Shown here piece after piece: positions 1 to 64,000 of a stretch of DNA of 64,000 nucleotides; positions within the stretch are counted from its first letter, which is position 1; every line of letters starts with the position of its first letter. The notes beneath the pieces are model-generated. The model worked only from the letters and a program-made list of their open reading frames with translations, was not told the DNA's origin and made no database searches. The DNA lies in assembly GCF_030936135.1 (NCBI RefSeq), contig NC_082603.1, positions 25,634,880 to 25,698,879 on the forward strand. The letters run 5' to 3'. The DNA comes from Gavia stellata (lineage: Eukaryota > Chordata > Aves > Gaviiformes > Gaviidae). The translations under genes were made by a program, and so were the position numbers.

Positions 1-958
1 TTTGGGTTTGATATAAGAATGTATCTTTATAGTAAACTTAGTTTTCATTCTGTGTTTCCATACGGGCAGGTCTGCCTGCCGTTGTCACCTGTAAAGTCAC
101 TTCCAGAATAATTTCACTGGTATTTAGAAGTGACCAGTATTTTGCATTTTCAGACTGAATATTAGAGTTACATTACTTGACATCTCTCTGAATGTTAGAC
201 CTGGTCTTTACGGCATCCTGGGAGAGTGGGAGTTGTCATAACCTATTAAAAGACTGATGTTATTGTGCAATACATTAGTAGTGGAGTGCAGGGGTTTTTG
301 GCCGTTATCTCCTCCTGCTTGGCAGATGCTGGTCTGAGCCCTGTCCCCCTGGTCATGTCTTCCTCCTGCCCTGGCTTGATCCCTCATTTCTGGACTGTGT
401 GATAACACATCCAGCCCTGGAAACAAATATCAAAATGTGGCCATGTCACAATCCATGCACTACAGCTGACAGTTCTGGGAGATTTTAGCACTGCTAGGAG
501 CTTCACATCCTTCATTTTCGCACATAAGCGTTTCCTGCTGAAGAAATAAACCATGCAACTTGTCGCATGAGCAAAACAGAAGCACCAGTTTCTGTCTGGC
601 AGATGCTGAGGAAACAAAACTGTAAAAGCTTTATCTAAACCAAAACATCTGATTTGCATTGGCAAGACTGGTTGCTAGTACTTCCCTCTATGGTTTCTGA
701 GCAGATCTCCATAAAGGCCAGTCTTGAGCTGAATGCAGTGGATGATTCTTATCTCTTACATCAAGGTACAGCTTCCAGAAACTGTAAATCCCAGTATGCA
801 AAACAACTTGGTTTGAATGGAAGGCACTAGGCAGGTTGCATATCTGGGTTGCAAATGAAGCTGGCTATGCTTCTTGCCACTTTTTAAAATTCCTGCATGG
901 CCACTAGCCAAAGAGTGGTGTCCCTGTTTTAATGGAGATTTGTTTTTCTTTGCCAAAG
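1..958 (+). other. MMACHC intron 1, 3' part
   Basis: No exon resembling the MMACHC N-terminus is seen. The stretch ends in a T-rich tract and an AG at 957-958, the acceptor of exon 2. A C/T-rich patch at about 300-420 gives minus-strand open frames but has no splice or homology support. I see nothing else here. Confidence 0.7.
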
Positions 959-2547
959 GTTGGATGGTACAATGCTCTTCTCCAGCCAGCCTTTCATCTA
1001 CCCTACCCAGACGACACACTGGCCTTTGTGGTCCTCAGCACACCTTCAATGTTTGACAAAGCCCTTAAACCTTTTGTGAACAAAGAACGGTTAAAAATAA
1101 TCAGGGATCCTGTGGATCAGTGTGTTTCTCATCATTTATCACGTGTGAAGGAGGTAAGAACCTGAAATACCAATTCCTTTTACTATTGTGGTGTGTAACC
1201 AGGTGGTTGTAGCAGTAGACAAAACCTTCCAGGTTCCTGCCCTTGCTCTTTGGAAGGGTAAAGCCTTATTCATGATGGTAAGAGCATCAACCGGCTGTTG
1301 ACCTGCTTTACTTGCATATTCTGCCTCTTTGCCATTACAACCTGTAGCTATGTAGAGTGCTTTACAGCCATAGTTTGAAAATCCAAGGCCACAAGTGTGC
1401 TGACAGACTTCAGTAGCAGGATGTGGAAATCTGCAGGCTTCACATGTGCCTGATTTGCTAGCATCCAGCACTTCTGTAGTGGCAAATCTTTTCCCATGAG
1501 CCTGGGCTGATGTTTTTTATTGTTCCCAGAAATTCCTTGACCAGAAGGTGGACGTCATCTTTGATTACGAGATTCTGCCAAGCCGAAAGCCCAAGTTCTT
1601 GGCGCAGACAGCTGCCCATGTTGCTGGAGCCGCATATTACTACCAAAGGAAGGATGTGAAGCTTGATCCTTGGGGGAAAAAGGTGAGGCAAAAACACATT
1701 CTGGGAAGAACCACCAAACTGCAATCGCTGAATCATACAACTATTATTTACTCATTAGTTCTTCCTGCAGAAAAATACAAAGTCCAGCTCGCATATAGGT
1801 GCACAAAGTGTTTCAGACAGAAATCAGAAGCTTCCAGGATTCTTTAGGGTGGTAGGGAGATGCATGCATGGAGAAGAATGTCTTGATCTATTAAACCTAC
1901 TTAGACAGGAGAATAAATTTCAGCGTAAAAGACGACCTGTTGCTTGGAGCATTATAAATAGAAAAAAAAATGCACTGTGGTTAATTTCTGTGTTAGATTT
2001 TCAAAAAGGGTCCTCCTTTCACATTACAGGGTGGTGTGCGTGGGTACAGGAAAGTGGGAATGAAATGCAATGCTTTGAGCCACATGTTCAGGAAAGAGCT
2101 TTCATTTCTTCTCTGTATAGCACTCCAACAGAGGGCTAGGAGTGTGAGAAGTTGCATGGAAGCCTGATGCTTTGAACTCTAACCATTACTAGAGACAAAT
2201 TGAGACATCCTAGATCCTTCTTTTTTTTCTTCCAGAAGATCTACGGTGTATGTATCCATCCCAAGTATGGCGGTTGGTTTGCTATCCGGGGTCTCCTCCT
2301 GTTCCCAGATATTCAGGTACCGTTCCTGCAACAGTCTGCTCCTGTTGACTGTGTGAGCACAGAGGAAAAACGAATTGAGTTGCTGGAGCAGTTCAATTTC
2401 CACTGGCAGGACGGCCGCTACAGGGACATAATTGAAGTGAAGGAAAGGTATTCGGAGGAGCAAAAAGCCTACTTTGCCACTCCTCCCGCGGAGAGATTCA
2501 GACTGCTAGGGCTGACACGAGAAGCCCAGAGAAGCACATTTCACTGA
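959..2547 (+). CDS. MMACHC: MMACHC, cobalamin trafficking/decyanation protein (exons 2-4, partial)
   Basis: Cytosolic flavin/glutathione-dependent enzyme that removes the upper ligand of cobalamin (decyanation, dealkylation) before hand-over to MMADHC. Three coding exons are read: 959-1153 (195 nt), 1530-1682 (153 nt) and 2236-2547 (312 nt with TGA). The first two lengths equal human exons 2 and 3, and all junctions are AG/GT in phase 0. Exon 2 opens with [17 protein letters not shown]. Exon 3 carries [17 protein letters not shown], with the His equivalent to human His122. Exon 4 carries [14 protein letters not shown], with the Arg equivalent to human Arg161. The window holds 219 codons plus stop. 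Exon 1 (27 codons in human) was not found in 1-958 and lies upstream. The frame stops soon after RLLGL, so the Pro/Ser-rich tail of human MMACHC is missing. The neighbour PRDX1 is convergent, as in mammals. Identity is very secure. Confidence 0.96.
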
Positions 2548-3895
2548 GTAACATGGCTTGGTGGAGGGGCAGAGGGCAGCAAAATGTAACTCATCAGCAC
2601 CTTCTTTTCCACGGTGCTGAGGAGGACAGTGTGCTGGTACAGAGGCAGCAAATCCAAGCAGCGTGTGCTGCGTCTCAATCCAAACACCAGCTTCTTGGAG
2701 TAAGATGGGGCACTGCATCATAGCACTTGTGGTCTGGAGGAAGGTGGGAGCAGTCTGTTCTGTGCTGTTGCTGATTTGGTGTGTCTCTTGGGGAGTCTGG
2801 TAAGATGCTGATTAACCTTTGGTTGGGAAAAATTACGACACCCTGGCAGCTGGAAAACCGGTGCTGCTCATTAGAGAAGTAATTTCCATTCTCAATAATT
2901 TTCTTCCCAAATGTTTTGGTTTTATTCTTTGTAAGAGTAAAAAAGTTAATTTTCAGTCATTGTACTCTGAAATATTTTTTTTTTTCCTGAACTTAGGGCA
3001 CATACTTTTTTTAGATTCTCCAGCATTTTATTACCCTGTGTCATCACTCTCCCTAGGGAATAAGTGTTCAGTCTTTTCAGTCTTGCCTTCCTTAGAAAGA
3101 AAATTTGTCCTGTATTCCTTCACTTGCAGTGAAGCTGGCTTAAATTAATTAAAAAATATTTTAATGTCTCCTTAACCTCCAAAAGACAAATCTCCAGAGC
3201 TTGAGAGATTGTTTCATTGAGTAGCATGGTCCTGTATATGGAGCAGGAGTGCAGAAAACAGAGCCAACAGCAGCCACCTCCTTCAGGGGAGTTACGAAAG
3301 GGAAAGGGACAGTACAAAGGTCACAGCTCGAGTCTGCTGTTTCCTTTTCACCCAGGGTCAGCTTCTCAGAACAGGGTGACGTCTTTAGGTCAATTTTAAG
3401 CATTTATCCATTGTATAGAGCAGCTGACTGAAATCTTTGGAAAGATGCTGAATAACATCTATGTGAGTGGAGTTTTTACTCATGTTAAGATAAGAAAAAG
3501 ATAATTCTCATGACCTTTTCCTAAGGTAGATGAGGTTTGTATTTGAAGTATTTTTCAGTGCCAGGCCAGCACATGCCACACGCACCACAGTTTTACTACC
3601 ATAGTTTCCTGTTGTACTTTTTATATGGGGGAGATCATAAACCTACACGCACATAAAAAACATTGCATGAAGCACTGTCACACGCAAAGGCAACCAAGAA
3701 GAGAAAAAAAGCAAGAAAATATTAATGACGTTCATGTTACTTATATTGCTGGATAAAACATCTTCAGACAGAAACAGAGCATTTTTTTAGATGACTTTGT
3801 CCTGTTAGATTTGTTCAGAGGTTACAATGGCACTGGGAATCAGGAATTAACTTCTCTTAGAGCACTTTGAGGTCCAGGCCTCATTAAAATAATAT

Positions 3896-3930
3896 AATAA
3901 ATTAAAATGACAGTTTGTGGGAGTTTTGTT
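3896..3930 (+). terminator. Candidate poly(A) signal of MMACHC
   Basis: Overlapping AATAAA (3896-3901) and ATTAAA (3901-3906), followed within about 10 nt by a G/T-rich stretch at 3911-3930, the usual order for cleavage and polyadenylation. This would give a 3'UTR of about 1.35 kb. A weaker ATTAAA at 3148-3153 is an alternative proximal site. Confidence 0.4.
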
Positions 3931-6900
3931 ACTTGACTGCAGTGCAATGCTGCAAATTGCTACGCACTTCTTCCCTTTCCCTCGATATCAACATGATGAT
4001 GCAGAAATACTCACTTTGCAGAACTGAGCCCGTTCTTTTTATTTTATGTTGTGACTCTTGGAGACCCAAACACTAAGGTTGCCCTCACAATAAGTCACTG
4101 CTTGATACAATTTTTCATAGTCTATATACTAACTAACCATAATCAAAATTCAGCATAACAAGTTTGATTTCCTGTGAACAGAGTAGCGAGCATGTGATGG
4201 CTGGGTTTGTTCAGTGCATTTGCTGTTACGAAACAGTCTTTGTTGCTTTCCAGGCTTTATTCACTACATCTGACTAAGGCAGACACCTGACTTACTGTGT
4301 CATAGTGGTATTGCGATTTTTAATTTAAGCAAAATAATGAAATTTGTTTAAAATCTGTTCTTTTGTTATAGAATTACTTCTGGATGAAATGTTGGTTAAC
4401 CTTCCAGAACCTTCCAACTGAACTGTAATTTAACAGGCACTTAAGTTAATGGTACATATTAGTAACATATACAAAATACTGATTCTCTTAGAAGGATAAG
4501 TACAGAATGGAATCAGATTTATCTTTTTACATTACAATTTAAAGTAAAATATTTTGTTATTTTGGGTTTGATTTCTTATAAATATTTAATATTTTGTCTT
4601 AGTTCATTTATTAAACAGATTATAGCCATTGCATTTCAATTTTTGTAATTTATTTCTCTTCACATGGTATTTTCGTTAATAAAATACACAAAATTCTAAG
4701 TACCCCTCAGTACTGAGTATTTTTATTTAAGCAATGCAATGATTTAACTTGTGGAGAGCTAAAGATGTTAAAGTAAGAATTGATACTGAAAATAGGGAGC
4801 TACCCAAGACACACAAAATCCAGTATCTGAAAACAAAAGAAAAAGTTATCTTAGTAGAAGTTAGTAAACTATTATAGCAGGCTCATCTGGGAGATCAAAA
4901 AATAAAACATACAGCACATTATGAATAAGTCTAATAAATGTTTATCTTCACCGGGTCATTTCAGCAAGATCATTTAACAGCAAGCACATGACAGTGCACT
5001 TTCATTTTTTCCTCTGTTCTTGCAGTAACAAAAATTCAAGTTGTCCAGCAATACATAACTGATATTTGAGAGATTTTCCCTCAATAACTTAAAAAGTAAT
5101 ACCTGTAAGTACTGGAATTCTTATTTGTTAAAACATACTAGCGAATACTGAGTCACAGTAAGGGCAAATCTGTGTTCTTTGTGCTTCTGGCAATATAGTT
5201 ATGTGAGGCAGAATGGAGTACAAATATTTAATAACATATTCATGCCTACTACAGTAACTTCGGAGTGAACTGGATTGGTTCTTACTGGCTTTCTCTTAGT
5301 CAGATCACTGAGATCCACAGCTGCAGCTAGTAATTTTCTTTCCTTGCTGGTTGTAGTATAATGGTCTTTGTCTTATAAAACTGACGTTTGAGAACCTGTT
5401 TGACTTATCTCTTGGGACAAGACTAGACATGGTAAGGAACGGATCATTCTTGGATCCTGAGGCATTGTGAAGACATTCTTATTTTCGGCATTTGCAAATG
5501 TCAAACAAGTAATTGCAAATACTGGGATAGATTTACTAGTTCAAGTATCACATTTTACATTTTTAGACAAGTAATTTTTTCACTAAATCCTAATTTTTAA
5601 ATTCAAGTTTGTTTTTTCCTCAATATAACCAGTAGGGTGAGTATTCAAGAGCTGAACAGTAAAATAATTAAAAGCTACTTAAATTTGAATTCAGTTTTAG
5701 CAACAAGGTATTCAGTATATTTCAAGCTAATAAAATATTCTATGGAGAATTAACAAATTTATAATGTTTTCATGCACATAACATCTATCGTTCATCTTCT
5801 CCTTCAGTTACAATTTCCTTTTTTTCACTTCATGAACCTTAAAATAACTGAGATTTTTATTAAGATGTGACAGAAAATACTGATTAAATGAAAAGCACAA
5901 TCTAATCTGGTGTCAAGCAGCCATCAGGATTATTGCTCAGAAAGGGAAAAACTTTTTTTTTTCCCTACCCGTTAAATCAGTTACACCTCAGTGATACAAG
6001 AATAAGCACTAATGTTTGTTTGAGGTATAAAGTAGAGTTTGGCAAACTTAAGGCAATTATCAGGAATTATGTCCTTCTCCTGTAAAAAGGATGGCTTGTA
6101 ACAGTCCTGTCTCCCTCTGAACTATGGAAGACTAAAGATGGTTTGCTGTATAAATCAGTGCTGGTGCGGCAGACAAAAATAGTCAAACTTATGAGAGTAG
6201 TGCACTCTTCTGTTTTTTGTTTAGGTATTTTTATATGTTTGTTTTGGTTTTGTTTTTTTTAATAGGACTACATTGCCCTCCTGTGGGTCAGAAGCATAAC
6301 TTTACTCATTCACTATAGTGTGCATGGTCTTTTATTCATTTGTGACCGAAGTTATTAGCGGTGTAGCTACTATTTAACATGGGTTAAATTACAGAAAATG
6401 CACAGTGACTTCAATTTAACTAAAAAAAAAAAAAATCTCAGTAAAGACTTCCGTATTTCTGAAAACAAGAAGTGGTAGCTACTGATCAGTGCTACTGTGG
6501 TTATCAGCACTCTTCGTTCAGCCACAGGCATAAAGTACATTTAGAAAGTTAGCTTTGAATACTGATTTAAGCGGCAACAGTTCCAAAGTTCTTCCTCTAA
6601 GGGGAAGTGGGTTTTGCCGTTTACTGCAGTGGAGAGCCAGCTGTACCTCTGCAACCTTAACTTTCACAAATTTATCTGCCAAAATGGACCAATGTATTCA
6701 TAAGACTTTTTGCTGTTACGTTGGCATCCTGTCATATCGTATATCCTGTGACATATCATCAATCATGTTTGCTTCAGAAAGCAAACAGAGCACTTCCCTT
6801 CTAGGTTTTCAAGGAGGAAACAGAAAGGATCAGGGAACACAAACATACTTTGCTTTTCTCTCTGTGACTGAAAAACAGACAGATGTTCACATTACTTAGG

Positions 6901-9180
6901 AAAAACAGGACTTTAGATTAAAAAATGGGGTGGTATTTTTTTTTCCAATAAGTGAAATATAATAATGGGAAATATGGTGGAAAAGGTAACAAAAAATTAA
7001 TTATCACAGAATGAGCAAGAAGATATTTTAGTGGAATGTTTAAAATCTCTCCAATATTATACCACACACAATCTTCAAAATGTGATTATGTATGTATAAA
7101 AGTATTTGAAATGGCTACTTCCTGAAAAAAATAAATTACATAACTACCATTCATTAGTATTATATCTATAATACATTTGTCATTTTGGTTTTTTTTTTAA
7201 TGTTTGTACATAATTCAGTGAGAAAGCAATTTTATTTTTAATAACTGCATGCTTTATTTTCCCAAAACACTTCTTCCTAAAGGAAATTCTGAAAGAGAAT
7301 TTGATTTTTTTACGTCTTCAAAGTTTCTGGAAATCACACACCTTTACACTAAGTTGCCCTGGTTTTTTTCCCTCATGTAAAACAAAGCATAGGATAGGAG
7401 AATTCCTGTAAGTAAATTAAAGGAAGAAGTGGGGGGAATTTTTCTATGAATGCATAAAACCTCATATTCCTTTTAAATGAACTAGCTAGTTTTAGGTTTT
7501 AATTTCATGTCATAACCTTTTTTCAAGTATTGTTCTGACTCGTCTTCCTGAATCATTCACTGCTGCTTCAATCTTTTTTTTGACAGACTCTTCTTCCAAA
7601 ATACAAAAAACTACAGCAATGAAAAGGAAACAGAAATTCATCTTACTTCTGTGAAAAGTGAATGCGATTAAATACATTAATTTTAAATTGCATTAAGTTT
7701 TAGTAATTGTATATTAAAGATTTTTTTTTGCTCTTGACAAAGGATATAAATCTGTCAGTGCGGATACTTCAAAAAATATGTTGCTGTAGAATATGGAACA
7801 TAAACCTACTGGGCTCACAGTTTCAGAGGACATTAAGTGCAATCTTAATGAGTTCTTATATATTCATACAGTTATGGTCAAATGGTATCTTGCACAGAAA
7901 CATTCTAAATTCAGATGCGTATCCCATAATAAGTGCTATGATTTAAGTTTCAGGTGAAAGAGCCAAGTTTCACATTAAAGTCCAAACCTATCATCACTAG
8001 GTGTGGTAAGAAGAGCTTACCACAGGCAGATCGTTGTGCAGGAACACTGCAAACAATTCACAGCGTGATGGCAACCCGTTCTGCAGCCACGTGTGTGTGC
8101 AGCACAGATTGATTACACAGTCATTCGATTTGCACAGGCTTTGGCCTGTAAAGCCATTCTGTAATATCATGCTCCTATATTCTGTGAGGTGCTTAAATTA
8201 TACCAATATTACAGGTGAAGACACTGACTAGTGACCTGATATAAACACGGACGTGTGGACAGCCAAAGTAGAATCTGTTCTGACTGTACATTAAGGTAAA
8301 TTCATCTGGTTTATCTCTTCTAGTATTAAAAATCGAAGGTAATATATTAATGATCATAAAGATACTTGCTATTTGATTTCCTCGTTTAGTGTTCTTTTTG
8401 TATGTGCCATTAACTTGTATCAAAAAACACCAGTGACAGCTTTAACACACTTTCTGAATTGACGTCCAAATGTGCTGCATTCCTACTAGTATACACTGGA
8501 TAGAGCTAACTACCCCATGGCTTCACACCACTCCTCTGCAGTACAATCATTTCTCCCTTTGCAAAGTAGAATCATGACATTTTCTAAGTCCTCTATCTGT
8601 CTAGCAAGATACTTCAGAATGTGTATTTACACAGACTGACATTTAATACTGAACATTGGACCCACTGATAATTTCAGAGGCTATATATCATATTTTTCAA
8701 ACTATTAATATGATAAACCCCATTATTTTAACATCATCTTTACATGGCTGCTGTTTTGATGCATAATATTACTAAAAAGTACAGTCATGGGGCTTTTATA
8801 AACATACTTTCCTAACCAAAGGGCATCATTTTGCAATACTTGTGAGATGTAAACTACTTGCCTTTGTTCTTTGAACTGTATTGATTTGTTGGACAATCCG
8901 ATAAACTATTCATCAAAGGCATGATAAAAAGGCTGGAGCATTTGTTAAGAAAATAGTAGTTTTCAAATTTAGTAACTTTGTAGAGTTTTTTAGTTTCAAA
9001 ACCAGTGAGATACTCGTTTTGTTACAAAGTGCTAATTCTTTAAACATTACTAAGCAATTTTTTTCTTATAAACATCTACAAATAAATACGCAATTGTTAA
9101 TTTTGAAATAACATACTCATAAAAGATGTACAAAATCCAGTAAAGGTTAGGTTCTGTATGTCAAATATCAAAAATCACAT
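3931..9180. other. A/T-rich intergenic or long-3'UTR sequence, no gene seen
   Basis: Low-GC sequence rich in A and T runs. No spliced coding exon, tRNA or recognisable transposon end was found on either strand. The 114-codon open frame near 6555 starts with TTG and has no splice context. Part of this stretch could be alternative 3'UTR of MMACHC or of the minus-strand locus at 9.4-11.6 kb. Confidence 0.5.
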
Positions 9181-9184
9181 TCCA

Positions 9185-9190
9185 TTTATT
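9185..9190 (-). terminator. Candidate poly(A) signal of the minus-strand locus
   Basis: TTTATT on +, AATAAA on -, about 190 nt beyond the TAA at 9376-9378. The minus-strand sequence after it is T-rich. Other such hexamers lie further on, so the choice is tentative. Confidence 0.3.
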
Positions 9191-9375
9191 CTATGATAAA
9201 CATATAATGTATAGAATTTAAGTCTGTTGCACTGTTTTGTATTACACACAAAAAAAGTCCTGTTGATGCTCTTGCACAAATGTTATTCTCTTTGAAAACT
9301 TACAGATACCTATCACAAAAGTGAATAAATACTCTTAATTTTAGATAATATATGAAGAACACAATGTGTAGAAGA

Positions 9376-9532
9376 TTAATTTCCTTCCGCTTTTACGCAG
9401 TCTTCAATAAGATCAGGCATATCCGTACCTAAAGCCACGTCTGTAACACTGCAGTGAACAGGACCTTTGCCGTTTATTTTGAGGGCACGATCACACCGCC
9501 CGAGAGGTGATGTCAGGGCTACTTCACCACAG
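9376..9532 (-). CDS. Terminal coding exon of an unrecognised minus-strand gene
   Basis: On the minus strand an acceptor (T-rich tract ending in taacag) leads into an exon whose single open frame runs 51 codons to TAA at 9376-9378. It begins with the last base of a split codon, then CGEVALTSPLGRCDRALKIN, and continues to the C-terminus DLIEDCVKAEGN. The other two minus frames stop within the first few codons. GC and CpG content are clearly above the A/T-rich flanks, as expected for coding sequence. I do not recognise the protein. It has four cysteines and no membrane segment in this exon. The human MMACHC-PRDX1 interval has no counterpart that I know of. It could be a sauropsid-retained gene or a young or decaying gene. 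Upstream candidate exons and the CpG island are listed separately. Confidence 0.55.
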
Positions 9533-9696
9533 CTGTTAAAAGTTCAGTTTCAAAGACTGACAAGAGTTTAGTCTTGTTAACTACTGTTGCATACAATTTT
9601 GAAAGAATATTTAATTACATGCAGTTTTACAGATGTCACACCAAACAGATAAAATCAATATATATTTATAGAATTACATCTACCATAGCTGCTTAC

Positions 9697-9729
9697 CAGT
9701 GTAAAGACCTGGTGCTGTGTAGTTCAGCC
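9697..9729 (-). CDS. Candidate 33-nt internal exon of the unrecognised minus-strand gene
   Basis: Minus strand: a T-rich acceptor ending in ttttgag, 33 nt, then a near-consensus donor CTG|GTAAGC. The only frame compatible with the terminal exon reads AELHSTRSLH, with split codons at both ends (1 nt in, 2 nt out). Its 2-nt overhang TG joins the C of the terminal exon to give Cys. A micro-exon, so chance occurrence is possible. Confidence 0.35.
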
Positions 9730-10323
9730 CTCAAAAACAAGAATATAAATATATTGAAATACAGCCAATTTCATTATAATATTGTCAGTAGATGACTGCT
9801 AGTACATTTGTTTCCATTGGCACTCTGCTTTTGAGAGGAATGCAGTATCATAAATTTGTGTAAAAATCTGTAAAAGATACATACAGGTATTTAAACAGAT
9901 CCAAATAATTTTTCAGGGATTATTTTAAGACTGAAACTTCATATGCTTGTAAAACGTTCTTTTGCAAAGCAGCAAAGCAGTTATATAAATCCCCAGTAAT
10001 CATAGCAATCAGCTACAAATAAAGAGAAATGGAAAAGAGAGACAGCAAGACGTATTTCAGTTTCCCTTTATCTGACTAGTCTGAGTAAGACAGTCTAAAG
10101 AAATTAATGAATACAAGGTTGTTTTTATAATAAGCACCCAAACTAGAAAAAAAGACGTGCAATCACTCACACATTAAAAAAAGCAAACGTCACATTCAAG
10201 AGTCTGTCCTTTCCAAATAGCATCTGCTGTATACATCTCCAGGGAAACCCCCCTGAGCAGTACACGGTACTGCAACAGCCATCAGTCTTGTCATCGAACT
10301 GAGAATTGCTGATGTGCTTTTAC

Positions 10324-10399
10324 CTCACTGGGAAATACGGCACCCGTTGATCATGAAAGCGAAACCAGTTCATAATGGTGATGAAAATACAGTATGTGC
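10324..10399 (-). CDS. Candidate internal exon of the unrecognised minus-strand gene
   Basis: Minus strand, 76 nt: two leading bases, 24 codons (beginning TYCIFITIMNWFRFHDQR) and a trailing AG, then donor GTAAAA. The phase (2 in, 2 out) fits both the 33-nt exon downstream and the exon at 10825-10916 upstream. The acceptor (tttttt...accaag) is only moderate. The first half is hydrophobic and could be a short membrane or signal-like stretch. Protein family not recognised. Confidence 0.3.
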
Positions 10400-10824
10400 C
10401 TTGGTACGTGAAAAAACGTTTCTCAATTAATGGTTATAGTTATTTGAATGTTGGAAAAATTACACCAGTCCAAGATGTTACGGTACTAGGAGTGGAGTGT
10501 AAGCCCCACGACACTTAATGGAAATTCCAAGCTGCATCTGACCCAATACTGAGTTCAAGCAAAGAAATAAACCCAGACTCTTCTTGACTGGAAATAGTTT
10601 TGTGTGTTACCCATTTTGTGTGTTATACGCTCGGAAACGTCAAAATGACAGTGTGGCAAACATCCCACAACGCCTCACATGGCTGAAGAATAAAAAAACC
10701 CCAAACTGTTTAACTGCATTGATTCCCACGGTCAACCATTTGGTGCAAACATACAATACAGTCCCTAACCCACCAGGCGTTTTAGTTCTCGGCTGTTTTG
10801 AATTTCCACATCGCCGTCACTCAC

Positions 10825-10916
10825 CAGTGACTATGATGGTTAAATACATACTGTTCGTAGCGTCTCTGTGTACCAGCTCCAAGTGGACAGCAGCAGACCA
10901 GTTGTAATGAAATGTT
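10825..10916 (-). CDS. Candidate 5' internal exon of the unrecognised minus-strand gene
   Basis: Minus strand, 92 nt: one leading base, 30 codons (TFHYNWSAAVHLELVHRD, then a hydrophobic end) and a trailing G, followed by the strong donor GTGAGT. The phase (1 in, 1 out) fits a donor at 11211 upstream and the 76-nt exon downstream. The acceptor lacks a good pyrimidine tract, so the 5' edge is uncertain. An in-frame ATG lies within this exon. Confidence 0.3.
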
Positions 10917-11210
10917 CTCAGTCATAGATTATTATTAATTATTTTTAAATTAATATCTACTTTACTACTTAATCATCGAGATTAATCGCTTTTCCAAATA
11001 GGAAAATAAACACGTGAATACAACTGTTGCCACTGGGACATTTAGAAGGTGGGAGGCATTAAGAACACGTTGTTGGACGGTATTAGATATCACTAAAGGC
11101 AAAAGCGAACGTAACTGTGTCAGCAGCGAAGGAGAACGTCAACAGCTGATAGAACCTTCCTGTCAGAAGGTCAGTCTCCAGTGGCCGGTATGCAAAGGAA
11201 ACAGCCTTAC

Positions 11211-11640
11211 TTCAGAGGCGTTGATTCAATAAACGAAGCCCGCGGGTAGTTCGGCGGGACGTTCCTACACCCGGACCCCCCACCGGGGCAACCCTGACCC
11301 AGGCTCCCAGCAGCAGCCGCCCCGCGAAGGCCGCAGGCCGAGGGACGCCCCGCGGGGCGGCGGCCCGGGGCAGGGAGGCGGGGCACCGCCCGCGCGCCCC
11401 CGACCGCAGCCAATCCCGGCGGCCGTTGGGAAAGCGCGGGCGGCGCGGCGCCCCCGGTGGCGGGAGGGCGAGGCTAGCCCGCCCCCCTGAGGAGCGGCGG
11501 GCTGCCGGCGTCAGGGCTTCCGCCCGAGCCGGGAACAGCCGTAAGGATCCGGGGGCTCCGCCGCCCTCAGACCCGCTTCCTCCCAGGGCCTGGGGTGGGA
11601 GCACGGCGACTCCCTCTGCCTCTTGGGAGGGAGCTCCACG
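11211..11640 (-). promoter_or_regulatory. CpG-island promoter and probable first exon of the minus-strand locus
   Basis: An abrupt block of very GC- and CpG-rich DNA inside A/T-rich sequence, typical of a vertebrate CpG-island promoter. A CCAAT box sits at 11410-11414 and there is no TATA box. On the minus strand the island runs into a good donor, GAA|GTAAGG, at 11211/11210. The one frame open to that donor reads SFIESTPL and leaves two bases that match the phase of the 10825-10916 exon. That frame has no ATG before an upstream TAG, so this exon may be mostly 5'UTR. A plus-strand or bidirectional promoter cannot be excluded. Confidence 0.6.
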
Positions 11641-11739
11641 GCCAGAACGGGAGAGAACCCCTTCATCCCCTGCGACAAGGGGTAGGCGAGAGGAAGTAGT
11701 AAGTCTGTTCTTTTTAAAACACGTTTTTTACCTTTGAAC

Positions 11740-13395
11740 GGTGAATACACTGGAGGGATTTGAGAAAGGCCCTTTGTATCATGGTGAGGGGTTGAACTTG
11801 GTCGCTGATGTAAAGGACTTCAGTCTGGGCACAGAACAGGCTGATTTGCCACACCATGAGTGAGCAGGACTACATCATAAATGCTACATGAAGCGGCCCA
11901 GACAAAACAGGTGCGATTTTACTCCTCAACAGGAGCAGAAGTCACTTCAGTTACATCAGGGTGAAGATCCCCCTTCCACAGGACTGGACCACACTAATAC
12001 CATACCCTCCAAAAGAACTGCTGTAATCAATTCTGTAACACTTCAAGGCTAATATAGCTAGATACAACTAAGGTAAGGTTTATATTAGATCAGCCCTAAT
12101 TTGACTTTTTATGTGCTAGGAAAGGAAGTTTGATAGACAAAGATAGCTTTGTGCTCATCCATATGATTAGTATTCGTTCACTTACCTTGAACCATATCCT
12201 ATATATATATATATAAAAATGCTCCTGTTACTTCTCAATGCCACGCTAGGATGTTAGCCTCATTTACGACCTTGAAAATAGTAACTTGGATTTTAAAATA
12301 AGCAAAAATTACCCAACTAAGCATCACTTTCACATATTTGTAGCACTTCAGACCCAGGGGAGTGGCTATTTTAGTATTTATTGCAGTATTGGGTAGTAAG
12401 GCTTCTGCAGTAAGTCTATTTTTTCCCCCAACTGCACAAAACAAGTTTACTACTCAAGGCATGCAACTTTCACTTCTGACTCATGTAAGTAGCCCTGGGC
12501 CTCAACTTTGTTATTGCTTACTTTAAGCAGGACAGAACTTGTTTACTACTTGAGGAGCTGAAGTTAGATGCAAGGTCTTAGCCTTTCACAGTTTTAATCT
12601 TCACAGGTACATGAAAATCACAGGGTTCTAACTCACTTACATTGCTAGGCAATAGCTGCTTCCCAAAATCCTCAGCTCTGAAGTTCAGGACTTTATTACA
12701 AGCCACCTTTAACTATGAAGCTATACAGCTTTAGTGTAACTTAAGGCCGTAGTCATGTGCTTTGAGTTTTACAGTATGCACATAATTATTTGGAATACAA
12801 AGATTGAAGATAAGGCTGAGCACATCTGAGTACCAGATTTTATAGTGACACCCTTCTTTTGATCTTATGACTAAACTAATGGATAACTGACATACTCTCA
12901 ACTCCCAATCCACGTAGTGGGAGAGACTAGGGATGAATATTGTATACCCAAGGAAGTTTGCTTTCTAGAAAGCCCAGACTTCCACTCCTGTACAGACACT
13001 GTCCAAACTGAATGTTGGATTCCCAGAAATTTAGCATAAACAGTCATAGTTTTGATGGAAGTGAATGCAGAAATCAGTAAGCTGACACAGTGCATGAAAA
13101 CATGACCAGCCTTTGTCAGTCACATCTATGCTTCATGCTCTGGGCACTTGTAGTATTGCTGAAATCTGTCAGACTAATACTAAACCATGTTCCTCTACCT
13201 AATAGCAAAGTCAAGAGTGTAAGGAGTACTTTACTAGTGCAACATGAAAACTAAGTGTTAGTATCTCCATTCTAGTGGAGCTGTAAAAGGCCTCTAGGAA
13301 TTGAGATGTCTACAGACAGCTCTGTAGACAGAGCTTTCAGAAGTGCAGCCTGCATTGCTTTCAGGTCTCCTGATGTCTATACATAAGAACAGTAG
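11740..13395. other. Intergenic sequence between the CpG island and the PRDX1 3' end
   Basis: Moderate-GC sequence with few long homopolymers. A short TA-repeat lies near 12200. No exon with supporting splice sites was found on either strand. The open frames here are short and without recognisable protein similarity. Confidence 0.5.
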
Positions 13396-13416
13396 ACAGT
13401 ATGCTCTTTCCACAAG

Positions 13417-13422
13417 TTTAAT
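13417..13422 (-). terminator. PRDX1: PRDX1 poly(A) signal (ATTAAA)
   Basis: TTTAAT on + reads ATTAAA on -, about 280 nt after the stop, followed on the minus strand by T/G-containing sequence. This gives a 3'UTR of about 300 nt, similar to mammalian PRDX1. A canonical AATAAA also overlaps the stop codon (13699-13704). Confidence 0.5.
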
Positions 13423-13699
13423 AGAGTTACAAAAGGATACCACTGCTCTATATGCAACACATGGCTAACCACATACACTGCATTGTCACTAAAGTCAACA
13501 GGGCTTGATGTACAGATATTGATCATTAAGATTTTCTATGAAGGTAGTGTCAACAGGACAAACTTTCCTTCAAGTGAAAAAGTTACTGTTTATACCTATA
13601 GCATGATCCCTTGACTCAGATGCAATGACTTAATCAAAGTTCAGTAACTGATGCTTGCTCTTTACGTAAGGCATACTAGTTTCCACTCAGACTGAAAGT

Positions 13700-16600
13700 T
13701 TATTTCTGCTTGGAGAAATACTCTTTACTTTTCTGAACATCAGGCTTGATTGTGTCACTGCCAGGCTTCCAGCCAGCTGGGCACACTGAAATGAGAAGAA
13801 TGTTTAAGTCTTACCAGCTGCTGCTGCAGAACATGTTCTACACAACATTAAAGCAAACTAGCAACTCAAAACATGTATACATCTTTGCAACATACAGAAG
13901 GTGTATTATTCACTGTGGCATTAGCAGCATTACATTCAGTTTATTTTACTAATTTCCATTTGTTCACTAGGTAGTAGCACCCAAGGAACCAGGTGTTTGC
14001 CCATGGGACAGTGGGCCCTTTACACAGGCAGCTCTCTCCGCCCCACTTAAAAGCTTCATAGAAGCTTGACAGGAAAGTAATACCAACTCCAGCAGCCTGA
14101 GTCAGAAAGCTTTACAACTATTACAGTACACTTCTCTCCTTGGATCCAGTTAAGTCTATATTGTCCTTATCTTTAATCAACCCTCATCTCATTCTCCAGT
14201 TTAATGGGGAGGGGGAAGAAGAGTTTAAGTCTCTTGTTCCCCTACATGGCTATCAAAAGGCCACCAAGATACAGAGGTTGCATGGCCTCTGAATTGCAGC
14301 AACTCCTAAGCAGCATTTTTTGGACACTGCCTTCCTTGTATACAGCCATGCAAGGCTTAATGCATGCTCCACACAAGACTGGCAATTTTAGCTACAGTAT
14401 TCTCAGCTTGAGTGTTGCTACATGCCTTATGCTGGTCTACCTTGGTTTAGGCGAGTCTGCAGTCCTAGTTGTGAAGAAAAAGCTTTTGCCAGCTTTTGAC
14501 TACTCCAGGGCACAGTAAACCCCAAAAAGCTTCATTTGCATGACATGTGACTGCTCCATCAATTACAGATGTCTCCTCAGCTGACAGAGGATGGCATACA
14601 AGTTCAGAAACACTGACTTTCTTCAGTCTATAGCATAGCCACAATAGCAGCTTGTTTTAATAAAATCTGCCATTGATTTACCAGATCTGAAGCAAGTTAA
14701 ATATGACCAGAAGCAATACATATCATAAACTAATGACAGCTGAAGACTACTAATACCTACATAGCAATTTTGAGTTTCTATAACCTGGTTCAAACCTTCT
14801 ATCTGCAGTGCTTTTTTTCTTCAATTCCTGGAGAAAAGCTACCAGTCTCGAGCACCTTTCACTCTTGGACTACAGGCACAAAGACTCTCTCCATTTTCCC
14901 CTCACTATATAGGGACACAAATATCAGCAGGCTTTCTGGGAATTTAAATGCTTTGTCTAACAGACTGCATAAAACATTGCATTAGTACTCATGGTCTCAA
15001 CCTACCAAATCTGAAAGCAGAGTTTAAATTATGCTTATCCTTGCAGGTTAAGTTATTTTATGTTTTTAATTTCTGTCTCAAGTATATTCTGTGTCTAATT
15101 GAAAAAGAGATAACTGCTATGTGCTCAACAAGACATCCACCACCAAACTGATTTAAGTGATATCTCAACATTACCAAGTACTCAATGGACAATTAACTGG
15201 AACAGGATAAATATAGCACTATGCTGTCCTTCAACAAGTAGCTTTACAGAACCAGCTGCATTTCAAAAGGCACAATTACATGCTGTGCACAGACCAATCA
15301 TGTACTTAGTACCTTTCAGTAAACCTTGATTTAACCTGCCCAGTTAATATTGTTCTCTAGAAAAAATATTTAAGACTAGAAAGAGGAAGAACTCTTACCT
15401 TCTCCATGCTTATCTGTAAACTGGAAGGCCTGGACAAGTCTGAGGGTTTCATCAACACAACGGCCAACAGGAAGATCATTGATTGTTATCTGCCTCAAGA
15501 TCCCCTTGTCATCAATTATGAACAGACCCCTAAAAAAAAAACCAGCCCTGAAGTCAAACACAGCTGTTGAGAGACTGATTAGACCGAAGTGAGTTTCAAA
15601 AAATCAAGTTCAGTATTCTATTACAGCAGTAAGTTGTGTCATCTAGTATTACCAACCTCCTCCTAAAAACTAATACCTTCAGCGTATGCATAGCACCGAA
15701 ACACAAGCAGCTGAAAGCCTAACATTCAGCAGGAACTAGAAGGGACAGGAGGTAAGTAACACTAATGCAGGAGAGCAACACTTCCTACTTAAGGAAGATA
15801 CTAGTGGAAAAACAAAATGAAAGAGAAACCCAAGAAAAAGTGGATTGCAAGAGAGGCATTCTTACATTCAAAGAAAAACTACATTGTTCTCAAAAAACCC
15901 AACCCAGCAATGGCTATCAGTTAGTCCTCCAAAGTCATGTTAAGAGTTAGCAGAAGTTCAGCTTCTTCAGCAACTTTACCTAAACAGTTGATTAAAAGAT
16001 AAGGCTTGGGTTTTAATTAATCTGTACTTTAATCATTAGACTAAATACCTGTCATCAATTTCACAACTATGTAGGTCTTGCATTACCCATGTTTGCAGAA
16101 GCGCACCTGCATGAGACTCCTGCACTGTGTAGATAGGTAATCAAAGGGAAGCAGCAGGCATTTATCTGGCTTACCAAAAAAAACGAACTCTAAACACTAA
16201 GGAGAACCAAGTAGCACCTCCCCTTGTAGGAGTGTTTGATAGCTTGAAGCAGTTTACATCTAGAATAGTTAATAGCTTCAGCTTGCTGCAGGTGTTCAAG
16301 TATATGCAAGCTCTACATTCACATGACATGCTCATGTATTGCAATGTAAGACTTAACGGCAAGTTCACCATCTTGCGTATTACCTGTATGCAATACCTTC
16401 ATCCTCTTTAAGTACTCCATATTCTTTGGCAATGGCACGTTTTGTGTCAGAAATCAATGGGATTTTCATAGTACCCAAACCACCTTGTTTCTTAGGAGTA
16501 TTGATCCTAAAAGAAGGAAGTTTAAATGTTAAAGATATGGACAGTTCAGAATAAAGTATAAGGTACAACAGAAGCCGCTCCCTTTGCAATTCATACCCAG

Positions 16601-18077
16601 TCTGCCATAAGGCAACAGAAGAACTGAATGGTATGCTCGGTTCTGTTCAGAAGCCCCTGGTACTACCAATATTCCTCAAGTGCCTTTATTTGATACTTCA
16701 GCAAGAAAGTTTGAATACACCCAGGATTCAGCTCCTGCAATAACTGAGGCCGGGCAGAATATTCTATTACATTTAAAGGCTAATTCTTACCAGGCAAGGT
16801 GACAAAAGTGAGAGTCAACAGAAGCTCCAATTACTTCACAGTTAATTTTCTTGAATTCGTCTGCTCTATCACTGTATGCAATAATTTCAGTTGGACAGAC
16901 AAAAGTGAAGTCCAGAGGGTAGAAGAAGAACACAACATATTTTCCTAGAAGAGCAAGATAACCAGTTAATGTCTCACCTTTATAGGATTTCTTGTCATAT
17001 TCGATATCAACCATTCAAATACTGATAGATGAGAAAGGGCTTGACACAACACTACCTTTAAAGATTAAATGGCAAATTACAGATGCTTTATTTTAAGACC
17101 TGCTATATAGGTGGCAAGCCCATAAAGCACCTGGGGTATTTACACTTCAGCCAAATGCCATTTACAACAGTCTTCAAGGCCACTCTACAGCTAGTAACAC
17201 AGCACCCTACCCAACTGAAGTCTCCAAAACCAGACTGCCAAATTTGACAGAGAATGTCTGTCTCCTGGGTCTACTACCATAGGCCTACCCAGAGTACACC
17301 GAGTACCTACACTAGAAGACCCTATGGCCAATTACTAACAGAGTGCAGAAATGCCACAGATCTGAAAGGCTACAAGCCAAGGAGACATTTTAATCGAGTG
17401 GGTGACTAGTCTATACAAACTCACCACCCTCATACAGCCTAAGGGCTACAGCTTCCAGTTAGGAGTGTCTCTTTCTAAAGCCAGCCATATTAGTACTTAA
17501 ATACTTCAGGCTTTACCTTTGATTTTAGTAAGCTTTTTTGGTAAGGCAAGCATTTTCCCAGTACTCTAGAGAATGGAATTTCATTGGTTAGAGAGAAGAA
17601 TCTACTTTCCATTGACAGAAAACCTACAAGAGAAGACTTTGCTGTTCCACATAGTACTTTGGAGATGTTACATCAGTCTCATAGTATGATAGACAGGACA
17701 AATAAGCCCGATCCAAGATTACAGTTTAGAGGACTTTTATGCTAATTAGCAACAATTATCATAGCTGGGACATTCAGCCACGCCATTGACAGCTTCCCAA
17801 GCGTATTCCAGCCATCACTGAGAATGACTGCACAAGTTGTGTACTTCAGTCTACTGCCAAATGGTCAGTATTACTTTGAAACCAAATCAAGATGTATCCT
17901 TAGATGCCCTCCCTCCACTCCTACATATGGCCAGATTATAGCTGTGTAATTAGAGAAGCACATAAGCTTACCTTTATAGTCAGAGAGTTTGATGTCTTTG
18001 AATTGTCCATCTGGCATTACAGCCGTGGCAGTAAAGTCAGGGGCTGGTTTTCCAATGAAAGCCTTTCCTGAAGACAT
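13700..18077 (-). CDS. PRDX1: PRDX1, peroxiredoxin-1 (typical 2-Cys), five coding exons
   Basis: Thioredoxin-dependent peroxidase that reduces H2O2 and organic peroxides; a mainly cytosolic obligate dimer/decamer. Coding exons on the minus strand: 17972-18077, 16791-16944, 16384-16506, 15399-15529, 13700-13785. They sum to 600 nt, 199 aa plus stop, the family length. The start [15 protein letters not shown] is preceded by an acceptor at 18087-18090, so exon 1 is non-coding. The peroxidatic Cys52 sits in [10 protein letters not shown] and the resolving Cys173 in GEVCPAGW. Cys71, Cys83 and the C-terminal YFSKQK tail are present. The GGLG loop, linked in eukaryotic 2-Cys Prx to sensitivity to hyperoxidation, is at 95-98. 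Residue 152 is Cys where human has Ser. All GT-AG boundaries and phases agree. Confidence 0.98.
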
Positions 18078-19655
18078 CTTGATTTACTCTAGATAAGAGT
18101 TAATAACAACACAGTTTAGATAATAGTACATTTGCACCTGGAAGTAAGCATTTATTCAAAGCACCTTATTAATTTAGATTGAACACCAAAGACATTTTAT
18201 CAGCACTTGGTCTTGCAACACAAGCCTTAAGAGTGAAATTAGTTTTAACTTTGTCACCTGGGTAGTCCAGTCAAAACACCAGCATTTTTTTCCTGAAGAA
18301 GCAACACAGTAAGATGCAGTTCAATAATCACAGCCTAGATATCCAGGCCAAGCCACTACATAGATTACCTGCACTTCAAGATCTATGGCTCATTAGCCTC
18401 CTAATGATACAGTAATGGGTATCTTCGACCAGCAACAACTCAGTGTTGAACAGGGCTAACCTTCTAGAGTTTTAGCAGTATTCAGTAAGTCTTCCAGTTC
18501 CACTTGGTGGATGAGTTAGAAAGTCTGGGTTTTAGAACTTCTCATGACAAGACCATTGTTAAGTTTACAAGGGAATTTAAGACCTCTACATTTATCCTCC
18601 TGTTAGATTCCAGAAGAGAACTTTTGTTAATCTCCAGAGAACAGTGCTCCGCATAACTACACTTTAGCCTTCCAAACAATTAAACCTTGTTTTATTTGCA
18701 ACTAGAAAGACTCATGGTATACAAGGGAATCACGTTCTATATTAGCAATTAAAATTTCACAGAATCTTAAACCTGTATGTACAGCCAGGTCATTTCCCTC
18801 CCAAGTCTACTGAAAAAGAGGGTACACAAGGCCAAGAAAACTAATTCTGGCTGCCTGTCCTAAAAACAAGTAATTTGTAATACGCCCTGTGCAGTATTTT
18901 TGCTCGGTCTGGGAATGCAGTATTTGTATATCACTTTAGAATTCCAGTTACTTCCAGAGCATAATCTCTCAAATAGGTAACTTCACAAGCCTTGTTTCTT
19001 CAACTCAAAATCTTCTTAAAAGTGATTTCACTTAAGTCATTCTATACACTGCTACAAGCACTAGCTGCCTTTGAGATAGAAAACCTCCAAAAGGTTAGCA
19101 TGAGTCTCATGTTGCTAAGGAAAGCCGAGATTCAAAGATTCTTCCAAGTCCTGCCTGCAAGGCACTAAGTCTGTTCTAAAAAAGGTTGAGAGCACCTCAT
19201 TTCTTGGCTCCTTCCCCTTTACCGGACACTTTCTTCCTGGAGAACTAGCCCCTAAGTCATAAACATTTAGCCTTTGATCCAAATTTAAACTAATCAGTTT
19301 AGAGTCTTTTCAGTAAAAGTTTTACCTTTGAAAGCTTCTCTTACATACCCTGACAGTATATAGACAGTAATCATCTACCTCTCAGCTTTCATTTTGAGAA
19401 ATGCCAACCTGTACAATGTTTCTAACTGCCTTTTGCAACAAAGATCTTTATTCCCATGTTCATCCAAGGGTTTAGTCTTCAACTGCAGCAGACTGGGAGT
19501 TAAGTCTTATGAATGAAGGTGGCCAGAACTACAGAGAATTCATAGGATCGTACTGAAACAGTCTACCAGGAAGACATCAGTAATCCCTCCGCCAAACATC
19601 ACATGTAGCCATGAGTGCAAGTGCAATTCTGAAACTGCAGTTCTGTTAGAGGGAC

Positions 19656-19667
19656 GGGGGGGGGGGG
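19656..19667 (+). repeat. Poly-G tract (12 G)
   Basis: Uninterrupted run of 12 G on + in PRDX1 intron 1 (C run on the transcribed-sense strand). Prone to length polymorphism and sequencing error. Confidence 0.9.
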
Positions 19668-21089
19668 ACAGCCATTGTACAATATTTATTTGAGATGCCT
19701 CAACTAGTGAGTTTTATCTTATAAGCAATAGCTGTTTTGTCTGGAGCGCATAAGCCCGTGTTTTGTCACTGAATTACATTCTTTTCCAGTACTCAAGCTC
19801 AAGGTCATCCTTTTGCTCAGTACTATGACAGTCCTCCTACATTTCTTCCATCAGCAGTCCCCCGGAGTATTTTACTAGGTATTCAATGTCAAATAAAAGC
19901 CATCAAACCGCTCTTTGATCCCTCCCCTTTCTAAACTAGAAGCTATCGCCCCCTTTTAGGTAACATGAAAATCTTTAATATTGGCAGGAGATCTCAGTTG
20001 CCTTGTACTGCAAGAGAACCATCTGCTTTCCTTGGAGCACCTACTGCGACCTGCCAACATGCCCGCTTTTCCGTGGGGGGTTAGCATGTATTCTCAGATG
20101 TATGCTTGGATTTTTAGCCACAGCATTTCCTAACCCACAAAGGAACAGACCGCAGGCTCAGTGTGTTATTTCCTTCCATTCTAGAGGAAAGGAGAACGGA
20201 CGCTGCAAATCAAGTACACTTGAATCGGGTCAGAATCTCCCACTCGCTCATAGCCGCACACAGCCTCAATTATCTTCAAACTGCAATTACCGTAAGCCTG
20301 CGCTCTTCACGGCTAAGTCATACCTTTAGGATACACTGAACAGAAGTGAAAGGCCATTTCAGAACACACCATCAGCCTTCCACTTTGCTACCTTCAGACT
20401 GTCACAAAAATGCGGTTAAGCTACCGAGCTGCGGTCAGAGAAGAGCGCTATTGCCACAGATCTCGGCTCGAGTGCACCGCAGCCAGGCACAGGCGGACCA
20501 CGAAACGCTTCTGCCGAGCAAGCTCTGCAGCGAGATCAAAGCGTTCACCTGCGCAACCACGCTGCTGTGTGACAGGGGGCACCTGCCCCCTTGCGTGCCC
20601 CCACCACGCTGAACCCAGCGCTTTTCGCAACGACTTGGAGGCCGGGGGCCGCAGAGGACGCGCTGGCCGCGCTGAAGCCTCCAGCCCAGCAGGGCGGGGG
20701 GGCCGCGGGGCGAGGCCGCGCCGCAGCAGCCTGGCTGGGCGCTCCCCCCGCCGCAGAAGGGTAAAGGCTGAGGAGGGCAGGCGCGCAGGAGGGAGTTACC
20801 TGCGCCCTCTCCCCCAACAGAAGCGGGGGAAACTGAAGAAAGGGAGAAAGCGGCAGCCCCCGCAGAGCGCTCCTCAGGGGGCGGGACACAGAGAGCAAGA
20901 GCTCGCCTTGCGCGCTTCGCTCGGCACCCCATCGGCGCAGAGGGGGAGGGGAAAACCAAACCAAACCAAACAAAAAAAAAAATGAAAAGGAGAAAAACCG
21001 TACTGCGCAAAACCCCAAACGAACGCCACCCCGGACACTGCCCCGCAGCAAGCACGCACCCGCGCAGCCCCCACGCCCCCCGCACTTAC

Positions 21090-21143
21090 ACAAAGAGCGG
21101 CAGAGGAGCTCACCGCCTCCAGCAGCAGAAAATCCCCAAACTG
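21090..21143 (-). other. PRDX1: PRDX1 non-coding exon 1 (approximate 5' end)
   Basis: Minus strand: about 50 nt downstream of the TATA box ending at the donor TTTGT|GTAAGT (exon end 21090). It joins the acceptor just before the ATG exon at about 18088, leaving an intron of about 3.0 kb. The exact start site is inferred from TATA spacing only. Confidence 0.6.
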
Positions 21144-21283
21144 CGGCAGCCCCCCCCGCACCGTCCCTTTTATACGCGCCCCGATCTCGCGAGGAGACGG
21201 GCGCCGCCGCCGCCGCGGAAGGGGGGCGGCCGCCGCGCCCCTCCCTGCCCGCTGCTGCCAGGGCGGGCGCGTGCAAGGGCAGC

Positions 21284-21294
21284 ATGACTTGGCG
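21284..21294 (+). promoter_or_regulatory. Antioxidant response element (NRF2/MAF-type) upstream of PRDX1
   Basis: ATGACTTGGCG fits the full core RTGACnnnGCR. It lies about 110 bp upstream of the PRDX1 TATA box. PRDX1 is a known NRF2 target, so the site is in a sensible place; binding is inferred. Confidence 0.5.
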
Positions 21295-21339
21295 GATTTG
21301 CAGCCGTCCCCGGCGGGCTGCTCGATAGCGGGGTTTCAC

Positions 21340-24300
21340 CCCTTATCTGAACGGAGGCACTGCCCCGGACTGTTGAAAGCAGCTAAAGAATTTGAATAAA
21401 TGGAGATAATGCTCTGGATAGTGTCCTGGGAGGTGCCCTGGAAATACCCAGTGTAATGGTTGTAAACAATTAAGGGGAAGATGATTCAGATGGCTTATTG
21501 CAAGAAGAAGTTACTTTTTTAATGCCTTACTATAAGAAAGCTATAATTACTATAAGTCACCGAAAAGGCAGAGGGTACACAGGATTTTGAGGGAAAATCA
21601 GAGACGACTGGCATGTCGTTGAGGTGAGTGGGAGATGGCCATTCATCATCAATAAAATCAGACCTATTAACAAAGCAATATGCATTCACTGTGTTCCATA
21701 GGTGTGGGGTCAGATCTTTATCCTCTCGCTCTCCTACCATCAGCTGGCTCCTCAATACTAATTCCCAAGGCTTTCACTGGTTCTTCATCAACAGGAAGAC
21801 TGATCCAAGTCATGCAAGTCAACAAAAAAGCTGAAAACTAAATTGAGTCTAACCTCTGAGCTTCAGGGGGAAGGTGGAAACTCGTGGAAGATAAAATAGT
21901 CACTTCAGGGAGTTTTGACTCATTCCCAGAGCAAAGCTACTCTGAGGGACATTTAGCCTGAGTGAATTCTTACAAGCATTGTGTTTGGATCCAAGACTGA
22001 ATCGAGGCAGTGGGTACTTCCTGAGGACCAAAGCCTGAATTTAAATATAAAAGCTTTATTAAATAGTGGATACTGAAGGCCATTAAGGACATATCAATGA
22101 CAAAAGTGCTTGCTTTAGTCAAAAGCAATAAATGTGTTTACCAACTGCTTTTTACTCGTCTGTTTTGCACTTACAGTTGTGTTTCTTATACTTGTTAAAA
22201 CTTGGTTATAAATTGTCATGAGGAGAAAACCACAAAGCATTAATGAACTTTAAATGTTTATAATCTACATCACTGTGTAGTGTTGCTGGGTGACCATACC
22301 CATGTGGTGATTCACCCAGGAGATGACTGGTTTCGGTAGCAGTTGAAATTACTCCTTAAATAATAAAAGCAAAATAACATGTATATGTGTGCTCAGAAAA
22401 AAAGCTGCACTCACCTTAATGCAAATAATTTATCTGCTGCTGTTTCTATTGTTACAGCATGCTTAATCTTTTACAGAAAGAAGTTTGTTACTTTCTTAAC
22501 ACCAGTGTTGTGACAATAATTGAGGTCTATAAATTGATACATGTATATACCTACCTATCAACTCAGGCCATGAACCTGACAACAGATTAACCCCCGAAAG
22601 GTCAGGCAGTCCTAATTAAAACCTCTAGAACAATGCAGTCTTAGTACAACTCTGTTTACCATGTTTACCAATGGACAAAGCAGTAATGACTTTCTCATGT
22701 TTTCTCATGCAACCTTTAATGCTTGTTATGCTCATTTCTCACACTTTCAGATGCATAATATACCCATTTTGCATAGTTACCACAATGCAGTTTGTTCCGG
22801 GCCTGTGCCTTAAGTGTTGTATTTCCATTCATATGTCCACAGCCTCATTATTTTTGATTAGTTTCTAAGCTAGTCTTTCCAAACATCAGTTTCTGGAGGT
22901 TTTGGAGTGATAAATTGTCAGGGCCACTCCTTGTTCAGTGATCAGATCGGTTTCTGTAGCCTTTTTCAATCTTTAGATGTAAGATGCTACTTAGATAAAA
23001 AAAATTAAGTTCTCCAAGAAAGAAAGGGCACGTCTACCCAGGCGGGTGCTGGAAGGACGGAGTTGTCTCCACACCTCCCTTCTCCACACTCTGTTCTTCA
23101 CACAGCGGATTAACCGTGGTGTAGTGCTCTGCTAAAATAGCTGCCAGACAGGATCAGCTTGTACCTGATCAGCAGGGAGCATCAGAAGCCCCAGTGTCGG
23201 CCCCTTTGCACCCATCCATACAGCCATGGCCACAATAAGTAGTTTATGTATTAACAAAGAGGAGCTGGCTGGCCCTGCAGTGCCAGAGCACTGAAACTAC
23301 CCAAAGATTTCCAAATTGGTAACCACGCCAGATTTTACATGTATCATTTTGATCACAGTATCTCCCATATATCTTGGTTGGGAATGGGTCCCTGATGTGA
23401 AAGACAACCCCTCCCCATGCATAAAAACAAAGGCAAAGAAATGGGTCCTATTTCAGAACACTACCACACATTCGGTTTTCCATGCGTTTTGTTGGAGGAG
23501 AATTTGAGGATGTTATGTAAATGTATCCAGGACTTCTAGAGTAAGATGAACCTAGTTGGAACAGTAGTGTGAACTGGGCTTGGGCAATGCCGGGCATGGC
23601 TCTTGAGCGTATGCACATCAGTTCTACAGCAGAGATGACCCACCCGTGCCCTCTAAAGCCAACACATGAGGACATCATCACACCTGTTCTGTAGAGCCCA
23701 TCACTGCACACGCAGAAAGCCCGCTGAATCCTGAGCGTACCAAACTGACTGTACACACAATAGCATCAGGGGCACAGTAAGAGTAAAATCCCAGCCATGT
23801 GGGGACATTTTAATATAATATATGCAAAAAGTCAACTGAAAAGTCAACAACTGACATGTTCCCAAGCCTGGGGCATTTATGCACAAGCAGCTGGTGCACA
23901 GTTTTAATGAAAACAATTACATATCATTAAATGCACGTTTGCTTTCCTTGTTTTGCTCAAATGAAGACTCTGTTTCTAGGTCAAAATGTCTTGCATTACC
24001 TCTTCCTTCTCTACACATCCTTTTTTTTTTTTTAATTAACAAACTTTATTATTGTATGTGTGGATAATCACTGCCTTTTGATGACAAAACATTTTAGTCT
24101 TCCTTACCTTTTCTCTTTTACTCCCTATTACATTATTGGAGGCTGAGGTTTGTTAAAGTTTTCATATGTGATAGTAGTAGAATTCAGGCATCTTCTGTTG
24201 CATTAAGACTGTGGATTTTCAAATGGATTTGATTGGCACAGTCTCCATAAATCAAACCCAGCTGTGTTTTCTCCCCCTTTATTCTTTCCTCTTCTCAATT

Positions 24301-25135
24301 TTCTGTTTCCTGTTACTTTTAATTGTCTTGTCCTTGCACTGTCTTCCCACTTTCCCGTATTTTGTCAAAACAGGCTGCACAACAGAAAAATCCGGTCATG
24401 TGAATGCCCAAGAGATTAATTAACCTTTGTGCCTTTAAGCCTCCTGAGCAGTTCAAGTCAGAACAGCAAAGAATCTGGACCAGAATGATCTTTCTGGAAA
24501 TAAGTAACAGCCTCTTCAAAGCCCTGTTGGAGATATAGAGATATATATATAAAAATATGTCACCTTATTTCTGATCTAATCTTACCGTTTTTAGATTCTG
24601 AATGTTTATGGATTACTTATAAAAATGGAAGCATGGAGTGAAAGTCGAACGGTTATAATTTTCTTTATTTGTGTTTAAGATTACGTGTACAGTCCCGTAA
24701 ATCTAGGTGTAGTCTTTCAGTTACAGGCCAAAGTCTGCTCCTGTTGAAGGCTGTATCTTTGACTACAACAGCAAGACCGTACCTGCCCAGAAGTAAGCAC
24801 TCGGCTAAAATCAGTCTGCTTTAATCTTACTTCCACTCTTCTTGCACAAATAAGGAAATGCATTCTTGTGCACCTGCAACAAAAGCAGCCCTAGTCCCCC
24901 GAGAAGTGCCACTTCTTTCTCCTTAGGCTCCTTTTAGCGCAAAAGCCGAAGCGAAACAAGGATAACTGGCCTTGCACTTTCCCTGGATTCCTGTTATCCA
25001 GGGCTCCAAATAAAACTGGGGAAGTTCTGTCCTCCTGCCAGTAAAAACACCTTCACGAGGCCAAGGCAAATAGCAGACGAGGAGACTGTTACATCAATGC
25101 ATACGCTTCACGTAGCCTTTATCCGTCAGGTTTGC
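21340..25135. other. Intergenic region between the divergent PRDX1 and AKR1A1 promoters
   Basis: About 3.8 kb of moderate-GC sequence. No coding exon was found on either strand. A GC-richer patch at about 23020-23300 looks like an old repeat, but I cannot assign it. A short TA-repeat lies near 24540. Confidence 0.5.
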
Positions 25136-25139
25136 AATT

Positions 25140-25680
25140 TGCAGCTTCCTGCCCTTAAGCCCCGGGCTGTACACGGAGAGCCCGGGCGGCCCGAATTTCC
25201 TGATGGGAACCGAACCGAGAGGGGAAGGAAGAGGAACGGGGCAAACCCGACGGATAACCCGCAGCAGGCCGGTGCGCCGGGCGCCGCCGCTCCGCAGCGC
25301 GCTATGGCAGCCGGGGCACCCGCGAGGTGCCAACAACGTGCCGGGAGGGAACACCTGCAGAAGCCTCAGCGTTGCCTCACGGAGGCTCCGCACAGCGCGT
25401 GAAAACCAGTGCGGCGCGTTCCCGGAAGCGGAAGCGCCGGGCCGGGGCGGGCGGCGCTATAAGCGGGCGGCGGCGCTATACGCGGGCGGTTCGGCGGCGG
25501 TGGCGGCGCGCGGGTGAGTGCGGCAGCGGGCAGCGCGGGGCTGGCGGCCCCATCGCCTCCCGCCGCGGGGCGGGGCGGGCCCGGCCCTCCCTGGGCCGCC
25601 CCGATAAGGGGGAGGTGGGCGCGCTGCTGCGCCGAGCGCCTCCGGGGGAGGGTGAGCCCCAACCCCGTCTGTGGGGCGAA
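25140..25680 (+). promoter_or_regulatory. AKR1A1: AKR1A1 CpG-island promoter with duplicated TATA unit
   Basis: CpG-dense island. Two adjacent ETS cores (CCGGAAGCGGAAGC, 25422-25435) precede a 19-bp unit present twice in tandem (25451-25469 and 25470-25488). The first copy holds TATAAG, the second TATACG. Downstream is a consensus donor CGG|GTGAGT (exon end 25513), so a short non-coding exon 1 of about 25 nt or more is likely, joining the coding exon at 29278. Confidence 0.7.
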
Positions 25681-28600
25681 AGCGATTCAGTGGCAGGGAC
25701 TTCCCTATTTTCCATCGGTGCCTGTTCGCATATGTGTACACATTAATTCAGTGCGTGTTCACGTGTGTTTAACTGGTGGAAGACTCCGTGCTTCGGGTGA
25801 AAACCGAGTTGTAGCTGTGGGTCGAGGCACAGGTCTGGTTTACACTTCCCTGCTTGCTAGTGCATCCTCCTGGATGGCTTCCATCCATCCCGGCCGCTCG
25901 CGTTGCCTTTGAATTACTCTGAGCACACTCTTTTATGCAAACGAGGCAATAGGAGAGGTGAGTATTGTTAAGCCAAAACCACATCTTACTTGTCCACAAT
26001 TAGTTTGCTTCTATGTTTATTTTTGTCTTTGCGCTTCTAAAAGGAGGCTTCCAGCTTTTTAATGAAGCGAATAATGATGGCCAGCAGATACTGTAATTCC
26101 CTTACATCCCCTTGTTAGGGGAAGAATCTGAGTGGAAAGCATTAATTAGTGTGTTTTCTTCCAGTGTTTCTAATTCTGGCATGTTTCCATTCTTCCAGAG
26201 GCTGTAGTTCTGCTCTCTCTGCGATGTTAATATACAACAGCGTTGCATGAAGCAAGATGGTTCTTAGAAAATGTGCTGATGCTAGTTATTGATTAAACGT
26301 GTACCTTGTCTTCTGGGCTGAAGTGTTGCATTTAAGATGATTGTGTAACGTTGTGTGAAGTGTATGGTTGTGTCACATTTGTGTTATAGGCCAATGTCAA
26401 TCAAAAAGCCCTAAGTCTTTAGTTGCGTGCATGGTGGAAGAACATACCTTTATTTAGACAACTAAATTCAGGTAAAAAGCACCTACATGCATGTAGCTGA
26501 CTACAAAATTGCTACGCAAATTCAGAATGGAAGAGAACACTGTTATCGCTGTCATTCTTCCTTCTCTGACTCCCTACCCCAAAAAATAGATGTACACCCA
26601 CAGTTTGGTTCACCAATGATTGCCTTCAGCACTAGCACCTGGACTTAATACATCTCAGTGCAAATTCAGAGCCTTTAGTTCGTGTTTAACTGCTGTTTTG
26701 CACCAGGAGGTGCTGGTCTGTTACAATCCCCTTTCTTAAAAGGTACTCGGAGTCTGTAAAGTATCATCTCAAATGCTCTTAGCTAGAGCTAACCCTATAA
26801 AGAAGGAGGGTAGTGTTGATAATCTTACATCCCTTCAGGTGCAGGGCACTCTGGGTTGTGCAGCATTGAACAGACCTCTGATTCACATGCAGCACGTTGT
26901 GCAGACCCTGCCCATAGAAAAGGTTACTCCGTTTCAGTAACTTCAGCTGTTAGGGATTCTCTTACACAAAAACAGCTCTATTCATCCTTCCTACTGTCAA
27001 ACAGAAAGGATGCTCTCAAGAGAACTTCCTGCTTTTTTAGATAAAGGCAAGGACACGTAGGTGGTGCAATCACAGGTACCAAGTGGGAGCTGCCTGCAGA
27101 CTCCCCTGTTACAACTAGCTGCTGAGCTTATCCTGCAGCCGTGGTTGTCCGTCCCACGGCACGGGCCTGAAGGCCACGCTGGGCATGAAGCACAGCACAA
27201 GACAAGCCTGGACCTACTCAGGTTACCTGTTACATGGATCACCAGCTCTTTGCTGTACAATGGCCTTCAGGTCAGGATCACTCCAACTATTCTGTTATGT
27301 CTCTCTGTAAAACAAGTGTGCTGTTTGGTGTCTGCCATAAATCTACAAAAATATGGCTTGAGAAGCTAAGCAAGGAATTGAAAACAAACTTTTTGCGTTA
27401 ACGCATTCATCAGCTGGAACTTAATTATCTGAGGAAAATGATAACAACATGGAGAAGGCAGAGTTATTTTGGGATAGTATGCTGTGTGAATGCTCTGCTT
27501 TGAAAACATCCATTCCTCCTACATAGTCAGCCATTCAACTTTTTATGCTTCCACTCTTGTTTTTTTTTAAACAAATAAGATTAATGAGTTTGGGCACAGC
27601 TGAATTTGGGAGGTAACTTCCTCAGCTTCTGCTGAAATCAGCTAGCCAGCTTTGGCGCTCATCCTGAATGCAGTTTCTTTTTAACAGTTTAACCAAAAAC
27701 GTAGATTGTGAGGATGTTGGGACACACTGTGAAACCTTCTTTTTTGATAAAAAGCTTTGCCACTGTGAGCAGATAGCTGTTCGCAGCAGCTATAAAGCCA
27801 GCAACAGGTAATTGAAGATCCTGCTGGACCTTTGTTCTCTTGAATTTCACAGGGAAAATGCTTGCATATCACAGTGCTACGCATGAGAGAGAAGCCCAGG
27901 CTCAAACTGACAACTGACTTTGTATCATTTTTTTCATTCTCCCTTCAGTAACAGAAGAACGCTACTCCTCTGTGAATTTGTGCTAAATCAGGTGTGTGAC
28001 GCTTTCCATAATAGCAATATTAGTTAACTGCATTCTGTTTGTATTTGAAATGCATCATGCAAGAATTGAGCTCTTAGTCTTGAATTTCCGTCAGAGTCCA
28101 CATGCAGATTTTGGCAGTATGGGAAGAAGGAACCTTTCAGGTCTTTAAAAGGTAGTGTCCCTTTCTGAATAAGCAGGAAGACAAAGTTATTTTGGGATTC
28201 AAAACACATAAATGTGTAAGGTCCTACTGCATTTTAGATCACTTTGCACACAGCTATTTCAAGTTCTATGTCAAATGATTTAAAAAAAAAATTATATATG
28301 CACCAGTTTTATTATGTGATCTGTATACTGAGGTGTTGTTTCCTAGTGTCCACCTTTGAAAGTGCCTCCATTTTGTCCTCTCTGCTAGCCCTGACTTCAC
28401 ATCAGAGAGGGGTTTTTAGTGTTTAAAAAAGAAAAAGTAGTCTTCTCGTTTGGTAGCATTTGCCTGTTGCAGGTATATAACAATTCAGAAACAATTAGGC
28501 TTGTTGCCAAGGGAGCCAAAATGTTTCTGGTTTTCTTCACAATGCCAGACAGCCTTGATAATGAGCTGTAGTTCGGCTCCGAGTTGGTGAAAATGGGGAT

Positions 28601-29172
28601 TGAAGGGTGGCAAAGCACATAAAAAGATGGGACTAATCCTTCAGCAGTGATGTTCTTCGGAGCATTATTTTTTGTTTTTCTGGACTATGCCTTTACCATT
28701 GATTCCTAATCAAAACCCTGCCTTTACAGGTCTTCAAACCTTAACCTGCACCAGCTGATTCTGACAAAATGTCTTTTTCCCCCACTGCAGCAGTAATGAG
28801 AGCTTGGTTCCTGAGCCAGCTGGTAGTGAGTAGGTAAAAGAGAAAGACGTAGTGCAGAAGTTCTATGGAATTACTGTACGCTAAGGGCAGACAAACATCT
28901 CTTCCTCCCTTCTGCCTCATCAATGCTTACTGCTGATTTAAAAAAAAAGTCATGTTTTCACCTGAGCTTCTCTATTAATTGTATGTTATTGCAGGATGCT
29001 TCTTTTTGTACTTCTCAGCTCTGAGAAATCTTAAACCTGTGCATTGTAAAGGAGAAAAGGGAATAAGAGGGAAGAGGAGAAAAAGGGCTCCTTTTCTAGT
29101 CTCCCCAGAGTAGCTAGTCATCTCCTTTATACCAGTAAAAACTGTAAAGAACCTGCTTCATCTTTATTCTAG

Positions 29173-29217
29173 CATCGTGAGGACCTCTATGATTTTATTC
29201 GTTTTTGCACAGAAAAG
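29173..29217 (+). other. Possible alternative 5' exon of AKR1A1 (45 nt)
   Basis: A strong acceptor (tctttattctag) and a donor AAAAG|GTAAAT bound 45 nt that read openly as HREDLYDFIRFCTEK. It would be spliced to the ATG exon at 29278 across an intron of only 60 nt. It could be an alternative 5'UTR exon. No family similarity is recognised, and it could be chance. Confidence 0.3.
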
Positions 29218-29283
29218 GTAAATTGTTGTAACTTACTGAATTGCTGCAAAACTCTGTTTGTTCTTGTTCTTCTTCAGGCAAAA

Positions 29284-32200
29284 ATGTCTGCAGCATGCAA
29301 CTTCGTTGCACTCCACACTGGGCAGAAGATGCCTCTCATAGGACTGGGAACTTGGAAGAGTGAACGTGGCCAAGTAAGCAGAGAACAATACAAAATTGTG
29401 CTCCCAACTAGTATTTTGTGTGCCTTTTTTGAAGATCCTAGATCCGAGGCCTGGATCCTTCGCCTGAATGGTTTTAGTCTTAGGTCTACTAAAGTCAGTG
29501 GAAGGTATGTATGTATATACAGTGGTGCTCTGGGAGATGAATCCAGAAAGAGACAAACGAGTGGGAAAAAATGCTGTAGCTGTAACCTGGTGCCTGACTC
29601 TTCCACTGGTAAATCCTCAGGCTGCCAGTTTGACCAGACATCCCTCTGGCTTGGGCTGATGACTCACCTGGAAGCAGCATCTTGGGAGGCAAGAACTCCA
29701 GTTGTTCTTGTAACAAGTCCTGGTCCAGCAGTCAGCCTCTGTTAAGCAGAAAAACAAAGAACTTGCTTGGGTTCGTCCTGCTTTTAGACTAAGATGACTA
29801 ATGCGTCATTGGGCATTCACTCTGTTTCTACGTGCGATGAATTGGCAAACACCACACTTGGAAACAGTTCTGTGTGTTACTGCGAACTGTGGGAATGTTT
29901 GCACGCTATGGACTGTGCATCCTATTGTACTACTTCTCCTCCTCGTCTGTCTTTTCCTTTCTGTTTCATTTAGTTGGAAGATAAATTCTTGGGGGAAGAG
30001 TGCACATACTTGCTGTGAAAGGCAATTTCCATTGCTTGGTGGAATTCTTAGCTGGTATAGTTGTTTAAAATGCCTTTTGGATTATGTGTACCATTGTGTC
30101 TGCGCAGTAAATGTATATCTTGCTGCTAGTCTTGTGTTAGCTTCATGATGGTTTTTGGAGTACGTCGGATGACATTGTGCTTGTGGTGGAGAGGGGAAGT
30201 TAAAACCCTTCTCAAGATGATGTGCTATCCTCTCTTTCCAGCTAGAGGAAAAGGTGGGAAACGAGCTATAAAAATTAAATTTATTCAGAGCCATTTTATT
30301 GTTGGGCTTCCTGTCTGTTGGGAATAGAAGCTATGCTAATGTGGAAGCTGAGTTGGTGTAGGAGCTCGGTCAACCTCTTAAATGAGGACAAGGGTGAATG
30401 TTCAGCTCTATCACTTAAAACATCAATTGATAGCTGAATTAAGTTTATTAACATGCAGGAATGGATGAATTTCTGTGCACCCAAAGCAGTTAAACGTGCA
30501 TTGTCTAAAACAAAACAAGTGCCTGAGACTAAACAAACAAAATATGAATGCATTGTTTATTTTGTGCACTAACTGTTCTGAGGAAAGTGCGATCTTATTA
30601 AAGAACCAGGAAAGATCCTGCTTGTGCATAATTTTAAACTAATTCAGATGGATTTTGCCGTAGTAAGCAGCGCTTCTAGCAGCTGAACCCCACACAGGAT
30701 CCAGCCATCTTCTCTGGGGTCCCATGGAAGTTATTGGGAATCACTTCTTTGGAATATCTACCATCTTCAAAGACTTATTCCTAGAATGTATTAAAGGCAA
30801 ATCTAGAAAGTGCAGTGAAAATGGCCAGAGTTACAGAAGTTGCTTTTATTCCTAAGGAATAAATAAATTCCTGTTTATCACTCAGCAATTTGTCAGAGCG
30901 TCCAAATGATTTACCCTTAAAAGGACATGATGATGTAGTTCAGGGAGAATAACTGTAATTATGAATTAAAGACTAAGGGCCAAAAACCTAGAGAAGCAGA
31001 AGAATTACCATTGATTATATTTAATCTAGCTGTTTCCCAAGCTATTTATTGAGAGCTCTTTTGTGCAAGGGCTGCATTAGAAGCAAGAGTGGAAGTGGAT
31101 GGCTTTTAAATTGTTTCCGGTAAATATTTTGCATATTGTAATTCTTTTCCTTGCCAAGCTGCTTTTCAGTCTTGACCTTACTCTTTTGAGTAATTTCTTT
31201 ATTATTGCTGTTACTGTTCCTGATCCTAAGTAAGCCTTGACCTTGTAGCCAGATCTTAGCAGTTCAGTACAACGGTGTCATTGCAGTCCTCGTTTCCTAG
31301 GTGGTAAGAATAGGGGGAGAAAATTATTGAATCTAAATCCACGTTGGAAGACTGTAGGATTTTATAGGATTTAGATCCTAGAAAACAATAGGATGTTTTC
31401 TGTCTTACATGATCAAATGCTAGAAGAGAAATTTGTTTTACATGTTACCATAGGAACATGATGGAGGGCTATTGAATGGAAGGGAACACAGTACAGAAGC
31501 TTATGAACTGGCAGCATGAATGAGTTCAAAGAGAAGTCTGTTCAGACAGGAGCGTCAAGAATATCGGCAGCATGGCATTTTCAATATTGGAGCTTGATTA
31601 TCTGTAATCCTTTAATGCTTTGTTCTCTTCTCTCAAGCGGGCCATGCTTTCAACCTGGAGGATTGATCCCCACCTGATGAACAGTCTAACCTGCCGTGGC
31701 AGAGGCTGGCTCTGTGGGGAAGAGACGTGGAGCTGAGGGAAGTTGCATTTTTCTGTGCAGAGCTTCAGGAAAGCTGAAGAGGAAATGTGTACTTTACAAA
31801 ACCAGTCAGACTGGGGACTGGGTGTCTTGTGACAGGATTGCAGCTATGGAGGAGACTGTTTAGTTCTTGTAAAGTTTGTTAGACAATCTAGAGAATCCTT
31901 GTTAGATGCACAAAAATTCACTACTACTGGTATATATTAAGGGAGGAACCTGAATTCCACATCTGAAGGATAGCAGGCAAAACTCTATTTTAGGGAATGT
32001 CAGCTCTAAGTTGGCTTTAGTTATGTGGTGGGCTGAGTTCCTTTTCAGCAAACTGTAGTACAGTATGTACAAACTGTGATACAGCAACACTTATGTCCTG
32101 GTCATACTGCATCTGAATGTCATGTGGACTCATGATCTGTTTTTTTCCTGTTTCCCGTCAGCAAAGGTACTTGGACTGCTAAAATGTGACAACTTTGCAG

Positions 32201-35200
32201 GAAGCAGGGGAGCCCGTCAGAGCCTTTTCTTTCCAAGTATTATTGGCTGGAACTGTTAGAGTGAAAGCCTCTTCGCAATGGCTTGGGGCTGTGCAGAAGC
32301 GGTTCCCGAGTCACTTGAACTCTGTGTTGCTTTGAAGTATAAAGATGGCTTGTTAGTTTTTCACCTTGGGATGGGCAAATCGAAGAACTGGAAATCTAGT
32401 AGTGGATATTATCATGAATTGGGACTTACAGATTCTGTGTCTGAATCTGCCAGTGATTGTTAGCAGTATCATGTTCCTCCATCTTCAAAACAGGGTGAAT
32501 GGGAAGGCCACGTCCCTGGCTAGGATGTATAAATGGGTGTAGTTCCTAGGACTCCGCTGTACAGTGAAGGACAGTAAGGCTTCAGCTGCAATACTGTGTC
32601 TGTTTTGGGGCAAACCAGTTCAAGAAAAGCATGAACCAGCTGACGAGACAGCAACAGCAGTGATGCAAGGTTTGGGAAAGGTGGGTTGTGATGAAAGATG
32701 AAGTGCCTACAGTTACCTGATCAAGAGAAGTTAGAGGAGGCATGCTGGTGCTTTCCAAATCTGCAAAAAGCCCTCACAAAGGGGAAGCTACGGATTTTGT
32801 GTCTGTGAGGAATAGGATGCAGCATCAGGGCCATCTTGGTTAGACATCTAAAAGGCTTTGAACATTAGGATATCTAAGCATTGGAATAGACTGCCCGTCA
32901 CTTACAAGAAGGGTTTTGATAAATGTGAGTAGGAGTGGTTTAGACTTAGTTGGCCCTGCTGTGGGGCACGCGGGTAGACTAGATGATGTCTCAAGATGCT
33001 TTCAGACCTACTTTCTGTAGTTACATGATGTGTAACTTAAGTTACACACTTAAGCGGTGTGACTCAACTTACCTAATGCAAAATGAACTCAGTAATTGCT
33101 CCTTCCATAGCAGTATTGAGAGGCTAAACTAAAGAACGTATGGAAAGTTTGAGGGATCCTTTGGCCATTGTTACTTCACAACACCAAATATCCAGAGGCA
33201 TATGGATCTCCAACTGCTTCTGTTGTCCTTTTTTTTTTTTTTCTCTGCCTCCCAGGAAATGCATGTACCTGTCTGAACATAATCTCAAAACCACAAAAAT
33301 TTCTGTTAAAGTACTCTTCTTAAATTTACATCTATCTGTTATTAGGGGTTTTTCCCCTCCAGAAATTTCTTTTTTGCACATTTTCTCTTGATTGTTTGCC
33401 TTTTGCGTTGAACAAGAACTCTCAGTTTACACTGGAATGTCTTAGTAGGCTGAGAGTAGTTTAGACAAATACAGATTCTGCCCAAATCCAGACCTTATGT
33501 ACATGACTAGTCCCAGTTTTTCAGTGCTAGAAATTTATTAAAACATACTGATACAGAAATACAGCCTCCTGTTTTTCACTTTGCAGAGACATGTTTGGAG
33601 TGCCTTATCCCGAGTTTTCTGTGAGTGGTGCTTATTTTCATTTTATGGCCAATGTTGTGCCTGTTTGGATTTAAAAAAAACTTATTATGCTGATAGAAGA
33701 AACGGGGGATTGGTGCTGACAAAGAACACCGCCGTTTTTCCTTTCCTTTCTGCTTCAGCTCCACAACTCTCACCTTTTCGGAGGGTGGATATTGAGTCTG
33801 AAAAGCCTTTACTATGTCCCAAGTGATTTCAGAATTACCACGACCTCGACTTTGTGGTGACCTTCTGAGGAATGTCTTTGTCAAAGTGAAACAAGGGCTG
33901 TAAATACCATCCTGCTAGAGGAAGGAAGAACTTCCTTCACTGCAGTAATAGAAGTGCTTTGTCATTCTGCCTAAGGAAAACTGGTCTACATTCCAGTTTT
34001 CCTCTCCAAATGCCAAAGAATGTAGTCAGAATAACCTGTGTATGCCTTTACTGCAGTTCTTGACAAGAAAAACAAATGAAATCCACCAGTAGAAGAGAGA
34101 TCTTTTTCACATTTGATTCCCCCTTCTTTTTCTGTAGCATCTGAAAGTAGTATTATACATGTCTTTAACTGGTGCTAATAATTTTGTCAGCTTTTAAAAT
34201 TGAAAATGCTGGTACTTTTCATTAAGTTGGAAGAAATCAATCGCTCTCTGGCCTTTGTGGACACATTTTTTTAATCTCTTGACAAGAGACATGTAATCTC
34301 TATAAATACATTAGGGCCCTGTTGCATCAAGCCTTATACACAGAGTAATTTACGATCTCCCACAGTCTTGAGAGACAAGTCCATGAAGAGTAGTGTATAG
34401 AAATCCCTGTACAGATGAGATGCACTCTTGCTGTAGCGCTTCAGATAGATACATGTAAAAGAGAACATGTGCTTACTGTCCACTGGAAGTTAAATGCAAT
34501 TAATTTTACTTAATACTCATCAACCTAATGGGAGATGATGACGACACTGAAATATGTAGTGATTCTTGGCTCTTGCAAGGGTCGCGTTGCTGTTGGCAGC
34601 ATCTTCATTGTCGGCAAAGTGGAAGGCAAAACGCAAAGTTGCAAGCATCATCAGGAGATCCCCTGAAGGCCATGGGTTAAAATTCAGCAGTATAGTGACT
34701 TTCATTGTTGTGCAATCGGAGAGAATGAGACGTGAAGGAGAAGCGTGCCATAAAATAGCGTTATCTTAGAAATTAAGTGTTAGCAGTTGAACCAAACCCA
34801 AACTCTGGCAATTCTGGAATTAGAAACCAGGCTATTCCTTTACTGGGAGAGAGGAGATATCTTCCAGGCTTGACTGATACTGATCGATTGGTCTGTTAGT
34901 TCCAGAAAGTTTGTCTTCCTAAGCCATGATTTATTTGAAAACTGTTTCTTAAAGCTCATTTTATACTTAAGAAGAGTGTGACAACTGTAGTTAAGAAGGA
35001 ATCCCTATTCTGTCTGGTGAGTTCTTGCATGCTTGGCCTGTGTGCATGGTCTGTTTTCTTGTTACTCTTGGGGTGCTGGCTAGCAATTCCCTCTTCGCTC
35101 CTACAGGCTGTGCCACAGAGGACCGTATCCTACTCTGTTTGAGTCTCATGACCTTATGTAGATCTGTGCTTTGGGGGTGTTCCTCACTAAGGCCCTATTT

Positions 35201-38200
35201 TTTTTCTTCCAGTCATATGTCCCTTTTCTCTTATTGCATTGGATAATCTGTTTCTGATTACAGGTGAAAGAAGCAGTGAAGTATGCCCTAAGTGTGGGTT
35301 ATCGCCACATCGATTGCGCAGCAGCTTACAGCAATGAAGCAGAGATCGGTGAGGCTTTCCAGGAATGCCTTGGTCCCAACAAGGTAAAAACACAAGAACC
35401 ACCATGCTGACTGTATGTTGTATCAAAATTTACAACTGTGACCTGAAAGGAGACTGCAAAGTTAACATTTGTGGCTTTTCCTCCTGGGCTATCCCAGCTG
35501 TTTGTTATTAATCAGAAACAGGCATGAAAGGGGGCTTTCTGTCCTCTCTAACCATCCTGGCTGTCAGGAGGAGAAAAGATTGTCAGGAATATTTGCATGG
35601 AAACTATAGAAAATGCCTTTTTTAACACCACCCCACCCCCCAGCGTCCCAATCTGTGTGTTCAAAAAATTGGAGGTTCCCAGAATCACTAGTTAAAATGG
35701 AAAATACTTGCCATGATTTATATGAAAAGTATGAAAAGTTACTCTAGTTTGCCAGTCTAGAATAGCATACAATGGTGGGTAGCCACAGCAAATTTGGTGA
35801 CTGTGGGTTTTTTGGTTATAGATCAAATATGAGTGAGTAAATACTTTTTTTTTAAACAGTGATTGCATTTGAACGCTTGGTAACTATGACTCTAGGGCCT
35901 GCAATAAGAGTCCATGGCCTAAATATAAAGTAATGTGACAGGCATTCCTATAGATGACCTGACCGTGGAATCTTAAATTCATCTCCTTGCTCTTGTTGGC
36001 CCAAGGGGGCAGAAGGATTAGTTGTACAGCCTCAGAGCTCCTGGAAAGAAAGTTCTTACATTCCTGCTTTCCTGCTGCTTTTGCCTTGGCTTTAGGGCAA
36101 TCTCTTTTGTTATGTGATTAGCTTGAGAGGGGCTGTTTTCAGCTTGCCCCAGGGATTCCTTCCTACTGGATATGGTAACTAATACAGGGAAGCATAGAAC
36201 GCTCTTATTCAGTTCCTATTAGCTAACTAAATTAAAACTAGAATTTTTAGAACATCTTTCTCTTTGAGTACAAGTCATATGTGAAACACACAAATAACTG
36301 AATGGTTGAAGGAGAGAAACTAAGCAATTAATCACTCCCCCTTCTACAAAGTATAGACTTGAGTGAAACTTGGTCCTACGTAAGTCAGTGAGAAGTGCTC
36401 TCTGGTGTTTTGTGCATCAGCTTGCCAAATATGATCTCCCTTTTGTGTTTTGTAGTTAACCAGCTTTCCATTTGTTTCATTTCTGTGTCTTACCCTTCCA
36501 ATACAGTGCACAGGGCACTCAGTTCTTAGTGTGTTCCTCTCAGAACTTAGAAACTCAAGTGCAGATGTTTGGGGAAACTTCTTCTGTTTATTTTCCCACA
36601 CTCTTTCCATGAGAAGCATTCTTGGTTTATAACATGTGATCAGTATAGTAAGTTAGCTGGTTGTGCCTAGAATATGTGAATTGTTAACTAGATATTACAA
36701 AATTCACATTTGAATAAACAGAGTAACCTTTCTTTTGGCCACATATGCTTAGTAGTGGCTTTAACCCTTGAATTGGAAAGTTTGGAGAAGAGTGTGTGTG
36801 GAGGGGATCGTTTTGTTTTTCAAAACTTCTAATAAATTGTTAAGTATTTGGTATGCTTTAGGACTTGTCAATGTAAGTGTGTATTTCTCTTGCTCTTCTC
36901 CATCCAGTATGTCTTTGAAAGGTTTAATTTGTAGGTTCCAAGTGTTAACTTTTTTGTTACACTTAAATTGTTCTACTTGTTTTAAAGCTAGCTGGGGAAT
37001 TGCTACAATTCCCTTTCTGAACTTCTTCCAGTAAATTATGCTCTCCTCCCTTTCTTAAAGGTTATTAAAAGGGAGGACCTGTTTGTAACATCAAAGCTCT
37101 GGAATACCAAGCACCACCCAGAAGATGTAGAGCCAGCGCTAAGGAAAACACTTGGAGATTTGAAACTGAATTACCTGGACCTGTACCTCATGCATTGGCC
37201 TCATGCCTTTGAGTAAGTTCTACCTGGGAAGAGCACAGAAAACAGAAACCCCAGTTTTACATAAGTGGCTGGTGTTAAGTCCTGAGGAGCTTCTTTCTGG
37301 GCTGTGAATTTTTTCCTGTGTATACTGCCTGCAAGATGTTTTTCAGTGTGGCTAATAGCGTAGTCTTATGGACTGTCATATAGAAACTCTTTTCTACCCA
37401 TAACCTGTACACTTGCTCATATTTGTTCCATTCATTTGCAGAAACAATTGCTCAAATTCCATTCTTCTTTCTATTTCAGTTGGGTGAGAATTTGTTTACT
37501 GTTAGATTTGTAGCATGTCTGTAAACATAGAGTGGAGGAGACAAAATTTCTGCTTTTGTGTGGTAGTATTGTAAATAGAAAAGGGATAACTGTTCTCATT
37601 ATTTAGCAATGATGAGGCTGGAAAAATGGCTATTAAGTCTTCATTTAAAATCTTTAAGAATCTACTTAAATTTTTTAATAGGTAATGAAATTAGGATCAC
37701 TAAACTTCTGACAGTTTGGCATGGGTGCTAAAGTTAGGTAGCTGAAAGTAGTCTAACTGGGAAAAAGTAATAAATCTTTTTGGGACAGGTTTCTATATTG
37801 AAGCTTGCCATCTTATACTAGCTGAAAAGTTGACTTGCTGTGGGGTAAAATATTTGCTGAGTTTAAAATATATTAGAAGTTTAAAATAGTCTATAGCCTT
37901 CATCTGGGTATTGGGGAAGTGTGGCAGCTCTTCTTGGTTCTGCCATTGACCTACATGGTAACCTTGAGGAAATGCCAAAGCTGCCTTGTGCCTTACTTTT
38001 ACTTATCTGTAAAATGAGAATTAAGTGCTTTGTAAAGAAGACAACACTTTTCAGTAATAGTTATTAACTGTACTGGAGTGGCCAAGCACATGCAGTATCA
38101 TGGTGGTATCTCTATGAGGAAGAAATGAAAATGACTTCTTATGACACTTTAATTGCAGTAATTCTACAATTTGAAGAAATACGAGATGAGAAAGTTTTCT

Positions 38201-41200
38201 GGGTAAGTGCTAAATGCACTTACCCTACAACCCCATCAGAGGCAGAGTTCCTTGCTTTATTTTCTTGTAGATGTAGAAGCAGTCCCCCCACTACAATCAG
38301 AAAAAAGGCAGGTGGGGAATAAATCTCCTGACCAGATGTTTGCATGGACACTTCACTCAACAGGGGAAACCCTGTCACGTTAAGGGGCTTCTGTCTGTTC
38401 TGCAAATTTGAGAACTTTTTTTTTTCCCCTTCTAGTCATATGAATTGAATTTTATAAAGCATACAACACTAATGATAAGAGGAAAGACACTCAAACTATA
38501 AATATATTCCTCAGCATAACAGAATGAGGAAGTGTTTTCAACCAGAGCTGGTTTGGAGGAAGAACTTCTGTTAAAAATTCCCCCTGTTGTGAAACAGGTT
38601 TGTTTTCCAGTTGTTTGAAAAAAACCCCATTAAACATTGCTTTGATAATAATACATAACACAAATAATGATGTATATTTAGGTATTACTAATAATTAAAT
38701 TTGCTTGATGTTGTGGAAACAGTTGACAAAACTGACATTCTAATAAAGCAGTTTCATGTTTTCTCATTGGAAACTGTTCACTCTCCAGTTTTCCATTAGC
38801 TCTACTTCAACTGCTTTAATGTGTGGTTATCTATAATGCCTGTTGTATTGGGAAGCTGAGCAAACGAATGTTATTTACACAGAAATTAAAATACACTTCC
38901 AGATGAAAATCACAGTGCCTTTAGGACTTGAAAATTAATCTCTCGCTTAATATACTATTCTTGACATATGAGGCTGCTTTTCTGAGTGGGGAGCTCATGA
39001 GGTTTTTGGAGTTATTTTTGGTTCTAGATTTATCAATGTGAACAAGAATGATCTCCCCTTGTCCCCAGCTGCTGCCATTTCTCACACCATTCACTGCTAA
39101 GCTAGAGCTATGTAAGACAGTCTCAGAGATCTGAGCTAGCAGAGTCCTGCAGTGGTTATGAAGCAGTGCTCTTCCAGTGGGTTTGCCAGCACCCCTCCAT
39201 GCATGGACTCACCAGAGACCCTTTGGCAGTGTGGTGGTGTCACCTGGCATAACCAGGTTCTTTGTGCCTGTTTTTTGGTTTGTTTTGGTGTTTTTTTGTT
39301 TGGGGGGGTGTTGTTTTTTTAAATTTTATTTTATTTTTAAATGAGTTGGTAGGACTAACTGGAAACACACCCAACCTGCAATCAACATGTACATGTTAAG
39401 ACCTCTGTGAGAATCTGTGCTTGTATTGAGTGCTGACATTGCTACAGAATCCAGAGGGAGTGGGAAACCAGCGTACTTTGAATACAGTCTCTCCTAGATA
39501 CTTCTTAACCAAGATCCCTTTGGTAGCAGCTCCAGACAGACTATGAAGAATATCAGTCCTCCCTCAAAAACAAATTGAAAAACCAAAGCTGCCCTCTTGA
39601 GTTGCTGCTCTCTAAATCAGTTGTTTTGCTAGGATCAAAGTATGCAAAGAGCTGCTGCTGTGTATACAGTGGCTTATCAGTTTTGTGTAGTCACTACTGT
39701 ATAGGTAAGTAGTTCAAAGTACTGTATAACAAGTTTACATAGGAAAGACTGTATGTGAAATAATTTCTTCTAGGTTAAGTCAGCATAATGGAATTCAACA
39801 GGCAAATCAGCTCAATTTGTACTGTCCTCCAAACTATGTATAAGCTTTTGAGAATACTTTGAGGAAATTTTCTTCTAGTGAAGAACTAACATAGTATAAA
39901 TAATGTGGTGTATGTACTTATACTTTACCTTTGGTGCTATAGACGAGGGGACAATCTCTTCCCAAAGAATCCTGATAACACGATGCGTTATGATTACACT
40001 GATTACAAGGATACCTGGAAGGCTATGGAGAAGCTGGTGGAAAAAGGTCTCGTGAAAGCCATTGGGCTGTCAAACTTCAACAGTCGTCAGATTGATGATG
40101 TACTAAGTGTGGCTACTGTCAAACCAGCTGTGCTTCAGGTAAGGTGAATAACGGAGAGGACAAATACCTTTCCTATGTGTCCTTAAGAGTGAAGAATTTG
40201 CAAGCCAATGCTATGTGTTTAGCACAAGGGGTGTAGTTTCTTACATACAGGGAATAATATAGCCACCTCTGCAGGAGTAAGGACACAGAGGTGGTCTTTT
40301 CAGGCAGATCAATTTGTTGGGGAGGAGGCCTATATCCATATTCTGTGGCCATTTATGCCTGCTTAGTTGAACAGGCCTGTGGAAGAGTTCATCTTCACTG
40401 TAAGGAACAATTTAGTCTATGAGAGAAAGACTGGGGGGAGTAACTGGAATACATTCTGTAGAGAGCTTCCTTGCTTGTTGGATAATCTGTTTGGTACATG
40501 GGGAAAATCCAGCACTCTAAACTTAGGCAATCTATTCTCCTTTTCCTGTAAACTTAGCCTACCAGACACTTTTTCGTTCTTTCATTAAAGCTTATCCTCA
40601 TAAGGTTTTGCAGAATCTGGAATGACCTCCTGTGATATGTTTGATTCTGCTGTGCTTTTGACTTCCTGTTTGCTTAGAGTTTTGTGTTGTTATCTATTCT
40701 CTAGCCACTCATTGTGGGTCATTTTAACAGGTAGAATGCCATCCTTACCTAGCTCAGAACGAGCTGATAGCTCACTGCCAGAAACAAGGACTGGTTGTCA
40801 CTGCCTACAGTCCCCTTGGTTCTCCAGATCGCATGTGGAAACACCCAGATGAGCCTGTGCTTCTAGAAGAACCTGGGATCAAAAAACTGGCAGAAAAGTA
40901 CAGCAAGTCACCTGCACAGATCATTCTCAGGTACAGAGCAATTGTCAGAGAGGGTGGCATTTGGGATGTGGCCTTAAACAAAGCAAAATGTGCAAGCTGG
41001 AAGGAATCTAGTTGCAGTGTATGTTCTTCCACATCGGTGGGGAGTTAAGGTCACAGGGAGTGCCAAAAGCAAACCCTATTTGGGGCTTGTTTTACAGAGG
41101 TGGTAGAGTTGGTCCTGCCTTAGAGCAGGTGGATGGACTAAACCAGAGGGGTCTATTCAGGGCCTGGATCCATGCCTGGGACAGTTCACTACCTTTTTTG

Positions 41201-44200
41201 CTGTGGAATAGCAGTAGGACAATTCAGGCAGCGGTGTACCACATTTGACTGCTGCCTACTGAATTTGCCCGTGGCCAGTTGCTTGAACCCTTGAGCATTT
41301 GCTACTGCATTCAGATGGGCTCCCAGGAAGAGGGGCTGAGGAAGGGACCTTCCTTCTTCGCACTGAAGAACCATTTGCTGTTTTGTTTTTATATAGCAAA
41401 AGCCAGCTACTGGATACTGGGAAACAAGGTGATTGAGTGATATCCAGAATGTGATCAGCACCTTGTAAAGTAAAATTGGATTTCTATCCTCATTTTCTGT
41501 CTGGCTCTGTATCTATCAGTGTCACTAGTACAGTCTTGGGCAGCAGCAAGTTACCCTGCCAGCTGAACATGTTCAAGACTTGGTGCTCAAGCCACTAGAC
41601 AGGCACTCGAGGGACCTGGGTTTTCTTCTAGTTTCTCAGTAGTTGTCATGTTAGAACTTGTGGAAAATGCTTGAGTACCTTTTTTCTAACTGTTTCTTGG
41701 GTTTCTAGCTTAAAGCACCTGAAACTTGCTTGCTTGTTCAAAGGCATGAGCATCTTCCCCTCATTGATTAGTCCAGTGGCTCCTGTCTTCCTTGAGCTTG
41801 TACATGCTAGGTCCTAATACAATACAGTGCTATGTCAGCCCTCTTCTGGATATTTTTATTTCATACAGAAATGTAAGTGGCATCTCAGCTGCCACAGATT
41901 ATTTCTCAACCAAAATAAATATCAGGGTTCTTGACCTGCACGCATAGAAGACTTCTCTCCTCCCTCTCTTAATAGATGGCAAGTGCAGCGTAAAGTGGTT
42001 GCCATTCCCAAGAGCGTCACTCCTGCTCGCATTCAGCAGAATCTCCAGGTAAGTTTAAATGGAGGAAAGGAGTTTCAGCAATGCCCTTTCATGTGAGTAA
42101 TACACTGTCCTACTACTTGCAGAACAGCAAGCTGAGGCACTTGGTTCATAGTGGTTCGTCAGTGTATGCGCATGCTTAGAAGGGAGGGTAAAGATTTTTG
42201 GAAAACAAACTTGGTATGTCTTAAGCAACTAAGTGTCTATGCGCGCATGTGTGCATATGTGCACATGCACAGTCTCGTTCTCAAAAGGTAAAGAATGTCC
42301 TTGGTAGAAGTCTAAATGAAAAATCTTTACTGAAATCTATCTGAGATATATTTATTGAACAAGGGAGACTTCTAATGATGTTTAATGGTTCTTATTTATG
42401 AATAACGGCTGTTCTACCCTGTAAGTCAGGGCTGGTGACTATTTCTGCAGCAAACTGCTATTCTAATGATGATGAAGGAATAGAATTAGTGTGATTCACT
42501 TCTGCTCTGAAGTAGACAGTTTGCTTTAGAAATTATTTGAAAACTCTGACTTCCAATAATTTGGAGGGAAGTGTCTGAATCGCCTCCTGTGATCTTTTTT
42601 CAGCCATTAATCATACAGATTGGCTGGTTACATACTTGTTTTTAAGTTAAGACTTGTTTCTGTAACTGTTACTCCCATTAAACCAACTTCTGCCATGTAG
42701 TTTGCTGCTAGAAATGTCAAGAAGTTTGAGTAAACACTGCAGTTACTCAAGGTTTAGATCTGCATGGGAACAGAATATTGACTGAGTAGGCAACACTTGG
42801 AGGAACAGTCCCACGGCTTTCTGTCTTTGTGGAAGAGTGCTATGCAGTATCAGTGTAAGAGCTGGCAGGTGTATGAACACCTCAGGCTTTAAGCCTTTGT
42901 TCTGGTGTTTGTTATAAAATGGGTTTAGTTGCAACTTCATATTTATGAACAGAAGACAAACTAATACTGTCTGAAGCCAAGATTTTTCCAGATACATAAA
43001 TTCTGTTGGTCAGAGTTGCATGGAAATTCCCTCTATTTGAGGCTCAGACTTACCAAAGTTGCAGCTTCTGAAGGTGTTTGAAATATTACAGGTTGCATTA
43101 TGTTTAATTTACTTGGCTTTTAACACTAGGATCTCACATCTTTAATATAGGATGTAGGTTTTCTTTTTGAAAGTACAAAAGAAATATTATGTAACTACAG
43201 CTTAATAAATTATTCCAGTATTGTGTGTGTGCCTCAATTACAACTGTGTTGTTGCACTGTCATCTGAAATTAAACACTGAAATGGTCAGCAATGTCTCGG
43301 CTCACTGCTGCTGTTCCATTCTGTTCTGGATGATGGAGAAATGGAACTTTTCTGCCTTTAAGTCAGCTCTATTGCTTGTGGATCTCTGGAGAAATTCACA
43401 GTACAAGGGGATGGTTGTGACTTGCAAAGGAAACAAAACCAAGCGGCAAAACTCAACATCAATTAAACATGAAAAATCTATAGTTCTTGAATAAAGCCTC
43501 TTGCTTTTGTTCTCAGGTGTTTGATTTCAGCCTCACGGAAGAGGAGATGAGCCACATTGGAAACCTGAATAAAAACTGGCGTTACATTGTGCCAATGATT
43601 ACGGTAAATTTCTTACGTTTCTAATGGTTTTGATCGTGTGCATGTGACCACAACTTGGGCTTTCTGCGGTTTTCTTTCTTTTACTGTCCCTGTCAGAACT
43701 ACTTACTGAATAAGAGCACTACATCTTTTTAGGGTGTCTAAAATGAAAGACTTTTTCAAAAGCTTCGTACAAAAAAGGTAGCTTTTTGAAAACTTCTCTC
43801 CTCTGTTTTGGCCACTGATGGCTCCCTCGTTCTCATTACTGACCTGTCCACGGGCCTTTAGCCTCCTGCTGATTTGTTCTTCTCATGTACAGGCAGGCTA
43901 AGGTCCATGTCATTCCTCCAGAAGTACCCCTTGTTCCAGTTGTCCCTGTCTACTTATACCATAAATCTCTAAGATCAGTGAAGACTCAGGGTGTTATTAG
44001 TTCTCCACATCCATTGTGAAAGTCACATGAGGGAATTTGTCCACTCCCCTCCACTGGATAATCCCCCCTTTCAGCATCTGTTGTAATGACCTTCCTAAGT
44101 TTGGCTTTAGGCTGTGTTATTTTTCTTCTCAAATCCATTAGCCACAGCATTTTTTAGCATCAGTAGTTTACTCTGTCATATGAAACCTTACCTCACGTGC

Positions 44201-47200
44201 TATCAGGTGCCAGTCTGTTTTTAGAGGAACCAATGCCTTATAAGTGTTGATGGCTTCTTAGTCTGTCTTTTCTTATATTAAAGGAACTAACCTTGTCCCT
44301 TTCCCCTTACTGAAAAAAAAAAAAGCAATTTCAATGTCTCCTGTCTTTATAGTGTTCCTCGTTTCTTATTGTCCTGCTTCTGACTATGCAGCAGAGAGCT
44401 GTTGCCATTCGCTGTTGTGTCACCAACCAACATATGGCAACTGTGCTATAGTGCGTCTGAAGTGATTTATCCCTTCTCTATCGTACAGTACACTCCATAG
44501 ATACAGTAGGTCTCTCTGCAAATTTGGAGGCTGTCAAGCATACCCTTGCTTCTCCAGCAGTTTGTCTGCCTGTAAATTATTCTTCAATAGTCAGTGGCTA
44601 CTGGCTATAGGAATTCTCTGGGGAAAGCTTTTCTCCAGGACTTATCACTGAGTTTTTTTGAGTACTTGAGAGCATATCATTGACTATTCTGAGTTAGAAA
44701 AGAGAAGTTGTGAATGTGTGGTGAACGACTGTCTCATATCAAGGGTAGATACTTGTTACAGCTTTTGCTGTTTTGTCATGCTGGGGCTTACGAGAACTTC
44801 AAGGCCATGCTTTTAACTGTATGGTTGCTTCAGTATGTGTGCGTAAATATAAACCCCCGCATCCCTGCAGGATTATCTTTGTGCTTATGGGTCAGGAGTC
44901 TGTACACCAAACTGCGAGCTTAGCTGCTGATCTGTGTGAATGTGGTGGTAGTGAAGCACACCTGCTGCTGACACGACAGTATGTTTCTTTCAAGTGTTTT
45001 GCTACTCACGCTGCAAACAGAGTTGTTTTGTTAGTGAAACTGCAAAATATGTTAGAATGTAGCCTGGCTTGGATGAGCCAGGGATAATTCATGTGCCTTT
45101 GTTACCTGGGAGACCTGATCAGATCACAGTGATTCACAAAGGAGAGATGAAATGCAGTTCAAAGTGCTAGCCCAGCCAACTAGAAAAAGGGTGAATGTGA
45201 TGCAGCTGGGCTTCAAAGGTATTGCCATATTGTCAGATAACAAGAAAGGAAGAAGCAACATGAGGAGAATTAAAACACGACTCTGTAGCTGTAAGATCTC
45301 TAGCGGAACCTTTTGTCTCCTGCCCATCCCTTCTGGGCTTATCAGAATTTTCATCAACTGTGAATTAAAATTCCTGTCTAACCTTTCATGCCTATCTCTT
45401 TTATGAATCTAACTTAACAGTGTCTGGATTTCAAAGTGTGATACGGCAGTGATATCAGAGCTCCTATCATAACTGACGAGACAGTTTTTCCTTGCTTTAC
45501 TTTGTCGACATATAACAAGTCCTTATAGTTGTGCCACTCTTCTCCACACTGTGTTTTGTTTAAAGCCTGAGGAGAGGCTGTTACATCGCATGTAGACAAT
45601 TTAAGTTGCTTTATACTTAACAGTTCATTATCTGGACAGAGGTTGGAAATTACCTTGCACCAGCCTGAAATCCAAACTTCCGGAAACACATAACTGTCCA
45701 AGGAATATACTTAAGCCAAACTTCAATGGCTAGCAAGCCAGGAGAGGAGGAGTGATGGTGTTGTACACATGGTGATCTGTCTATTTTGGATAGTTAGTTC
45801 CCGTTGATCTGCAGTGTGTTCGCTGCTGATTTTACCCCCCCCCTTCTCTCAAATTCCTGGGGTAGACTGGAATCAGCTATGTGAAACATTGCTTCTGGCA
45901 GCTGCTGTCTTGGCATGCCGCGATGAAGAATGCTTACCTGAAGAGCTGTTCTGTGTAGTGAAATATGCAGGGGAAAGAAACTGGGGGGAAAAAAATGAGG
46001 AATATGAATTCTAGGGACATAGGGAAGTTCTTGGCTCTCAAGAGAATGTGAGGAAACCTGAAGATACTGTGATACTTTTGTCCACAGTTTTAAGGATTGT
46101 CTTCAGTTGCAGCTTCATTTCAGCTTTATTTTATTTTAATCTGAGCATCAGTCAGATATTAAACCTTAACACCTTAGTTTTCTGCTCTGTAGTGCCCCCA
46201 AGTGACTACTTTCACAGTTCAGTAGTCACTGTAAACAATTTGTTACTAGGGGTTCCAGTTGTTGCTTTGAAATGCATGTTTTATACTGAAAACTAATAAA
46301 GGGACTTGCTAGTGGATGCTTGAAGTCCCTGTGATTCCCTCTGCCCCGTAACATTTTGAGTGATCTCTAACATCACATTTATATGTAAAAAAAAAAATGA
46401 AATTTATATGTATAAAAAAAATCAATTATTTCTGTAACATAACCTTTATTCAGTCATTAGTCGCTTAATATACGTTTTAGCTGAATGATGCTAGTCTTTC
46501 ACCCAGGGAGGTGTGTCTCTTTGCCGATGCTACACCTAAATTTCCCCAAATGTTGCAGATGAGGAGCAAGGTTTTACCTCAGCTCCTCAGAAGTTGGGGG
46601 TGTTGCAATGGACTTAGTGCATCTCGAAATGCAACATCTGCATCTGAATGTTTAGAGGTGGGATGTAGGAACTGAGACTTCTGCATGGCCACATCTGCTT
46701 TTGGGCCAGCCTGAGCCTCTGCTTCATTATCTGTGAGTATCAGTTTCAGTAGTCCCATGTCACAGCTGGGGAAGCTGGCCTTCCAGGGAAATGTTCTTAA
46801 ACAAAAAGTGCTATGAAGGAGTTCAGTGACACTATTAATGCTTTAGTATATGACCCTGAACAAGTTATTCAATGTGTTTCATCTCATCCATCTGTACAAT
46901 CGGCAGCCCGGCAACTCTCTATCATGGAAACATGGGCAAATCTCCGACTCCATAATAAGGTGTTTTGAAGTGTGCGTGTTACAACACTTACTCGATAATG
47001 GCTGCAAGGCAAAAGGCTTTTAACTAATCTTAATCTAATTCTTCAAGCCTCAGCAGCTTGAAAGACGCTTGCTCTAGGCTACAGAAATCTATCCTTTTTT
47101 CTAATTATTTTTTTTATTTTTCTTTCAAGAAGTGCTAAGAGGACTCAGGGGTAGAGGGAACAGCTCTGGTTTAAGCTGAAGAAGATACTCCCAGATGTTT

Positions 47201-47364
47201 GGGATATGAAGGTTTAAAATCTAAACCATGCAGAGTTTGAAACTGAGAGCAAGAATGGATTTTTATCTTTCACTTGAATCTGTCTGTTTACTTCGCAGGT
47301 GAATGGAAAGCTAGTAGCAAGAGACGCTGGACACCCCCATTACCCCTTCAATGACCCCTATTAA
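29284..47364 (+). CDS. AKR1A1: AKR1A1, NADPH-dependent aldehyde reductase, eight coding exons
   Basis: Cytosolic (beta/alpha)8-barrel aldo-keto reductase that reduces aldehydes, including glucuronate to gulonate, and acts as an S-nitroso-CoA reductase. Exons: 29284-29373, 35264-35383, 37061-37212, 39943-40138, 40731-40930, 41976-42048, 43517-43603, 47299-47364. They total 984 nt, 327 aa; human is 325. The N-terminus reads [20 protein letters not shown], and the ATG lies six bases into its exon. The catalytic tetrad is visible: Asp47 ([11 protein letters not shown]), Tyr52, Lys82 (VTSKLWN) and His115 (YLMHWP). The cofactor-binding IPKS motif is in exon 6 of this list ([16 protein letters not shown]). 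The C-terminus is [10 protein letters not shown]. Both extra residues relative to human are near the N-terminus. All phases and GT-AG boundaries agree. Confidence 0.98.
32875..33021 (+). mobile_element. CR1 LINE, degraded 3' end (+)
   Basis: Recognisable end of a sauropsid CR1. A 'ggaatagactgcc' block, the 'ggtttagacttagttgg.cctgc.gtgg' block and the 'ggtagactagatgatgtctcaag' block appear in the order seen in CR1 3' ends. Many substitutions show it is old. It lies in the first large AKR1A1 intron. Confidence 0.65.
37925..38060 (+). mobile_element. MIR-type SINE (+)
   Basis: Shows the core order of MIR: 'tgccattgacct', 'gtaaccttgagg', 'ttgtgcctta', 'ttatctgtaaaatgagaa', 'gtgctttgtaaag'. Located in an AKR1A1 intron. 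Confidence 0.6.
41095..41165 (+). mobile_element. CR1 LINE fragment, 3' end (+)
   Basis: A short match to the same CR1 tail: 'gagttggtcctgccttagagcagg', then 'tggatggacta'. Much degraded. It lies in the AKR1A1 intron after the exon ending at 40930. Confidence 0.5.
46845..46915 (+). mobile_element. MIR-type SINE core fragment (+)
   Basis: 'tatgaccctgaacaagttattcaa', then 'catctcatccatctgtacaat', matches the 'gaccttgggcaagttacttaa' and 'cctcatctgtaaaat' blocks of MIR. In the last AKR1A1 intron. Confidence 0.5.
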
Positions 47365-47455
47365 CTACTAGAAAGTAAGGCATTAGTATAACATGCTCCT
47401 CTGCACACTCTTCCACAAAGTAATTGTTGCCAAAATTTGTCAAAAAACCTGTCCA

Positions 47456-47461
47456 AATAAA
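47456..47461 (+). terminator. AKR1A1: AKR1A1 poly(A) signal (AATAAA)
   Basis: AATAAA 92 nt after the TAA, giving a short 3'UTR of about 110-120 nt. A second AATAAA near 47810 could serve a longer form. Confidence 0.65.
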
Positions 47462-47479
47462 ACCTTCCTTCCTGATTAG

Positions 47480-49900
47480 GTTTACTGAAAATGTACTGCT
47501 TCTAATTGACCTCCTTTCTGGAGATACTGTAGCTTCCATGTCGAAGTTTGTGGATTCATTACAATGACTGCAAGCTTGCTCCTGGAAACGTCAAATCTTT
47601 CGGGGATTAGACAAGGAGTGGGGGAGCCTAAATCAAGTTCCAAACACCTTGTTATCAGGTTAGGGCAATACTTTGGGATTACTGCCTGTGAAACAGTTTT
47701 GAAAGCTTTCGTTACTACCATGAGGGGAAAAAAGGGGGAAAGGCATGAAAGCATTTTAAGAGTAAACCACTGCTCAGCCATCAACTTTATTCCCTGTATA
47801 AAAATATTAATAAAGACATCAAAGTGAAATGTGCTACAGTTGCACTATGTCCATAAACCACTCATTAAAACCCAAGTAACCAGCCATGCCCAGTGCTTTT
47901 TATCCCCTTCAGAGTACTTGTGGGACTTAGAAATCTCTCTTCTCTATTTTCTTTTTCTTGTAATTTACCTGTAGATTTGAGGAGAATAAATGCATACCCT
48001 GGAGCAGGCCTTCAGGGCAATCCTCTCATTTGCTTGTCACCTGGATAGGTTTCAGCTCTGACAATAGTTCTGATCGTCCTATCACAAAAGCCTCAAGAAC
48101 TTTTTAGCAAGTCTTGTAGAAAAACATTCTGCTTTTCCCCTAAAGTTCCCAGTGTCTCTTTACCAAAGATGTCTAGTTGGAGTTCTGGAAGGTCACAAAA
48201 TTAGTTCCTGACTATACAGTAAGAGCAAAGACCTGTCAGAGGGCCCCTTCCATTTTAATGTTGCATTTTTGACTGCTGCCTGGGTTGATGCTTGGGAGAG
48301 CTGGTCCTGTCCCCTGTTCTACCGCTGACCTGCTGGTAACTCTGGGCAAGTCATTTGCCTTTCCTGTGCCTCTGGTTTCCCACTTGCCATGTCTCTGTGT
48401 TACTCCCTGGCAGGGACTAATTTACTGAGTGCTGATACACCATTGAGCAGGACTGGAACTGTAGCTCTAACAAAGGCTTTATTTTGTTTCAGTCTCTTAA
48501 TGAATTGCCTCGCCATCTGAGTACAAAGGACATGAGGTGCTAGTACCTAGCAGTGTTCCACTGGTGATACCTTCTGTGGCCTTAGCAATGTTAACACTTT
48601 ATTTTGGTTTTCTCTACCCATAGAATAGGATTAATACTAATTTGCTGTGGTGCAGACAGCGTAGCAAGGCCGTTTCCAAAGGCGCCTCAGATTTAAAACA
48701 AAGGAACTCTTTCAGATCTGTTGATGCCATTCAGAGACAGTCATAGGCACAACTCCTTGTTTGCTGCTGGATAAAGAAAGCTTAAGCAACTGTAAGTGAG
48801 ATAAAGAACCCTTATTTCTTATTTTTCTCATAGCAATAACAAACATATAATTAGAAAAATAATCCTCTGTATTCAAATAGTTCAAAAATTGAAGAATTAG
48901 GTTCTTCTGGTTTTGATAACCTCATTTATAGTGGGCCTATAGTAAAACTATATATTCATCTCAAGCATAACGCCTCCTCAAGTATTTCCTGCCCTGGGCC
49001 TCACCGCATGCAGCTGAACTGGAACAAACCTGTTTATCACTTTTTGTAATCCTTATGTAAAATTTAAAGAATTTCTGTTCCTCAGTAAAGTGTTTCCTAA
49101 TTCCTGCTGAATTTACCTCAGTGGAGAAAGCCATTACAGCTCAGTTAGGATTCTTTACTAGACTGGACGTTTTCTGCTAAGGGAGATGAAATCCCTGTTG
49201 GTTTTTTACTATTCTAATCAAACATGCATGACTTTGAATACTGTTGTTACTGCAAATCAGTAGGGAGGCAATTTTACTTTGAAGGCTCTATGCAGAATAT
49301 TAACAGCAGTCATCCTGCCAAGAAAAGTGGCTTTTGTTGCATGTATTTCCACTTGTGTGTTTGCATGTCTTAAATAAATACTGTACTCAGTGTGCGACCG
49401 TGAGCTTTTTTTCCCCCCTCTAATGTCAGGGCCGCAGTTAACTTTTTCTAGTTACTTCTCTAATCAAGAAAAAGTAAGCAGGCAGAGAGAATTCCCAAGA
49501 AAAGCGGATTAATTCTGTATCTCTATTAAGCCTGCGATTCCCAGCTCTGGTACTGCATGGAATAACACAGCACAGTTGAAGCTTGCGAACTTTTATCTTG
49601 AAGTAGCACAGGGGGAAATGAGCCTCCAGGTCTCCGCCAATGGCTTTGCTGCTGCTGTGCGAGTTTTCTGGAGGTCTCTACTGTCACAGCTGCAGCAGCC
49701 ATGTCTGCCTTGTCTGGTAGGTTACCGGTCCTGTGGGAAAAGCGAAGCAGCTGCATGAGCTGAGCCAGAGCCAAGTGACTGCTCCCCTCGAGTAGGCTGA
49801 GGCTGAATGGGGTGAGATTATGCCAGGGCAAGGGTGCCAGTGCCTCCTGACACGTAAGGCAGGGAGATAGGAGCTCTGCAAAGAAGGGGTCTGGGGTAGG
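47480..49900. other. Intergenic region between AKR1A1 and NASP
   Basis: Moderate-GC sequence with the MIR copy at 48.3 kb and A/T-rich patches near 48.8-49.0 kb. GC rises from about 49.6 kb towards the NASP island. No exon or RNA gene was recognised. Confidence 0.5.
48295..48385 (+). mobile_element. MIR-type SINE (+)
   Basis: 'ctaccgctgacctgctggtaac', 'tctgggcaagtcatttgcct' and 'tgtgcctctggtttccc' match successive MIR core blocks closely. Lies between AKR1A1 and NASP. Confidence 0.65.
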
Positions 49901-50375
49901 GCCGTTGGTATAGTTGGATGTGCGCCACGTTAATCCACGCCCGCCCTCTGCTCTGGATCAGTCCGTAGCCCGCAGGAGGGGGAGGGCCTGCCCGCCGAGC
50001 GGCGCTGAGGAGGGGCCCTGCCCGCGAAGGCAGCGCCGGGCCGGAGGAGACCCGGGGTCCGTGACCCGGGAGCAGGGGCCTGGCTCGCCCTTCTTGTGCT
50101 CTGAGACCTGCGCCGAGGTGCAGACCCGGCCCGCAGGGGCTCCCCCGCCCTTGGGGCAGGCCCTTCTCCCCGTGCCTCCCGGGAAGCCCGGGCGGCTCTC
50201 TGCCTCCCGGCGGCGCCCACCCCCGCGACGTGTCCGCCTTCCCCCGGGGCGGGAGGCAGGCAGCGAGGCCCCGGCCTTCCCACCGCCCCGGGGCCCGCCC
50301 GGCCGGCGTTTGGAGCCGCCGCGGGGGCGGGGCGGGCCCGGCGGGGAGCACGCACACGGCGGCCCCGCGGCGCGG

Positions 50376-50595
50376 ACTGCACTTCCCAGCGTGCCGCGCG
50401 GCAGCGGCTTCCCAGCGGAACTGCCTTTCCCTGCGCGCCCCCGCCCCGCCTCGCCCAGCACTACACTTCCCAGCGGGCCACGCGGCCCCGCGGCGGCCTC
50501 TCCCTCCCGGGACTACACTTCCCAGCAGGCCCCGCGCGGCGGCGCCCCGAGTGTCCCGCGGAGGGCGGGCGCGCGGCATGCCGGGAGCGGTAGTC
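50376..50595. promoter_or_regulatory. Array of ZNF143/SBS-like motifs upstream of NASP
   Basis: Three direct copies related to ACTACAnnTCCCAGCATGC start at 50376, 50460 and 50512. A fourth copy in reverse orientation lies at about 50575-50595. Each is followed or preceded by a GCGCGG-type block. This is the known SBS/'M4' promoter element bound by ZNF143 (and THAP11 complexes). Factor binding is inferred from sequence. Confidence 0.55.
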
Positions 50596-50713
50596 CCCCC
50601 GCGGCGTGCGCGCGCCGCGAGGCGGGCCGGGGCGTGTCCTCGAGGGTATATAGGCAGCCGGAGGGGTAGGGGTCTGCACTCTGCCGCCGCCGCCCCTGTC
50701 TCCAGCAGCTTCT

Positions 50714-53700
50714 ATGCAATCTTCGGCCGTCGCCGCTCCCCCCTGCGTTGAGCCCGCGCCGGCCTCCCCGACTAGGTAGGGCCGCGCCGGCTGGCCCCGG
50801 TCACCGTGTGTGCGTGTCGGGAGGGGGGGGCGGCAGGGGAGAGGGGGGCGCTTTCGCGCCGCGGGGCGACCGGAGGTGTGGGGGGGGATAGGGGGCGGCG
50901 GGCAGGATTTCCTTCGGTGGGGGAGGGCTGCGGGTGCTGCTCGGGCTCGCGCGCCTGTCCCTCTTCTCCCTCTCCGTTCCCCCCCACCGGCGGTGGTACG
51001 TGCCGCCCCGCTCCTCCAGCGCCAGCTGGGCCCGCTCGGCTCGCGCGGAGCCACCACGTGACCCCTGCGCGGCTGCTGCCATCTTTGTTGGGGGCAGCCG
51101 ACGCCGCGGAACCTGCCCGTGGGGCGGGTTGGGGGAGGGGGAGCGGCGGGGGGGTGGGTGGTCCTGCGGCGTCACGTGACGCCGGGCCGACAGCCCGTGA
51201 GGAGCCGCCGTCGGGGTTTGGCGCCAATGGCGGGGGGCGGGGCCGGGGGGAAGGCGGGAAAGGCGCCCATTGTCTGTGAGGGGCGGGGGGGGGGCCGGGG
51301 CCGCTGCCCCGCTCGCCCGGCCTTTGTTCCGCCCGGGGAGCTCCGCAGCGCCGCCCCCAGCCTCCCCCTCCCGGCCGCGGAGGGCCTCGGGGGCTGTCAG
51401 CTGGCGGCCGTCCTGCCGCTGCCGAGGAGGGGCTGCCCGGCGGGCGGCCGTGGCGAGTCCCCGGGCTGCGCGGACGGGCGCCTTGGGCACGTCCCCGGGT
51501 CTCTGGCTGGGAAGGCGGTGCGGAACGCCCGGTGTTGCGCTCTGCGGCTGGTTCCGGGCCGCGAGTTTGTGTGGGGGTAGCCCTGAGCTGCAGGGTGCTC
51601 GTGGGTCAGTGGCTGCAGGCTGGCAGGGGTGGGTGCTCCTGGTGTTTGGACAGCAGACCTGTCGGCCGGGCTTCGTCTGACATAGCCTGAACGTGGACGT
51701 GTCTGCTTCCCTAACAACCGCTCATTCAAACAGTAAGCGAAACAGAAAGCAATGGGTTTCTCCAACAGGCAGGCAGCAGAGCGAAGGGGCGCGTGAGCTC
51801 GCAGGAGAGGGCCGGACACCTGAAAGCAAGCACCGCTCCTGGCTCTGGCTCACACCCCTGAGAGCCCAGCTCCTGTCACGAAATGGGTGGCCTGTTACAA
51901 ACGCTTATTCAATGTTCTGTTTGCAGGATGGAAGAGGAATTGGCAGCTCCTTCCACGTCCACAGACAAGACAGACGGGTGAGATGGGAGTCGGAGTTGTC
52001 AGTCAGTAAAGAACGCGAACCACGGGGGTTATTGAGTGAAACAAAAAGGTCACCCTTCAAATTCGTTGTTAGACTTGAAGTTTAACAGATGCAGGTGTTG
52101 TAGATGTTGAAAACTTGTGCTCGCTAGTAGTCCGCGCAAATCCAGCGCAACAAAACTCTTTTCAAGGACTTATAAACACAGAAATACCAGCTGTTGTTTA
52201 GCTCTTGATCCGTGAGTTAGTAAGTGCAGGGGAAGCATTGAGGGAGTACAAGTACGTTACTAGCAAGTAGCAGTACTCCTCTGTGGGCAGCTCCTCTTGT
52301 CCCAGTCCAAGATACTGGACTGGGATGGACCTTCCGGAAATGGAGCTGTGGGAGATGCGCTGAATTGAAACTGAGACTTGCATCTATCATTCTCTCCGAT
52401 ACATTGTGCTGCGCTATGAGAAGTCATAACCTCGGCTTATTCTTTCTCTTGGCTTAGCTAGCATCAGAGTCTGGTGAAACACTGTGCGGTACTCAGTGTT
52501 GTCTTGGTGTGTAACTCTTAAAATACATTCCTTAGCATCTGTTGTCATATCAGATTCCGAGAGCCGCTTCTTGTAGCAGTTTGTTAAAATTCAGCTGTCT
52601 GCCCTTGGTCATCAGAACTAAAAGTTGGTCCAGATTTAAACAAACAAAGCCAAACAACACCCACCTCCCTCACCAGGTAGTTCCAACCAGTTTAACGTAT
52701 GCAACTCACTCTTACATAAAGCTGACTAGGTTTTGAAAGCTGGATATGAATTTTTCTGACACCAAGTTTTTTGATTACTGTGGAAACTAACAATCCTGTA
52801 CTTGATTTCCCCCCACCTCACCCCCAGTATGGATGTGGATGGAGAATCGAAGAAACTGTTGGGTTTAGGACAGAAACACTTGGTAATGGGAAATATTCCA
52901 GCTGCTGTTAATGCCTTCCAGGAAGCTGCAAGCTTACTGTGAGTAGTGCAGTGTTTTGTGTATTTTGTGGGGCTTAGTTTTCAGCTTGACTATACTGATG
53001 TGGCTTATACAAGAAAGATTGAGTTTTTTACCTTGTATATGCTGCTGTATCTGTAATACCACCAAGGAGAGTACAATCTACTTAAAATTAACTCAAGTGT
53101 TGGAAGATACTGTAGTTGGTGTGCAATTTAGACAGCTTCTGTGATATTGATTGCCAGTGCAGTTCCTTAAGGAAGAAAAGGGATTTCATATTTTATCTTG
53201 CAGTGTATAGTTCTGATGTAGTCCATTAATACAAAAATAAGGGGATAGTGTTAATTGCTAGTAACTTTGTTGATAGCCTTGATCAGTTTCTGAGGGTGAT
53301 ACTTCTTCATGTTTTAGATTAATTTGCTTTGCTGAATGCTTATGAGAGCTGCTTATAGCTAAGTGAGAGGAGCACTCGTTATTTGTTTGAAACAATGGGA
53401 GATGAGCTAAGAAGCTGATTCTCACTGTCTGGGAATTCTTAGCTTTCAAATTTGCCTATCAAAATCTAAAGTAGTAATTCTTCATTACTTTTGTAGGGGT
53501 AAAAAATATGGTGAGACAGCGGATGAGTGTGCAGAAGCTTTTTTTTACTATGGAAAATCTCTCCTGGAGTTGGCAAGGTATGCTAACAGTTTCTCATTTG
53601 ATTAAAAGTCTGCCTGGTGTAACAGGATTTCACCCTTGTATAGACAGGATTGCACTAAAACTTCATATACACAGGGTTGCACTGGGTGGGATGGGTCATG

Positions 53701-56700
53701 GAGCTAAGTGATAACAAACTTTTATTCCCTTTAGAATGGAAAATGGTGTGCTGGGAAATGCCTTAGAAGGGGTGCAGGTTGAAGAGGAAGGAGAAAAAGC
53801 TGAAGATGATTCTGCATTACCAACTGTTGATGGTATGTAAGGCTGTCCACCATGTTGTGGAGGCACCAAGCTGTGTTTTCTTTGCTGTAAACAATCCAAG
53901 TTCAGTCCATCGGTATCTTAGGCAGCCTGAATCATTCTGTTGAAACTCTTAGCAGCCTGAATGGACTTTTTTTTGTTCTTCTAATCTTGCTTAAAGATTG
54001 AACAAAACCTCTAAAACTTCTGCAAGGAACTGGTCACTGAAAGCATGTGTAAAGGGTCACCAGGTGTCTGTGTCCTGAAACAATGCATTCAAACTTGCTT
54101 TCTTAAGCTTCACAGTCAACTTGAACTGCTTTGTAACCTTGTAGCAGTACAGTGCCTGTAGTAGGACAGGTGTTATACTACCTGCAGCTGGAGATAATAC
54201 AGGAATTCCTGTCAATCCAGACTTAAAACACTGGCACCTCTTGCTTAGCTGTGACTAAAAATGCTAGCGCGCAAAACTGCACACTGCTTGAGCGGCTGCT
54301 TGCAATAATGCAGTCTGGGGAAGGGGAAGGGATTTGCTTAGCTCAAGTTACTATGTTGGTTGTGTACTTGTACTTTGAAAATGGAGTTTTTAGGGATGTC
54401 ATCTAACTTGATGACAAACCAACACACTGGAGGGTCTGAGGGTGGTATTGTCAGTGCCCATTAATGTCTTTATCACTAAACTCGAAGAAATGTTTATGCT
54501 TCCTCAATCATGTAGAAGAAGCAAGGGAGGAGTTGAGAGAACAGGTATATAACGCCATGGGGGAAAAAGAAGAGGCCAAAAAGTCTACAGAAGAGTCTCC
54601 AGTACTCTCTGAGAAGGGAATCAAAGAGGAGGATGTTGAAATGAAAGAGATCACACAAGAAAAACCAACAGAAGAAGCAATTGCTGGCAAGGATGTAGAG
54701 CTTGAAGATGCTGAAGAGAAGACAGAGGCTTCTGTGGAAAAAGAAGTAACTCCAGAAGAGCAGAGGCAGCAGGTAGCTGTGGAAAAGGAGGCTATGAAAG
54801 AGGAGGCAGCTGTGGAAGAGAAGGTAGTGGAAAAAGAGCAGAAGATGGTGCCTGAAGACAAGGTAGCAGAGGCAACTGAGAAGGGGGGAACGACAGAAGT
54901 GTCGGACAAGGAGGTAAAGACAGCTGTGGAAGAGGCTGAAGCTGGAGAAGCAGCTGTGGAAGAGAAGGGAGAGGTGGGAGAGCAGACAGCAGAAGCAACA
55001 GAAAAAGAGCCAGCTGTGGAAAAGGGAGAGGCTGTAGAAGGGCAGGCAGAGGCAGCTGTGGAAGAGAAGGCCGTAGCACAAGTGACAGCAGAAGTGCAGG
55101 CAGCAGTTGCTGTGGAGCAGAAAGAAGCTGCAGAAGGGGAAACAGAGGCAGCTGAACAGAAAAAGGTGGAGGAGAAACAAGAGCTGGTAGAGACAGCTAC
55201 AGCAGAGAAACCAGATGAATCTAAAGAGACAGAGTCCTCAAAGGAACCTGTGCCCACAGAGGGCAAAGAGCCATCTAATGACATGGAAGAAAAGGCTGAA
55301 GTAGCTGCTAAGGTAGAGAAAGAGGAAAAGAAAGATGACCTGATGGAAGAGGGTGAAGGTGCTAAGGTAGAAAAAGAAGAGAAAGATGACCTGATGGAAG
55401 AGGGAGAAGGTAACAGTGAGAGGAGAAAAGTACTTGTGGGTGGATGACTTGATGGATTTGGCTAACAATGGGTAAAAAGTGTTCCATTCAGAATTTTCTG
55501 TTTGCCTTAGAATAAGGAAAAGGCACAGTAAAGGGGCTCTTGAAGGATTTAAATCCAAGTAAAGTTTCAAGAACAGTGAATAGTCTCAGTTTCTCTAGAC
55601 TAACGCTTAACTAACTGCAAAGCAAATCTTACTTGAAAGCAAACTTACGGCCCTGTGAAATGTGTAAGTAATGGCTAGGCTGGTGGAGAATACTGAATGG
55701 ATGTTCACTTGCATGCGTCTGGGTTTATTGCACTAACCTTCAAATAACTTGAAGCACAAGTTGCCTCTGGTTATAACTGTATTTTATTTTAAAACAGTGG
55801 AGCAGAAAGATAAGAACAGTTGAATACACAACAAAATGGTAAACTTGCTTTTGGTGTGGGGAAGGAACTCTCCATTTGAGTCTTTCTGGAGGTCATTACA
55901 AGTGAGAATTTGGCTGGCAAACCTAAACTTTTGCCCTGGAACTTGAAGGCTTATCGCTGCTATCTAGTACAGTCTTCCAGCTGTCTAGCTTTTTCTGCCA
56001 TTCTGCTTCCCTGCTTCATTATAGCTGTTTTCAGAATTATGTTACAGTAACCTAGTAAAACTTCTTGTACACTTTGAAGTAGTACTTGCATGGTCTTAGT
56101 AGGCCAGTGCTTTCTATTGCACAGGTTAATTGATGAGCCAATAATTGAAACTTTGCTTGGCAGTAGCTCAGCTGCACAGGAAGAGCCTTATTTTAGCAGT
56201 GGCAAATACTCAGACTAAATAGTTCTGGACACTGAAAGGATTTGTATTGCCGAGCACAATGACGCTTAGAGCGGTGAAGCAGCTGCCGAATAAGGTGTCT
56301 TTCTGGCCAGAATATGACTGAACATTAACTAAGAGTAGTTACCCACTCCTCATCCTCCTGTGAAAGGCTGCTTATGTATGCATACTGCATCCTTTTGTTT
56401 CAACTCTGTTGGTGTGAGGACACGCTTGAATACTCTAGTCTGGTGCCTGGTTATTCCAGACTCTTTCCACTGCTTAAAATGGATTTCAGCTTCCTAACAT
56501 CCCTTCTGTTTTACCTTTGATCAAGCTGTCCTTACACTTCCAGGTTTGGCCCTCTCAGTGGTAGGTGTGTGCTTTTTGGGAGTTAGTCTAATGAGCTCAC
56601 AGGTTCTCTAGTCTCTACCCCATCAAGCTCCTGTTACTCTGGAATTAGTCAGTGGTCATGATAGAGGAATTAAGTGTGTGACTTTATTTAGAGTACTGGT

Positions 56701-59700
56701 TGACTTGCATGCCAAAGTTACTGGCCATACTCCTTTACTGCACACTTCCCCCAGATGTTTTCTACTGGTAGAATAGATCATGCAACGCTCCTACATGGTA
56801 CCAGAAGTCAAATCAGTGCTACACAATAGCAGGTTCATTAATAACATTGCCACTTAAATGTTTGATGTGAGGAACACAAATTCAGAAACAGTCTTATTTG
56901 TACACAGCTTGGCAGCTATCTTGCTGAAAACGCTTGTTATCTGTAGCATGAAGTCCAGCAACTGACCAGTACCTCCAGGGCTGCTCAGGATCCCATGGCT
57001 TCAGTGGGAGTTCACAGTGCATTTGTGAGAACTGAATTCTAGGTAAGTTTCCGTTCTAGATAGTATGAAGTTAAAACAAGGACTAAGGTAGCCTGGATCT
57101 ACTTTAGTCTACAGTGCCTAACACTTTCAGCAAGATGGCTGCTGCTGCTGAGAATTTAATGTATCTGTGCTTTTGCATCACACATCTAACCTGTCACTGG
57201 AAGGATAAGGGCTGAATATAATATATTCTGCCTGACTCCATGTGAAGCAAGTGTAGTAACAAGTGTTCTCATTCATCTACTTTCCTTGTAGAAACAGAAG
57301 AATCTGAAGAGGAAGATAAAGAAAATGATAAAGCTGAAGATGATAAAGAGAATGAATTGACAGTGGAAGACAAGGTGAGATTGCTGAGCTCTGTTATCGG
57401 TGCCCATGGAAGAATGCAGTATTAGTCTAAATGTCATGTTAATGTCTTTATAAAAGCTCACTTGTATTTCATTTAGTCCTATGTAGGAAATGACTTTTGA
57501 AAACCAGTATTGCCTAAGGAAGGCGCAGCGTTATGCATAGTCCGCATTGTAGTATCTTGCTCAGCTCTGTAAATTTGCGCAGTCTACTGATGAGTATGCA
57601 GCCTGGTAAATGTAGGGGCAGGCAGGGAGAGTTGCTTTAGCTTGTCATTATAGTTAGTGACTTGTAACAGTTTATTCTCTACTTGTACACCCAGTCCAAT
57701 AAGCCATGATTAGGATGGAAATCTAGTGGCAAGTGTAGTGCTGCTTAAATCTGAGATGTTACCTTGATGTAGCAATCAAAACACGTGGAAAAATCTGAAG
57801 CCTATTAGAGTGGTACTAAGCATGCTATACAACTATCTTGAATAGAGTATCTGTCTCTGCCTCAGACTATTCTAATGAAGTCCAAAAGCTCATTTAAAAA
57901 AAAGTGGAACATCAACTCCTTTATTTAGCTTTTGATTCATCTAAATTGCACTTGAAATAAATCTTATTCTTAGGATAATATTGGTGCTTGGTGCTCTGTT
58001 TTTTCTTGAAAAAAGATGGAGGCCATAGCGACCAACAACGTAAGCTTGTGTTCTACTTGAAACACCTTCACTACAGGAAAAGTCTCAGTTGATGCAATAA
58101 CTTCTTCTGCATGTTCTTTTTTTTTCCTTCTGGGGTAAACTGTTTACCTCTTAAAGAAATTTTTTCCTTGACAACACTGCTTAGAAACTTAATGTTGTTT
58201 GATGTGATGTGTAACCAAGCCATTTAATCTTTAACACATTTCTAGTCTTTACAGGAAAGTGAGGAGGATGAAATTGGAAATCTTGAGCTAGCCTGGGACA
58301 TGCTGGAGTTAGCAAAAGTCATCTATAAGAGGTAAAGGCTTAAGTCCTAATTTGGATATCTGTTAGAGAAACTCATTGGAAATTGGGGGGGGGCATAAGC
58401 AGTTAGTGAATGTAGCATATTCTGATCAGGATTTGAAAACTACTTTTTTATTTAGACAAGAAACAAAAGAAGCTCAGCTCCACGCAGCTCAAGCTCATCT
58501 AAAGTTAGGAGAAGTTAGCATTGAATCTGGTAAGTAATACAATTCTCACGTACAGTTCCACTTTCTGTCCTTCTCTATTTCTTTCTTTAACTCACCTCAG
58601 CTCATTTTAAGGCTGTTAAGATGAAAACAAAATACATTTTGTTTAATTATGATAGTGCAGTCATGTGAGAAGCTTTACAGTCAATGCTTTTCCAGAGCAG
58701 TGAAAGAAAGCTTCAAGTAAGAAGTAATGTTTTACCAGATCAAAACCAGCCGTGTGTTCTGCTTTATAGGCAAGGATTGGTTAGCTTCAGAAACTGAGGA
58801 CTCTTCCCTTACTGAAGTAGCGAGTCACTGAGCTCAGCAGGAGGTGTTGGTACCTTGCCAGTTCCAGAACATAAAGACTGCAAATAAAAAAAATGGTTGA
58901 TTCTTTTAGATTTTCCAAAATACTACCGTATGGTCAGGAAAGACCCTGATGTGTTATGCATGTGAAAAAAGGAGTGTGAAGGAAGACTCAGGTTTATGCC
59001 TTCTAATGAGTTTTTAATCTCATTAAATCCAAGTAGGGTGTAATCTTCCTCTATGGCAAGCATTGGAAATAATGTAACAGGTTTTTGGACAAGGGCTACA
59101 AAATGAGGGTCGTATTTTACGTCATAGAACATGTTGAATGGAGAGCTTGACCGGGAGGTAGCAGGGGACTGTCCTTAGCTCTAGATTCAAGTTGCACTCA
59201 ACTCATGGCAGTAGGTAAAATAGCAGGATTGGTGTGCCTGGTTTTGTTGGCTGCTTAGTTACTGTGGTGCTGTAAATGGACAAAGCAGTCTTGAGAGAAC
59301 TAGAGGAACTGGGCTCTAAATCTTTTTGAGGTGTGTGAGGGGACAGCGCTGGACTGTGAGTGGTGTCACTTGATAATCTGAAAGCAGCCTGTCCTGAACT
59401 CAAGTGCTGTATTCAGTGGTGGTTCTGTTTTCAGACTATATAAAGTGCAATAAAATAAAGAGTAACTGAATAAGGGTTTAGCGCTTGCTTGTTTGGATAA
59501 ATGAGTATGGTTTGTTGAAGACTTTTTGGCTTTCTCCTGTAGAAAACTACACGCAGGCTATAGAAGAGTTTCAGGCCTGCCTGGCCCTGCAGCAGAAGTA
59601 CCTGGAGGCTCATGACCGCCTGTTAGCTGAGAGTCACTACCAGCTGGCGCTGGCGTACCACTACAACAGCCAGTTCGATGAGGCGGTTTTGCAGTTTGGC

Positions 59701-62477
59701 AAATCCGTAGAAGTCATTGACAAGAGAATGGGTAAGTGGATTTCTAAACTGCCTAGAGAATGTGAGAGCTTTCACAAGTCAAAGCAGACTTTGTTAAACT
59801 GCCCTAAAAGTAGTCAATACGCTTATTACCTTGCTGTGCAAATGTTTACCGGTCTGAAAGTGGTAATAGGCTATACTGGTAGCAGAATTGTTGAAATAGC
59901 ATGTGTTAGCAGACACTTGCCTCTGGGTACTGATAACTGGACAGCTACTTTGTCTTGAGGTTTTTTTGCCATAACTGTTTCATCCTAGCAATGCTTACTG
60001 AACGAATAAAGAAGACAGAAAATGGGTCCCCTGAAGATGAGAAGGAGATTGAAGAACTGAAGGGACTGCTTCCTGAAATTAAAGAAAAGATAGAAGATTC
60101 AAAGGAGTCTCAAAAGAGTGCAAGAGTAGCTGAGCTGGCACTGAAAGCAACTCTGGTTAGTGTGTCCTGTGGTTTCCTTTTAAAAACATTCTTCCAGTGA
60201 AACTTGAAGTAAACCAGTAATGGGAGGAGCTCAGACTTGATTGTACAGATTGGGGGCTGATGGTTGCTTACAAATGTTAGGGGTTGTGATTGCAAGAAGG
60301 AAGCTGAGGCAGCTGAGATCTAAAGAGAGGGTATTTAGTAAATACACTGACATTAATTGTTCCAAACTAAACTGGAATTTGATAGGCATCTATAGCAATT
60401 TAATGTGTCAGGTCTGGAAATGATAGGTCAGCCAAATGTGGGAGTTGACTGAGTGTTGCATCACTGTGCAAGCTCTTCATCTGTCTGTCCTGTGTGTAAG
60501 CAGAATGCGGTGTTGAATAGATACCCAGAATTTGTTCTACTGTGTTTCTTCTGCTTTTTCTTAAGGTTGGAACTACATCTGGCTTTGCACAAAGTGAAGA
60601 CAGTGGTTCTGTTTCCACAGTAAGTGAATTCAGGGTGGATGGTGAGAATTCCTGCCTGCTTTAAGGATTACTGATTGCTGTTACTTATGTGACAATGTTA
60701 TGTCTTGCAATAGATTCCTGTAAGAAAAGCAGCTGATGGTGCATCTCAGTGTGTTACAGACATCTCTCACCTAGTCAGGAAAAAGGTGAGTCCAGAAATG
60801 ACTAGTTGAACCAACAGTTTGTTAAAGTACCACTGGCTTGCTCTGTATAATTGGATTTCTTAGCTTGAAGCTTTTTTCTTAACTTAGTTCTATAATGGAA
60901 AAAACAGTTTAAAACCAGAAATAGTGCATGAAACTCCTTTCCACTGGGAGCCAATTAGTCTGGGAACCATCCAGCCTCCAGGAGACTAGTTCCTGATGGT
61001 TCAGCACCCCGCCTGACCCACACTGGTTTAACTTCCAAGCTGAGTTGTGTGGCTTCTGCAGGCGTTCTCTGAACAAGTGCCTTCCTCTGCTGAGGACCTG
61101 CAAGAAGAGCAGGGTGGCCTGCAGATCTTAAGAAAAGGGCAAGCAACCAGACTGAGTTGGGCTCCCTTCTTTCCAAGTGGAAATGGAGAATTGGACTTAA
61201 TAAATAGCAAAGCTAGTCTAATGGCTTGTAATGATAAACTGCCTCTTAAAGACATAATGTATTGAGCACTAGGTTCCTTTAAAGGTATATGGTTTTTTTC
61301 TAAACTGTTTGCAAATATGTCTAAAATTATCCCCTGTGGGAGCTTAGTTTTTATTTTTGTATGCTGCTCTGGCACAGCCTGGTCTGTGTTCTGTTAGCCT
61401 CTTTCAGTTCAGGTTTGCCTGGAGCAACTTTGATCTGCTTTACACAGGTGATTTAAGTGTCACAGATGCCTTAAATCTACCCCCTTAAGTGTTACCTGGC
61501 TCAGCAGTTGTGTGTGTTTCCTTGCCAAACTATAACTAAGGATAATCCAGCACTGTAGATACTAGCACCTAAATAATGCCTTACTGGAAATCCTTTGTGG
61601 TTGAGACCTCTATACCAAAGCTTCAGAACTTTGTTAAATTTTAACACTATAAGTATATGTCTTGAACCTGGCAAGTAGAGGTTGAGTAGATAATGTGCAA
61701 TGACATCTAGATGCTAACTTTCTAACAAAAAAAAAAATTTAAACTTGTACATAGTGAAGACTAAACAATTTTGTCTTCAGAGGAAACCAGAGGAGGAGAC
61801 TCAACAGGGAGACAATGAAGCTAAGAAATCTAAACCAGAACCGGCTGTCAATGGTGGTGGTGGGGACCCTGCCCCCAGTGGAAATGAGGTTGCAGAAAAA
61901 ATGGAAGAGGAGGTGGGCAGCTGAGTCAGGAGTCTGTGCCATGCTTATTTTCTTTTTCCTCTGTTGAGGCATGGTTTTGTGCCTGGTAGATGTACTGGTT
62001 TTATTGCCTGCTGGTCTTCATAAAGCTCCCCAGATGAGATGGGGAATATTCCCCAGTTGGCAGGATGCATGTTGTACCATGGTGTCTTGCTGCTCTGTGG
62101 GCTGGGAAGACACCAGGTGCAGAGACTTGCAACCTGTGGGGTGGGGCGGAAACATGTTCTGGTTTTCAGGTTGGGCTGAACCACAGCACAGGGCCCTTCC
62201 CCAGAGTATTTTTATCTACTTTTACCACTCCTGGGTTTAATACTTATCACCTGGGCTACAATTGTTATGTCAGTATTTTAGGATAGTGTTGGGCTCTGAA
62301 GACCAGCAAAGCATGAGTAGTCAGCTAAGTCTTCAAATTACAAAAACCTTGAACTGCTGCATGAATTGGTTCTGTAAGGCAGTGTCTTGTTCTTGAAAAA
62401 CAAAATCTTTCCTTTTCTTTTAGACAGAGAAGAGGCCACAAGCAGAATCAGGGGCTGCAGTTGAAAGCACAGTATGA
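50714..62477 (+). CDS. NASP: NASP, histone chaperone (TPR/SHNi-TPR), 15 coding exons
   Basis: Nuclear chaperone that stores and protects soluble H3-H4 and binds linker H1. Exons: 50714-50775, 51927-51977, 52828-52938, 53497-53577, 53735-53832, 54516-55409, 57292-57374, 58246-58331, 58456-58529, 59543-59731, 59989-60155, 60566-60619, 60714-60785, 61781-61912, 62424-62477. Total 2208 nt, 735 aa, phases consistent throughout. TPR1 is near 46-75 ([19 protein letters not shown]). A second TPR helix follows ([17 protein letters not shown]), interrupted by a very acidic Glu/Val/Ala-rich block (135-432, exon 6). TPR3-4 lie at about 463-577 ([43 protein letters not shown]). Then come a helical Glu/Lys segment and the basic signal VRKKRKPEEE, and the C-terminus is VESTV. 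Exon 6 is absent from somatic-type isoforms in mammals and is phase-symmetric here. The initiator may instead be Met22 (exon 2). Confidence 0.97.
51167..51184. promoter_or_regulatory. 18-bp perfect palindrome with CLEAR/E-box core
   Basis: CGGCGTCACGTGACGCCG is its own reverse complement. Its centre, GTCACGTGAC, is the palindromic E-box used by USF, MAX and TFEB/TFE3 (CLEAR element). It lies in the CpG island, within NASP intron 1. Confidence 0.5.
54516..55409 (+). other. NASP: NASP large acidic cassette exon (tNASP-type)
   Basis: 894 nt, phase 1 at both ends, so skipping removes exactly 298 residues and keeps frame, leaving a protein of about 437 aa (human sNASP is 449). The encoded block is almost all Glu, Lys, Ala, Val and Thr, with repeated AVEEK/AVEKE-like units and a near-exact tandem repeat at its 3' end. 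Antisense open frames of more than 200 codons across it are by-products of this skewed composition. Confidence 0.85.
55310..55414 (+). repeat. Tandem 54/51-nt coding repeat at the 3' end of NASP exon 6
   Basis: Unit 1 (55310-55363) reads [18 protein letters not shown]. Unit 2 (55364-55414) reads [17 protein letters not shown]. They differ by one Lys codon and a few silent changes. The used donor (55410) falls inside the end of unit 2. Confidence 0.85.
59825..59940 (+). repeat. Dispersed repeat, copy 1 (+), in NASP intron
   Basis: Shares about 110-130 bp of recognisable similarity with the minus strand of 63385-63500, including an identical 25-base core at 59851-59875. Transposon family not identified. 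It lies in the intron between exons 59543-59731 and 59989-60155. Confidence 0.6.
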
Positions 62478-62571
62478 TAATTCTTTAACCTTGGACACTC
62501 CTCTCCTTACAAGGAAAATGGTTTTGTATATAGTGTATTTTTTCACTTTTTGGCAACTTTTGTATGACTTC

Positions 62572-62577
62572 AATAAA
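62572..62577 (+). terminator. NASP: NASP poly(A) signal (AATAAA)
   Basis: AATAAA 95 nt after the TGA, followed by T/G-rich sequence. The 3'UTR is about 115-120 nt. Confidence 0.75.
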
Positions 62578-63384
62578 GATTGTAAGCAAATGTTCCTTGT
62601 CTTGGCCCTCCTCCTGTTACAAGCTCTGGCCTCTGCTTCTCCCTGTCCTTTTAGGCAGATGTGGATGGAAATGCTGAGGCTAATGAGGCAGGAGGAGGGT
62701 GTGTGCAAGCAGGGCTGGCTGCTCACTGAAAAGGAGCCCAAACTCAGAATGGAATTCACTGTAGTCTTGTGTAGAGAAGACCATTAGAATTCTGCTGGGG
62801 GCCAGGGGATAGGGCTCAGGACCTGTGGTCATAGCTCTGGCTGTGTTTTGTTCTTTCTGGGCTGAGCCTGGTGCAGGTGCCTGTGGCACCTCCCTTAGCC
62901 TTGAGCAGCCTAAGTGCCCTGGGGAAGGCTGATAAGAGCTTGTCTGCTCCCTGCACTCCTTAGAACAGCCAGGACACGGGTGCATAGTTGGCTCTGCTCA
63001 ACCTCCACTCCTTTATAGCCTTGTGCATGAGGAGCTTGTGGAGATGCAGGGGTTAATGGCTCCTGGGACTGATACTGTTGTGCCTTGAGTCCATGTATGT
63101 GCCCGAGTGAGGCTGGGAGGCTGTGTGTCATCTGCCCCTTGCCCTGGCAGCAAAGGACTCCCTGTAAGGAGGTGGAGATATGGGCATGAGAGTGAACAGG
63201 GCACTACACTCCCTTGTGCTGCACAGCCAGGGCAGGCCTCTGCGAGGGGGAGATGTTATTCTCAAACCTTTTATCACTCCCTGCATTTTTAAAAGAAGGG
63301 GAAGATCTCTCACCACCCTGAGCACCTCTTGGTGCTTCCCCTGCCCTGACATCATGCCCCAGGGAAAGGGTGCACAGCCACTGC

Positions 63385-63500
63385 TGCCCACAGGTAAGTA
63401 GGCTGGAACAAATATGTGTTGTGTACATACATATATTCTGATACCCATATAGCCTATTACCACTTTCAGACCAGCAAATATTTGCATGGCAAGTTACTAT
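63385..63500 (-). repeat. Dispersed repeat, copy 2 (-), downstream of NASP
   Basis: Inverted relative of 59825-59940; the identical 25-base core is at 63448-63472. The two copies lie about 3.6 kb apart in opposite orientation and bracket the 3' part of NASP. Confidence 0.6.
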
Positions 63501-63532
63501 GCCAAGATACAAGAGCAAGAAGCTGCAAGCCA

Positions 63533-63538
63533 TTTATT
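63533..63538 (-). terminator. Possible poly(A) signal of a convergent minus-strand neighbour
   Basis: TTTATT on + reads AATAAA on -. The sequence from here to the window end is GC-rich and open over long stretches on the minus strand, as a terminal exon might be. In human the next gene, CCDC17, is convergent with NASP, but I recognise none of its protein here. Confidence 0.25.
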
Positions 63539-64000
63539 GAACACCCAGCATGGCCTTGAGTGCGGAGGAGGAAATACCGCTGTGGGTTTTGCTGGTCCTG
63601 GAGCTGAGCTGTAAACACTTCTTGTCAGGCTTCTAGGAAGGGCTTGCAGTGGGGACGTGCCCCAGGGAGAGAGCTGTAGGGAGAGGGAGAAAACCAAAGT
63701 GATTGTGTCCCCCCGGCTCGCAGGCTGCCCAGTGAACAGGATGAAACAACTCTGCTGTGTGTGGGCATGGCCCTGGGGTGAGGAGCAGCCTGAAGTGGAG
63801 GCTGAGCTGTGGGGCTCGGTGGCTGCTGGCTTTAGGCTCTGCCTGGTGCTGCCCATCCCCTCCCTGCCTGCTCTTGCTGCTGCCAAAATGCCCAGAGCCT
63901 CTCTGGGCCAAGGAGGGACCCCATGTTTCCCCCCCCACTCCAGCACTGTGGGGCCCCAGTGGTAATTATGCAGCTGGTCCAAAGCCCCCTCATCTGCAGC

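Follow-up and report, generated by a model that had tools for sequence, protein, structure and literature searches.

The window is a 64,000-nt stretch of Gavia stellata DNA, located at 25.63-25.70 Mb of contig 10, and four genes were recognized in it. MMACHC exons on the plus strand were identified by Pfam (E 9e-45, 1e-21 and 7e-25) and the gene also by PDB search (E 8e-39), while minus-strand pieces of a peroxiredoxin were recognized by Pfam and specified as peroxiredoxin-1 by PDB (E about 1e-28). The plus strand further holds AKR1A1 (aldehyde reductase), seen as a 31-residue piece at 29284 (E 1e-9; the longer frame at this piece gave no Pfam match), and NASP, matched at 59482-59955 (E 4e-27). 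The stop codons of MMACHC and PRDX1 are at 2545-2547 and 13700-13702, respectively, and the two genes are therefore arranged tail-to-tail, with the candidate stretch studied here lying within the interval of about 11.2 kb that separates them. These gene identities bear out the original prediction, in which the candidate was placed between MMACHC on the plus and PRDX1 on the minus strand. The stop-to-stop spacing of about 11.2 kb (2547-13700) contrasts with the tail-to-tail overlap in people, where, according to the accessible text of PMC5754367, MMACHC and PRDX1 partially overlap at their 3' ends. A minus-strand AATAAA (13699-13704) overlaps the PRDX1 stop codon, and an ATTAAA begins further on, at 13422.

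Composition of the candidate stretch

9376-9532, minus strand: candidate 3' exon of 157 nt, comprising 51 codons and TAA, with 8 CpG and AT-rich, CpG-free flanks; coding status putative

The 157-nt minus-strand segment had been described as holding one 51-codon frame to a stop, with the strand's two other frames closed and with GC and CpG contents above those of its flanks, and each of these properties was reproduced. The frame leads from the exon start at 9532 to TAA, the two other minus-strand frames contain 5 and 4 stops, and GC amounts to 0.484 versus 0.293 and 0.280, with 8 CpG versus 0 and 0, in flanks equal in size to the candidate stretch. Measured from stop to stop, the open frame spans 55 codons (9543-9376).

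The observed to expected ratio (o/e) of CpG in the candidate stretch is 0.89. Its 8 CpG were equaled by none of 1588 overlapping 157-nt windows from 2.8-11 and 12-20 kb, a set that leaves out the CpG island at 11.2-11.76 kb, and its GC was reached by 28 of them. Isolated CpG patches, taken as 157-nt segments that hold at least 8 CpG, have no more than 1 CpG in either flank and exceed the GC of each flank by more than 0.12, numbered two in 264 kb of the chromosome (the window plus 20 further 10-kb stretches), the candidate being one. The second patch, of comparable strength, is located at L021:5354-5510 and has a GC of 0.63 and 10 CpG. The uncommon feature of the candidate stretch is thus the CpG patch and not the open frame.

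Coding potential and gene models

Among 5000 dinucleotide shuffles, 41.5% have at least one of the six frames open over the full length and 3.8% a particular one, and because of this frequency the open frame is unsurprising and not beyond chance. One explanation is chance alone, the segment being a functionless patch of locally higher GC whose open frame is nothing special. This would agree with the shuffle frequency and with the weak splice site described below; however, the CpG count unmatched across the 1588 windows and the finding of two such isolated patches in 264 kb make this explanation quite improbable.

Some properties of the frame are those of a true coding exon, which would here be the terminal exon of a minus-strand gene for a small protein, with 51 codons in this exon and 85 aa in all if the simplest model, with two exons, applies. 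GC at the first, second and third codon position is 0.65, 0.47 and 0.35, a pattern resembling PRDX1 exons, and the RNY excess is likewise PRDX1-exon-like, with 35% RNY codons in the candidate frame versus 14% and 18% in the strand's other two frames. The codon-position chi-square of 16.1 lies, before conditioning, above 99.3% of 3151 non-coding interval windows and 98.7% of base shuffles, but an open frame by itself creates such asymmetry. With openness conditioned on, the periodicity was reached by 49 of 1324 open genomic windows of like GC, a set which may include some true exons, and in 3% of 2000 open shuffles; the coding-like periodicity is accordingly weak, with p about 0.03-0.04.

Several further observations weigh against a coding exon. 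The codon-usage score, calculated with a codon table, was no better than that of shuffles: 16% of non-coding windows equal the candidate frame, two of the stretch's other five frames score higher, and 92% of shuffles reach or exceed the best score among the six frames. Across the interval, 11 open segments of 120 nt with comparably coding-like values were counted at 9 places, the candidate included, and single-sequence structure prediction of the 51 residues yielded a pLDDT of 46.8 without a confident fold, which says little. In addition, a motif scan located a poly(A)-type hexamer within the frame:

9473-9478, minus strand: AATAAA within the 51-codon frame, which speaks against coding

The acceptor, which the original prediction had called good, scores -0.39 with a Shapiro-Senapathy-type matrix, compared to 3.1, 5.5, 6.0, 6.0, 6.4, 7.4 and 10.6 for seven reference acceptors of MMACHC and PRDX1, each chosen as the top-scoring AG within a short distance of the exon start. 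It ranks at the 83rd percentile among 9484 AG of both strands, and its score is reached by 119 of the 669 AG that the minus strand has between 2.8 and 13.6 kb. What the prediction had described is real, but it had been over-read.

10825-10925, minus strand: hypothetical upstream exon end, with ATG at 10925-10923 and a donor whose intron starts at 10824; model only

The donor with an intron from 10824 has the top minus-strand score in 9.3-11.8 kb and joins in frame to the ATG, a point in favor of a coding exon; linked to 9532, it would yield the modeled 85-aa frame. Among 15 one-intron joins listed, five give ATG-started frames of at least 60 codons (85, 69, 68, 65 and 60), and four two-intron models comprise at least 70 codons (161, 120, 85 and 85). 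Given the many trials, these models are probably unremarkable, and among the candidate joins no upstream start-bearing exon stands out. Two further arrangements were rejected: a donor in the island at 11210, which joined to the candidate gives 139 codons in frame but no ATG upstream of the candidate's internal one, and a plus-strand exon (acceptor 9401, donor 9507), which would be 106 nt long and is closed by a stop in each of its frames. Considering the evidence on both sides, including the lack of a homologue in the databases searched (see below), a coding exon is unlikely. Its more specific form, a lineage-restricted small protein gene of birds with a CpG-island promoter in the PRDX1-MMACHC interval and the 51-codon exon at its end, appears quite unlikely. 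The 51-codon reading alone could be luck.

Search for relatives

The failure of the original prediction to match the frame to any family was upheld in the databases searched. Pfam and NCBIfam returned 0 families for the 55 residues at E up to 10, and PDB gave no significant match, the best one extending over 20 residues at E 0.062, or at E 0.029 when the 85-aa model served as query. This resemblance is to coral fluorescent proteins (9442-9501, minus strand, E 0.03-0.06) and was taken as chance because Pfam remained silent at E up to 10 for both the 55-residue and the 85-aa query. Phage records, searched at E up to 1, yielded nothing. In scans sensitive to close relatives only, 14 stretches in IMG/VR and 80 in GTDB species genomes shared a short peptide pattern, and none was confirmed as a relative. 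For ten open frames of 9.4-11.8 kb, among them the candidate, Pfam at E up to 1 reported two weak hits, both for a single frame and both below the cut-off (E 0.074 and 0.19), and for five further coding-like segments two weak sub-cut-off hits, again for one of them (E 0.12 and 0.14).

In the 1.32-Gb genome of the bird itself the candidate matches itself alone, both as DNA (E up to 0.001, in a search that skips very common words and does not prove single copy) and as protein (E up to 10). As a control, a 51-aa PRDX1 exon retrieved itself and three paralogues (70, 63 and 43% identity); therefore, no repeat family or retrocopy parent is in sight. A transposon or processed pseudogene, either of which had been named beforehand as an outcome that would overturn the prediction, is unsupported by this single match. 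More generally, the abrupt change in composition toward either flank and the undecayed CpGs could be expected of a remnant of inserted foreign sequence, such as a transposon, retrocopy or viral fragment, but with no second copy or parent in the genome and no relatives in Pfam, IMG/VR or phage records this origin is highly improbable.

Two other minus-strand frames of the interval, of 57 and 55 codons, lie in the same register in AT-rich DNA at 5199-5540, separated by one stop. They have one match in the genome and none above the cut-off among families, and could represent chance or an old pseudogene.

For the candidate stretch Rfam gave no match, and the RNA folding energy was unremarkable on both strands (z -0.24 and -0.51). 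This absence of a structured-RNA signal, the isolated and CpG-rich patch between CpG-free flanks, the lack of a second copy and an open frame expected by chance are all compatible with a conserved non-coding regulatory element, e.g. a hypomethylated enhancer with its CpGs and higher GC retained in AT-rich DNA, in which case the frame would be incidental. However, of ten motif cores searched for, no more than three were present, each of them once: CCGCCC, CAGCTG and an ETS-like core. A regulatory element is a possible, if somewhat unlikely, explanation and ranks second to the transcript proposed below.

Strand skew, an orphan CpG island and a putative transcript

9000-11200, minus strand: strand skew like that of PRDX1 introns in sign and size, suggestive of minus-strand germline transcription

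In the introns of mammals and fish, TA and GC skews linked to transcription accumulate, birds not being covered in the accessible text (PMC2927911). Expressed as (A+C)-(G+T), the skew follows the known genes of the window in its sign: it is negative for the plus-strand genes MMACHC, AKR1A1 and NASP (-0.04 to -0.09 at the MMACHC and AKR1A1 stretches) and positive for the introns of minus-strand PRDX1 (+0.04 to +0.11). Between 9.0 and 11.2 kb it amounts to +0.070 +/- 0.021 (0.054 without runs of at least five equal bases), and between 4 and 9 kb it is near zero. From the PRDX1 end to the island (11.76-13.4 kb) the skew is weakly positive as well, 0.030 +/- 0.026, and below the value on the island's far side; PRDX1 read-through could therefore contribute. 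A two-segment fit between the stop codons had its best change point at 9048, just past the AATAAA at 9190, with a permutation p of 0.014 for the whole interval and 0.025 below the island; the position is poorly constrained, with a bootstrap 5-95% range of 5.8-10.6 kb. Skew of such size, in either direction, was present in 42 of 140 windows from the 20 chromosome stretches, genic or not. These values make it plausible that the minus strand is transcribed in the germline as far as about 9 kb, and would fit a separate unit as well as PRDX1 read-through.

11201-11760, no strand assigned: CpG island, GC 0.70, CpG o/e 0.88, with no gene recognized in the window; possible promoter of a minus-strand unit
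9185-9190, minus strand: AATAAA, a possible poly(A) signal 185 nt past the stop codon of the candidate frame; AATAAA hexamers are common in this AT-rich DNA

Going by their positions, the other three of the window's four CpG islands are those of the PRDX1, AKR1A1 and NASP 5' ends. A DNA search of the bird's own genome with 10450-11850, which includes the orphan island, returned the query itself alone at E up to 1. On the low-coordinate side of the island the CpG o/e is 0.67 over 1.2 kb, versus 0.17 on the other side, and these shoulders are more lopsided than those at the three gene-linked islands. As a pointer of direction the shoulders were rejected, since those of the three known islands do not reliably point downstream.

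An unannotated minus-strand transcribed unit around the candidate stretch is plausible on the basis of the skew and the orphan CpG island. We tentatively favor, with confidence short of even, the interpretation that the candidate belongs to the 3' part of a minus-strand transcript of the PRDX1-MMACHC interval, one that is unannotated and probably non-coding. The transcript would start at the orphan island (11.2-11.76 kb), proceed along the minus strand and end near 9.1 kb, between PRDX1 and MMACHC, with the candidate stretch as its terminal exon or in the neighborhood thereof. It would probably be a long non-coding RNA with an incidental 51-codon frame, and there is a minority chance that the frame encodes a small protein. 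Four observations argue for this transcript: the skew sign follows known genes and is positive in 9.0-11.2 kb, as in PRDX1 introns; the change point at 9048 falls just beyond an AATAAA; a fourth CpG island has no recognized gene; and the CpG patch is rare and has no second copy. Points against it are the loose change point, the common size of the skew, the weak acceptor and the undirected CpG shoulders, as well as the published sign of GC skew at gene 3' ends, which turns negative in most species according to the accessible text of PMC2927911.

As for transcription itself, its start, its end and its splicing, we infer them here from the DNA sequence alone, and in this the putative transcript differs from the CpG-island-promoted intergenic lncRNAs to which it is otherwise similar. 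Such lncRNAs adjoining a protein gene are the general kind to which it would belong, given its orphan CpG island, minus-strand skew and short frames without a protein homologue. Among the titles and opening lines of abstracts listed for MMACHC/PRDX1 antisense, chicken MMACHC, bird CpG-island lncRNA and transcription-linked skew, none reports the element.

A comparison with the human PRDX1/MMACHC locus in epi-cblC, as described in the accessible text of PMC5754367, reveals the same neighbors in the same tail-to-tail orientation, and minus-strand transcription past PRDX1 would likewise run toward MMACHC. In contrast, the human genes share part of their 3' ends, and their antisense transcript arises by mutant read-through, whereas here about 11.2 kb and a separate CpG island lie between the stop codons. 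The evidence supports neither a minus-strand unit nor a protein exon strongly. If the candidate were a protein exon, it would add one more unannotated microprotein. A minus-strand unit with its own island, if true, would form a natural parallel to the human disease in which PRDX1 antisense transcription silences MMACHC, and MMACHC-directed transcription from a separate promoter could then be compared with read-through.
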